The position numbers and the translations under genes were made by a program. A stretch of 64,000 bases of DNA, from NCBI GenBank assembly GCA_963969345.1, contig OZ017769.1, forward strand, positions 3,534,816 to 3,598,815. The letters run 5' to 3'. The DNA comes from Turbatrix aceti. Its lineage: Eukaryota; Nematoda; Chromadorea; Rhabditida; Panagrolaimidae. Shown in pieces: positions 1 to 64,000 of the stretch (position 1 is its first letter; each line of letters begins with the position of its first letter). The notes below the pieces were generated by a model. It worked only from the letters and a program-made list of their open reading frames with translations. It was not told the DNA's origin and ran no database searches.

Positions 1-612
1 CGCGATTCCTGCCACAATCGGCTCGATTGAAGAACGCGAATACATGAGTGAGTCTAAATGTGTAGCCATCCCTGTGAATTTTTCCTCTTTCAGAGACAAT
101 TGTGAATCCCGCTGAGTATACCGCGATTGGCGTAAGCATTCCTTGTCCGCTTCCTAACGACTATCAGGATTTCCAAAACGTGGACGGCACACCGCTCCCT
201 GCGCCCCTGGAAGTGATCACTCATCTTGTGCCTGATCAGTACGCCGCTATGCTCTTTGATGGCAAAACCGAAAACCTTTACCTGCGTAATCCGCAATTTA
301 AAGGAAAAATTTTATGTGCCATCCCAATCTGGTTTTCCTGCCCCGATGGCACTTATCCTGATTCGTACGATGGTAGGGTTACAGTGAACACGAGTTGCAT
401 TCAGTACGTCCATTATGTGCCCGATTCTGTAAGTTTGTTATTCAAAAACTAAAAATATGTGCCAATGTTTTCAGACTCCAGAAGCCATTTGCGCAAAAGT
501 CAATTCGCAATATAGCTTCATTTCAGAGGGTGCACCCTCTGAAATTCCTTGTTCGCTTCCTTCCATTGTTCAGCATACCAAACCAAAGGAGCTTCCCTAC
601 TGTGACCTGTAA
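1..612 (+). CDS. 3' end of an unrecognised gene (partial)
   Basis: The last three coding segments of a gene that begins before the window: 1-47, 94-428 and 475-612, ending in TAA at 610-612. Both introns are 46 bp, start GTGAGT and GTAAGT and end TTTCAG, and the reading frame is kept across both joins. The visible 173 residues hold two similar short motifs, IPCPLP and IPCSLP, about 115 residues apart, and several spaced cysteines, which would suit a secreted or extracellular protein. I do not recognise the family and no signal peptide can be seen because the start is outside the window. The coding call is firm; the function is unknown. Confidence 0.75.
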
Positions 613-1098
613 CTATCGACTTCTACCATGGAATTAAGCTTAATGCAATTTTAGCAACATAAATAGAAAAAAAAACATGCAAAATGGACTTTGATGACCA
701 GAGCGGGTACCCGACCCAAAACCGGATCCGAGTCAGGTCATGAACCCTTGAAAAACCCGGTTTCCCCGCGATTCCCACAACACTGAAAAAAATCATGTCG
801 AGAAAAACAGCCAAATTTGGCTGTTTTTGTGCTATTTCCAAAAACGACAGTTTTCTGACACATTTCTGGCTGTTAAAACTGACACATTTGGCCACAAAAA
901 CTGACAAATGGGTTTTTCCCGCGCTTTTTCGTTGCCCTGCTTTTTGCCATTGATTACCCCCTATTGTGCCATTCAAACCGTAGTTTACATCATAATTTAT
1001 CATTATCAAACAAATAATCAACAAAAAAGCATACACAAAAAATCAGCGGAATTTGTCGTTCTTGCGGAGCCGTTTGCTCGTCTGTTTCTGTTCTGGAG
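613..1098. repeat. Gene-free stretch with MITE-like palindromic sequence
   Basis: No gene seen. From about 781 to 905 the sequence starts CACTGAAAAAAA and contains a perfect palindrome around 812-833 (AAACAGCCAAA/TTTGGCTGTTT) followed by several GACA/TGTC-type short repeats. The same palindrome occurs at 4458-4482, so both sites look like copies of one short inverted-repeat element. The element ends are not well defined here. Confidence 0.4.
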
Positions 1099-1481
1099 CA
1101 AGGCATAAAATCCGGCCGGCCGGCCGCGGCCGGCTGCGGGCCGGCTTTTCGATTCAAGGCCGGCCGAAAAAGCCGGAAAAATATTCGAAAGTTGATTTTT
1201 TTCGAAAACAGTATGATTTTCTGACGTTTTTGTGCATCATTCGTCTTTTTTTTTACTTTTTACGACAGGGGAATTTATTATTATGCATTTTTCCATAATA
1301 TTAGGTTGTTTCCAAAATTTTTTTTTTCCAAATTTGGTCAAATTTTGCGAAAATAACCCTAAAATAAAGCACGAAAATTTTTTTCAAAAAATAGGCCGCG
1401 GCCGGCCCGGCTTCGGCCTGAAAATTTAGGCCGGCCGCAAGCCGGCCGGCGGCCTGATTTTTAGGCCGGTTTTATGCCTTG
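1099..1481. mobile_element. hAT-type MITE (383 bp)
   Basis: Perfect 12-bp terminal inverted repeats, CAAGGCATAAAA at 1099-1110 and TTTTATGCCTTG at 1470-1481, are flanked by an exact 8-bp duplication, TTCTGGAG, at 1091-1098 and 1482-1489. An 8-bp target duplication and a terminus fitting the YARNG rule are hallmarks of hAT elements. The subterminal 50-80 bp on each side are nearly pure GGCC/CCGG runs and the middle is AT-rich. There is no room for a transposase, so this is a non-autonomous copy. It interrupts the decayed gene described at 1490-2030: the pre-insertion sequence is restored when the element and one duplication are removed. Confidence 0.85.
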
Positions 1482-1489
1482 TTCTGGAG

Positions 1490-2030
1490 TGTCACCGTGT
1501 TAGGCCAGAGCTTGCAGTAGCCGTTGTCGAGTTCATCATGTCGTCGCCGTCAACGTCGATTTCACCGCTGCCCCTTGACCGTTGATGAAGCCGATTGGGC
1601 CTAAAAATCAAGAAAATTAGCTCGGTTTTCAATTTTTTTCCAAAAACTTACATTTTGCATGCAGGCAAGAGTGTATGAAGGCTATGTGAAGTAATCTGAA
1701 AGCTTGGAAGAATTACTGAATACAAAATAAAACCCCAGCCATTTTTTATCAAAAAATTTGATGCCAACTGCCCTTCAATCATTTTTCACCTTTTTTTGCA
1801 ATTGTGAAGCCAAATCTTGGCACCCCAGCTGTCGCAGCGCAATCCTACCTAACAATTTGCAGAACTCTCATGGCACAATCGCATAAAAGGGAAAAAAATG
1901 ATTAAAACTTGGTTGGTATACAAAAAATAGTGAAACCGCCCCAAAACTTGGAAAAATTCAAAAACCTACGTCAGTGGAAGAAGGTTCGCTCGGATAAGGG
2001 TGCCGCTAGGTTGTACATGCTTGGAGGGTG
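1490..2030 (-). pseudogene. Decayed multi-exon gene, minus strand
   Basis: Three short segments look like minus-strand exons. About 2018-1969 lies between TTTGTTTCAG and GTAGGT, about 1698-1655 between CTTTCAG and GTAAGT, and a GC-rich block from about 1603 down to 1490 follows TTTTTAG. The first two join in phase. In the last block protein-like stretches (for example IGFINGQGAAV, then EIDVDGDD, then LDNGYCKLWP) lie in three different frames, as expected after small indels. A hAT MITE is inserted just beyond it. I cannot name the original gene. Intron remnants rather than exons remain possible. Confidence 0.3.
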
Positions 2031-4140
2031 TCGACGGAAGAGTCTGAAACAAAACCAAAACAATTCACGCTAAAAAAACAACAATTACAACACGAACATG
2101 AAAAAAAGAACATAGACAAAAAAAGAACAAAGTTGGGCTGATCAAGCCGAGCGCTGCGACGCAACATTCGTGTTGAGACTCCTCAACAACGGAAAAGTCG
2201 CAGAACGCGCTATTTGTAAAATTAATTGGACGAAATTTATTTCTAAATTCGAAAACTTAGGTTTTTGAATAGATATTTGTAAATTTTTTGTTTTGACAAA
2301 ATAGAATCACGTATTGTCGTTCGAACTGGGCTACTGGCGTTTTTCAAAATTTTCATTTTTGACAAAATTAAAGGAGGTGTACTAGAAAATTCATTACTTG
2401 GTAAAAAATAAAGTTACGCATGCAGTTAAAAATGAATTCAAAGCGCAACAAAATTTTCTATCCAGTAAAAATATGCACATGATTCATAATAATTTTCAAA
2501 TGCCTGAGAAACTCAAACTTCCAAAAAATTTTCCTGAAATATGAATTTTCAAAACTTTTTCGAAGCGTAATCCAAAAACTAAAATCGGCATCGCATTCTA
2601 CAGTATCTTTTACATCTGGAGCGATTGTTTCAGAATTTTATATTTTTTCCGCGCGCCAGTGCAAATTTTCTCCTGAACCTCCCTTTTTTTGTTGAGCAAA
2701 CACCAAAATTTTTCAAAGTAGGGTTCGTTAAAAAAATCGGCATGGAGCGCGTTCGAAATGCATTTACGCGATACGTTAGGGTCCGGGGCAGAAATGAACG
2801 CTGAAGCGAATGGCGTACTCAGTTTTTTAAATTGAGTTCTAAAAAGTTCCAAAAACCTAATTTTTCTCAGAAATTTCATTTTTTTCAAAACTTCTAAGGT
2901 GATAAGGTATAGATTTTTCTTCAAAATCAGTTAGAGAATTTTGTTTCGCTTCAGAATTGCTTTTGTTTGCCTTCCTAGCTCATTTTGTTTATGCGCCGCG
3001 ATTTTTCCACCATACCGCCTTCGATTTTGTCAATTTTGAACAAATTAAAAAAAAGAATTATGTCAGCATAACGAACACCCCTGAAGCTGTCTGTAAACAA
3101 AATTTCATAAAAAAAACTGAATTTTGGGCTGAGTTACATTTTTTTGTAATTTGGTGCGAAATCCACATCTTCAAAATGCATTGACTCGCGCGCGCAACAT
3201 GCGAAAGCCTCGGCAGTCTGGTGCGCTTTGGAGCTCTGACCAAAAGTCGGTTGAATTAAATTTATTTAAAAAATTCAAAACAATGAGCGTTTATTGTCTA
3301 TTGTCTTCCTTTTTTTGGTACAAATAGAATCAAGCATCATCTTTCTAATGAGGCGATTCCCGTTTTGCAAAGTTGGCATTTGTGACAAATTTGAGTAGGG
3401 TGTACTAGAAAAATCATATTTATGTACGTAATAAAGATCGAAACCCAATCCAAAATGCATTCGACGCGCAACAAAATTTTCTTTCTAACGATTATATTTA
3501 GTCCAACCTTAATGATTAGGCAAGTGCAAGAAAAAATTAAATTTTTGAAACAAAAATTTTGTTTCGAAAATCTCGAAACATTTTCAAAACCGGATCAAAA
3601 AACGAATATCAAAATTAGATTCCGCAGCATCTTTTACGTCTAAGGGCGGTGTTTCAGAATTTTTTCTCTTTCCGACGCGCCGGTGTATAATTTCTCCTGA
3701 ACCCTACTTTTTTTGAGTTCCAGGCAACAAAAATTTTCAAAGTAGGGTTCGGCAAAAAAATCAACAAACGGCGCGTTTGTTATGCATTTTTTTGAAAATT
3801 TAGGCTCAGGGGTAAAAATGAACGCAGAATACAATGGTGCTATCAGTTTTGTGACTCGGGTTCTAAAAAGTTTCGAAAACCTAATTTTTTTCGGAAATTT
3901 CAATTTTTTCGAAACTTTCAAAGTGACATAGTGTATATTTTTTTTCAAAATTAGTTAGAGAATTTTATTGCGCTTCAGAATTGCTGTCCCACGCATTTTT
4001 AGCTCTTCTGGTTCATTCACAGCGATTTATTTACCATACCTCCCTCAAATTCGACAATTTTGGCCGATTTCGGCAATCAAAATTGTTCGAACATTTGTAT
4101 TTTTGCTTGCCAAAAAACTAGAAATGCCGAATACAATAGA
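2030..4140. repeat. Two diverged tandem copies of a ~0.8-kb repeat
   Basis: The block from about 2230 to 3060 is repeated, diverged but alignable, from about 3240 to 4090 (period near 1.02 kb). Shared landmarks are GCTTCAGAATTGCT at about 2949 and 3974, and the minus-strand open frames at 2610-2924 and 3640-3948. Those two frames (104 and 102 codons) align without gaps at roughly 58 of 100 identical residues. No splice signals or start context support a functional gene, and the translations are lysine- and phenylalanine-rich like other AT-rich sequence here. Otherwise nothing is seen in this stretch. Confidence 0.6.
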
Positions 4141-4159
4141 AAAACACCATAAAAAAAAT

Positions 4160-4235
4160 TTTCGTATTGCGGGACTCGAACCGCACACCCTCAGCTTCGC
4201 AGTCCTACCCCCTACCAGCATCGCTATTTTGGAAA
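4160..4235 (-). other. tRNA-like or SINE-like sequence (degenerate)
   Basis: On the minus strand an A-box-like block (TAGCGATGCTGG) is followed about 40 bases later by a perfect B-box (GGTTCGAGTCC) and then by an eight-T run, which is the order of internal promoter and terminator of an RNA polymerase III gene. The acceptor arms do not pair, the anticodon arm is poor, and the T-arm pairs only with an eight-base loop, so it is not a working tRNA. A tRNA pseudogene or the head of a tRNA-derived SINE is the best reading. Confidence 0.35.
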
Positions 4236-4404
4236 AAGCTGGGCTTTTTTTCATTTTCGCCGCGGCTGAAACCAGATGCCTTATCTCCTATCATTTTCAC
4301 CCAAAGATGATAAATCCACTTTTTAAACGATGCTGGGAACACAAGAAAACGTTTGCATATGCAGAATGCCACATAAAACCCTCAACAACCCAGTTTGAAA
4401 AACT

Positions 4405-4535
4405 GAGCTTTTGAAATATGTCAGTTTTTCCTGACAAGAAAATGGCTGTTTTGAAAACAGCCAAAATTTGGCTGTTTTTTTGTACAAAACGTGTCAGTTT
4501 TGAAAACTGACATAAAAATTTTTTCTCAGTGAATG
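4405..4535. repeat. Palindromic MITE-like element related to 781-905
   Basis: Nested inverted repeats: GTCAGTTTTTCCTGAC, then AAACAGCCAAAATTTGGCTGTTT, then TGTCAGTTTTGAAAACTGACA, ending near TTCTCAGTG. The central palindrome matches that at 812-833. No coding capacity. Confidence 0.45.
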
Positions 4536-4673
4536 GCGGGAGGTCTGCCCCTTCGCGCGCGTGGTCCACTCCCCCAATTGTTGTTGTTCCTTTTATCTCC
4601 TCTCCAAGTTATTATTCGCTCCCCTCAAATTAGGCCCCGCTATTCCTGCCTAATTTGACTTTTGTGGTTCTAC

Positions 4674-4679
4674 TTTATT
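4674..4679 (-). terminator. Poly(A) signal for UBL5
   Basis: AATAAA on the minus strand (TTTATT on the plus strand), about 250 nt downstream of the UBL5 stop codon. Confidence 0.45.
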
Positions 4680-4691
4680 TGTGTTGACGGG

Positions 4692-4756
4692 ATTTCAGGT
4701 CGTTACGAGTACTTGCTCCTACTACACTCCACAGTATTTCAGGTCGTTACGAGTAC
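4692..4756. repeat. Short direct repeat
   Basis: An exact 21-bp unit beginning ATTTCAGGTCGTTACG is present at 4692-4712 and again at 4736-4756, in the 3' flank of UBL5. Its role, if any, is unknown. Confidence 0.7.
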
Positions 4757-4925
4757 GTGTTTTGTTTGTGACAACCGCGGCTGATTGTCACAAACAAAGC
4801 GTGCGGGGATGAATGATCTGCAGAAAACCTCGTTTATCGAATATGGGAAAAAAACAAACAAAAATAACCAAAACAGAGAAAAAAGTAGGCGCAGAAGAGC
4901 GTGGACCTGCCGGCGCGGGTGGTGG

Positions 4926-5147
4926 TCATTGGTAGTACAATTCAAAGTTGAAGCCATCGTGAATCTCGTAGTCGACGAGCGTGATGTGGTCCTTGTAGAT
5001 GGTATACCACTTCTTGAGGACGATTCTGTCGGGCTTTGTGCCTGTCTGGAGGGCGACGAGTTTCTTGAGGTCGCCGATGGTGTCGGATGGGTTGCATTTC
5101 ACCCTCACTTTCTTGCCGAGGCGATCGTTTACCGTGACTTCGAGCAT
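4926..5147 (-). CDS. ubl-5: Ubiquitin-like protein 5 (Hub1/UBL5)
   Basis: A single-exon 73-residue protein, exactly the usual length of UBL5/Hub1. It keeps the family core ([43 protein letters not shown]) and ends in the characteristic di-tyrosine ELYYQ instead of di-glycine. UBL5 is not conjugated like ubiquitin; it binds spliceosomal proteins such as Snu66 to modulate 5' splice-site use, and in worms also acts in the mitochondrial unfolded-protein response. The start is fixed by TTTTCTTTCAG lying directly against the ATG (acceptor at 5148-5150), a typical trans-splice acceptor. It lies downstream of the V-ATPase G gene on the same strand, so it may be the third cistron of an operon. Confidence 0.97.
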
Positions 5148-5163
5148 CTGAAAGAAAAAAATT
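5148..5163 (-). promoter_or_regulatory. Trans-splice acceptor of UBL5
   Basis: A pyrimidine-rich tract ending TTTCAG abuts the UBL5 start codon, leaving no genomic 5' UTR. In nematodes this arrangement receives a spliced leader. The leader RNA itself was not found in the window. Confidence 0.7.
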
Positions 5164-5706
5164 CGGAGTACGTTGTGCAAAGTATCCTGCGATACAAATC
5201 GGTTTTTTGCACAAATTCAATTTTTTTGTAAATTGAAATCGAATTCAAACATGTTTTGATAAGTTGGACTTTAAAAATCTGTGATCTCGAATAGAAAACA
5301 TCTGTGGTCTCAACTGGAAAAATAAAAATAAAATGTTTTCAAAATTATTAGTACCAAGGCCCAAAACCTATATCAAGTATACCATAGGGTACTGTAACCC
5401 CTGTTCGCTCCAAGACCCGTCATTCTTAAAAAATCTTTATTCGCTCTACATACCATAAAATATCAATAAACTGACTATGACAAAGTAATCATTCCAGCCG
5501 TGTGAAAGAATGAAAGCTATAAAAAATCAAAATAGTGTAAAAAAGTTACGGCATTTCTTAAAATTGGCAAAGTGTAAGTGTGGTAGAGTTGTCAATAAAT
5601 GAAGAAAGAGACGAATACGGTCGGTACGAAAGAAGGTCGTTCTTGTAGTGGTAAGTGACGACGATGGAGGCCTTGTTGCTGAGCTCTTGGAGGCAAACAG
5701 CGTACA
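5164..5706. other. Intercistronic region UBL5 / V-ATPase G
   Basis: No gene seen. A minus-strand AATAAA (5436-5441) lies 266 nt past the V-ATPase G stop codon and probably ends that transcript. The remainder is AT-rich without recognisable elements. Confidence 0.5.
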
Positions 5707-6141
5707 TCAATGGTTTCCCTTGAGCGCGAGTTCCTTCTGGAGCAGAAGATTGTGATGGAGTTCGGGCTGGATATCACAGACGAGTTGGAGGAGGCGAACG
5801 ATGACCTGCTGCTTGTTGTTCTTGACATTTTCCTCCATCTTGCGGAGTTCGTCTTCGGTCTCGCGCTTGATGTCGGCTTCGATGTTTTCCTTCGTTCCGA
5901 GGTACTGTTGCTCGAATTCCTTGAATTCGCGTTCGCGTTGCTGCAAAAAAAATTCAATAAAAAAGAAGAGGCATTTTTTTCAGTGAAAACCAACCAGACG
6001 GAATTTCTCGATGTCAGCCTGTGCTTCCTGCTTGGCTTGACGCAGACGAGAAGCCTTCTTGCGACGGGCCTCGTTGATTCGCTCAGCCGCGAGCTTTTCG
6101 GCGGTCAGGAGTTGCTGGATGCCGGTCGTTTGGGAGGCCAT
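5707..6141 (-). CDS. vha-10: V-type proton ATPase subunit G
   Basis: Two exons, 5995-6141 and 5707-5940, split by a 54-bp intron with a GTTGGT donor and TTTTGCAG acceptor, encode 126 residues. The N-terminus [16 protein letters not shown] and the helix [26 protein letters not shown] followed by QREREF are diagnostic of subunit G, which forms with subunit E the peripheral stalk holding V1 to V0 in the proton pump of vacuoles, lysosomes and the plasma membrane. The second half ([31 protein letters not shown]) matches the nematode rather than the vertebrate form, which is one reason for calling the organism a nematode. A TTTTTACAG at about 6188-6196 upstream could accept a spliced leader or end a 5' UTR intron. 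It follows TRAPPC8 by about 0.3 kb on the same strand. Confidence 0.96.
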
Positions 6142-6426
6142 GATGAATCTTGTGTCTCGAAGCGAAGAACGGAAATCAAGCAGCGATCTGTAAAAATAAA
6201 ACCGTTTTTCCCGCCTTTTCGCTTCAGGACAGGACACTTACAAAAAATGTAAAAACTTTGAGATAATTTTCGAGGATGCAAACCTCTTTTTTTCCGACAC
6301 ATGCCGTTTGTTTCATTACACTTTATTTCGAATGCCTGGGTTAATAATAGACTTTGTTCACTGGTTAGTTCAGACGCAACACGCCCCGCTCCCCGTGCTT
6401 TCTTACCCGCTGAAATACACGTTCCG
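6142..6426. promoter_or_regulatory. Short TRAPPC8-vha-10 intercistronic region
   Basis: Between the TRAPPC8 stop codon and the vha-10 start there are 285 bp. They contain a minus-strand AATAAA at 6322-6327 and an acceptor TTTTTACAG ending at 6188, about 130 nt apart. That spacing is close to that of nematode operon junctions, where 3' end formation and downstream trans-splicing are coupled. Confidence 0.5.
6322..6327 (-). terminator. Poly(A) signal for TRAPPC8
   Basis: AATAAA on the minus strand, 100 nt after the TRAPPC8 stop codon and about 130 nt before the vha-10 acceptor. Confidence 0.55.
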
Positions 6427-9400
6427 TCAGGCGAGGCTGGTCAGTGCGATTGCCGTTGCCGGACTACACTCACGCGAGGATGGAGTAGTCGCCACCGTGC
6501 TGCTGCGGTGCTTCGGATCGGTCGATTGGATGAGGACGAACTCCTTCGGTACCTCTAAGTACCACGTCTTCGAGTCGTCGTCCGCGAATTGGCATCCCAC
6601 GCCGATGACTTCGCTCACGTTGTAATTGAAGGGCTCGGAGAAGCGAAGTTCGATGTCAAAGGATTTTGTCGCACCGAAGGCAACGTCGATGACGACCTTT
6701 TTAAAGTTTGCATGGATGGCGGGTTGCTTGGCTTCCGTGACGATCTTCCGCCTCGAAGAGTCGTCGCCGTCGATGAAGTGCTGCGTCTTCTGGGACATCG
6801 ACGACGTTCTGCCGGCTAGACCGACGGTGTCAGGGCGTCTGGATGATGATGTGTCGTCGGACATGAGCTGGGATATGTACTCGCAGGTGTGGATAAAGAC
6901 CCGGGCAGAGCGGCGAAGGGGGTCGAAGTTTTCGACCTGAACCGTAACTGAACACGTGCAAGGCCTGAAAACGCTATATAAAACGTCATTGCTAACGGCA
7001 GTCATAAAAACATTTGGTAGGCACCAAAATTTAGGCCAGAGTGAAAAAGGATGACAAAAAAGTAACAAAATCATGTCGTAATAACAGTAATCCAAGAAAT
7101 AAAAAAGTTACGTTCAAAATAGTTTGTTTTGACAGAATTCGTGTCGGGACACCACGCGATCGTAATTTGTGATCGTTATCTTTATACTTTTTCTTCATCA
7201 TTTTTTTGTTACATTGAGAATTACGATTGCAATCGTAATTGTTATCTTTTTACAGTCTTTTCGACTTTTTTTGTTATTTTCGTAATCCTTATCTTTTTAC
7301 ACTATTTTTTACCGATTTTTTAAATGAGTACTTTTTGTCTTTTAACGAAAAAAGTGCTGCAAACTTTGTTTCGATGTTGGTTCGCTACAAAAAAACGCTA
7401 AACGCCCCTTTCTGGTCAGTTCCCGAACTTTAGGTCAGTTCTCCAACCCAATTAAAAAAACCCCAAAACTCACAAAGGCGAATCAAAGTCATGGAAAATC
7501 CTGTGATGTGCCGGCTTGGCGTAGACCCGAATGGAGTGCTGCCAGGTGTTTTCGACGTCTTCGAAGTCGTCGACCGCTGGCACCTTGTATTTGATGGCTG
7601 TCTTCTGAGACGTGTTGTACGACTTTGGCTGGACGGCAGCGAGGGCCCGTTGGTCTCGTTCGGTGACGACCAGGGCAACGCGGCCGTTGAGGACGGGTAT
7701 GCCGGTGCCGTAGACGAGTCTCTCGCCTTCCAGAGGAGCGTCCTTCAGGGCATAGAGCTTGTCGACTGCAAATGGGTTAACGACCCAGTTTTCGCCCAGC
7801 AGAGTGGCGATCGTGCCGTCGCTGTTCGCCACCTGGGCCTTCCACAGAAGAGAGAGCCTCACGTGGACGTGGGTGTAGTCCATCGACGTCGCCTCGTGCA
7901 GGGATAGGCTCTTCGGCGAGAGAGGAGTCGTCGGCGGCGATATTACTTCTTCCGGATTTTCAGAATCGACAAGCGCCTTTGCAGCCTGTCGTTTGGCTTC
8001 CTCTGCTGCCAATTTGGCAGCTTCGACCTGGCGCTTTTCAAATTCGTGGGCGACAGCATCGTTGAAGGCCGGGAGGTCGGTGAGCGGCTGGCCGGAGAAC
8101 CACAGTGTGGGCGGCGCTTCGACAGATGCTGGTGTCCGGAGGAAGAAACTGACGAGGTCCGATTGACCGCATTCGACGATGACTGGGCGCGGGACGACGA
8201 ATTGGAGGCCAATAGATGGGGGGATGTCTTGTTTTCGTTCTCCTAGAAAAATAAAAAATTCTACTTTTGACAAAAAAAATATATTAAAAAAATAAAATAA
8301 AAAAAACGGCCAAAAAAAGAAAAAAAAATTTGTCGACAAAAAATTGTGCAAAAATACTGTAAAAAAGATAACACTCGTAAATTTCATAAGTAATAACAAA
8401 AAAAGTAGAAAAAAATGAAAAAAACACATATGATCGTAAATTCCAAAAGTAACAAAAACCGCATGAAGATACAGTAAAAAATAACGATCACAAATTAGAT
8501 CGCCTAGAATCCTGGCACGAATAAAAAAGTAACGATCCTAAAATTGTACAAACAATGTTTTTGAACGTTACTTTTCTCTTCATCGATCACGGTCTTTTTT
8601 CGTCCTTTTTCTATCGTTTTCGACTTTGTCCCAAAAAAATTTAGCTCCGTTTTAGTTCCCCGAGTTAAAAACCCACCAGTAGCAGCAACGCTCAGCCTCA
8701 GGAGCTCCACCTTCGCCAGCACGGCATCCCTCGACGGAATTACGTTATGGATTTCGATGCCGCAGAGTTCGTACCTCGATTTGATGACTTTCGGCACACA
8801 TCGCAGGAGCTGCTGGGTAGACAGCCTCAAGCTGTACCGCTGCTGACGCCACTGCCCATTGGCGGCAAAGTAGCCAAACAGCACGCGATAGACTTTCTCA
8901 TCGACGACGTCTTCTGGCGCTTTGATCGCCAGCTTCAGCGTCAGCTTCCCCTCCGGTTGCGCCAGGGCATCGAGGTTGCTAGCGTCCACCGAGTGAACCA
9001 AGACGTCGTCCATCGGTTTGACCCGTGCAGAGCACAGCTTCCAACCAGTGAAACCTCCGACAAAAGTCGGCTCGGAGACCGAGACAAGCTCAATGTCTCT
9101 CGACGCGACCGTGAGAGCCGTAATCGCGAGATGGCCTTGATTGACGACGGAGACGCTTACTTGGAACATTTGGTTGCAGTAAGCGTGGATCACCTGGTTA
9201 CGGTCCGCATTGCCGGAAAAGTAGACGCCCAGCAGTGGCCATGGCTCACTGGATACGATCGGGCGGAGGCGGTTGTCGGGTGCGAAGTGTTTTCGACGCC
9301 ACTGAAAAAAAAAATCAAAAATGGGCTGGATATAAAAGTTCAAAACCCTTTCAAAGATAAAAAAGTAAAAAAATTGTTGAAAGACAAGAAAAAAAGTAAA

Positions 9401-12400
9401 AAAATTAAATTTAAATTTGTAAAAAAATAAAATAAAAAACGATCGCTCAAAACCACGAAACTTTTATTTTTGATTTCGCGTGAAAATCAAAAATAAAAAA
9501 AATGATTTCAATGCAAAATTATTTCAAAAAGTTAAATTATTAAAATGAGGCCTAAAAAATAAAACCCTAAAAAGTAACAAAATAATGAAAAAATTATAGT
9601 AAGAAGAAAAAAGTAACGTTCAAAAAACGGCTTTGATCGTTACTTTTGAATTCGTTTCGGGATACCAGGCGATCGTAAATAATTTGGGATTGAATATTTT
9701 GTTATAGTTCTTTCATTCATATTTTTGTTTCTTATTATACTATCGTTATCGTTTCACTTTTTTCCGGTAAAAACCAACCTGTTCTTTTGAATTCAGCAAC
9801 CTTTTGCCGCGAGTAGACAACTGAACGTGTCCATTGACGACGATCTCGTTTGTCGAGCCGGCGACCAGTTGATAGAAAAGCTTCGTTGCCTCGAACGAAA
9901 TCACCTTGTTGGTCGGCGTGACAAAAAGCTCAATGAGAAGTCCGTCATCGTTTGAACCCGAACCCGCTTCAAGGGTAGCCGGAGGGATGACCAGTTGCGG
10001 GATTTCCCCGATATCCGAGAATGCTTCGCTTGGGTTGTGTCCTGGGAGCATTTCAACCTAAAAATTAAAAACAAAAACCGTTCAATTCCACGAATTTTTC
10101 TTTTTTTGTCTTTAAAACTCACATTTTCCAATCCCAACCGAAGTCTGCGGACAACGAGAGGTATCGTAAGTGGATTCATGAGTCTGACAATTATCCTGAA
10201 CCTTTCAAAAGGCGGAGTTGGTTTTCTGGCTCTGTTGGGGGTTTCTGCGCCGGCGTACATCGGGCACGGATATTTTATCATCCTGCCCCCGCTTCCAGCC
10301 GCGTAGGCCGAAGCTTCGAGGTCCTGCCAGACAACTTCGCCCTCCCGATCGTTGGCTTCGTCGGCAAATACCTGTTCGGGTCGTTCGCCGAAGACCGTGA
10401 TCAGTGATTCGTTGTCCGCAATCGGGACGTGCAAAAGTGGATTCTCCTCGACGCCCTCTCCGGTCATGGATTCAACATACTTGACCAAAAATGCGTGTTG
10501 TCGTTCAATTGTCTGCGGAGACGCGTGTCGGAGCAACCGAATGGCACAATCCCGACGATAGCGTGGATCCAGGCTGTTGACAGCCAACATATGCAAAATA
10601 TGGTCCTCGGCAAAAACCCACGCCTTGTCGAGGTACTCGGGAGCCGCCTGGTCGTAACAGTAGAGCGCGAGGCTCGGCAGGCCCGCCTGACCGAACCAAT
10701 TTCCGGCAAGGACGTAGTGGAAGGCCTCGCGGCGGTGCATTTTGGCTTTCGCGTAGAGGATGGCTGCTTTCTGGTATACCACGCCTCGGATGAGGGGAGA
10801 GAGGTTGGATGCCGTCAGTCGGATGAGGTGGTTCGCGGCCTCGAGGAAGTGTCCGACTCGGGTGAGTACTTCTACGCCAAAGACAGCGCATCGAAGGGCC
10901 AACATGGGTTGTCTGGAAGATTTTTGGTAAAAAGTGGGAAAAATCGTCGTAAGACCATAGGAAAATCGGGATAAGCCAATTTTTTTTTTGTAAATTTTTT
11001 TTGCCTTAAAAAATGTTTTTTTTCTACAAAAATTTATTGCAAGTTTAAAAAAATTTGAAATACAATTCAAAAAATTTTAGAAAATGCAAAAATCTAAAAA
11101 ATATTTTGCAAAAAAAAATAAATTTTTTTTCCAGAAAAAATATTGCAAAAAAATATTTTGCACAAAAATAATTTTTTTACCAGAAAAAAATATCGAAAAA
11201 AAATATTTTACACAAAAATAAAAATTCTAAAAAATTTTTTTTTCGATTTTCGCAAAAAAAAGTATTTTTCTTTTTTTTTGGCAGATTTTTAAATAAATCT
11301 AAAAATTATAACTGCGGCGTAAAACTCACAGGCAAGTGACGTAATGATTGAGCGAGTTCTCAAGATATCCCAACTCGGACTGCTTCGACGACAACTGTCC
11401 CTCGGCCATGAGCTGTCCAACCGCAGTCATTTCCAGGGCTCCAGCATAGTAAAACCACGCCTGATCATTTGAGAAGTCCTTCCTGATCGTGTGGTACAGA
11501 AACAGCGCGTAGCCATACAACCCGAAGAGAAACGCCAGATCCGCGAGTCGCCTGGTCTGGAGTTCCGTCGATTCCGCGCCGTACTTTACCGGTCCTGAGG
11601 GGGCCGGGGAAGCCGCCGACGACGCAACTGAGAGCCATTTTCTCACGCTTGTGAAAGACTTCTGGAAACCTCGGCGATTCTGAAGGACCTGGTCGTGCGT
11701 GAGGATGGTCCGCTCGACGAATGGCACGAGGGAGCGCTTGACGAACTTTTCGACGAATTCTCGGAGGCGTTCGCGGTCTTCGACGGAGAGACACTGACCG
11801 TGGATGCTGCCAATGCTGATGGCGGCCAGGGAAGTGGAAATTGAGTCTTGAAAGGATTTTTGGACAACCGGAGAGGATGGGATGCCACCGATGAGGGCGG
11901 AGGTCGTCGCGAAGACCCCGGATGAAGATAGTGAGAAGGGGGAGAGGGATGGAAGGGTGGAGGTCGCGGAGACGGATATACTGGTATCGATTGGGGACTG
12001 AAAACAATAAAACATAGTCAAAATAGGCCAAAACTAGTTTTTTTGACAAAAAAAGCGTTTTGTGAAGTAAAAACGTTTATGTTGGGTGTCTCGAAGGGAA
12101 AAAACATGGAATATCGTAAAGTAAAGTAAATTACGGTACAATGTTATGTAACGTATTACTTTTCACTTTCATGAGTAACATTTTTCATACGTTTTTTGTT
12201 ACTTTTGAGATGACTTTTCTTATCGTAAAATTGCGTTCATTTCAGTTATTATGCATCGTAAATTTTTATTACTTTTGTGAGTAACGCTTTTTTAAAACAC
12301 GTTCTGCGAGCCGATTTGGGATCGGCGACCCAGCTAATTTACGCCTTCAAATGTTTTGTGCCCAAGTTGTAGGGGGGCATATGGAAGGTTCCAAACGGTT

Positions 12401-15400
12401 AAAAAATTTTCCAGATGCCGGATTCTGGAGCTAGGGCTTCTCGACTGTTTCGACGTCAAAATTTCAAACTGCTTCTAAAAATCTGATTTTTGGCATACAG
12501 GGGTATCTTGGCACGATAAATCGACTGGTGTATTTGGTTTTCTCAAAAAACACCTGACTTTTTTGAAAAAATTGATTTTTGTCGATTTACCTGTATTTAC
12601 CGTCAAAAATTGACTGCGGCGTCCAGGAGAGAACTCCACGGGAAATTTTGAAGCCGGAATCGGATAGTCCATCTTTTTAGACGTCGAATGAGGTATAACA
12701 CGAAAAAAAATCGATACTATATTTTGACCATCCTTGGGTTTGAATGGCGCGCACTCGGTAAAAAGGGCCTAAATCGAGTTTCTGAAATGAATTTTTGTAT
12801 AGTTGGAAAAATCTGATTTTTGCTTTCCAGGGGTAACTTGGCACGAGAAATCTATTGAAGTATACAGATTTCTCAAAAAACATCTGATTTTTATGAAATG
12901 CTTGATCTTTTTGTTCTACCGTCAATTACTGTCACAAAATTGGCTGCAACGTCCGAGTAAAAATTCACGGGTAGTTTTGACGCCGGCATCGGATTACACG
13001 TCTTTTTTGACGTCGAATGAGGTATGACACGAAAAAATATCGATACTATATGATGACCATATGCCGGTATTTGTCGCGCGCACTCGGTAAAAAAAGCGTG
13101 CAAGCCTCTTTTTCCCGAAAAAGACGTGGGCGCTCGTAACAGGAGTCATGTTCAAAAAAACGCCCTGAAGCCAATTTTTGTTTGTTACCCTTGCGGTCAT
13201 CTGGAGATGATTGGGCATGTCCGAAATATTGTTTTCAGCGACATGCGTTTTTTATTCGAAGATTTTGCGTATTGCCACTGGCATTGAAGACGAACGCACG
13301 TAAACTAATTTTGAGCTGGTAAAACAATACTTCGGACATGCCCAATCAACTCCAGATGACCGCAAGGGTAACAAACAAAAATTGGCTTCAGGGCGTTTTT
13401 TTGAACATGACTCCTGTTACGAGCGCGCACGTCTTTTTCGGGAAAAAGAGGCTTGCACGCTTTTTTTACCGAGTGCGCGCGACAAATACCGATTGTTCAA
13501 GAGTTGAATTTTCGGCATCAGTCGAGATGTCATACCTCATTCGACGTCAAAAAAGACGTGTAATCCGATGCCGGCGTCAAAACTACCCGTGAAGTTTTCT
13601 CCCGGACGTTGCAGCCAATTTTGTGACAGTAATTGACGGTAGAACAAAAAGATCAAGCATTTCATAAAAATCAGATGTTTTTTGAGAAATCTGTATACTT
13701 CAATAGATTTCTCGTGCCAAGTTACCCCTGGAAAGCAAAAATCAGATTTTTCCAACTATACAAAAATTCATTTCAGAAACTCGATTTAGGCCCTTTTTAC
13801 CGAGTGCGCGCCATTCAAACCCAAGGATGGTCAAAATATAGTATCGATTTTTTTTCGTGTTATACCTCATTCGACGTCTAAAAAGATGGACTATCCGATT
13901 CCGGCTTCAAAATTTCCCGTGGAGTTCTCTCCTGGACGCCGCAGTCAATTTTTGACGGTAAATACAGGTAAATCGACAAAAATCAATTTTTTCAAAAAAG
14001 TCAGGTGTTTTTTGAGAAAACCAAATACACCAGTCGATTTATCGTGCCAAGATACCCCTGTATATCAGTTTGAAATTTATGACGTCGAAACAGTCGAGAA
14101 GCCCTAGCTCCAGAATCCGGCATCTGGAAAATTTTTTAAGGCCCGTTTGGAACCTTCCATATGCCCCCCTACAACTTGGGCACAAAACATTTGAAGGTGT
14201 AAATTAGCTGGGTCGCGGCCTTCACCTTATTCCAAAATCGGCTCGCAGAACGTGTTTTAAGAGACAGTCCACGACAGGATTTAGGAACAAGGGGGAAACG
14301 AGGACAAGGCTTTTTTACACTTTCAAATGTTTTAAGCCAGAATTGTTCCCCACCCCTTGGAAGGTCTAAAACCGCAATACACAGATTTTTAAAAAAATCG
14401 GAATCTGTAGTTTTGGCTTCTGGAAGGTTTTGACACAAGTTGATGCCATGCGCTGCGTTCATGAGTAAAAAAGCTGAAAATTTTTTTAGGGGGGTTTTTA
14501 GGGAAGGGGAACACGGTGTCGTAGTCAGATTTTTTTTATCGTTACGGTAAGTGCCAATTTTAGGCTTAATTGTTTGGTTTTTTGGGCACCACAGGTTGGG
14601 TATTTGTTGCCTGAGATTGCCAAGATTATCCTATCTTCTTCCCCGTGTTTTTACGCCTCGAATGATGTATAACACAAAATTTTAAAAGTTGGATAAAGTT
14701 GTCATTTTTGACTATTTTTGACGCGCACTCGAGTAAAAAGCGCGCGCACCGTCTCTTTTTCGCCTCGCTGGTCGAAAAAGTGATGCGCGCGCACGTAACA
14801 GGAGTCAACTTTGAAAAATTGTCCTGAAGTCAGTTTTTGTTTTTATTGCTTGCGGTTACTTTGCTGGGTTTGGGCATGTCCCAAAGATTGTTTTAAGCTA
14901 CTTGTGCTCTTTATTGCATAAATTTCCGATCAGTTACGGCATTTGAAAGTTCATGTTTCTTTTGTTGCCTGCAGCACTGCGCAAAATTAACCGATAAAAA
15001 GGAAAAATGGCTGAAAACAATCTTTGGGACATGCCCAAACCCAGCAAAGTAACCGCAAGCATTAAAAACAAAAACTGACTTCAGGACAATTTTTCAAAGT
15101 TGACTCCTGTTACGTGCGCGCGCATCACTTTTTCGACCAGCGAGGCGAAAAAGAGACGGTGCGCGCCAGAGATGGCAATTCTGATGGGTTTGATCGCGTA
15201 CTTTTCACAACCAATTGAAATGAAGTAATGCAAAGTGATAGTGCCAAGGGTAGTAATTACATTTGAGATATTATAATTTGCTTAGCGCATTAATTGGCAT
15301 AATGACGCGCGCCGTAATTAACTTTTTTTAAACTTTAAAAATTTTATTTCTCAAAAACTACTGCACTTTTAGAAACGGATGACATATCATTCGACTCAGT

Positions 15401-17818
15401 TTTTCATGGGAAATTTTATAAAAATATAAAAAGGATAGTTCACGATTTAAAATAATGCCGAAATAAAAAGTGCCATTTTGACATTTTTAGTTTGGCACTT
15501 TTTTAAATCGTGACCCCTTCTTTTTATATTTTTATAAAATTGCCCATGAAAAACTGAGTCGAATGATATGCCATCCGTTTCAAAAAGTGCAGTAGTTTTT
15601 GAGAAATAAAATTTTTAAAGTTTAAAAAACGTTAATTACGGCGCGCGTCATTATGCCAATTAATGCGCTAAGCAAATTATAATATCTCAAATGTAATTAC
15701 TACCCTTGGCACTATAACTTTGCATTACTTCATTTCTTGTTGTGAAAAGTACGCGATCAAACCCATCAGATCACTTTTTTGCGCGCTTTTTACTCGAGTG
15801 TGCGTCAAAAATAGTCAAAAATGACAACTTTATCCAACTTTTAAAATTTTGTGTTATACATCATTCGAGGCGTAAAAACACGGGGAAGAAGATAGGATAT
15901 ATCATTGTGGGCACATCTGAATACCCAACCTGTGGTGGCCAAAAAACCAAACAATTAAGCCTAAAATTGGCACTTACCGTAACGATAAAAAAAATCTGAC
16001 TACGACACCGTGTTCCCCTTCCTTAAAAACCCCCCTAAAAAAATTTTCAGCTTTTTTACTCATGAACGCAGCGCGTGGCATCAACTTGTGTCAAAACCTT
16101 CCAGAAGCCAAAACTACAGATTCCGATTTTTTTTAAAATCTGTGTATTGCGGTTTTAGACCTTCCTAGGGGTGGGGAACAATTCTGGCTCAAAACATTTG
16201 AAAGTGTAAAAAAGCCTTGTCCTCGGTCCGAAATCCTGTCGTGGACTGCCTCTTAAATACTTTTCAGTAACTTTTAGGATAATTTTTTTCTATTTGCCAA
16301 ATTATTCTAAAATCACTTTTTTGGCCCAAAAAAACCAAAAATCTCATTTTTAGCCAATCAAAGGGCAAAACAAGTTATTCAGTTCACAACCCATTTTTTA
16401 CCCAAAAAAACATAGTTTTTAGCCCAAACTCACCAACGCAGTCTCAGACTGTCTACTTTCCATCAATTTCTGTCTTGCAAGCTCCAATCCAGCCACCAGG
16501 CCCTTGTACTTGACATCCAAATACTGATGCCATGGATCTGGCATCTCAGAATTCTGCGTCGAGTTAATTTTGAGCAAATAACAACTTTCCGCTCCAAAAG
16601 CCGCCGTAACCTGACCAAAAATCTCGTTTGCCCTAAATTTTCCAATTTGCGCTACAAAACACTCCCTCAAAAAAAACAAACTTCTGATCGTCAGCGGTGG
16701 CTTCATCGTGCAGGAGAACGTGGTACTTCAGAACATCCGGCAGAAACCACCTCGGCGGCGAGCAATGGGCCGGCCCGATCGTCGCCGCAGCCGCGGATGC
16801 CGTCCCATCAGATGACCCGTGCTGCTGGGTGCCCTGGCGATGGACGAGTTTCTGCAGCTCGCTCACCGGGTCGTCATCGGCTGTAGAGGTCACGAAGAGA
16901 CATCCGAGGTAGGTCTTGAAAAAATCGTTGTCGGAAGGCTCCAGCCAGTGGCAGAGAGTGTCGCGGAAGATGCCATCCCAGACATCGGATTCTGCCTGCT
17001 TGGGGATTCTTGATATGGCCTAAAAAATCGTAAAACTATGAAAATGGATGAAAAATACACCAAAAAGGGGGAAATTGGGGTTTTTGTGAGCGAAGCAAAC
17101 TAGCAAAAACCTGCGGAGCGTTTTCGACAGGTTGCCCCTGTTGCTTCGCGTTCCAAACTGCCTGGACTATTTTTTGAGTCATCTGGATAATTTCGCACGT
17201 CGACTGGCCTTCAGGGCGCGTTTGAAGCATCCGAGAGGGGAAAACGCGTGCTTTTTATGGGATTTTAGGGAGAAAAGTATCGTAACTCACTTCTTGGAGG
17301 ACAAAAGGTAAAACCGTATTGCTGAGCAGCGTTCCGTCTTTCGCAATGTCTCGGAAGTCGAAATGTACTTTGCTCGCTAGCTGTTGGCCGTTTGGATCCT
17401 GAAAATGTTGTTTTTTGTTTTCAAATGAAAGAAAATGATTTTTATTAATCGAGCGTACATCGATGACCAGCCAGAGTCCCAAAAGAAACCAAAAACATCC
17501 TATCCGACATGCACAAGCACGCATAACTCACATGCAAGCTGACTGCCACGTGAGTCACCGTCCCCGATAAAAAAATTTATTTGTTTAAAAAAAAGTCCCA
17601 CTCACCTTTATGACGAACGCCACGCTGGCAAACGGGCACAAAAGATCGGCAAATGACGCCACGTTGTTCTTCGCGCAGACAGCATCGGCGCCGGACGACG
17701 AAAGCACCGCTATGAGCGGACGAAGGCCGCAGTGACTGACGACGTCGACGTTGGAAGCAGCCGACGACGAAGTGCCACCGCCGCCGTTGGCCGGCGTCGT
17801 TAGGCTCACCGCTGCCAT
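6427..17818 (-). CDS. TRAPPC8: TRAPP complex subunit 8 (TRAPPC8/Trs85)
   Basis: Eleven exons, all phase-consistent: 17606-17818, 17291-17398, 17111-17203, 16682-17019, 16434-16632, 11330-11997, 10123-10912, 9779-10057, 8677-9301, 7474-8242 and 6427-6964, giving 1539 residues (the human protein is about 1435). Diagnostic stretches are PRWFLPDVLKYHVLLHDE, SCYLLKINS, DPWHQYL, DQAWFYYAGALEMTAV and SLLWKAQV. TRAPPC8 is the TRAPPIII-specific subunit that acts with Rab1 in ER-Golgi traffic and autophagy. The central part is helical and TPR-like; the last third is beta-rich. The third exon boundary at 17203 has a weak acceptor (GGCCAG) chosen for phase. Intron 5 is 4.4 kb and full of palindromic elements, while most others are 50-500 bp. 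It faces SRP14 across about 300 bp and leads a tight minus-strand cluster with vha-10 and ubl-5. Confidence 0.93.
7129..9690. repeat. Intron repeat with GATCGTTAC / GCGATCGTAA motif
   Basis: Three introns of TRAPPC8 contain related sequence: about 7132-7190 and 9630-9690 on the plus strand and 8475-8545 on the minus strand. Each has GAATTCGTxTCGGGAxACCA next to GCGATCGTAA, with GTTACTTTT words around it. These are small dispersed repeats embedded in introns. They do not overlap exons. Confidence 0.5.
10913..11329. other. AT-homopolymer intron of TRAPPC8
   Basis: Intron 6 (417 bp) is almost entirely A- and T-runs, with blocks such as AAAAATATTTTGCA repeated around 11098-11170. No gene or element seen. 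Sequencing error in the runs is possible. Confidence 0.6.
12100..12291. repeat. Dispersed intronic repeat (copy 1)
   Basis: The segment 12140-12240, with ATTACTTTTCACTTTCATGA, GTAACATTTTTCAT, TTTTTTGTTACTTTT and TATCGTAAAATTGCG in order, reappears in reverse orientation at about 19485-19610 inside SAS-6 intron 2. It is therefore a dispersed repeat family rather than gene-specific sequence. Confidence 0.6.
12296..14256. mobile_element. Foldback (palindromic) element 1, TTAA-flanked, 1961 bp
   Basis: An almost perfect palindrome. The left arm runs from 12296 to about 13235 and the right arm from about 13326 to 14256, with a loop of roughly 90 bp. Ends read AACACGTTCTGCGAGCC and its complement, flanked by TTAA at 12292-12295 and 14257-14260, the target used by piggyBac-like elements. 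Each arm contains two related units of roughly 350 bp joined in tandem (each with GACGTCGAATGAGGTAT and GCGCGCACTCGGTAAAAA), so four units exist in all. The arms are so alike that open frames in them translate identically on opposite strands. It has no recognisable transposase and sits in TRAPPC8 intron 5. Confidence 0.85.
14261..16252. mobile_element. Foldback element 2, TTAA-flanked, 1992 bp, with a nested insertion
   Basis: It starts GAGACAGTCCACGACAGG and ends with the complement, one mismatch in the first ten bases. It is flanked by TTAA at 14257-14260, shared with element 1, and at 16253-16256. The arms meet near 14890-15020. The core of each arm (CGTAACAGGAGTCA, CCTGAAG.CA.TTTTTGTT, GGGCATGTCC) is related to that of element 1, so the two are members of one superfamily inserted side by side. 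The right arm is interrupted by a third palindrome at 15180-15771. No transposase seen. Confidence 0.85.
15180..15771. mobile_element. Foldback element 3 nested in element 2
   Basis: A 592-bp palindrome with arms starting TCTGATGGGTTTGATCGCG and a short AT-rich centre near 15450-15510. It breaks the right arm of element 2: the matching left-arm sequence is continuous, whereas here GGTGCGCGC and GCGCGCTTTTTACTCG are separated by it plus 10-20 bp of flank. Insertion order is therefore element 2 first, then element 3. Confidence 0.8.
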
Positions 17819-18120
17819 CCGGTGGAACGACGTCACCCGTTAGTTGGTTGCGAAGACAACACGCAAGACTTCTACAAGACGACAACCAAAATAGGACGCC
17901 GGGAAAGGAAACAGCGCATCACAAACAGCCAAACACTAAAGATCAATGCTCCGTGCTGGCTCCCGAGACGCAAAGTCGTCCGCAGGTTGCGCGCACGCAA
18001 AAGTGCCACACGTTCACATTTTTTGCTTCTTTTTCATGAAACTACGAATTTTTGTTTTGCTTGTTTCTTTTACTGTTGTTTTTGGTTTTTTAAAGTTTTG
18101 TTAGTCATTGGGGATTCGGC
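17819..18120. promoter_or_regulatory. Divergent promoter region TRAPPC8 / SRP14
   Basis: 302 bp separate the two divergent start codons. No TATA box is evident. The half next to TRAPPC8 is GC-richer; the half next to SRP14 is T-rich (18020-18100). A shared bidirectional housekeeping promoter is inferred from geometry only. Confidence 0.45.
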
Positions 18121-18629
18121 ATGACGTTGCTGGATAATGATAAGTTCCTGGCGGACCTCGCCAAGCTCCTGCAGAAGCCCAAACTCGGCGGATCGCAGTC
18201 TGTGACGCTTACGATGAAGCCATGTGAGTTATTTTTACTGTTGAGGCTGTGTGATGGATTTCATTTTGTAGACAACGGAACGAACAAGCCGACGCCAAAA
18301 AGTCCGAAACCAGGCTACAAGCCGCCGTCTGAGAAGCTCTGTCTCTTCCGCGCGCACTGTGGCAGCAGCAAGATCAGCACTGTGGTGAGTTGGGGATTTT
18401 ATAAACTGCACGCATGCTTGCTTGGGTAACAATCAACATTCCGGGGATTTTGACTGTTTTTGTTGGAAAAAAAATGTAAAAATAATAAAAAAATTTTTAG
18501 GTAGAATCCAAGAACGTGAACAAGTTTCACCTGTCTTACGTCCAGGTGCTTCGATCCGGCATGGACAACCTCAAAAAGCGGGACAAGAAAAAGAAGCCCG
18601 CGACGAGCGCTGTGACGGCTGCCCAGTGA
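18121..18629 (+). CDS. SRP14: Signal recognition particle 14 kDa protein
   Basis: Three exons, 18121-18223, 18272-18384 and 18501-18629, encode 114 residues, close to the length of worm SRP14 and shorter than the mammalian form with its long tail. The protein starts MTLLDNDKFLADLAKL and contains FRAHCGSSKISTV, KFHLSYVQVLRSGMDNLKKRDKKK, matching the alpha/beta SRP9/14 fold and the basic C-terminus. With SRP9 it binds the Alu domain of SRP RNA and slows elongation while ribosomes dock at the ER. It is divergent from TRAPPC8 and converges with SAS-6: the stop codons are only about 150 bp apart, and the plus-strand AATAAA lies at 18755-18760. Confidence 0.93.
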
Positions 18630-18721
18630 CTGCCCCGAACAAAAAATTTCCACTGCTATCCTCGACAAACGGGACTTTTTCTCCTTTTTTTTTCTCTCCT
18701 GACCGTAATCCAAGCATCTTA

Positions 18722-18760
18722 TTTATTGTTACTCGTTGTTCAGGACAAAATAATAATAAA
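18722..18760. terminator. Overlapping poly(A) signals of SAS-6 and SRP14
   Basis: A minus-strand AATAAA at 18722-18727 (55 nt past the SAS-6 stop) and a plus-strand AATAAA at 18755-18760 (126 nt past the SRP14 stop) overlap in opposite directions. The two mature mRNAs are therefore expected to share complementary 3' ends. Confidence 0.6.
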
Positions 18761-18776
18761 AAATGGTGTCATCTCA

Positions 18777-20383
18777 TCACTTGCCTGAGATTCTGAGACG
18801 TCGGTTGAGATCGTCAGCGAGTCTCGATTTTATGTCGATCTGCACTTTCTGCGACTCGACGTGGTCTTCGAGCTGTCCGACCCTCGTCATCAGCTCTTCC
18901 ACCTTCCCAGCGAAGATTTGAGCATTTTTCTCGGACTCCTCGAGGGCGGCGACGGCAGCATCGCGCTCTGATTCGACTTCCTTCGTCAGGGCGACCTCTT
19001 TGGCCAGGAGTCCTCGAAGCTCGTAGACCTCCCGTTCACGGCGCTGGCCTTTGTTCGTGATTTCAGAGAGAGCGGAGGCGAGACGTTGTTTTTCGTGAAG
19101 CAGGCTCTGGACTTCAGCGGATTTCGCGTCCAGACGTTCCTTCAATTGACCGCCTTCGTCGTCGATTTCTTCCAACTCGACCTGGAGGTTTTGGATTTCT
19201 CCTTGGAGACTTTCGATTTCCTCTTTTTGACGGGATATCACGACTAGACGGAGGTCGGATTCGTCTTTTTTGCTCTGAAATGGGAAACATGGGGGTGAAA
19301 CGTGCAAAAAATGACCGTAAATTTGATATTCGGAGTAAAACTTCAAAGAATGGGGTATTTGGGCCAACAAATTGTAAAAAAACGTCACAAAAGCAAATAC
19401 CGTAACGAACGTAATTTTACAATGGGAAAAAGTAATCCCAAACATAACAAGTTCAAAATAGGTCACAAAAGTAAAAAGAACGTAATCTTACGATAGAAAA
19501 AAGAAGGCCAAAAAGTAACAAAAAATTGATGAAAAAACGTTACTCATAAAAGTAAAAAGTAATATAATTCACAAATCGATACCGTAATCAACGTAACATT
19601 ACGACATATCCCGTTTTTTCCCTTCAAAACACCAACCGTAAAGTCGCATTGAAGATCCGCCAATTCCTGATGTATTCGGTTGTACTGCACTTCAAGCTCA
19701 TTTTTCTCCGCCGACAGATTCTCGAGCTTCTTTCTCAGATCCTCCGCTTCGGTTCTGTAAGCATCCCTGGACTCCGAAATATCTTTCACCGCCTGCCGGA
19801 GGCTATTTCGCTCGTCCACAGTCCTGCTGTGCGTTGACGTGAGCTGCGAGATGTGGGATATGAGGTACCGTACCAGGTCGTCTCCCCGCACCCTCACGAG
19901 TGGTAGCTTGAGTTCACAGTTTGTCGAGAAATGGGAACGGTGCATAAGGTTGACGCTGCATCCACCACTCGAGTCATCGTCGAGCTCGACCTCGACCCAG
20001 TCGTCCTGGCCGGTGCTTCGGACAAAACCGACGACGAGGTCCAGGAGATTGTCAAAATCAGGGTTGATACGCTGCACCTTTCGGAGCGCGTCAAAATCAG
20101 CGCGGGTCAGTTGAAGCCGGTAGACCAGGTCGACCCTACGCTCGTCAAACACCTCGACGACGTAAGCCTTTTGGCCGTCCTTCGTGCTGGTATTGTCGAT
20201 GCGGAGGCGGACTTTTCGTGGTGATCTGAAAACGACGGGTGAAAAAAAGTTGGGTACAATAAAAACTCACAAATCCACAACTCGATTGCTGCTGGAGCGA
20301 ACTTTGACATTCACAACCTCGTCGAACACTGCTATGGGCTTTTTTTGTGGCGCAGAAATTGTGGAAACTATCCTTGAAGTCAT
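18777..20383 (-). CDS. sas-6: SAS-6-like centriole assembly protein
   Basis: Three exons, 20271-20383, 19637-20225 and 18777-19274, encode 399 residues. About residues 40-163 resemble the SAS-6 head: a beta strand (VRLRI), a conserved YRLQLTRADFDAL, LLDLVVGFV, then CSVNLM..SHFS..CELKLPLV, where Phe137 sits at the predicted hairpin tip used for head-to-head contact. It continues as unbroken coiled coil (many heptads of L/V/E/K) to the stop. SAS-6 dimers form the ninefold cartwheel that templates new centrioles. The family's long unstructured C-tail is nearly absent, making it shorter than human (657) and C. elegans (492) proteins. Identity rests on architecture and head motifs; another coiled-coil protein with a PISA-type head is the alternative. 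Confidence 0.7.
19304..19615. repeat. Dispersed intronic repeat (copy 2) in SAS-6 intron 2
   Basis: The reverse complement of about 19485-19610 matches 12140-12240 in TRAPPC8 intron 5 (shared ATGAGTAACxTTTTTTCAT, TTTTTTGTTACTTTT and CTATCGTAAGATTACG). The surrounding intron is made of further GTAACGT/ACGTTAC words. Confidence 0.6.
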
Positions 20384-20743
20384 GTTAGACGAGGTGAAAA
20401 AAAAGTGAGATGTTTCTCAAAAACGAACGTTTTTGATTTTTGCGCGCAATCCCGCTTGTTTTGTTGGTCGCAGATTGCCAAAACACGCGCGTTTTTGGTG
20501 CGTCTTCAAAATTTAACCGTAATAATCGCTGCTCGTATCCTGCAGCGACTCTTCAGCTGTCGTTATTTGTTTTTCTCCTTTTCTATCCAATTATCCAATT
20601 TGTGATTTCACCGACAAAATCTGAATTCAATATCAGCTGTGTGATCTTTATTTTCTTTCCAGATTTACGGTTCGTTCAAAAAGACACAAGAATAGATGAC
20701 ATGACAACTGCGGATGACAAGCAGGCAATAGTTTTTATTTTTT
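20384..20743. repeat. SAS-6 upstream region and island left boundary
   Basis: No gene in 360 bp. From about 20608 the sequence (ACCGACAAAATCTGAATTC, then GTGTGATCTTTATTTTCTTTCCAG) resembles 40258-40306 beside the second secreted-peptide gene, so the duplicated segment bounding the island starts here. A minus-strand AATAAA at 20734-20739 serves the peptide gene. Confidence 0.5.
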
Positions 20744-21007
20744 TTATAGCGTCAGGAGGTGTCTGTGCGAAATGCCCCGCAGAACGGTTTCCTCGATTTT
20801 GAGAAGACGGTGGGGATCGTCTAAGCCGATGACGGTCGCGGTGAGGGTAGCAATTTCTTCGAGGATTTGCAAAATCTCATCAATATGACTTGCAGAACGT
20901 TTCTTAATAGAACCCCTCTCACCGCTAAGGAGTAAAGGGTGAGGCAGCGGGACGGTTGCTTCGGCGATGAGGGCAAAGGCAAGGACGAGGACGAAAAGAT
21001 ACTTCAT
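20744..21007 (-). CDS. Small secreted peptide, copy 1
   Basis: A single exon of 87 residues. It begins with a clear signal peptide (MKYLFVLVLAFALIAEA), then has a dibasic KKR site near residue 40 that could be cut by a proprotein convertase. The C-terminal part is conserved with the paralogue at 40401-40643: DEILQILEEIATL, then IGLDDPHRLLKIEETVL. A TATA box (TATAAATA, 21055-21062) lies 48 nt upstream of the ATG, and the paralogue has TTTAAATA at 49 nt. No family is recognised. No cysteines occur in the mature part, so it is not a disulphide-rich peptide. It could be a hormone-like precursor or an amphipathic effector; function unknown. Confidence 0.75.
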   Translation of the reverse strand: MKYLFVLVLAFALIAEATVPLPHPLLLSGERGSIKKRSASHIDEILQILEEIATLTATVIGLDDPHRLLKIEETVLRGISHRHLLTL

Positions 21008-21054
21008 GATGATCCGAGAACCCAATGTTGACATGATTGAAACAGGAGCAGCGG

Positions 21055-21062
21055 TATTTATA
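21055..21062 (-). promoter_or_regulatory. TATA box of secreted peptide copy 1
   Basis: TATAAATA on the minus strand, 48 nt before the start codon. Both peptide copies have an A/T box at almost the same distance, unlike the housekeeping genes in this window. Confidence 0.6.
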
Positions 21063-21757
21063 CTGGTTTCCGTGGCTTCTATGGGAAACAATTTGCAGAG
21101 GCGGAATGCATTTTAAAAAACTTTTCAATCAAAGATTCATTCAATTTCTGCAGGATTCAGGAGCGGTTCAATAGTGGGAGTGATAAAAAGTTGTGAAATT
21201 TGTTTTCCCGTTTGCAGTCAAAAAATGCGTCACACAATGAAGTCGGTTTTAATCATGTTTTACGCCGTGTATGCGAAGACACTCTGAATAATATAATCGA
21301 CCAATCAGAAGCTCTGTTTTCAGGTAGGGTGTGCCAAAACAATGTTGACAAAGTTGACATCATACGATTATACATAATCGCAACTTTTCAAAAAGTTGGA
21401 TTTAAACAAATCTAAAATTTTTTATAATGATGTTCAGGATAAGCAATGTTGTCGGGTTTTGAAATCATTCCGGTACCTTACAACATTGAAAGTGGCAAAC
21501 ATTGAGTTTATGAGATTACATTGGCATAATGTCGATCTACCCCCATTTTTTTGTTAAAAAAAATATCTACTAGAATCAAATTTTTCAAGTTGTTGTTCAT
21601 GTAACGATATCGTACTTCGGAAGTACTAAATAACATAAGTGCCGCCCATTTACTTGCTTTTTCCCAAGTTTTATCGTCACGTCACTTTCCTTGGACCTTT
21701 CCCATTCCTTCCGTGCTCATTTTATAAATTTCATTAATTTATTTTGACAATCCGTTC
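21063..21757. other. Gene-free stretch with peptide-gene upstream homology
   Basis: About 21138-21175 (CATTCAATTTCTGCAGGATT) matches 40771-40795 upstream of the second peptide gene, marking the far end of the duplicated segment. Past that no gene is visible. A minus-strand AATAAA near 21738 probably ends the 21758-22300 gene. Confidence 0.45.
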
Positions 21758-22300
21758 TTACAACAAAGCAACCACATCAACCCACCAGACATGATCAGGT
21801 GGAACTCCTTCAAGATTGGGTTTTTCATCGAGATCAGGTTTCTCATGACGCCACTGAAGAGGCCATTCAAATGTCATATAGTGCATAAGCAGTTTGTGCA
21901 TTTTCCATGCCTCGTTCCAGTCTTCTTCGACACTTTTTAAAACCCCAGAATCAGGCTTGGAGTCTACAAACAAAGGCTTAAAATCGTCCTGAATAAACTT
22001 TAAAGCTGAGCAGTATTTTAACGCAACGTAAACGTCTTCAAGATTCATGCTGCCAGTCAAGGGATCATAGCAACTCTGGATCACTTTGATGGCTTTTGGG
22101 AACTCGGTTTTAAGAATATTGATATCGTCGTTAGGCCATGGTGCTTTGGCAAGTGATGGATGGAGACAACGAAGACGACCCAGCTCGTAGGCCGTATCCA
22201 GCGTCGATCTCACCACCTCCCATTCGTTAGGCTCGGTGCGTGCAGTCTTTAAGGCTAGCAAAAAAGCACTCCGAGCAGCTTTCATTTTTTCTTCGGCCAT
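21758..22300 (-). CDS. Unrecognised 180-residue protein
   Basis: A single-exon gene whose ATG is directly preceded by TTTTTTTTCAG (acceptor at 22301-22303), a trans-splice acceptor that fixes the start. The 180-residue product lacks a signal peptide and membrane segments. It is acidic and tryptophan-rich, starts with a helical MAEEKMKAARSAFLLALK and ends in a segment rich in Trp and Pro (EWPLQWRHEKP, VPPDHVWWVDVV). I recognise no family. It lies head-to-head with the hydrophobic orphan gene at 23107, about 0.8 kb away, and shares that island's AT-rich codon use. Coding is well supported by length, start signal and a poly(A) signal 20 nt after the stop. Confidence 0.8.
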   Translation of the reverse strand: MAEEKMKAARSAFLLALKTARTEPNEWEVVRSTLDTAYELGRLRCLHPSLAKAPWPNDDINILKTEFPKAIKVIQSCYDPLTGSMNLEDVYVALKYCSALKFIQDDFKPLFVDSKPDSGVLKSVEEDWNEAWKMHKLLMHYMTFEWPLQWRHEKPDLDEKPNLEGVPPDHVWWVDVVALL

Positions 22301-22303
22301 CTG

Positions 22304-23105
22304 AAAAAAAACCAACGTAAATGATCTGATTAAAATCAAAATACACACATAATGCGCGTGACAACGATCATGGAAAAGTATTTTGAAAAGGCAAACAAAA
22401 AAATTTTCAGCACTGATAACACACTGCGAGTGCAAAGTAAACCAGCATGAAAAAAAAACAACGACTCCCTTTCCTTTCCGCAGAATAGTCAAACAGAACA
22501 AAGAATGCGCGCCAACATCGGTACACTACATTGTGCGTAGCTCGGCAATGTACCAAAGGTCAGAGTCCTGCTCTTCCTGCTTTCATAGCGTGTTGCGCTT
22601 ACAAATTGTGTGAGCGCCGCCAAATCGACACCGGCTCTTTTTTGAGCTGTATGATTGCATAAACGCAAGAGGAGTGATTAATGGATTCAATCGCTCTCTG
22701 TCGTAACGTATGTACGTCCTCAACAGTCGCACTTTTTTACATAGGAACTAGTAAATGCGTCCGATATCGAAATTATATAAATATAACATTTTTTTAACTG
22801 ACGAAACAAAGTCAGTCAGTCACATGATTGCCAGATTTTTTGCATGCAAGCGTTTCTGCGATAGCTGGTGAAAACAGTTCCTATCGGCTTATCAAGAAAG
22901 TTATTACCTATTGTTTTTTTATGACAACATTTTTGCACCCTTCAGATTATTTGCAGACTCAAAAATTGCCCAATTGTATTTTTTTGACAACAAGTGCTAA
23001 TTTAATTTTTTTTTTGGATCGTGAATAAAAAGTGGTTGTTCCGATTTTCGTCTATTGTTACTATTCAACCGCTGTTGTGTTAATAATTGAAGTATTTCCT
23101 TCCAG
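22304..23105. promoter_or_regulatory. Divergent intergenic region at the head of the orphan island genes
   Basis: About 800 bp without a gene. It includes a strong A/T box TATATAAATA at 22774-22783 pointing toward the plus-strand gene, and a short repeated GTCAGTCAGTCAC at about 22811. The acceptor TTCCTTCCAG at 23096-23105 ends one base before the first start codon, so the plus-strand gene is either trans-spliced or has a 5' UTR intron here. Confidence 0.45.
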
Positions 23106-23106
23106 G

Positions 23107-26100
23107 ATGGCTTCCATCAAGCTGCCAAAGACATCGGATAAAGACTTCCGAATTCATGATTGGAACGATGAAGAATTACAAAAGTGGCTTGAAAAAAGTG
23201 TTCAGGTATTTCAAAAAGGCCATGTAAATGATAACGCAGACACCAAAACTTACAAATGCGAGCGATCTGACAGTGATACGATATTACTTCGGCTCTGTAT
23301 CATGTACTACGGCAAAAGAGATGTAAGTTTTGACGTCCTCACGTCCTCTTCTCTCACTGCCCACACCTGTCTCACCTATCTATCTAATTAGCATACCGAT
23401 TTGTATATAAGCATGATCCAAGAACCAATAAATGACTCGCTCCCTGACTCTCTCTCCTTTCATCCTCCCGCCTGTAGTCCGTTCCTGACGGCCTATACAC
23501 TGAAAAAAAAAACTGACGAATGAAAACGTCAGAATCAGTGAAAACGTTAGAAAAACTGACGATTTGCACAAAATCGTTAGAAAAACTGACGATCAGGGAC
23601 GTCATGAAATAACTGATGATTTTAAAGGAAAATCGTCAGTTTTTTCCTGACGTTTTGAGACAAGTACGCGTTTCACAAATCTTCATTTTTTTTCTAAGTA
23701 AAACGTCAGTTTTTTTCTGATGTTTTTGCCTGTATAGGTTGAGAATAAAATATTTGGCAATGTGCCACAAGTTTCTATCAATTTTACGCAAATTTTGCGA
23801 CGAGCTCGCATTTCGCAATGATTTTTTCTTGTTTTTCTCATTTGTATTTTTTGAAGTTCAGCTCATTATTGTATTTCTCGTTGCCGCAGTGTAGTTGTTC
23901 ATCAGTCAGTCCGTCTATCGCACTCTACTTTTTTTGGCAATGATCTTGAGAAGAACGGCAAAGCAACCCCGTAAGACGTTCAAATTACGGTTGACATCAA
24001 TAACAGTAAGTTTTTTTGGTATGTGAAAGAAAACACTGTTTTAAAGCATTTGCAGAGAGTATGCTGACTTTGGCAGCTTCGCGCAATGGCATTTTTAGAT
24101 TGTTAGCGATCTCATCTGCCGCAATGATTAGGGCAAGTCCTGAGATATCAAACAAGCTATCAACGGCACAAAAATGTTGATTTTTGGCACAGCTGCAATT
24201 GTTCGCAAACAAGGTGAAAGCACATGCTGTGCATTTTTGACAATGCATGAAGTGAAAACAAACTGTGGATTGATTATTCGCGTTTTACACTGGCATGTTA
24301 TTTGTTCTAATAAGTCAAACTGAAACCTTCAACAGCTCAAACAATAACTACTATTTATTTTCAGGTAAAGTCAGGCTATGAATGCTGTGGCTTCATAACA
24401 ACGACATTTGTCTACGCCTGCCAAGTTTACTTGAATCGAACCATCAACCGACGACAACGACAACATCAACGAATTTTTATTTTTTTGGATATAATTTGTT
24501 TTTTTATTGTATATGTGTATGTATGTAGAGATAAATTAATGGAAGCTCATGCTATATATGTATTGTGTATGTGCAAACCAGTAGGCCAAGATTGTACAGC
24601 AAAACAATAAACCAATATTGGAGACGATTTGCCAAGCGGATTCGGGTAAAAACGTCAGTTTTTTTCTGATTTCTTCAATCGTCAGTTTTTCTAACGAATG
24701 CAAAACTGATTTCTTCAATCGTCAGATTTTCTAACGAATGCAAAACTGACTTTTGTAATCGTCAGTTTTTTTCTGACGAATGGGGACGTCAGTAAAACTA
24801 ACGAAAAATCGTCAGTTTTTCTAACGTTTTTTTTTTCAGTGTAGCAAGTTTAATATCGGGTATCTCAACCCAGAATGACTGACACTAGTATCTTGTTTGG
24901 AATTTCAGATTTTACTTGATCATAAAAATACTTTTTTTAGGGTTACGCAAATCTTCTTCAAGGCTACAGAACAAAAGAAAAAAATCAGTTAAAGCCAATT
25001 ATAAAGCTTATCAAACAGCATTGTACTGGAGACATCGAGTTCAATGTTGTTTACGTTTCCGTTGGCACCAAGCAAAAGGATGGCACTTTTGCTAGCCAAG
25101 AAATTCCATGTAAAAAACCTTATGTAAAGACGTAAAATTCTGAAATAATCTTTAGTGCTTCGACTGGCTAATTCTGGAAAGACAATCGATGTCAGCGACC
25201 CGGGATGTCTCTATGAAAGCTACGAAGACTACCTAAACAAAAACAAGCTTCAACAGAGTGTCATGATTTATCCCGAAGGTGGAACGTATGCAGTCGGCGT
25301 TGTTAAACTCAAAGCCCGCGAATCACCGAGCTGTACTCTGGAAAGTACAATCAAACATGTCATAAACGTAACCGTAACTGTAGCATCGGTCGCAGCAACT
25401 TTTCTGACGCCAGCATGTATGTTTGGAGGGCCAGCGTTGGCATCGATGGCGGCAAGGGCTGCCGCTGCAGGATCCTACTGGGCGGCAACACTATCAAAAG
25501 TAGCGTATTGTGCTTCAAAAATTGGAACTGTGAATACCATAATCCAGTGCCTGAATCTAGGCCTTACTGGCATGAACATCTTTGAGAAGCTTCAGCGGAA
25601 TGAAAATTTCTACGCAGAAGCAATAAACATTCTAACCACTGCTATTTCGGCCGCATCATCCAAGATAACGAGTATATATACCCAAAAATATGCTGGTACA
25701 TTTCGTAAAGCTGTCTTGGATGGAAAAACATGGAAAGAGATTTCATCAAGTAAGTATTATTTTTCAAATGCTTGAAAACCTAAACCAAAACAAGCTTGGC
25801 TATTTAACTCAAAAAATATATCATTTGAAAAATTTTATTTTACAGCAATCAGTAAGTACGACAAAATCATGCTATTCACAGCACGATTAGTGCCAACAAT
25901 CCTATCTGTATCATCGCTTACCGTGTCATTCTACAAACTTCTGACAAATTCAAAACGATCGATGTTAGATATTTCGTCGTTCTGTATTGCACTCTTCATG
26001 CTCACCAACACGATAATTCAGCCATGGACGTTGAAGCAAATGTTTGATGCAACGCAAGATACCATAATTGGTGAAATTCGAAATCGCATTAAGGTAAGCG

Positions 26101-28266
26101 TACTTGAATTTGAACACACTACCTTATTTTTGGATTTTCAGACACCCGAATTTAAAGACCGATTTAATCAAGACTTAAAAAATGCTCCTAAAGATTCAAA
26201 CGAACGTGCATACCTTATCAAAACTCTTTTTCGAATTGAAGATATCGAAGCCTTCTACGGCAATATGACAAGAACGCAATCAGTTGTAACATTTAACAAA
26301 AACGGATTTGTGCTCAACCAAAATATAGAAATGTCCGCCGAAGCTTACAACCAGATTGGTCAAAGCGAAATCGTTGTTCAACAGATCATTGAACAAAAGC
26401 TTATTGGTGGTACAATTGAAAAAATCATGAATGAATATGATCCAACGCTAGCCCAAGAGGCGAAGGATTACGCTAATGGAGCCATGACATGTCAACAGGA
26501 ACAAGAGTTTTTAAGCAAATTGTCAAACTTGAACCAAAGCCGCAAAGGAAGACTGTTCGATGCATCAGCTGCGTACAAGGATATGCCAGATTTTTTGAAA
26601 ACTACCAACGAAGCAGAACGTAAACTATGCGGTAATAAAACATTAGAAGAGTGGCGAACAGCACGGCAAATTCTGGACAGGTAAAAAATAAAACTTAATA
26701 TATAAAGTTTAAATAAAAACGTTTAGAAATACGCCAAACTACGACCAAAAACTCAGTGAACTCAATCAAAAAATAGCTCATGCAGAAGCCATTAGAGACG
26801 AAAGAATTGCTTTTCAGAACTCACTGAAAGGAAACGGAACTACGGTGAGCAATGGGTTTTCGGCAGAAGTTGAAAAACAAGGAGGACAAGATTTCATCAC
26901 AAAAACCGACAACTTTATTAAAAACACTGCAACATTTTGCAATTCGAAAACAGAACGTCTAACAACCTACTACGATTCCGCTGTTGTTAAACACAGCCTG
27001 CAACATGCGTTCGGAGTTCCCGATTACAAGGATATCAAGATAAACGGTAAGCCCGTCTTCAAAGACTTGTCAGAAACCGAGCTCACATCTATCAGTGGAT
27101 ATCTCATGAATCCGGACAAAGCTAAAGAAATGGTCAACGCATCTGCTGAACTTTTACAAGACAAACAATGCACATGGCAGGGAAATTCGTCGGATGAAGT
27201 AGGCGGAGGAATGAAGTTGCTTGGAAACTATGTGGTTTGTTTATTCTTTTTATTTAAGCGAACCGATTTCGGAAAAAGGTGAAGGCAAAAGAACAGAGAT
27301 TTTGCGATGGAAAATGATCAGTGATATCAGATTTATCAGTTGTCGGATTCTGAAGATTCCGACATCCAAAACCAGTTTATCAAAAAAATTGAATTTTGGA
27401 AGGCCTACCAAAGGCAATCGTGACTTTGGTAGGCTCGCCTGCAGAGAGAGTTATCCGAACATTCGGCCGTATCATCCGATCCGAAACTTGGGATATCCTT
27501 CGGATGCAACTCTGGTTGTTTTTTTTCCGAGTGCACAGCGAAAAATTGTCAGCACATTTTTCGCTGTGCACTCGAAAAAATTTTCCTTTTTTGATTGGTA
27601 CTCAGAAAAGAATCGAGTAATAGGTTTCGGAGTCTATACGGCTTCGTAATTCTTTATAGCCCATACAGTGTAGCTTATTAGTGAGATAAAATTAAAACAT
27701 CAATAATTCTAACAATGTCAGATCTCGTTCCAAGAATCGCTGTTCCGAAAACCCGATCCGACTCGGTTTTTTAGCACGTTATCAGACGCTCGGGTTTTTT
27801 TGCAGTACTGATCGTGTTATATTTTTTACAGGCCAAGCGAGTCAAAGGCACAAACTTGAAAGCAGCGGATGTTTTATCAGAAATTGCAACCGGCAAGGGA
27901 GTAGAATACGAAGGAGTTCGAACATTCTTCAACGACGCAAAAACAAATGTAGAAGCTTGCTACGCAAAGCACCCTAATTGTCAGCAATATCGTGAATGCT
28001 ATACCGCAGCCGGACATTACCTAAAACATGATACAAATTCAAAGATAACTAATTTGCAAGCCAGCGATTTTGAACAGTATTTAGTTACCAACAACAATGC
28101 TATCTTTCAACCAGAAAATATAACGGTTCAACGATATTCTCAAGATGGTACATCGATTCAGACCAATTACGTCTACAATTCGTTGGGCTCTCGACGCTAC
28201 TTTGGTGTAGGCACTGCAATAACGGACGGCAGAACTACAACAACCACTACTTATGATATTAAATGA
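23107..28266 (+). CDS. Orphan 902-residue protein with hydrophobic middle
   Basis: Seven exons in phase: 23107-23322, 24941-25109, 25156-25749, 25846-26093, 26142-26680, 26727-27234, 27832-28266. The N-terminal 190 residues are soluble, with a run near residues 148-172 (YESYEDYLNKNK, then YPEGGTYAVG). Then come hydrophobic stretches at about 195-250 (VTVTVASVAATFLTP, Ala-rich), 334-360 and 371-388, enough for several membrane segments. The C-terminal half is soluble and polar and ends in a threonine run. The layout reminds me of the eukaryotic domain of unknown function DUF4781, but that is memory and untested. Intron 1 holds a Tc1/mariner-like element and intron 6 a hairpin insertion. The gene ends 323 bp before the giant SecA-like gene on the same strand, so the two may be co-transcribed. 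Confidence 0.8.
23498..24841. mobile_element. Tc1/mariner-like element in intron 1 of the orphan gene
   Basis: 1344 bp bounded by TA dinucleotides (23496-23497, 24842-24843). Both ends read CACTGAAAAAAAAAAC inward. Beside them are clustered subterminal copies of CGTTAGAAAAACTGACGA and its complement (23540-23660 and 24650-24830), which could be transposase binding sites. TA target duplication and the CACTG end fit the Tc1/mariner superfamily, but no transposase frame survives. The middle carries a 130-bp protein-like segment (24065-24194) shared with 57141-57270. Confidence 0.7.
24065..24194 (-). other. 130-bp protein-like segment, copy 1
   Basis: Same length and about 86% identical to 57141-57270. 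On the minus strand it is open and translates to a stretch containing CAKNQHF, SGLALIIAADEIANN and MPLREAAKV. The other copy reads CAKNQRF, SGLALIIMADAVTNN and MPMREAAKV. Identity stops abruptly at both sides, just after an AG at the 5' side, as for an exon boundary. It may be a captured exon fragment. Protein family not recognised. Confidence 0.55.
27235..27831. repeat. Intron 6 of the orphan gene with hairpin insertion
   Basis: Unlike the neighbouring 46-100-bp introns this one is 597 bp. It contains a hairpin at about 27529-27575 with 18-bp arms (CGAGTGCACAGCGAAAAA) and an 11-base loop, plus GGCCTACCAAAG/CTTTGGTAGGC arms at about 27400-27435. It looks like the remains of a small inverted-repeat element. 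The donor is GTTTGT and the acceptor TTTTTACAG. Confidence 0.5.
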
Positions 28267-28589
28267 TAAAAACGTTTCAGGAAATCATCTAAAGCAGAAA
28301 ATTTTCAATTAAGAATACACATACATAATTTAATGTTTCTTCAAGTATCAATTTTTTAAGCGTTAAATAAACATAACCTTGGTTAAACAATGATTGTGTT
28401 ATAAAAAATGTTTGACAACATTTCAATATTTCAAAATATTATAGCTGCATAATATGCTAAAGTCATTTGTGCCTCCTAACATCTGGTCTAATGATAACTA
28501 ACCACTGAGTAATGGTGAAATAAATAAATAAATAAATATGCTAAAGTTATCATATTATGATAACTTTCAGAAATTAATTTTAGCAAACA
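28267..28589 (+). promoter_or_regulatory. Intercistronic region between the orphan gene and the SecA-like gene
   Basis: 323 bp. It has AATAAA at 28366-28371 and a run of four AATAAATA units near 28518-28535, then two acceptors, AACTTTCAG (28570) and AATTTTAG (28582), just before the downstream ATG at 28590. No separate promoter is evident. The arrangement suits either an operon junction or a short independent 5' UTR. Confidence 0.45.
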
Positions 28590-31500
28590 ATGACGACTTA
28601 CACCCCAGAAAGTCTCGAAGTTGCAATCACCGTCAAAGTCTACGGCAGCCACGATGCAAGTTACGACGACGTACTAACCTCAACGTTTGGTGACGAAAAG
28701 ACAAACATCCCTCAAGCACTCATCAAACGAGTTCGGCAGCTTTACGTCAAACACCAAAAACTGATCGTGCAACATCTTGGCAAAAATTACATTGCAGATT
28801 TTGTCAAACGTGGTGAAACTTCTATCATCCAGCATTTTCAAGAATGCATTCACGCACAGCGGCAAGAAAACTTCTTTCACAGTCTGGAAAATGGTAAAGC
28901 TCAGAACATTGAACTCAGAATCAATCACCTAAGGCAACTTGACGAAGCCCAATTAGTCTTCAAGTTTTTCAGTCGATATTTTGCCACCCAGGTCAAAGTG
29001 TTTATCAAGTGCGACGTCGAAAACGAATTCCGGAATGCACTTCAAGACTGGATCAAAAGCGGTGAAATCAGTTTTGAAAATTGGAAAAAGCTAGACATCT
29101 GGCATAAAAATGGAAACAAATTGTCCAGTTTTTTGAAAGAAAACTGGCAACCCTCTTCCAAATACGATGTTCTCATTCAAAAGGTAAAAAAACTAGGAGA
29201 AAAAATCACAACGAATGAATTCTTAAACCCGAAATCTATTTCAATGCTCTTGGGTATGTTTTTATATATCAAAAATTAGGAACATAATAACTTTATTTGT
29301 TTTAGAAAAATCATTTGAGTCTCCAAAAATAACTGTGAACAAGAACAAAATAATAGTCGAAGGAAAAGCTGTTTACCTAGATAAAAACCTTGTTGATAAA
29401 ATTCATCGTAAGCTAAAAGACTGTGAAATCAAGCAAATTGAAATCTATGCAGCGTATTTTTGTGCTTTGTGCACTGATTTGATATTCTACGGTAAATTTA
29501 GTTTTCATTCCTCAAAAATCAGACAATGTAATTTTTTAGAAAAAAACGTTGTCATCTCGACAGGAAAGCTCCGGATCTGGAACAAGTGTCGCATTGACCT
29601 ATCCGGCAAGAGTTACGAATCGGAAAGCCGAAAAGCCGAAAACGCTAAAAATTCCACAGAAGACGGAACAAAAGGAGCTGATGGGAAACCCGGAGGATCC
29701 AGCGGAAATTTGACTATTCTTACTCGGTCTATCGTATGTATTACCTTTTTTAAACCTTAATAAAAAAATTTGCAGGTTGAAAGCCGTCTTCTGCAAGTAT
29801 ACCTCAATGGTGGCCGCGGAGAAGACGGCGAAGACGGTGGCGATGGCTACGAGGGCGAAGATGGAAAAGGCGTGACATCCAACGAAATAAATGGATTATT
29901 CAAGCACTACGGTAGCCTGTATTTCGGATTTTGGAGTACATTCAAAAATTATAATCCGGGCGATGATTGGACTGAACAAAGGCATTGCAGCGATAAGGAT
30001 AAAATGTACATCTACAAGAAGTACACCGATGACTACGACCGAGAGCTCCACTACAGCTACGCCGGCATATCCTATCACTGGTATTCGCCAACTGTCTATG
30101 ATACATTCATCCGAATCGTCGGTGGTCCAGGTGAGAAAGGAACCAAAGGCGGTGTAAATGGAGTCGGAGGTGAAGGCGGCTATCGTGGTGAATGCGTAGT
30201 CATGAATCCGGAAACAAAAGAAAAATTCAGCATTGATGTTACAAGAAATATGGGTCGGAACGGAAGAAACGGTAAATGCGGCGAACCCGGTAGCAATGGA
30301 AAAAAAGGGAACGACCTAGCAATTATTGATGCATCAGATACTCAAAAATACGTAATTGGCGATGACGAACACACGCTTAATCTGGAGTGGTATTCAAGTG
30401 AGGGTCCATATCGACGGTTTTTTGGATACGAAAAACACTACAACGATGAAGAATACCCTTTTGTGAAGTTCGAAACCCATGAAACGTGCCAAAGAAGTCT
30501 CGTAAGTTCGACAGCTTCAAGAACAACCCGAAACCAGTATTCAAAAGCAGTGGCCCAAAAAGCTGTCATGACAGAAGACGTCATGAAACACAGTGCGGAA
30601 GTCTTTGACGACGAATCCGCGTTCGTCGAAGAAGTCTCGCTAGAGTTCGAACAAGTCGACGAAGACGAAGAAGAAGAAGAAGCTGAAGAACAGACTGTAG
30701 AGCAGGTGATGATGCTTCGACAATCCGGTGATACAAAAATCACGGAATACACAACTGAGAACCTAAAAACTGTGAAGCCAAAACTAACCCCTGAAAGCCT
30801 GGTTGAAGAGATCAAAAAAAGTGGATGTTTTGGAACTGCCACTTCGGCTGCACAAAATCTGTTTGATCTGTTCACGCTGGAACTGGACTGGAAAAAACTT
30901 GAAAGCATTCGTTTCCCAACCCTGTTTCAAAAAAATCATTTCGTCCACGCCGTCGCTGAAAAACCACTGATACTCGCCCTGATCGGCCTGCGTCAAAATC
31001 AAATTCAATATGGTAAAACGTACGAGGAAATCCAGGAATTTGCAAATACAGTTGCATCGCGACGAAGATTGAAATTCGAAATGACTCAATACCAGGGAGA
31101 GCACACAAATGCTGTCGAAGATTTTTTGGCTACAAAAGTAACTGTAAAAGAAAGAATCAAACAAGAAAAGACTATCGAAGGCGTCAAAAAAGGTCCGCCA
31201 CTTGAATTGCCTCAAAAAACGCTCAACAAGTTAATCAAGAGTTTGATGTCCAACCAGTCAGTGTACTACACACCAAACGAAGAGCTTATTGCTTTGCATG
31301 CCCTCGTCCAGGTTCTTCCCGCGGAACTAAAACAATCTATCGATACATTTAAGCAGACAGAAATAATTTGGTGCAACGGTCAAGGCGAAAAGCTGCTAGA
31401 AAAATTATCCAATACTATAGTGAAAAAAGAGAAGAAAACGAAAACCCATGGTTAGTTTTTTAAAGTTTACTTAAAAAAACTATTTATACATAAATATTAA

Positions 31501-34500
31501 CTAATAAATTACTAAAAAAAACTGTTTTTAGATTTTGATCCTGCCGCAGCTATGTCTGGAGTATTTGATGAACCAACAGATGAAGAAGACAATGCAGATG
31601 AAACGTCATTGTCATCTACAACTAAATTTGTAATGACAGACGACATAAAAAAGAAATTTAAAGAATTGGTAGCAAAGATTGAATCCAAAATAGACGTCAT
31701 TCACCCTGGATTAATGCCGTTCCAAAACTACTTTGCAACAAACAAGAAAGCCATACCCAGATACGGTAAACAGCTGCCTGAACTACTCAATCCGCCTGAA
31801 CAACAGACTAATGAAAGCAGCGGATGGTTTTCCAGTGCGAAAAAGCTCGGAAGCAGTGCTAAATCGTATGCCTCTTCTTTCCTGTCTAAAGACGTAGGCA
31901 AAAGTGTCGAAGCAACGCTTTTTATCATGAAAGCATACTTCGTTGCTCAAGAAGTCCTACCCTTCAACCGGAAGCTGTACAACTGTAATATGCTGGTGCG
32001 TAGTGATATTGGCCAACCTAAAAGCGTCAAAACTTTCGTAAATGACATTGATGATCCTGAGTTTACGAATTTTATCGAGCAAATCAAACAACAGCCCATA
32101 AACGTTACAAGTGATTACTGTTCACGTGAAATGAAAAAGAAAGGAATGACATCGTCAGCTGTGCAGTACCTTCATTGTTTGGAGGAAAACAACAATATTG
32201 CAAGCTTTGTGCAATCCGGTCACCAAAAAATTCAGTGTCAGTATTTCTTCCAATCTTTGAATCCCCAGACAAGCGAAACAAAATTCATTTGGATTGACGG
32301 AAACGCAGCCTACAACGTCGAAGTCGATAAAGACTACCGCATCCTCATTGAAGCACAACGAGTTCTGACGGACAAAAGAAAACAAGCTATTGACCAATTA
32401 TTGGACACGAAAACGAAAGTACCTGATATGGCAACATTCTATCAATCAGAGCTCAAACAAACAGTTCAGCAATGGGTTGAAAGCTACCTCGTCGTTACTG
32501 AATTCAAGCAACTCATCCAATTTTTGTGTGCACGGTTTTTTATCGACGGATGTCATTTGAGCTTGTTTGAACTTCAGTTCACATTGTCAACTTTCACTCA
32601 CCTTTTCACTACGTACCGTGCAAATCTGAAATTCGTACAGACTCTTCTGGCATCCGCTTCACAAACCGACTTTGTGAACATCCTGTTGTTCATCCGGCTC
32701 TGCCATCGGTACGAAAAACAACTGGATTCAAAAATATGGAATGGCATTCAGCTCATCGACAACATTCGACTCAAAATTGTCCTCGGTATCAAGCTCGCTG
32801 ATTATGACACCGCAATCGAAATAGATATGCTGTATAAAATTATTCTCATGCTTCAACACGCATCTACTGGATCCGAAAAGCTGGAAAACCTAACAATGAC
32901 CATGTGGATTGACATCGCAGAAAAGCAAACATGGTCTGAAATTAGTTCTGTTTTGAAGGAATTCGGAACTGCTGGATACTATCTTGGCGTGCTCGACAGC
33001 AAAGGATTCCAGCGAGAACAAAAGATGTTGAGCGATGTTCTTCGAAATGTGAAATACGTTCCGGAAATGAATCTAGCCATGCTTACATTTATGCTTTGCA
33101 ATCGAGAAATTGAAGAAAGCCGCGTAGAAGCCAACCTCAAAGCATTCGAACGATGTTGTAAAAAGGGAAACAACTGGAAGTGTAACGCGATAGTGCCTTC
33201 GCAGAAACACGCCACACTCATCACAGACGAAGCATTGCAAAGAGAGTTCTTCAGCTTTCTAAATAGACAACCGGATTCTGACGGTGACGACGATGTAGAT
33301 GATATTTTCAACAGCCGAAAAATTAATGACCTTAAACGACTTGTTGTCGGCCAACATGACCAAACACAGGAGGAAAAAGCCAAGCGTCAAGAAACGGTGG
33401 CCAAATACTGTACCTATCTTGAACAGTTGGAGAAAAACAAGGCAACAACCGAAGCTTGCAAAATTCTGCTAGAATTTGACAAACATCTGAAAAAGTTGTT
33501 CAAAAAAACACTTCGAATAACTCAAAAAATGGCTGTCTTGTGCGCAGTCGAAGCCGAAGAACCCGTTCTCGAACAGGTGAACACAGGTGAAGGAAAGTCA
33601 TTTATCATCGCTGCCATAGCCATCATCAGGTGTATTCGAGACAAGCAAACTGTCGACATTATCACAAGCTCACCTGTGCTCGCCGAAAGAGATGTAAAAG
33701 AACTAGAACCTCTGTACGCTAAATTCAAACTACGAGTTGGACACAATTGTTCTGAATCTATTGTGGAGCGCCAAAAAGCGTACGCAGGCGAAATTGTCTA
33801 TGGCGATATCAGTCGTTTCCAGCGTGACTACCTAATGCAGACGTTTTACAAGAAAACAATTCTCGGTGGCAGAATCAGAGAAGTCGTAATCGTTGACGAA
33901 GTTGACAACATGCTTTTGGACAATGGAAACAATATTTTGTATCTCTCGCATGATGTTCCTTGTCTAGACATCCTTGAATCGCTGCTGGTATACATTCTCA
34001 GAGAAGTACATTCGCCCATTTTTAATGGTCACAAAAACAGCATGGAACACATGAAAAATCTGTTCGAAACAGACACAATTGTAGCCAATGTCTTGGAACA
34101 GGTATACGGCAGATTTTCGTTGCAAGACGCAAGAAGCTGTGTACCTAACGCCAATAATGAAGAATTGTCAAAACAGATTCACAACCTGCTCGTTAAGAAA
34201 AACATTATTGACGCCGACGGATACATACTTTCGTCATCAAAAGCTCAAATTCAGGCACTCTGCACAGAACTGAAGTCCATCAGCGAGCCGGCTACACAAA
34301 GGGTGTTGGCGGCGCTAACTATAGCAGCTGACAAAAAATGCGAATTCGCACTACCGACATTTTTGCGTCCATTCGTCAAACTTCACCTACATGAATTTGT
34401 CGAAAACTGCAAGAAATCAATGCTAATGGATGAAGATTACGAATACGTTGTCGACATCGATCGTACCGATTCAGGGACACAAATTGAACCGGTAGTGACA

Positions 34501-37500
34501 ATTGTTGACAGCAATACAGGTGCGGATCTGCCGACAACACAGTGGAACGGTGGACTTCATCAATTCCTGCAACTCAAACATGGATGCAGGATTTCTCCGC
34601 TGAGTTTGAAAGCAGTTTTTGTATCGAATGTGGCTTATCTCAAAGGATACAAAGTAATCAATGGTCTCAGTGGGACTCTTGGTTCTATCCACGAAAGCCG
34701 GACTCTTATTGACCTGTACGGAGCCGATTTGATCAGAATCCCGACATTCAAACCAAAAATGTTCTACGAACACGCTCCAATACTTGCAACAAACGTTGCA
34801 GAATGGACCAAAAGCATCTATGACGAAATCAATGATCAAATATCTGCCGAACGATCGTTGCTCATCATCTGCGATTCCATTGCTCAGGCAAAGCAGCTGC
34901 ATACAAACTTGCTAACATCGTACAAAAAAGAAACTAATAAATCCGAACTACAAAAGGAGTGCTTTGAAAACATCGCGACCTATCTTCGAAGCTGTGATGA
35001 ATTTGATTTTGAGAAGGGAAAACAATTGGAACCTGGACATGCGATTATTGCTACAAACCTGGCTGGGCGAGGCACTGATATCAAACTCAGCGAAAAACTT
35101 GTTGTGAGTTTTTTGTTCGAAAACCACAAAAATCAGTTTTGTTTTGTTTTTTAGAAAAACAGAGGACTCCACGTTATTACTGCCTTCATGCCAAAAAATG
35201 CACGCATCGAAGAACAAGCATTTGGTCGAGCGGCTCGTGCAGGTCAACCGGGATCTGCGCAGATCATCGCGTTGATCAAGGAAAAAGATGGCGTCAAGCC
35301 TTCAATATTTCATTTCAAAATGTACCGTGACAACATCGAGGTACAAAGACTTGCTGAACTCAAGGTGTTTTATGATTACCATACAGAAATCGAAGAAAGT
35401 TGTCTAGAAAAGTTCAGAAGTCATTGTGCAGACGTTCTCAGCAAGGTGTATTCTTCAAAATCCAATGACAATGTCAACATTCAGCGTCCAGATGAAGTCG
35501 TCTATTTTGCGCTTCTGGATAAGTGGGCCATGTGGCTTGACGAAAAAGGCCCTCTGATCAACCAATGCGCGAAAAACAACAATGAAGACGAACGCAGACG
35601 TGAAAAAGAAGCCATTATTGCGTCCGTCGATTTATTCCTAACCAACCATAAACTCGACATTGAAGAAGCAAAGAAATCATGGCTAGACTTTCCTCAGTCC
35701 CTGCTTACACTCGGTTTATACGAGTTGTGTAACAAAAACTTCAACACAGCGGACAAACTTTTCGACCTGGTCATTGAACGGGATTTGCAATTTTCTGCCG
35801 AAGCATACTACTACAAAGCTTGTATTCGAATGCCATCGTACAACAACACTGAAGGCGACCACATTAATGTAAACGATGCAGAAAAATTCTTTTCTTTTGT
35901 AAGTTTTTTTGCATCCTACAAAAATTTTTTATAAGGATTGATTTTAGGCTCGAGTACTACTTTCTCATCGCCTATCCGCTTGCGAAAAAGAAAGGTCAAC
36001 CGTCATGCAATTTGTTAACGATACAAACAGAGGAGCCATCAAATCTAGTGGTTTCGAAAAACAAAACGCTGTAATGGCCAAATACATCTCAGGCGTCATC
36101 AACAACATTGATTGGATCATCGGAGCACCATGCACGCCAGATATGTTTGTTTGCCAGAACATTACGTCAGACGATAGCGCAAGTTTGTATGACAAATTTG
36201 TTATGAACACCGTGATTTCGCCAATGGTTTACGTCAACTACAAACCTGAATCATGGCAGCTACGTGACCTGCATGACGTCTACGGCATGTCGGATGCAGA
36301 AATCAGGTCTTCGATTTACGAACTCAAACGGGATATGCTTACCTATTATCGGGATCCTGATGTGGCCGAGACATCAATAGACAACGAAAATATTCCAAAC
36401 GATAACGACAATAATGCTTTCCGACTGGCAACTGTTTCTGTCCTGCCGGATCGAATTCACCTTTCTAATCGCCAATCATTCTTCACTGAGCTCTATGAAA
36501 ACGGAGTTATCAGAAAGGTGCGTCATCTCAGGTACGCTGATCCAAATCATGTAACAGAAGTCGAAAATGCAATGAAGGCTAAAAATGTAGCACCAGTCGA
36601 ATTGCCGCAGAAGGGACACTTTATGACTCTTAACAACAGCGTGAAAGAAGGCCGTGTGTATTACAATGTTGCCGATGTTGACTCTCTCACGAATCCAGAT
36701 ATTCAAAACAAATTGCTAGACGAATTTATCGGAGAAGTGTTTTTGGAATCTCTGACGTGTTTTTCATATTTCACAAAATTTGACGGCGTGACAGCAGTTG
36801 AACTTGCCGAATACTTTGGAATAGACGTCGCTGGAGCCGCATGGATTCTGCAAACGCTCGAAGACCGCGGCGTGTTGGAGCACTTAATGGAACAAAGAAC
36901 GCGCTTCACGACAGACAACCAATTGTGGGAAAACAAGGTTGAAATCTACTTGACGGATCCAGACGAGAAGGAAGCAAGCGTTGTACAGAAGTACGCACAA
37001 CAGCTTCAGAATCTGCGTTCAATGAAAAATCTGCAGCACCTATCGATTTGGGTTCTCAAAAAAGTATGCAACATCGAAGACAACGATGTTCTTAAAGATC
37101 TGTACAATGTGCTGATGGAAGAAAAGCTAATCGAAGACTTTATTTTTGCAATTTTCCGGCTGAACAATCGCCTGGATGTGTCATGCCTGCCTGCTTCAAT
37201 TGCCAACAGTGTCGACTTCTATCTTTCGAACAAGTTCGCTTATTCATTTGCCCTCGAAAGACTGAGCATTGATATTGATTCGGCAGGCAGTGATCCTGAG
37301 TTTCCTGTATTTCATACAATTTACCTGCCGGAGTACCCATATAAGCAGTACTTCAACGACCTACAGACTTGTGGCTTCGTCAGTGCCTCTCGAATTATAA
37401 CAAAATATTACGAAGATCTGGATGAAGATAGTTTTGATCAGATGGACGACATTCTGGCTACAATACTAAAATACAAGTCCAAACTCCTTGATCAAACAGA

Positions 37501-40027
37501 ATACCACCTCGACTTTGTATCCCTGGAAAAATACATCACTAACCAGGGCATACCTGTTCATACCGAGCTCAAGTATCTATCAGATCGTGGCCTAAAAGTC
37601 GTCATGGGAGTAGCTGAAGGCAATGTAGCGTGGACGATCTTCACTAACGTTGCGGGAGGAGCAAGAGCTGTTGTCAGATCTGTGGTTAAAGGAGTCAAGG
37701 CATTCGGAAGCTGGTTGTACAATATTGGGTCAAAGGCAGCCAACTGGATCAACAATAATGTAATTGATCCAGTTGTCAATGCAATTGGAAGCGCCTACAA
37801 GGCGACAAAAAATGCAATCGTAAGCGGCATCACAGCGGTGACAAATTATATAACCAGCAGCAAAGCCTATCAAGTTGCAAGTGCTTGTGTCAAAAGTGCA
37901 GCTACATCAATTGGGAAAATAGCAGATGGCGTTGCAACAGTGGTCAAAACCGTAGCAAGTGGTGTTGCAACGGTAGCCAGAACCGTCGGAGAAGGCCTAT
38001 ACGAATTCGGAGAAATGACAGGCATCAACGAAGGTGTTCGGTATATTGCCAGAGGCGCCGCGGTCATTGGAAACAAAATTCAGGAAAGTGCGGCCTACAT
38101 ATCCCAAAAAGCCAAAAACTTGTACAACGGAGCAAAAGAAATGGCCGGTAATGTACTAAATTATATTGCTGAAACTCGAGTTATACAGTGGGCAAAGCAA
38201 GCTGCAAAAACGGCCATTGATGCTGCAAAATACGCTTATCGGAAGATGACGGCTTTCGTCAAAGCAGCATTTGAAAGCTATGATTACTACAATCAATGCC
38301 GAGTTTACGCGCGTAGAATTGCACTTCATGAAGGATTGGTAGTCGATGAATACACGATTCTCCGATCGTACATTGACGCGAGAGACAGTGCCGGACAAGA
38401 AGATACCAGTGACGACATTTTTAAACATGTGAGAAACACTTAAAACAAAACTAAAAAAAATTGTTATTTTTAGAAGCTTCAAAAGCACCTCGAAGCAACA
38501 CATGAAAAAGCGCTATCACGTCTTCGTAACGATATTGAAACATACATCCAGCGCGAACTCAACGACTACTGTGTGCGAACTTCAGAATGTGATTCAGACA
38601 TCATCAAACCCTTTGTCGAAGTTGCACCCGGTGTTTTGGCGTTCAAAATAGAACTCGAAGAAAAATACATCATCGAAAGCCACAAAGCCAAAATCGTATT
38701 CGTGCATCTTATGACAGAATTTGCGACAAACGATGCTCCGTTTGACAGCATGGAAATGCCGGACCTTGAATCCAATTTTTCATTTGATCGACTCGAAGGC
38801 ATTGTGCGCAAGATTGTCATTGACTACGCTAGCCATGTTGACATGCGAAAGGCAGATAATGTAAGTTTTTTATACATTTACAAACGAAAATGCGCTTACT
38901 GAATGCGGTACACTTTTTATAACAACTGACTAGAAAAATAGAATAGTGTAAGGCATGTATTCTATTTTTCTTGTTATGTAGAAGTTAAAAAATGTATTCG
39001 AAGAAGTTTAAAAATGCAGGCAATACACAAATTAAAAAAATCAAAATACTTACGTACCGCGACAAGTAGGGAATGCCGGAGTTAGCAGGCACATTATGTG
39101 TTACTGCGGTAGGTTGATGTATCGAACACACAATAATAAATCATACAGCGAATAAGTAGTCCGAAGCTCACAACTGCGCATGAGAACGATTGAAGAGACA
39201 ACTGACACGATTTGAACGATTTGAAGAGACAACTGTGAGTTGCCTAAAAATTGGCTTGGGTACTTTTGGCGCGCAAATGTAAGAACTCATGTTTGGCGCG
39301 CAAAGAGGGAAAGCGCGCGCGCTTTAGGAATACGCACTATTCGTATTTTTTTAACACCTTTTTAATTAAACAAAAATTACTTTTACAGAATCAAACAAGC
39401 ACGGAATCACGTCGGCTGACAAAAGTATTATCAGAGTTGCTCATCGATAAAATTTCCAACAGCTGCCAAATGATTTATGCAACGAGTCCGACATCCGAAT
39501 TGCTAACCTTCATGACCCAACTACGCAGCGCCGGCGAGGTTCCTGAACTCGCAGAATTTGATCGCGAAGACAAGATGCTCAAATATGGACTGTCCCAGTA
39601 CAACGCCCAGGTAGTGCAAAAGAAGCAAAACAACGCTGTACTCCATGAAATCGTCCGTTCTGTGCAAGCCGTCATCGACAACCGCGAAGTACTCAAGACC
39701 GCGATCAAATATGGTTTTCCTCTGCCAATTGATTCGCTCAAATTAATTCAACCAGCAATTAACAAGGTCCTTTTAAAGCCGGTTAAAATAACTGTCAATA
39801 AGAATTCGACGTATGGTCGCGACGGTGGCAAGTTGCTTTTGATGGACCACATCGGAGGGTGCATCTTCGTTACAAATGATGATTACCTACGCTATATGAA
39901 TGTCGGTGAACACGCAGGCGACAACTTTGTAAACGCGTTCTTGTTTGAAGGAATTCTTAAAGCTGGTATTACCAAAATATCCGGTGATCATGAATTATTC
40001 CGACAATCTTTAATTCAAGCTTTGTAA
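28590..40027 (+). CDS. Giant SecA-like ATPase with collagen-like and TPR-like regions
   Basis: Eight exons in phase: 28590-29253, 29306-29733, 29776-31450, 31532-35103, 35155-35898, 35948-38428, 38474-38860, 39389-40027, total 3529 residues. In order: an unknown N-terminal region; Gly-X-X collagen-like blocks at about 342-395, 480-503 and 523-545; an acidic stretch; then a full SecA-type motor. The motor has Walker A VNTGEGKS (about 1605), Walker [10 protein letters not shown] (about 1711), a cross-linking-domain-like part with [15 protein letters not shown] and LSGTLGS, motif [15 protein letters not shown] (about 2094) and the arginine-finger motif [12 protein letters not shown] (about 2136). 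A TPR-like segment follows (about 2310-2340), then Ala/Val-rich amphipathic helices (about 2917-3139) and a conserved-looking tail. Bacterial SecA drives proteins through SecYEG; here no SecY partner is known and the role is unknown. No signal peptide. Introns show it is nuclear, not bacterial contamination. SecA-like giants are reported in some other animals. Confidence 0.9.
38861..39388. other. Long intron 7 of the SecA-like gene
   Basis: 528 bp where the other introns are about 40-80 bp. It contains a hairpin (AGAAAAATAGAATA/TATTCTATTTTTCT, about 38930-38970), a repeated GAAGAGACAACT and two TTTGGCGCGCAAA words near 39258-39305. Probably an old insertion. No alternative exon is convincing. 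Confidence 0.5.
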
Positions 40028-40400
40028 TTGTGTTTTATTAACATTATGTTTTTGGTTTTTGAATCACTTGTAAAGTAGACACTTTTTGTTCACCGATTAG
40101 TTTCATTTTTGTTACCATTCAGCTAATCAAAAGAATCATTAATAAAAATTGTCCACATTATTTGCCAAAATATTGCAAATCAATTTTCACCATTTTATCA
40201 CAAAATATTTTGCTCGGAAATGCGCATTTTAAATTTAATTTTTACGTGCATGCGCCTTTACCGACAGATTCAGATTTCAAGTTGTGCAATCTTTATTTTT
40301 TTTTAGGTTTTGAATTTATGCTGTGGGGATTCAAAAAAGGCAAAGATATTGAAAACCAAGAGATAGGACGACGAACAGTCAGTGAAAGTTATGCAGTTCG
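40028..40400. other. 3' flank of the SecA-like gene and island right boundary
   Basis: AATAAA at 40142-40147 ends the plus-strand transcript. From 40258 the sequence (ACCGACAGATTCAGATTTC, then GTTGTGCAATCTTTATTTTTTTTTAG) is similar to 20608-20665, so the duplicated segment around the peptide gene begins here. The minus-strand AATAAA at 40292-40297 fits the peptide gene. Confidence 0.5.
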
Positions 40401-40643
40401 TTAGTTCAAAGAGTTGTCTTTAACAATGTCCAGAATCTGTTGTTCGATTCTGAGCAGGCGGTGGGGTTCGGCCACACCGATGAGAGAGGCAGACAGGGAA
40501 GCAATATGTTCGAGAACATCCAGAAGTTCGTCAGTACGGTTTCTGCTAGGATCAATAACGCCGACAAGGACATCAGATTGTTGCGACGCCATTGTTTGAG
40601 CGACGAGAGCGAAAGCGACGATGCAGACAAGAAGAAGCTTCAT
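40401..40643 (-). CDS. Small secreted peptide, copy 2
   Basis: A single exon of 80 residues, paralogous to 20744-21007 and in the same orientation. Signal peptide MKLLLVCIVAFALVAQTMA, then a variable linker without the KKR site of copy 1, then the shared core: DELLDVLEHIASL, then IGVAEPHRLLRIEQQIL. Identity is about half over the core while most replacements are conservative (I/L/V, K/R, D/E), which points to selection on the peptide. TTTAAATA lies 49 nt upstream. The two copies enclose the orphan and SecA-like genes. Function unknown. Confidence 0.75.
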   Translation of the reverse strand: MKLLLVCIVAFALVAQTMASQQSDVLVGVIDPSRNRTDELLDVLEHIASLSASLIGVAEPHRLLRIEQQILDIVKDNSLN

Positions 40644-40691
40644 TTTGATCGGTGAATCCAAAGTTGATACGACTGAAAGAGAGATAGGGGG

Positions 40692-40699
40692 TATTTAAA
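40692..40699 (-). promoter_or_regulatory. TATA-like box of secreted peptide copy 2
   Basis: TTTAAATA on the minus strand, 49 nt upstream of the start codon, matching position and context of the box in copy 1. Confidence 0.55.
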
Positions 40700-40955
40700 G
40701 GGACCGCCGAGGCATCGCTAAAAGGAATCTGTATCGACGGAGCAAAGTTAAAAGCCTGAAAGTTACTTTTCATTGAATTTTTGCAGGATTGTTAAGTGGT
40801 TTTCGCGTAGTAACGATTATAAATTCAAAAATCAAGAAAATTCGCACGGTTCGTTTTATTCTGCTTTTACTGTGCTGTAAAAATTTTCCTAAAATGAATT
40901 TTTTTGTCAGACTGGGCATCTGTGATTTTTTCTGTTCGCGTTGTTCGTTCGTGAA

Positions 40956-41254
40956 CAGTGCTGTCGGTTCTGAAAATTTTTCGGGTACCCGAACCGGAAC
41001 CGGAACTTTCCAAACCGCGTGCGAAACAAAATTTGAAGGATTTTCGTGCCAAAAGTGTCCAAAAACAAAAAACTGCTTTGAATATGAACTTATAACCGAA
41101 TTATAAGCGTTTTTTTTCACTCTGAGAGCTCGTTTTTGCCGTAATTTGAACACATTTTTAAAATCCGGGTACCCGGAACCGGATTCGAAAAAGATTTTTT
41201 TGGGTACCCGAAACCGAAACCGAAAATTAATTTTTCGGGTACTTGACAACACTG
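40956..41254. mobile_element. hAT-type MITE (299 bp)
   Basis: Ends CAGTGCTGTC and GACAACACTG (inverted, one mismatch) lie between 8-bp duplications TTCGTGAA (40948-40955) and TTCGTAAA (41255-41262), one mismatch. CAGTGxTGTC ends with an 8-bp duplication are typical of hAT elements. Inside, each arm has CGGGTACCCG and ACCGGAACCGGAAC-type repeats. No coding capacity. It is a different family from the 1099-1481 element. Confidence 0.75.
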
Positions 41255-41649
41255 TTCGTAAACAAGGTTAAATTTTTCAAACAGATAAAACAAAAAATAT
41301 TGGATAAGGTAAAAATTTAGGATAACGGTGTCAAAATTTGTGTTATTTGACAAGAAATTGGCAAACGCCAAAAATATTGCAAAAAATCCGTTACGCAAAA
41401 CGAGAAAACGTTTATCTCTAAAATTTACGTTTTTTACCCCGGTAGACAAAATTTTGTACAATTTTTTTAAAACTATTTGTTCGATATTCATTCGCGAATT
41501 TGGCCAAAAATGTTTCCTTTCATTCGCTTCTCAAATTTTAAAATTTTTCGGTTTCGTTCGCGAACAAAAAACTGATGTTCGTCCAGGAGAAAAAAAAACC
41601 ATGCTTTATCAGTGATGCAATAACCTGTTATGCCAAAATAAAGCGGACT
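41255..41649. other. Gene-free AT-rich stretch
   Basis: No gene or element recognised between the hAT MITE and the stop codon of the SPD-2-like gene. A clear minus-strand poly(A) signal is not visible; GATAAA near 41605 is the nearest candidate. Confidence 0.5.
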
Positions 41650-44600
41650 TTAGCGCCGACCACGGGCTGAGTCCGACATACTGATGCCATCGGAGAGTTC
41701 AAAGTTGAGTTGTCGAGTTGATCCAGCCATGCTCCCGGCGATATTTGATAGACGGGAGCTTACGTCACGCTTGATGTCGATGCGGATGGCGTGGAGCTGG
41801 GTGAAGAAAATATTGACGTCATCCTCCATGAGCGGGGCCTGTGAGTCGACGTCGGTGCATCTGTAGCTCGCAATGTCGATATCGGTGCCGGCGATGGTGC
41901 GACTGAGGTTTCGGCGTCTGAGGTAGGTCGCAGCCCGGGCCCAGAGCTTCTCGCAGCCGGCGTAGACGTAGAGCGTGTAGTAGTAATCCTCGTTGCCACC
42001 GCACCTTTTCTCGAAGCTTCTGTCTTCCCGTGTGGCCATCGTAATCTGAAAAAAAAATCAAATCAAATCCAACACCTCAAAAAATAAAAAAAACAAAAAC
42101 CAACCCGTCCACCGTTCTTCAAAATGCAGAATTCCGGCAGACACCGGACATCGGGAAGTCTTCGGCCCTGGGCGTCTCCGACGTACGAAAAGAGCACGGC
42201 CTTGCGCTCGCCGTCGTTGGTGAACGTGAAGTCGTTCATGTGGCCGGCGATGTACTCGCCGGGGCGGCCTTCGATGCGGGCGATCGGGCCGCAGCTTCCG
42301 ACCATGCTGTCGAACTCGACGGATGGCGCTCCGCAGTAGCCCATCAGACGGATCGTGCTGAGAACCGACTGATTCGTCGTACAAATGTCGATTCCGGAGC
42401 CGACAAAGAGGGCTTTGCCGCCGGAGGAAAAGCATGCGTCGTAGGTTTTTTTCTGGTACGGTCCGAGGCGGTGGATTCGTCCGGAGTCGGCCACCTGGAA
42501 GGAAAATTCAAAATAAAAATCATATCCAATTTAAAAAAAAATTAAAAAAAACTAAAAATTTGTAATACAAAATTTAAAAAAAATTTAGTACATTTTTTTA
42601 AATTTGGAAATTTGAATTTTTTTTAAAATGGAAATAAAAAATAACAATTTTATTTGGAAAAAAGAAAAAAATTCTAAATTAAATTATCTAAAATAAAAAT
42701 TTTTTTAATTTACAAAAAATATTTTTTAATTTAAATTTTAAATTTTTTTTAAAATAATTTGCAAATTTTTGAACTTTTTTAATAAAAAAACCTGAAAATT
42801 TTAATAAAAACTAGAAAAATTTTTTTTGAAAAAGAAAAAAAATTCAATGATTTCAAAATTTTTTTTTGAAAAAGAAAAAAATTCAATTATTTCAAATAAA
42901 AATTTTTTTTTTGAAAAAGGAAAAAATTCAATTATTTCAAATACAAATTTTTATAATTTTAAATACCCACCTTGAAATGGTCATTCTTGCGCCTGAACTT
43001 GACAATGATGTCGACAGATTCGTCAGACACGTTCTCGACCGTAAACGGCACGCTCATCTCCTTCTCCGACGCCAGGCACCCAAAATGAATGACTGCAGGC
43101 CTGCAGACGATGGAATGGTAGCCGTACGACGACGACGAAGCCTGACTCACCGGGCGCGAAGCACTCGACCGCACGGATTGCAGAGATGCCCGTCCGGTTT
43201 GGGGAGTACGGGTTGTCTCGATCGCCGTCATGCACTGCACGTCCGACAATTGCTGGATTTTTGTTGGCTTGATCGAAGCTCGAGGAGTTTTCTCAATTTT
43301 TGACGTGGATTTTGGGGCTGAGATTCGAATACTGGAGTCGTTGGATGCGGGAAACTTTGTCGACATCATTGATTTGGGTGGAGCGACGAAAGAATTTATG
43401 GATTTGTCCAAAATGTCAAAAATCTGCTTGTGATCCGTTCCACGAAATCGTTTCTGTTCCTTCTCCCGAAATAATTCCATGCAGCGCACAGCGTACCTGG
43501 ATTCCGTTTCGGCGTCATCTGTCGGTGGGAGAGAAGAAATATCCTCCACGGGCGATTCTGGACGAAATTGAATGGATGACACCTTTGGGCTCTCCATCGT
43601 AGGCGCATCCCGGACAGGAGTCGACGTGTGCTTCGGCGATCGACGGGGTCCGCTGTCCTGGCGGGGCGTGAGCGGGAGAGAGGGCTGGGAAGGCGTTGAT
43701 GGGCCCTGGAAGCCTCGGAATCGGTCGCGGTCGTTCGCAATCGGTCGAAAAGACGAGTCATTGGCGGTACGAATGGGTGCGGTGTCCACAGATTCGACAG
43801 CTGTGTGAGTTGAAAGTCCTTCAAACGAGTTCATGCCTCCAGCGCCGAGACCGATGTTGGCGGCCTGATCGTTCATCCGACGGCTCGATCCAAGGGCCAT
43901 GCGAGAAGTCTGCGTTGGCAGGATTTCAAAAGATCCTTGGCACAAAGTACCTGAAAAAAAAGAGCGTAAATGACGACTTTTAGCCAAATAAAAATTTTTG
44001 AAACAAAAAATGTGTCAGTCAACATTTTAGAAATTTTTCAAAAAAAATGCGAAAGCAGGTTGAAAAAATTACGATAAAAATTTTGACACTTTGAAGTAAA
44101 AAAACTACCGCATTTCCGCTGAAAAATTCAACAAAAATATAGGATAATCGTCAAAAAAATGCCAATATAATTTTATTTAAATGTCAATTTCGGCATTTTT
44201 CAAAGTATTAACCCCATAATTTTACTTTTTTTCAAATTCGCCATAAAAAATCACGTCGAGCAATTTGTTCTTTGGTTTTTGGAAATGTCATCGTTTTTGA
44301 AACCAAAATGTGCCAAAAATCGTCAAAAACAGCAAAAAAAGCGATTTTAGGCCATCGAAAGAAACTCTGCGAGAAAATTAATTCCCAAAGCAGGTTCCAC
44401 TTTCAGTCATTCCAAATTTTCCCCCGACACATTCCTTGTCAACCCGAATAAAAAACCCACCTCGACTCTCTTCCCGGATCATGCTGCACGCCGGAAGCTT
44501 GGACACCTTGGATTTAGCCGATACGTAGGTCGGTGCAGGCTCAGGCTCACAGTTTTCATCGTTGTTGTTGTCTTCATCGTCCCAAGCCTCGGAAAAATGG

Positions 44601-44703
44601 TCTGGGGCAGCGATGAAATCTAAAAACATACATTTACACTAAAAATGGCAGAAAAAACAGTGAAAAACCAACCGCTAGTATGAAAGTCAGTAGCACCGTT
44701 CAT
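41650..44703 (-). CDS. spd-2: SPD-2/CEP192-like centrosome protein
   Basis: Five exons in phase: 44673-44703, 44461-44619, 42971-43950, 42105-42494, 41650-42045, giving 651 residues. The first half is disordered and rich in Ser, Thr, Pro and Arg with many SP/TP sites (for example PTPSQPSLPLTPRQ and RRSPKHTSTP), as expected of a mitotic-kinase substrate. From about residue 355 (VIHFGCLASEKEMSVPFTVEN, then VDIIVKFRRKNDHFKV) comes a PapD/ASH-type beta domain, the hallmark of CEP192/SPD-2, which recruits pericentriolar material and the centriole duplication kinase. The C-terminal 130 residues are unfamiliar. Shorter than C. elegans SPD-2 (about 824). Other ASH proteins remain possible. Donors GTTGGT (introns 1 and 4) and GTGGGT (2 and 3) are unusual. 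Confidence 0.55.
42495..42970. repeat. Low-complexity intron with short tandem repeat
   Basis: Intron 3 of the SPD-2-like gene. At about 42820-42955 a unit reading TTTTTTTTGAAAAAG, AAAAAATTCAAT, ATTTCAAAT occurs three times in tandem with slight variation. The rest is A/T runs. Confidence 0.7.
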
Positions 44704-45698
44704 GATGATGCAGAATATGAGAAAATGATAGCGTAACCACAAACTCACGATCGAGCAGAAAGGAGAATAACCAACCGGGAATTAGCAAACAACGAGACAC
44801 GACGAAAGACAGACGACGAAAGAAATCAATTGGCGCAAAGAAAAACGCGGGGAGAAAAACGCCGCAAAACTTGGTTCAAATGATTTTGCGCGCGCGCAGA
44901 AAACAAAATCGTTGCGGGAGATTTATAAAGTTAAAAAATGATTTTATATCTTTTTTTCTAAATATTTATTGAATGTTCTTTTTTATTTGGTTTGACTTCT
45001 AAAAAATTGTAAAAATTCACTTTGATTTATTGATCAAGAGCGTTTCAGTCTCGCAGAACAACTTTTTTCTCAAATGCTAAGAAGTGTGTTTTGTTCGATG
45101 GCACAGAGGCAAAAAGGACTCAGCCTTGCAAACAATGTCATCAAGGTACAGACGTCAAGGTTTTTTGTCATCCTCGTCCAAGGAAAAGTCGGTGGAATCG
45201 AACTCTGTACCTCACCGTAGTTTTATATCTTCTGCAAACCGCGCGCGAAGAAAACGAAACACTACCGTGCTCCCGAATATCTGACAACAGCGAGAGCCTT
45301 ACGGCATGATCAGCCGATTGATAATTTTTTTATAAACATTTTTTAGCGAAATGTGTTTTTTTATGGTTTCGGTAGAAGTTTGCTATATTTAACTTTTTTT
45401 TTGTTTTTTTTTGAAATCAAATATTTTCACATTTAGGAACAAATTTATATTTTTTTTTGTTTCCACGTGTTTTTTTGATTTCTATTTTTTTTGCAAACCC
45501 GTTTGCACGTCTGCAGCAACTTTTACGCTTCCATACAATTTCTACGCGATTTGCCCTACAAAAAATGCCGTAACCCCACCTCCCATGGCAGCAGTAAAAT
45601 CGTGCGTGCCATCGTCGATTTTACATACCCATCCCGCGTGCCACGTCTCGTACCGTGCACTCGAGATCGTTGCCGCCGTGCCCCAACGGACAACAAAC
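44704..45698. promoter_or_regulatory. Divergent intergenic region
   Basis: About 1 kb between the SPD-2-like start and the AxTPxE-repeat gene. No gene seen. GCGCGCGC words at about 44888-44896 and a minus-strand GTTCGATTCCACC (about 45195-45210) that looks like a tRNA B-box without a tRNA around it. T-rich from 45320. Confidence 0.4.
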
Positions 45699-46296
45699 AT
45701 GATTGAACTTTTCCAACTCTGCGTACTGCTACTCTTGGCGTACCTGGTCGCGGTGGTGTACGTCGATCTCCGGCGAAAGGCTGAATTCTTTGCAAGATGC
45801 GAGGCTCGTCGACACTTTGAAGCCGGTCTGGCTGCTGCCGAGCTTCGTGCTAGCTCGCCTCCCGATCGTAAGAAGGAACTCTCGCCAACCAACGAGCCGA
45901 TTGGTGCCAAGGTGCCTATTCGACACAGAAAATCGCCGTAAGACCTGTTTTCTGGTGCTCAAAAACGAGAAAAATTTTTTTTTCAGAAAAGCTACAACGC
46001 CCCGGGAAGCGACAACGCCCCGGGAAGCCACAACCCCTCCTGAAGCCAGAACACCCCGTGAAGCCAGAACACCCCGAGAAGCCGTCACGCCCCGTGAGGC
46101 GAAGACTCCGAGAGAGGCCGTAACCCCGAAAGAAGCCAGCACGCCTCCGGAGACGACCAAGCTGTACATCGACGTGCCGGCGAACATGGCACCCGCCGAA
46201 GCGGCTGCCATGGCCGCCGCCATCGCGCTCCACTACCGCTCGAATCTTCGCGCACACGAAAGCAACCACGGATCTCAGGTCTTCCGCCTCCGATGA
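45699..46296 (+). CDS. Membrane-anchored protein with AxTPxE hexapeptide repeats
   Basis: Two exons, 45699-45937 and 45987-46296, encode 182 residues. The chosen ATG follows ACAAAC; an in-frame upstream ATG at about 45585 is less likely. Residues 4-22 (LFQLCVLLLLAYLVAVVYV) form one membrane segment or uncleaved signal anchor, followed by a basic RRK. Residues 82-135 are nine tandem hexapeptides of form A-x-T-P-R/P/K-E (18-bp DNA units), each a potential proline-directed phosphorylation site. The tail is Ala-rich, helical, and ends in a basic stretch. No family recognised. It converges with the E1 gene and their poly(A) signals lie about 15 bp apart. Confidence 0.7.
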
Positions 46297-46385
46297 AAAA
46301 CACCCCCACCCCAACTTTTTGAACATTGATCCAAATTTCCAAAAAAACTGACAACTACAATGCAGCGCTCTTTCAAGCATACATA

Positions 46386-46411
46386 TTTATTTTCAATTAC
46401 AACAGAATAAA
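46386..46411. terminator. Convergent poly(A) signals (E1 gene and repeat-protein gene)
   Basis: Minus-strand AATAAA at 46386-46391, 93 nt past the E1 stop codon, and plus-strand AATAAA at 46406-46411, 110 nt past the repeat-protein stop. The transcripts should overlap at their 3' ends. Confidence 0.6.
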
Positions 46412-46483
46412 TAGAGTCGGCGCAACCCCGACCAGCTTACAGGGGAAAATCGAGAATCAATCGGATTCAACTCACAGGTCGGT

Positions 46484-49400
46484 TTAGGCGATGTTGTACT
46501 TGATGTACGGTACCTCGACATCGTCGTCGTTTTCGTTGGACGCCGTAACTTCCAAAACGATTGCCTTGCGGTAGGACGGAATCGGCGAGCGTACGACTTC
46601 TTCGACGGCCTTGATGACGTCGAGCGCGAGTCGTTGACGGGCACGCGCGGTGTGGAAGAAAGCGTAGAGCAAAGACACGCCCGATGACATCATCGTGATC
46701 TCGCATCCGGTCTCTTTCTAAAAAAACCACCAAAACAACCTCAAAAACAACCCAAAATATCAAAAAACCCACAGCAATCCTGTCGATGAGCGCCTGAAGG
46801 GTCATCGGACCGTTAACCTCGATGCGATCCCACAGCGTGAATGTCTTGCCGTTGTACTCGCGTTTGGGGGCTCCGATGGGTTCGCCGAAAGCGAAGAGCG
46901 GCAACGCGAGATTGATGAAGGCGCTCTTGAAGCGCTCAAGCGTCGCCTTCTTCTGCTGGCCCTTGAGGTCGATGACCTTGTAGAGCTCGAGGCCGACCAG
47001 ACCTGCGACGACGGCGGTCGTCGTCGCGAGGGCGGGGATGATGCGGCCGGCGATCTGCTTCGTCTTCATGACATCGGCCGGAGGAATTTCGTAGTTCTCA
47101 GCGCGGAGGTTCGAGGCAGCAGTGATGAATTCCATGTGATGGTTAGTGTCGTCGTCTTTTTCGAAGTCGATGGGGTCGAGTCGATCGCGGATTGTGAGGC
47201 GGGCGAGGGCGAGTTTCAGGTTGTTGATGCGGGTTTCGGTGTCGTCTGTAACATGATACGATAATTTCATGGTTTTTTCTCGCAAAACAATTTTTTTTAC
47301 CATTTTTTAAACAAAAATTATTTTACGCAACACTTCTTTCACACATTTTTTTTTCAGCTGACAAATTTTAAAATTAATTTTATCAGAAAATTATTTTGTA
47401 TGATATTTTTTTATCATAAAAATGTATGTACAAAAAAATTTTATTTATAAAATTTTTTTACGCACAAATTTTCCAAAAAAAAATTTTCTAAATTTTCAGC
47501 CGCCAAAATAATTTTTAGGTAATTTTTTTTTTCAAATTTTAAGAAAAAAAATTTTAGGCACAAATTTTTTTGAGCGTAAATTTTTTTTTGGAAAGTTTTT
47601 AACTCTATTTTATAAAAAAACCCCGGACATACATACCTCCAACTTCGTTCGCCTGCTCAGCAGCTTCGCTTTCGGTGGTGGCAATCTTGAGATCGCGCTT
47701 GGGAGTAAAATTCGGAATCTTGACACCCTGCACGACCTTGAGAATCTTATTCTTCTCCGTGATAGGCTCTAGATGATACTGCTGGGCCCGAAGGATCGAC
47801 GCAGCGTAGACAAAGTCAAAGTGTGACTTCTTGGAGGGATCAAACTGAACAACGTGCGGGCATCGCTTGGTGCCTGACCAGAATTTGACGCCCTCAGCCG
47901 TCGTCTGATCGGCAGGGAAGCTGTAGAGCAGCTGGGAGATTTGATCGTGGTAGTACGACTGGAAGAGGAGGCGCGCCCACTTGATGCAATCTTCCGGAGA
48001 TTTTGGTCTATCGTCGAGCAGGGATCGCTTGACAGTCTCCAGCATTTCGATCTGCTGGTTGCCGTTCATTGCCTCGATGCGCTGCAGGAACTGGCGTTCA
48101 TCCGACACAAATTGATTCGTCGTTTCTGCCGGATTCGTGAACAAACCCTCAAAAACATCTCGCGCCCACTGAATCGTGTGCTGGATTTCGTAGGGGAAAT
48201 TCTTGAGTGTGCAGATGGGAATGTCCTTTTCTGGAGGATCGTTCGTCGACGAGTACGACTCCGTGAGGTAGGGGTAGACAACCTGCGTGTTGCCCTTCGC
48301 GCCCATAGTGCCGGATTCCAGCAGAGGAAGGAGATAATACACACAGCGACGATCCATGTACCGCCGAGCGTCGATGTTGTCCAGCGCGTTCGTCACGCAG
48401 TCCAGATCACCGAAAAAGTCGTCCGTGAAGACGCTTTCCGTGTCTTCAGCGACCCGGTCGGCCAGAGCGAGGATGTTGAGATCCTTGTTGAACTGTTTGA
48501 CAGCAGCGGCCGCCACTTCCGATTTCTTGCCTCCGACGTCGTTTCGACGGAAGAGGAACTGTCGGTTGAGGTTGGAGACCTCGATTTGGTCCATATCGGT
48601 GATCTTGATAACTCCCTTCCCGGTAGCGACGCCCATTAGGGCAAAGTTCTTCAGCAACTCGCAGCCAATGGCACCGGCGCCGACGACAAACAACGAAAAA
48701 TCCTTGATTTTCTGCTGGAAGTCCCAGCCGAAAATCGCGGCTTGACCGTCGTATCGGCTCTTGCGCTAAAAAAAAACCCCACAAATATAAACAACCAAAA
48801 AAAATTTTTTTAAATTAAACTTACAGGCTGGAAGTTGGCCGGATCGACAGCCTTGAGGTTGGCTTCCTGAATTGCGATGGGAAGTGACTCAATGGAGTCA
48901 ATGAACAGAAATCCGTTGAGGGGAGTGGTGTGGTGGGTGATGGATTTCATGACTTCCTGGGCGGCGATGCCACCGACGACCGAGGCGAGGGGCTGGACGC
49001 TGCCGGCGCTGATGTAGGAGAACAGGGTGGATTGGTGCTCGGAGACGGCTTCGGGGTTCGGGAGGAATGAACGCAGCTCATCGGCATCGGTCGCGTCGTA
49101 GGGGGCTGGTTTTCGGCCGTGCTGAAAAAAATTTGTAATTTTAGTTTGTATTCCGTAAAAAAATTTTGAAAAAAAACAACGAAAGATAATTTTCGTATAA
49201 AAAATTTTTTTTCGTTTTCAAACGAAAAACGCAATTTAGAAAAAAAGGAGAAAAACAATCGTACAAAAACGAATATTTTACGGAGAAAAAAAAAAGCTTT
49301 CATAAATTTTTTATCAAAAACAAAATCTAATAATTTTTTTTCGTATTTGTAAACAAAACTTTTTTTAAAAATATTTTTTATAAAAAAAATTAAATTGTGT

Positions 49401-50995
49401 TTTTGGCTTTTTTGGACTTCGCGGTCAAATTTTATGTAAAACAAACCTTAGCGATGAATTTCGAAAGCGCGATGAAAAGTTGCTGAAGCTGAGCAGGAGA
49501 TTCAAATTTCTGGAAATCCCAGATCATCACAGGGTCCTTCTGGAGTCGTACGTTGATCGGCTCGCTCTTGACCTCAAAAGGCCGTTTGACTTCGATCACC
49601 CGTCCACCTTCGGTGTAGGCACCAAAGTTCTTGGCGACATCCCCGATGTTGAACGAGTTCTTGCCTAAAAAAAAAACAAAAATTCCCTCTAAACACTTCC
49701 AATTCATAAAAAAACCAACCTGTGACTTCGATCCTGATGGGAGCGTGACCGTTGAGCTGGGTGCATCCCTTGACTTCGTCGAACTGAACGTAGTCACCCG
49801 TCGAGAGCCCGTGGAGTGCGCCATCGTGTGTGTGCACAGCACCCGTATGGATATCAATGTTTTCGAGCCAGATTTCCTTTGGATGCTCGCCATCGGCGTC
49901 GTCAACTTGAAAAGATTCACCGAGATCGTTGAACACGTATCCATAGAGACCGGTTGTGTCTGCGGAGATGAATACGGCACCGGCGGCACGGGCCCAGGCA
50001 TTGATCTGGACTTGGTCGTCGAATGTCGTGTCGGTTACGATGATCAGCTGAAAAATAGGGTCAATTGAACATTCAGGAATAAAAAAATCGTATTTTTTAT
50101 ATAAAAAACAGTAAAATTGTCAATTTTCGGTTAAAATATATAAAACAAGAAATTTTCGGTTCGAAAAACAAAAAAAACTGAAAATTGAACATCAAAAAAC
50201 GTTATTTTTGTAAATTTGCGATCAAACAAATATAAAAACGCAATTTCGAATAAAAAATTCTGTTTTACAATCCGGACTAAAAAATTTAGGGCTCTGAAAT
50301 CGAAAAATTCTAAAAAGACGCGTTGGGCTTAAAAATATCGTAACTACGGTTTCAAAAATATTGTTTTATATAAAAATTGTAAAACAGCCCATTTCCGGTT
50401 GTAAAAATATAAAAAGAGGCAATTTGGAACAAAAAGTCGATTTTTACAATTCTAACCTGAAATACGACTCTCGATACAAAAAATACAAAAAAATGACAAT
50501 TCAAGCTTTAAAGTACCGTAAAATATTAAAATTGCAATAAATATCGAAATACTCTCCCTGATAAAAAAAACTCACATTGTACTGCTTGACCTGCTCCTCA
50601 GTAAGCGGATCAGTGGTCACCTTGACGGACACGCTGTCGTTGAGCTCCTCAATCTTCGTAAACGCAGCCTCAGCCCGATTCTTCCCGACATCGGCTTCTG
50701 TGAGGTAAAACTCAGCCGAGAGATCGTTGTACGTCGTGAGCTTGGTGTCCTGCAGCGTGACGTGTCGAACGCCACCAAGTACGAGATTTTTCGCGACTTC
50801 GACACCGACACTTCCGATGCCAGAGACCAGCACACTCGCCGACCGAAGACGAAACATTGCCGTCTGGCCGAGGGCATAGCTGCAAGCAGAAATTTGCTGA
50901 GGTCCCATAAAAGGAGAAATGATGACTCACATTTGACGGGAATAGAGGTTGACATCGAGGACATCCTCGAGCTTCTTTTCACCGTGATCCGCCAT
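46484..50995 (-). CDS. uba-1: Ubiquitin-activating enzyme E1
   Basis: Eight exons in phase: 50931-50995, 50576-50879, 49720-50047, 49447-49664, 48825-49121, 47637-48765, 46773-47245, 46484-46717; 1015 residues, close to the usual 1050. In order: N-terminal [14 protein letters not shown] and inactive adenylation half ([17 protein letters not shown]); first catalytic half; active adenylation half with [12 protein letters not shown] at about 433, GKKSEVAA and the [17 protein letters not shown] motif; catalytic Cys at about residue 589 in PICTLKNFP; and the C-terminal ubiquitin-fold domain ending [14 protein letters not shown]1 adenylates ubiquitin, forms a thioester and loads E2s; it is essential and found in cytoplasm and nucleus. 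A TTTTTTTCAG at 51049-51051 upstream accepts either a leader or a 5' UTR intron. Confidence 0.98.
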
Positions 50996-52521
50996 ACTGT
51001 GTACGAAGGATCGAAGATATCCGCGAAAAATAGTGAACTATCACCGCGCTGAAAAAAATATGAGACTGAATGAAATTGTGAAACACAAAAGAAGGTGTAC
51101 ACGCAGAAATCAGTCCGACGTTCAAGCAAAAAAAACAGGGAACGCAGACGAGAGAGCGAAGCTTCGCGAACGTTGACGCTTTTTGAAACGAAAAAAACAA
51201 CGCATCGCGTGCGCAGTTTTTGTTCTTTGTTCTCGTTTTCGGACCTTTGCCACCTGCGTTTTTTACCACGATTTGTGGATTTTTTTGGTATCGTATTTCT
51301 GATTATTTTTACTGTACTTTATTTTGCTTTTCATTATTTTTGGCTGACGTAAATCAGTTGTCTGTTTTGATTTTTTTTTGTATCGTTTTTTGTGCATTTT
51401 TTTGTCGCTTTTATCCTTTTTGATGCCATTTTTGACGTTTACAATTTTTTGCGCTTTGATTTATTTTTTCATAATTTTGCATGTAAACTGACACTTTTTG
51501 TTGTTTTTTTTGACGTCAATAAACCTTCAATTTTTCTTTTCTGATTTTTTATGCCAAAAAATGACATCATGAAAACTGAACAACTGCCTGTTATTTTTTT
51601 CCCACAGTAAAATAAATTATTGTTATTCAACTGTCATTTTTTAGTCTGCAATTTCGAATTCTGTCAATCAAAAAAAACAGCACCTTTCTTTTCTCTCTTT
51701 TTTTTTCACTTCTTGGTAGTTAGTAGCTCTTTATTTTTTTTACAACTTCGGAAAAGAGTTTGTTGCCAAATAATTTCCGAGACGTACACCAGTATGACAG
51801 GTTCACGGGTCGGATATGGAAGAGAGGATAGAGATAGTAGCGAAAAAAGAGAAGAGAAAAAGACAGGGAAAAAATAGGAGGGTGATGCCACGCGCATAAG
51901 TTAATACAATTCTTGTAATAATAAATAATAATAATACTACGACGTTCAGGAAATAACGAGAACAACCCAAGCGAAAGATCAAAGATTGAATAAAATTTCT
52001 GATCGTTTTTTTGCTTTTTTTTCTGAAAAAAAAAATAAAAATCTGCAGTTAAACCGTTTTCTAGTGAAAAAAAAATCGAAAGGATAGAAACAAACAAACA
52101 AAAAAAAACAAAAAAAAAATAACATGTGTATGTCTAGTGCAATTGGTGGGTCAAATACAATACTGTCATATTTTGTGGAAATTTTAGTACACGAATCTAG
52201 TATATAATAGGTTGGTATCAGTCAGTGAGTGTCACGGTGGCAGGGGGAGGAGGAGGGGTGGCTAACACGTTTTGGTCTAATTTTTGGGGAAGATTGTTTG
52301 TTTTGATTATATAAATTGTTGCAATGCGTAATAATAATAATATTATAATAATCAGTGACAACAAAGGAGTGGTGATTAATAGAAGGCGTCGTGATGTGCC
52401 GTCCCATCGAAGAAGGAAGGCGTCATCCTGGGTAGAAGATTTGGTGTGTATGTGAGTTTGAAAAAAAAATGTATTGAAGAAATAATTAAAAGCTGTACTT
52501 TGCACCGAATTTGACGTAGAT
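50996..52521. other. Intergenic region E1 / LARP4, low complexity
   Basis: No gene in about 1.5 kb. It contains a T-rich block (51220-51560), AATAAT repeats (51905-51940 and 52330-52355) and homopolymers. The E1 5' UTR lies at 50996-51050. The 3' end of the LARP4 transcript is at about 52520. Confidence 0.5.
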
Positions 52522-52532
52522 TTTATTTTATT
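52522..52532 (-). terminator. Poly(A) signals of the LARP4-type gene
   Basis: Two overlapping AATAAA hexamers on the minus strand, 34-44 nt after the stop codon of the proposed last exon. None was seen between 53010 and 52587, which supports use of that small exon. Confidence 0.6.
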
Positions 52533-52565
52533 GAGTAGTAGAACTCTGCAGCGTCGCCTGCGACT

Positions 52566-55500
52566 GCTATGAGATAATTTCTGCTATTCTGAAAAAAAAT
52601 GTTCAAAGTCATTACATATTTCGGATTAAGGCTACAAGTGTGTGTGTGTTCTATAATTATCCCAATGACCTTCCTGTATTTTTGTAATTATCTATTTTTA
52701 GATGCTCCATTTGGGTTTTTAAAAATAAACAACCCCATAGGGCCCGTAGCTTTATGAACGGAAAAAAACAGGTAAAACATGGGGATTTTGAGAGATTAAA
52801 TTACAAAATGCACTTTATCCCTCCCTTAATACCGATTAAAAAAAACAATTTTTATCTGACAATTACCACAAAGTACACTGATTTTTTGTACCGTCGTTAA
52901 AAATAAAAATAACAGCTGTTTTTTTGTTTTTCATAGTGGTGCAAAAAAACACAAAAAACCAGTTTTCCCACAAAATCAAATAAACAACTTCTAAAAAGCG
53001 TAAAACAACTCACGTGGGATGTCCGGCTTTTTTTAATGTTTGTGCGTAGCTTTTTTTGTTTTCTTCGCTCATCGACGACGACGTCTTTCGACCGGCGACG
53101 ATGGCACTGAATTTTGCCTTTTCCTTCGGTGGCACGGGCTTAGGCGGGTGTTGTTCTTTGTCAACGAGACTCGGAAAATCGTTGTCCATGAAGTTGTACT
53201 CCGAAGATTCAGAGTTGTACTTCTTGCGCGTCGATGAAGTCGTCGAAGCGGTATCCGAACTGCTCGTGCCTGCGGGAGGAGTCGTAGCCGAGGAAGACGA
53301 TGCGACGTGATTTGAAACCACAACAACGGGAGTCAAACTCGCAGTCGTAGGGGGTGTTGTTGTCTGGCGTGGCGGAGGCTGTTGTTGTTGATGCTGATGT
53401 TGAGCGAGTACCGGCGGCTGAGTGTGTGTGTGAACGAACAGCGACTGCAGGGGTTGCTTGTGAGTCACGGCATCAAGTAGTGAAACCGAGTTCCCAGTTA
53501 GGTCGTCATGCAGCAACGATTGGGGCTGTGAAGTCGTCGTGTGATGGTAGTGCGACCGATTGTTGCCACCTCCAATGTTGTTGTTAGCGTGTGCCGGTCG
53601 ACGATCGTTATACCTGCCGCTGCCGGTAGACTCACGATGCGGGCGTCGTTCGTAGGGCGTATGTTTGTCAAACCCCGCGTAGCTGTAGCTCGAGCTAGTC
53701 GACGTCGCGTTGTGGGTATGCGCGTATCGATCTGCCGCTGGTTTGCCTCCTCCTCTCGAATGAGCGTAGTTTCCGTAGCTTCCATCCTGTCGTTTTGATT
53801 CATACGTGTTGTTTGATCCTCGATTGCTATTATCAGTACCGTAGGACGAGCGAGGAGGCCGAGTGTAGCCGTTAGCCCGCCTAGAGTCATACGTCGAATT
53901 CGAAGCGTTGTAGGACTTGTTTTGCTGTCGCGAGTTGAAACCTCCGGTGTTAGTGTTGGTGTTTGATCCATGATGGTACTCGTTGTACTGTCTCTGATGA
54001 GGGATTTGGATCGGTGCGGTGATAGACGACAAAATAGAAGTTGCCGGCGGCTGTAATGACTTCTGTTCTTGTTGTTTCTGCTGTCGAGCTTGGCGTTGAA
54101 GGTCCAGTGCAACTTCAATGTCTGACGACTCCTGGCTGATAAATCGCTTCAACGTAGGTGGGCCGCGGGTGATGAAGGGCGTGTCAGTGATGCGCTGTGT
54201 GCCCGTAACCGAAGGAATCGACGCTAGGTTCTCCATTATGGATTTCCACTGTTGTTGTTGGTTTTCCCGTTCGCGTTTTTTGGATTCATTGGCTTCGGCG
54301 GCAGCAGAGAGCAACGAGCCGACAACTTCGGTAGAAGGAGGTCCCACGTTTCGCTCGCCATCTGGAGTCGTCGCGGATCGGTTTAATTCAGGAATTTGCA
54401 CCTTGTCGACGCTTTCTCTGTGCGGCGGTTCGTGGTCTTTGGGTTGGAAGATGGCACGCACCGAGTATCCCAGCTGACCAATGAGTTGGTCAAGACTGAG
54501 TTCGGATTCCGGCACATTAATCCGAACGGCGGATTGTGCTGTTGCCGTACTGGGAACTCCCGTAATAGTGCCCCTAGGCGTGACGATAGTATAGACGGCG
54601 CCACTGTTGGCCAGCGATTCACTCCACGACGGAGAGTGCGTGCCGAGGTCATTAAGTGGCGCTCCACCCGTTTTGATGCGTACGCAGATTTGTTTGCCGT
54701 TAAACGACTTGCCCAGCTTTTGTAGATGCATGTAGGCCAACTGGGTTGCAGCTTCGGTTTCAAATGTGACGTACCAGCTATTGTTGAGACCGTAGGTCAG
54801 CGACGTGTAGGGAGGGCAATCGTTGAACATTGCCTTGACTTCCCGTTCGTCTGTGAACTCGGGTATTTCTCGGAGCAGGAGAGTACACCGGCGCTGGGCT
54901 GCCCGTACTTTTGTTCCGTGTTCGTCTACTTGTACCAGAGGGGAATCTGAAGTCAGTTTCGTTGAATTAGAATGCAACCATGTAGGCCATAGGTTGTCTT
55001 ACCTCTTAACACCTGGACTATGAAGTCCATGTCGTTGGTGAGCTGACTGATCTTGGGAAAGCCAGCGACTGTCTTGATTGGCACGTACTGGTCGGAGTCC
55101 ATCTGTGACCGGAGGTATCTGTCCTGGTTGAGGTTCTCGCGACTGAAGTAGTACTCTAGCTGGGATTTTAGACGAGTCTTTAGCTGGTCAGCATTGAGCT
55201 GTAGGACGATTGGATCGGCAGCATCTTGGGAAGTCCCGACACCGAGGCTGGAGGATTCACCGCCGTGAATCGAAGGTAGCCTTCCGTCTTCGCCGATGGC
55301 GAGCAGTTGCTGCTCTAACTCGGGCGTAAACCACCAAGGCGTAGGGATGATGCCGGTATCGAGGCGCTGGGAAGGAGGATTCTTGCTAACGTTTCTAGCT
55401 GCTGGGCCGACATCGTTTGAATTGACCTGCAAGATGCACTTTTTTGTGATGATTTTTTTTTAAGAATGAGCAATAGTGAGACATTGGGAGCAATCGCGTC

Positions 55501-55970
55501 TTTCTCAGTGCTTTGTTGTAACATTTCTTCCTCTAGATGCCGTCATGCGCCCCCACCCCTGTCTTCCCAATGATCACATCCCTCGTGGTCTTCGATGGCT
55601 TGGAATGCTCTCGCTTATCACGAGGAGACAGAAGACCGGTTATCGGGCTAGCAATAGCCGGCCTGAAGCAGGCAGGCAAGGGCGCTGGATGACGCAGGGG
55701 GGGCAGCGACGACGTGCTGTCAATAGGGAAGACGACGCTGCCTGTCAAGGCTCAGGCTCTCCTCCGCGCCCACAGCCGGCAGGCATAATTACGGGCTCAA
55801 GCTCGGGTGACTGTGAGGAATACACGCGTGTTCCGCGTAGTATGCTCCTTAGGGCCAAATAAGGGAAAGCAGAAGCCAGAGGGACAACTTACCAGCTTGA
55901 GCACCCAATTGCGTTCGCCATATTCAGTACAATGGTAGAAAGTGCCTTGCTGATTCAGGAAGCCACGCAT
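52566..55970 (-). CDS. LARP4: La-related protein, LARP4 type
   Basis: Four coding exons: 55893-55970, 55003-55426, 53014-54946, 52566-52587; 818 residues (human LARP4 about 724). A La motif lies at about 104-167 ([35 protein letters not shown]) and an RRM at about 186-261 ([26 protein letters not shown]), the tandem that binds poly(A)-rich RNA. The long C-terminal part is low-complexity (Q, N, S, R, Y; arginine/glycine/tyrosine-rich around 440-560) and ends with [15 protein letters not shown]4 proteins bind poly(A)-binding protein and stabilise mRNA in the cytoplasm. The last exon adds only IAEIIS; it was chosen because the third exon ends in a strong GTGAGT donor whose TGA would otherwise be the stop (at 53010), and a TTTTTTTCAG plus poly(A) signals lie downstream. 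The first exon start is inferred from phase. Confidence 0.92.
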
Positions 55971-56889
55971 GACGACTCTCAATTGCCCTAACGGAGGCAA
56001 TTGACGGCAGAGATGCCACCACAAGAAGGCGTTGTGCGCGTCCTTCTTCTACGTCTTCGTCGTCGTTTACGCCCACCACGCACCGGCAGAGAGGGGAGTC
56101 CACGGCGCGGCGCGGTGTCGGGTGGTGACGCTGAAGCGACGCGGCAGGCGGGATGCGTGGCGTCTTCTGAAACCAACGAAACGCGTCAAATGAGGACTGT
56201 GTTCATCGATGGAGGGGACGCGTAGAGGGTCAGGGTGCGGCAATGAAACTGCGACGATAATCGGACAACACGACAACCAACGCGCTCACGTAAACCATGT
56301 GAACACTGGGGCGGATGCATGGATATACGGACACGAAAGAATTGATTGATTGATTTTATCCCCCCATCCCACCGGAGAAGAGAGTGTCATGTCTTCGGAG
56401 GCGGAAGCAGCAGGCGCGACGATCGCATGCCTGCGCACCCCTTGTGTCCGGTTTGGCGCCGCGCATGCTCGGGTGGGGTGTGTGGGTGACGTTGGGGGGA
56501 TGAAGCGCAGCAACAGCGGCTGCTCGTCATTGCCTGCCCCAGCTGTGCCTCGAGAAACGAGCGCGACGAGGAGGCAATGACGAGCGTGGTGGTGGTCGTT
56601 GTCGTTGTCGTCGTCGGTGGCGGAGGAGCGCATCATCTCTCCCTTTTCTCTCTCGTTGGTTGCCTTCTCTCTTTCTCTTCCTCCACCCCTTCAATACTAC
56701 CCAAGAAGGAGAGGGGGGAGAAAAAGGACTGCTCTCACTCATACACAGAGCATACGCCTGCAGCAACGCAACGACGTGCTTTCAGACCACCACCGCTCGC
56801 GCTGCTGCCACGTCTAGTGCGTGTTCACGAAGAACACACGCGCACTGGATAGGCTTCGCGCAGGCGCAGGCAGACGCATGCGCTCGCTC

Positions 56890-56948
56890 GCTGCTGGCTG
56901 CTGGCTGAAGCAGGGTCAAGTCAGTCGCCTGCTTCAGCAGCCAGCAGC
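56890..56948. repeat. Imperfect hairpin
   Basis: Arms GCTGCTGGCTGCT(ggct)GAAGCAGG and CCTGCTTCAGCAGCCAGCAGC pair over 21 bp with one four-base bulge and a 13-base loop, inside a CTGG-rich and GCTC-rich stretch. Confidence 0.6.
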
Positions 56949-57140
56949 GCTCGCTCGCTTGCGCGACAGGCGCGCACGTCTGATGCGTGTGCCTGCCTGT
57001 CTGGCTGTCTTGTTGCCACCAACACCACGCGGCAGCAGCAGCAGCGGGCGGTCGCCTTGAGCACAGAACAACGACAACGTCACAGCATTCACTTTCGCGT
57101 CAATCGAGCGTGAAAATGCATTCATTCGCGCATATAGTGT

Positions 57141-57270
57141 TGACTTTGGCAGCTTCGCGCATTGGCATTTTTAAATTGTTAGTGACGGCATCTGCCATTA
57201 TGATTAGAGCAAGTCCTGAACTTTCAAACAAGCCACCAACGGCACGAAAACGTTGATTTTTGGCACAGCT
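57141..57270 (-). other. 130-bp protein-like segment, copy 2
   Basis: About 86% identical to 24065-24194 with no gaps and open on the minus strand (SGLALIIMADAVTNN, MPMREAAKV). No further exons recognisable on either side. Whether this copy is the source or another fragment cannot be decided here. Confidence 0.55.
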
Positions 57271-58020
57271 ATAGTGATTTCCAGTTTCGATTTTAAATCA
57301 TCGATTGCGGCCGTGTATGGCAATAACTAAACAATCTGGTCAGCAGAAAGTTCCATCAGGTTGGTATCTGTCGATATAGCCAAGGGCCGTTTGCTGAACA
57401 TCGAAGAGGACCGAGATTCCTCACAAAATGGTTGTCTTCGGCGTTGTCGGTGCTTGAGGGGGTGATGAAGCATGGAGAACCGCTGCTGTGGCTGCTGCTG
57501 CTTAGCCCGGACCATCTTATTACAAAAAAGACCCATAGAATAACTGTTGTCCACCTATTTTGGCTAACAGAGGGAAGCTGGGTGAGAGGAACAAAGAAAA
57601 ACAATAACAAAGCTCCACAGCACAAAAACAAGGCTGTTCGAAAACAACGAAGCCTAGACCCACCCTTAGGTGGAAGTATAGATAAAAACAAGAGCCCGGT
57701 GGAAAAAGGGAAGTCTTGATGTAGTCTTTGTACAGCTGGTGGTGATCAAATCACGGAAAAAATGAGACGAACGAACGAAGAGCCGTCAAGCTATCTAGCA
57801 ACTCCCACGGGAGACGGAGCTGCTAGGCGGCTTGGTGGACGCTTTTTGTTTATTTTATTCCGCATCATCACAGACGGTGATGAGGATGGTGGTGGCGGTA
57901 AGCAGCTCCAAAACGTCAATTTGATCTGCGTGAAAGCTGACAAAAACAAATCTATCCCTCCCCTTTTTGTCACCCCTCGCGATGGCGATGGTGCGATGAT
58001 TATGATGATGATAGTGATCG

Positions 58021-58054
58021 TCGCGGACACAGGCTCTGGCTCGTGTGTCCGCGA
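58021..58054. repeat. Perfect 11-bp hairpin
   Basis: TCGCGGACACA and TGTGTCCGCGA with a 12-base loop. Confidence 0.6.
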
Positions 58055-59309
58055 GCCATGGCGGTGGTGTCCGTATAGATCAGCGCCTAAAAGGACACCC
58101 CTGCTCTTTCGGTTTTTTTTTCATGCAAGTAGTCTGCAGTCCCCTCCCGACCGTTGCCCTATTCGCCTACGGTTGTACCACGCCCATCAGCCCCTGCACG
58201 TATCGACCGGGAACGCAGAGATAAATACATCTGTTGCACAATGGAATGAATTTATAGATGAAACCGATAAAATTATTCATGATCAGACTGTTTTTGGAAT
58301 TTTATTTAAAAAAAAAACATTTTTTTTGTGCATTTTTTTGCAAACAAATGAGAAGAAAAAACACTGAAAAGGAAACGGGATGCTTTTTTTGACAATGAAA
58401 AAAATAGGATGTCTGGCGTAAAATGTAATAAAATTTGGGGTGTTTAGCGAATAGTTTTGTACTTATCTCCCGGTAGCCAGATTGCATGTCTGTCTGGCTT
58501 TGAAAAAAAGGGAAGTAAGTTTAACGCAAAAGAAAAAAAACGTGCCCAAACCCGTCACAGAAATAAAAAATATACGCGTAACATAAAACAACGTGAAGTA
58601 TCCACCAGTAGCGATAAAAGAAGACAAACTACGCGGATGCATCCAGAGATGCTCCAAAGGCTTGTAAAAACACATTTTTTAGCAAATAAAAAAAACAACA
58701 TACACGCAACCGGATTAAGACGCGCAGGTTGGACGCTGCTGTCGTCTGGTACATCTATCCGCCTCGACTGGCTAGCCATAGGGGACACCACCACCACTAC
58801 CACGCGCGTGCCACACTGCCTTCCTTTCCCGTGACAACGGCATGCTTTTAGGCATCACTAGGCGTTGGTTGCGTCGTGTTGCGCAGGTGGTAGTGTCCGA
58901 GTGAATTAAGTTTGCCCCCCCCTCCCCCCTCATATGAAAGGTCGATGGCCCCGAGACGATAGCCCAGCTGCAACAGCAACAGCGCGGCGTTTGTGACGAA
59001 CATCGACGTCACTGTGTCAATTTTCGGGTTCCCTTGCGATTGCCTAAGGCCGAGATGGCCTTTTAGCCTTTTCGCAAAAAAAAACGCGGTGGCGGTTTTT
59101 TTTTGCAGAGCTGAAGGACAAAAGAATGCGGATACCAGGGGCTAGGGGTTTTTGGTCAACTGACTGGCTTCTTCCGCGTGGTGCGAGGAGTTTGAGATAA
59201 CAAAACTGACAGGAACAACTAAACAAGGTCGGACGTTGTTTTTTTGAAGCAAAACTGAATAGGTGGGGGGATTAGTAGGGTTCAGGAAACTAGACGACGT
59301 AGATGGACT

Positions 59310-59345
59310 GCTTCATGTCAAGGACAGGTAATCTTGACATGAAGC
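59310..59345. repeat. Perfect 13-bp hairpin
   Basis: GCTTCATGTCAAG and CTTGACATGAAGC with a 10-base loop. Confidence 0.65.
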
Positions 59346-60979
59346 GGGGTATCGTTGAATAGCCCGATGTTAGGGACGGGACAAAGTATGCAGGGTCAAT
59401 TGATAGATTTTTTATCACACAGGAAAAAAAGGTGTTCCGAGAAAAAAAGGTAGGCGGACTGTTGTCGGTGATTCCGATAAGCGTACACGTGAAAAATGTC
59501 CATAAAGATGAGTAGAACTGACGTGTATTTAGAAATGAACCGAACCGAAAATACACAAATAGATAGATAGATGTTTTTGCCGGCACGCAGTCTACGTAGT
59601 CAATTAAATACAATTTTTTGTGAACGCCGAAACCAACAAAAAACAGCCTCGCAAGTGCTTCACTATGAGTCCAGCGAGATTTCCGCTTCCCCAGTGATAT
59701 CACGCATAAATCGTACCATCCCTTTTCTCTCTATATTTTTTTCTGCCACAAGATGAAACAGCTAATCTTGCATCCAACAATATCGCAAATTGTTATTTTT
59801 AGTGGATTACGGAAGAGCCAGAGAAACAGATTAGAAATCAAGCAGGACTCAACTCCAGACTCCCTTTTTTTAGACGTTGAACGCTTGATGACGTACGCAT
59901 TCGTCGCCGCCGGCTGAATGGCAACCCAACCCCCTCATTCAGACTCGTAGAGCGGTAATTGGTGTCAGCTTAGCTTGTGCAAAAAAAACTGAGTAATAAA
60001 AATTTACTACGCGTAGCATTAGTCCAATTTAGGAGTTGTAAGCGGCTATAAAATATCACCTGTAGTTTTTTATAGAACATTGGGGGCTAAAAGGTCAATT
60101 GACCACGAAGCGAAGATTATGGTGGGCTCCTGACTTCCGCCTCTGTCCTGACTAACATAAGGAAACTTGGTAGGACCTAGGTTTTAATTCGAAACCCCGG
60201 CTTATGCTTAAGCAACGGTATTGGTTAGAGTTGACTCACACGAGCACAATTCCCATGCATTCACGTAGTGCAAGACGTCACGACGTGCTTTTTCTACTCG
60301 TTAGCGTCAAGTGAAGCCAAGTGAACGGAAAAAGCAAGGTACATTTTGTGGATTAGGGTCGTCATCTTTTGAGGACTTTTTCCGTAAACAGGAACTTGAA
60401 ACAGAAACATTCGCAGAAAGAAAAATACATATTTATAATAAAATTTGAACACTGCGAACTTTAGTTTCATATTTTGAGTGTAACTAAGGCGATCATAGCA
60501 TGAATTTCATTGTCGTCATGAAAAGCGACCTTTTCTAAATACCTGTTGATTAATCATAATTAGGCACTAGAAACAGATGGGGCACGGACATCAGCAGGCG
60601 AACCAAACAGAGTTCATACGAGCAAGCAGCGAAAAGGCACGCGTCAACAACAACAGCTGGAGCGTCGCTGGTGTGTGTATGTGCGGGAAAGTTGCGTGCA
60701 TGCAGTGCTCCGGTCGAATGAATCAGCTAGGTGAGAGGTGGGAGAAGTGAGCCTAGCACCCCCTCCCGCAAACACCCTCCCTTTACCCCATCAAACAAGA
60801 GACGAAAATCAGACAGCGGGAGAGAGTGAATCTGGATCAGATGTTGATGTTGATCCTGTCGCGCAGGAAGAAATTCCGATCTCGGTGGGGGGTCGATTGG
60901 GGATAGAGGGAGAGGAAGCGAAGCGATACCTGTTTTGCAAGCATACAGACCGGACCAAAGAACGTCTCTGAGACACCTT

Positions 60980-61018
60980 TGACTGTGGTAGTCGACTGAA
61001 AGTCAACTACCACAGTCA
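60980..61018. repeat. 18-bp hairpin with 3-base loop
   Basis: TGACTGTGGTAGTCGACT and AGTCAACTACCACAGTCA pair with a single mismatch around a GAA loop. It is too short for a usual microRNA precursor; cruciform or binding-site palindrome possible. Confidence 0.65.
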
Positions 61019-62243
61019 CCGGGACCGGAGCAAGCCGGCTAACAGTGGCCGACGCAGTCAATGCCTATGCCTTCCTCTCAATGCATGAATTACGTTGGCT
61101 ATATACGTGTCATTGGAGAAAGACTGTCAAAAAGGAAAGCCAAAAAATGGAGGGGGGAGGGCATAAAAACGATAACAAGTCTTCTCGGCACCCTACCAAA
61201 ACGACACGAGAAGGCAAACCACAACCACAACCACGACCACGAAGGCATCGGGTGGCAGGACAGAAAAAAAAAGCGTCCGGAAGGAGCGCGGTAACAACCG
61301 CATAATGCCCGGACCGACCGCGCGTGGCATATGGGCATGTTTACGCCGTCCTAGCGTGGTGACGTGGCCACTGGCTGCTTGCTACTGCCTGAATGGCTCT
61401 CTTTCTCTCTCTCCGCCTCTCTTGCAAGACGGCTGCTTGCTGTTTTCGGCAGCCGACCGACCGGCAACGTCATGTCACGCAGACCTGGGTGGGTGGTGTA
61501 AATACATATCTATCCAGGCCTGCCTTACGTGACTTGGTTGGGTGGGACGTAGCACGCGTAGAATATGTACATGATAATTTAATATTTCTAGTCCAAAAGT
61601 ACACAACTCGTGTGGAAACAAGTTTGTTTTTCACTTGTTTCCTAATTCCTGATGTGTTTTGACTTGTTGACCTTTCAACAAGTCAACAAAAACATGTCTG
61701 GAGTGAGATCAGACCAACGGTTGGTTTAAAAAATGCGTCGTGGATGGCACATTTTTCACCTCTCCTTGGAAACGAAAAAGGAAGTCGAACACATTCAAAA
61801 ACCACGAGCAACACGCAATTCAGCGATGCAAAAAGAAGGGGAAAGAGGGGGAGAAGTGACTTCATCCCAAGCAAGCCCCGCAGACCAAACCAACCGCAAT
61901 ACCACCAACCAAGGAGTGAGTAGGGAGTGGTAACAAGACACGAGCCCCCCTCCTAGAAGCAACAACACATGCTCATCCCCCCAGCGCAGTTACTTTAAAA
62001 ATAGTAACAGAATTTTGAACGCAACAAAGCAAGCCCGAAAGCGCAGGGCAGAGCAGCCACATCTCGGCATCGGAGCTAATTGCATGCATGCCATCGCTAC
62101 GAAGCGGCCTCGAGGATGGGATGGCTACGAGATGCCGAGCAGGACAGCGTAGAGGGGGCAAAGCGTTCAATTCAGGGTATTGCGCTGAGACAAACCCGTT
62201 AAATGAGGTGCTATGAATGACGGGAATTGAAACGTGAACAGAC

Positions 62244-62371
62244 GTTTAGGCATGATGACGAAAAAGGGCATGATACTTCCGGAATGTTGCATGCAACGTG
62301 CGAATTTTTCAATTCTTGCATGCAACATGCCGGAAGCATCGTACCATTTACACGTCATAATGCCCTAAAAC
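62244..62371. mobile_element. Small inverted-repeat (MITE-like) element
   Basis: Inverted arms of about 50 bp (TTTAGGxCATxATGACG outside, CTTCCGGxATGTTGCATGCAA inside, the inner 21 bp with one mismatch) around a 19-base loop. A further part-copy, CCGGAAGCTTGCATGCAACATG, lies at about 62463-62485, showing this is a repeat family. No target duplication identified. Confidence 0.5.
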
Positions 62372-62908
62372 TCTTTTTACGTTTTGATTCTCGTTGCTCA
62401 AGTGAGATTAAGAAACGGATACCTAGATATCCAACATGGATATGGTATATTTTTTGAGTTTACCGGAAGCTTGCATGCAACATGCGGAGTCTTAAAATCC
62501 TATATCAGGATTTCTGGTCTTTGCACGTTGCCTGCAATGTCCTGTCAGTTAATTTCACCGTTTGCGAGTTCGTCAAGCAAAAAAAACTATAGATAAAGTG
62601 CCGTTAGAGTAATATCAAGTCAACAGTCTCTCAAGTCTACATTGTAGACCCGGCCTAGACTCTACAATCTAGGATAAGAACTTCTTATCCGGTGCTGATG
62701 GTCAATCCCGAATGAGCTAGGGCATTTCTAGGTCGCTTGACTATTTTTATCAACCCAAACACGGACCAATAGGGCATTTTATTTTTCACTAAAAAAAAAC
62801 CGATGAAACTTTTCTACCATTCGCTAATGTAAGTATGTAAGCACGCTGCTTGCGAGCGACATGCAAAAGGAAGGACAAGAGTCACGTCACGGCGCAAAAA
62901 ACACTTGT

Positions 62909-62933
62909 CCTTTGCTTAAGCGAAGGACAAGCA
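62909..62933. repeat. Short palindrome
   Basis: CTTGTCCTTtGCTTAAGCGAAGGACAAG: arms of about 11 bp around a GCTTAAGC core. Nothing else recognised nearby. Confidence 0.4.
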
Positions 62934-64000
62934 GCCGGCCAGCCCTAGGCGGGGTTACTCGGTTGCCTATTCTCGCCCGAGTTAACCGCAGAGCCCAGGC
63001 TTCGATTGAGGCGGCGAAAGAAAGGAAGCGACGTCATCCCAGAGACGCAGCAGGGCAGGGCCTCATTTAGCGGCTTCTTCGTAATGACGGCAACACGCAC
63101 GCACGCTGGCCCGGCCTAGACAATGCCCAAAATCGCCCGGGGCCCAACGAACGCCACCCAAAAAGGCAGTAGTAGTAAAATTCATGCGCCGAGGGAGGGT
63201 GTTGACAATCCAATCCAATCCGTGAACGGGGTGCGGGGGCTTTGCAGGCGTGGAGTAGGGGGACAATGGATGCAAGCTGCGATGACAGAGTGCAGATGAT
63301 TTTCCGGGGGATGCTAAATATTATACTTGCACGAACGGGTGTGTCAAGAGTAACCTGGCAAGCAAAACACAACACATTAGTTTTTTTGGGTTGATGGGAT
63401 TGGTTAAATTTATTGAATGAGGCCAAAGTTGTTTTTTGTTGTTGAACAATGTCCTTGGCAGATAAACATTAGATCAACAGTCGAAGTCAACAAAATGAAC
63501 TTGCGTCAACATGCCCTGGGTGACGCATCAAAACACACTAGACTCAAATCAGCCGTGATTGATGGATGCTCAAAACATTTACGCCAAAGGATGAAACACA
63601 GACAAAATGAATGAAGCGCTGGACAAAGAAATAGATTAATTATCCCCAGTGCGCTTAAAAAAAGTTGTAATTGGACTTTAATTAGGGGAAAGAAAAAAAG
63701 AAAAGAAAAGCAACAAGGATACTATAATTCTTGAATAAATTGCAGACAGGAGATAAACAGTGAACAGTGATAACAAACGATAGTTCCGGTCACCTGCAGT
63801 AGCAGCGATAAATGTTCGACACCACCAAGCAGGCAAAACTTTGCACTCTGTACGCGTACAGGACTCGACTCGCTTGTCTGGCTGCGATCCATTTTCCGCG
63901 AGCATTGGTATCGGCGTCATCTGCCAGTCAGTGACACACTTTTGACTGGACGTCCAACGCGGCCCAAGAACGAACAAAGGACGCCAAGATCAGTCCTAGC

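What the first reader, a model, noticed from the sequence alone, without database searches (positions are those of the whole stretch)
28590..40027. Giant intron-bearing SecA-type ATPase in an animal genome
SecA is the bacterial motor of protein export. Here a 3529-residue predicted protein, spliced from eight exons, has the complete SecA motor order: GEGKS, DEVD, the WNGGLHQ region, [18 protein letters not shown] and an [12 protein letters not shown] arginine finger. All catalytic motifs look intact, so an active ATPase is plausible. Nothing in animal biology gives SecA a SecYEG partner, so its substrate and role are open. Comparable giants are known to me from some other animals, but I know of none described functionally and none in C. 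elegans.
Basis: partly seen in the sequence, partly recalled or inferred. Interest (0 to 1): 0.9.

Follow-up and report, generated by a model that had tools for sequence, protein, structure and literature searches.

The report
Nematode giant with bacterial SecA motor
A nematode chromosome carries a family of giant, intron-containing genes built around the motor of the bacterial protein-export pump SecA, probably derived from oversized SecA-like proteins of intracellular bacteria and paired with genes of a second, uncharacterised family.

Summary
In detail: an eight-exon, 3529-aa model at 28590-40027 (+), GT-AG introns, no internal stop, all SecA motor motifs. Five of seven exon joins are supported by paralogs lacking that intron. 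The host is a nematode (145 exact SL1 copies); SAS-6 and UBA1 genes lie on either side, so a chimera is unlikely.

The interpretation needs changing. The genome holds five SecA_DEAD loci. The protein is not a SecA translocase: wing/scaffold and SEC-C domains were not found, and housekeeping SecA lies far away in the tree. Its motor belongs to a clade of giant SecA-like proteins (1,242-5,238 aa) from bacteria, largely of host-associated groups, and from phage contigs; one phage member ends in a nuclease domain beside an immunity-type gene. The nematode copies nest inside that clade.

New here: a DUF4781 gene lies near all five SecA loci, upstream on the same strand in four, divergent about 8 kb away in one. 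Giant SecA genes shared by insects and Wolbachia were published in 2013 (PMC3639933), so this is a new variant of a known kind. Function is inferred: a cytosolic ATP-driven polypeptide motor used in conflict.

The parts
28590..29253 (+). giant gene, exon 1 (ATG at 28590)
   Evidence: conserved in paralogs
29306..29733 (+). giant gene, exon 2
   Evidence: joins 1/2 and 2/3 crossed without break in the C4 paralog
29776..31450 (+). giant gene, exon 3 (glycine-rich, collagen-like stretches about aa 340-550)
31532..35103 (+). giant gene, exon 4 (SecA_DEAD and first part of the second motor lobe)
35155..35898 (+). giant gene, exon 5 (motif VI, TPR-like stretch by eye, no Pfam TPR match)
35948..38428 (+). 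giant gene, exon 6 (helical, repeat-like amphipathic region about aa 2860-3120)
38474..38860 (+). giant gene, exon 7
39389..40027 (+). giant gene, exon 8 and stop
   Evidence: join 7/8 crossed without an intron in two paralogs
33442..35364 (+). SecA-like motor core (about aa 1560-2183), interrupted by intron 35104-35154
23107..28266 (+). upstream DUF4781 gene, 7-exon model of 901 aa (23107-23322, 24941-25109, 25156-25749, 25846-26093, 26142-26680, 26727-27231, 27832-28266); co-duplicated with the giant
19547..20266 (-). flanking animal gene, SAS-6 N-terminal domain
   Evidence: E 1.5e-6, above cut-off
46470..50926 (-). flanking animal gene, ubiquitin-activating enzyme E1 pieces
   Evidence: UBA_E1_SCCH E 2.9e-65, ThiF E 6.8e-54

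Best explanation
The gene encodes a nematode member of a family of giant proteins built around a SecA-derived ATPase core. The family is spread among bacteria, largely of groups that live in host cells, and their phages. The nematode lineage most likely received it from such a bacterium, gained introns and duplicated it together with a DUF4781 gene, so that the pair now works as a two-gene module. Mechanism (inferred, not shown): the core is a cytosolic ATP-driven motor that grips and pulls or unfolds a polypeptide, as the two lobes of SecA do, but without SecYEG; the large flanking regions choose the substrate or the membrane, and the DUF4781 protein is its partner. The likeliest use is conflict, either defence against intracellular microbes or an intragenomic conflict. 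Odds of the steps: SecA-like giant clade 0.9; transfer from bacteria into the nematode lineage 0.7; functional pair with DUF4781 0.6; conflict role 0.35.
For: Motor motifs present in all five nematode loci. The motor is nearer to giant SecA-like proteins (253 bits to a 5,225-aa Megaera plasmid protein) than to canonical SecA (80 bits best in the PDB with a different program). In the 84-row tree housekeeping SecA of seven of the same genomes lies outside the 65-row SecA-like clade, supported at 100. Careful 39-row tree: four nematode copies at 100/100, with L044 and L055 at 98/89; bacterial giants without them as one clade rejected, p-AU 0.0012. dN/dS 0.146 against the nearest paralog. A DUF4781 gene near 5 of 5 SecA loci, and 5 of 9 DUF4781 genes by my grouping of 14 matches. 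Phage-borne L104: WHH/colicin-DNase tail and adjacent SMI1_KNR4 gene.
Against: No expression, ATPase or interaction data. No toxin or effector domain was found in the window protein. The homology to bacterial giants is firm only for the motor and the stretch just after it (about aa 1540-2450); N-terminal similarity to L058 rests mainly on glycine-rich sequence: hhalign 131 against 60 for the reversed control, and L058 dropped from the top eight when that stretch was masked. 0 of 12 genomes with giants had DUF4781, though nothing rang in that call's controls either, so the pair is not shown to have travelled together. No other eukaryotic sequences could be put in the tree, so direction is open. 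One paralog (P1c) is interrupted.
Confidence: 0.5

Rival explanations
1. The family is ancient in eukaryotes and passed from animals or protists into intracellular bacteria and phages, as the authors of the Wolbachia wBol1-b genome argued for their two genes.
For: Passages of PMC3639933: a strongly supported eukaryotic secA clade apart from prokaryotic SecA, with two apparent transfers into bacteria. PMC5062602 section 6 says phage WO SecA is more alike to invertebrate than to bacterial sequences.
Against: That tree, as far as the passages show, did not hold the Rickettsiales, Legionellales and Amoebophilaceae giants found here. In our tree the nematode rows are nested among bacterial ones, but no other eukaryote is in it, and the tested clade was named after a first tree had been seen.
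Confidence: 0.2
2. Selfish toxin-antidote pair: one gene of the pair harms, the other protects, which keeps the two linked.
For: Tight linkage through duplications; phage relatives look like toxins with a neighbouring immunity gene; five copies on three contigs.
Against: No toxin domain found; purifying selection along the gene is what a domesticated host gene would show too; DUF4781 also occurs without SecA at four other places.
Confidence: 0.15
3. A true SecA export motor working in an animal cell, for instance on an organelle or symbiont membrane.
For: Walker A, DEVD, motif V and VI intact.
Against: SecA_SW and SEC-C not found while the E. coli control has both; far below equivalog cut-offs; separate clade.
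Confidence: 0.03
4. Contamination or chimeric assembly.
For: Bacterial-type protein in an animal contig.
Against: GT-AG introns, animal genes on both sides, five related loci on three chromosome-scale contigs.
Confidence: 0.01
5. A relic without function.
For: Paralog P1c carries an interruption of about 6.9 kb in its motor exon.
Against: 3529 codons open in the window copy; dN/dS 0.146 (NG86, about 3,500 codons) against that very paralog.
Confidence: 0.06

Closest known systems
Giant secA-domain genes of Wolbachia wBol1-b (wBol1_1091, wBol1_1092) and their insect and Daphnia homologs (PMC3639933, passages read)
   Same: Very long proteins with a SecA domain, shared between animals and intracellular bacteria, apart from housekeeping SecA; wBol1_1092 is 11,829 nt and under purifying selection.
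   Different: [quoted passage not shown] here seven introns are modelled. Nematode, five loci, DUF4781 neighbour. Their sequences were not in our tree, so kinship within the family is untested.
SecA-like giants of bacteria: Megaera polyxenophila plasmid protein (5,225 aa), Bandiella woodruffii (2,966 aa), Legionella geestiana (2,947 aa), Francisellaceae L058, Legionellales L055
   Same: Same motor clade, motif variants such as [14 protein letters not shown] and [11 protein letters not shown]; a region after the core that aligns to the TPR-bearing region of L055 and L058.
   Different: No introns; diverse ends, such as a peptidase M23 tail in L058; no DUF4781 found in the 12 genomes searched.
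Phage-borne SecA-like polymorphic toxins (L104, L105; IMG/VR contigs)
   Same: Same motor clade; about 3,555 aa.
   Different: L104 has a WHH nuclease tail and a SUKH-type gene beside it; L105 has another tail. The nematode protein has no recognised toxin tail, and the window and C4 copies share a C-terminal region by eye.
SecA preprotein translocase (bacteria, plastids)
   Same: DEAD-type two-lobe motor with GEGKS, DEVD, GLHQ region, AGRGTD and motif VI.
   Different: No wing/scaffold or SEC-C domain detected; 27-ish percent core identity; four times longer.
DUF4781 proteins (PF16013)
   Same: The upstream gene passes the Pfam cut-off.
   Different: Function unknown; passages place DUF4781 with a Death domain in a highly polymorphic snail gene (PMC10875847) and with HopBF1 in a Burkholderia protein inside T3SS clusters (PMC12580581).

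Membership tests
SecA preprotein translocase | First motor lobe (SecA_DEAD) with intact Walker A and B | tested here: met
   87.8 bits against cut-off 24.6; motifs
SecA preprotein translocase | Second motor lobe (P-loop_SecA) | tested here: met
   36.7 bits against cut-off 27 in the spliced segment; single exons fell below it
SecA preprotein translocase | Preprotein cross-linking domain | tested here: inconclusive
   24.1 bits with exon 4 alone, 20.3 in the spliced segment; cut-off 23.5
SecA preprotein translocase | Wing and scaffold domain (SecA_SW) | tested here: not met
   no match up to E 1 in an 878-aa spliced segment or exon 6; E. coli control E 2.1e-72
SecA preprotein translocase | SEC-C motif | tested here: not met
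   no match in the segments given; E. coli control E 0.0004
SecA preprotein translocase | Equivalog-level score over the full model | tested here: not met
   exon 4: 122.6 bits against 814; the spliced protein was not run against NCBIfam
SecA preprotein translocase | SecYEG partner | not tested
   no search made
Giant SecA-like clade | Motor core falls in the clade | tested here: met
   41-row clade at 100; 28-row clade at 100/100
Giant SecA-like clade | Core inside a protein far longer than SecA | tested here: met
   3529 aa; 37 bacterial or phage rows of the clade have open frames of 1,242-5,238 aa, several cut by contig ends
Giant SecA-like clade | TPR just after the core (L055, L058, L132) | tested here: inconclusive
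   region aligns but no Pfam TPR match in the window protein
Polymorphic toxin | C-terminal toxin domain with an adjacent immunity gene | tested here: not met
   no Pfam match in exons 7 and 8; no gene after 40027 was tested as immunity gene
DUF4781 (upstream gene) | Pfam gathering score | tested here: met
   63.1 bits against 27.9, E 2.5e-17

The most novel reading that the evidence does not exclude
Nematodes have turned a SecA-motor giant of intracellular bacteria or their phages into a two-gene animal conflict system: the SecA-like motor threads or unfolds a foreign or toxic polypeptide, and the DUF4781 protein acts as its sensor, membrane partner or antidote. The pairing is older than the split of the C4 copy from the others.
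Probability: 0.3. Interest if true: 0.85.

Novelty: new variant of a known kind. Interest (0 to 1): 0.62.

Why it matters
It shows a SecA-type motor kept as a spliced, multi-copy gene family in a nematode, gives it a candidate partner (DUF4781), and ties both to giant SecA-like proteins of intracellular bacteria and phages, at least one of which looks like a toxin. That makes a neglected observation, giant secA genes in insects and Wolbachia, testable: which polypeptide does a SecA motor move without SecYEG, and is this a defence or a selfish module?

Tried and rejected
SecA translocase: rejected on domains, scores and tree. Contamination: rejected. Single gene: rejected. Polymorphic-toxin membership of the window protein: no toxin tail found. 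Structure: two AlphaFold2 jobs gave mean pLDDT 40.2 and 39.3, too poor for a fold search, so none was made. N-terminal homology to L058: blastp E 2.7e-9, 1.2e-4 with composition correction, gone with SEG filtering, reversed control 0.002, so left as possible only. C-terminal amphipathic region: best hhalign 51.2 against 34.5 for the reversed control, over 43 giants, suggestive only. A resemblance of the C-terminus of the C4 copy to an OTU protease was by eye and recalled; Pfam gave no such match. Species: not identified. Literature: nine searches; apart from the papers cited, only listings were seen. I saw no paper on giant SecA genes in nematodes, which cover only the held open library and the listed rows.
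Full report
Observation. The eight-exon model is sound: 3529 aa, GT-AG introns, all six named motifs in order, SecA_DEAD at E 9.9e-25. Paralogs without the respective intron support joins 1/2, 2/3, 4/5, 5/6 and 7/8; joins 3/4 and 6/7 have only their splice sites and frame. No transcript data were at hand.

Host. The window lies at C5:3534816-3598815 of a 59.9 Mb, 28-contig genome. The nematode spliced leader SL1 (sequence recalled) occurs exactly 145 times, and the pattern read backwards 0 times. SAS-6 (19547-20266) and ubiquitin E1 (46470-50926) genes lie on either side. Species not identified.

A family in the genome. PF07517 rings at five places: C4, C5 (this one) and three on C1 (the tool calls such counts lower bounds). 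tblastn of the 3529-aa protein shows colinear copies: P1c at 51-89% identity in 150-aa bins, P1b and P1a mostly 40-70%, and P4 mostly 20-50% (bins with under 20 aligned residues set aside). Motor motifs are kept in all five (one P1b row is an overlay artefact, its DEVD is seen). P1c has an interruption of about 6.9 kb in its motor exon, holding sequence that also occurs at window 1755-4066. dN/dS between window gene and P1c is 0.146 (NG86; 3,507 codons, a few counted twice where aligned pieces overlap); dS to P1a is 3.2, saturated, and to P1b could not be computed.

Not a translocase. In the same Pfam scan an E. coli SecA shows SecA_SW (E 2.1e-72) and SEC-C; an 878-aa spliced window segment and exon 6 show neither up to E 1. 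NCBIfam SecA models reach at most 122.6 bits with exon 4, against cut-offs of 725 or more for the SecA models. No segment passes a hydropathy cut-off of 1.6 over 19 residues, so no classical membrane helix is predicted by that crude test.

Relatives. tblastn against 72,556 plasmid records found 122; the best was a Megaera plasmid (E 1e-50, annotated SecA-like domain protein), then Bandiella (7e-33); of the 40 rows listed no other was better than 2e-20. Against 50,697 phage records: 19, best 1e-20. These two and a Legionella geestiana protein are 5,225, 2,966 and 2,947 aa. A scan of genome contigs gave 255 relatives, of which the best 80 were kept: the top rows are Rickettsiaceae, Rickettsia, Orientia, other Rickettsiales, Legionellaceae, Amoebophilaceae; others are MAGs of unknown lifestyle, and lower rows are ordinary SecA of many phyla. 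In one order-level sample around a Rickettsia genome, 17 of 174 genomes have a match better than 1e-50; most of the rest match near 1e-30 with frames of about 800-1,000 aa, the size of housekeeping SecA, and 9 have none.

Tree. 84 of 108 extracted cores were used (24 dropped as duplicates, fragments or near-redundant rows; P1c not included because of its interruption). A 65-row SecA-like clade (100) excludes housekeeping SecA, including that of seven genomes searched for it. Inside, a 41-row clade (100) holds 37 bacterial or phage rows and the four nematode rows. With 39 rows and the careful method, the nematode rows group at 100/100, with L044 (unnamed bacterium) and L055 (Legionellales MAG) at 98/89, and with L126 (plasmid-sized contig of a Rickettsia endosymbiont of Culicoides) at 100/99; forcing the 24 bacterial giants together without them is rejected (p-AU 0.0012), the group having been named after the first tree. 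No other eukaryote could be included.

What the relatives look like. L104, from a viral-contig collection, ends in a WHH/colicin-DNase domain and is followed by an SMI1_KNR4 gene; L105, with a nearly identical core, ends differently by the listed translations and shows no known tail or neighbour family. This is the pattern of polymorphic toxins (recalled from PMC3482391, of which passages were seen). Neighbouring genes look like terminase and portal genes to me; no family search was made on them. L058 ends in a peptidase M23 domain.

Partner. Directly upstream, 23107-28266, is a gene modelled with seven exons and 901 aa that passes the DUF4781 cut-off. Pieces of it are found directly upstream of P1a, P1b and P1c on the same strand. 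PF16013 gives 14 matches in the genome, by my grouping nine genes: one near each of the five SecA loci (the C4 one on the other strand, about 8 kb away), one on C2 and three on C6. With nine such genes in 60 Mb, one within 10 kb of a given place by chance is about 0.003 (own arithmetic); the C1 and C5 pairs may be one duplicated block, but the C4 pair is diverged. The gap between the two genes in the window is 323 nt, which would fit a nematode operon (inference). 12 genomes with bacterial giants gave no DUF4781, but that call's controls did not ring either.

Mechanism. Shown: an intact motor sequence under purifying selection, and linkage. From established knowledge of SecA: the two lobes clamp and move polypeptide with ATP. 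Inferred: a soluble polypeptide motor without SecYEG, flanking regions for targeting, DUF4781 as partner, role in conflict. The last rests on the relatives and on passages that place DUF4781 with a Death domain in a polymorphic snail gene (PMC10875847) and in a Burkholderia T3SS-cluster protein (PMC12580581); it is a lead, not a test.

Known or new. Giant secA genes shared by Wolbachia wBol1-b and insects were described in 2013 with the opposite direction of transfer argued (PMC3639933, passages), and phage WO SecA in 2016 (PMC5062602, section 6). New here as far as my searches go: a spliced nematode family, its DUF4781 neighbour, and its nesting among bacterial giants.

Noticed in passing
L104 and L105, ORFs at 4141-14805 and 4144-14814: Viral-contig giants with nearly the same SecA-like core but different C-terminal tails; L104 has a WHH/colicin-DNase tail and a following SMI1_KNR4 gene, a polymorphic-toxin pattern.
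   Followed up: partly
G000:C1:12703771-12710665 (paralog P1c): Motor exon interrupted by about 6.9 kb, with tRNA-like borders by eye and sequence that also occurs at window 1755-4066.
   Followed up: partly
G000:C6:4860731-4877540: Three near-identical DUF4781 copies in tandem on the minus strand without a SecA match; another DUF4781 gene at C2:6566303-6567446.
   Followed up: no
window 23500-24830: Long first intron of the DUF4781 gene is full of short palindromic repeats, perhaps a mobile element.
   Followed up: no
window 12289-16257: Repeats shared with the P1b region of C1.
   Followed up: no
window 26001-40000: AT skew of 0.11 to 0.24 on the + strand over the two genes; the other 2-kb windows are all below 0.16.
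   Followed up: no
L058:3505-14694: Francisellaceae MAG giant that shares a glycine-rich N-terminal stretch with the nematode protein and ends in a peptidase M23 domain.
   Followed up: partly
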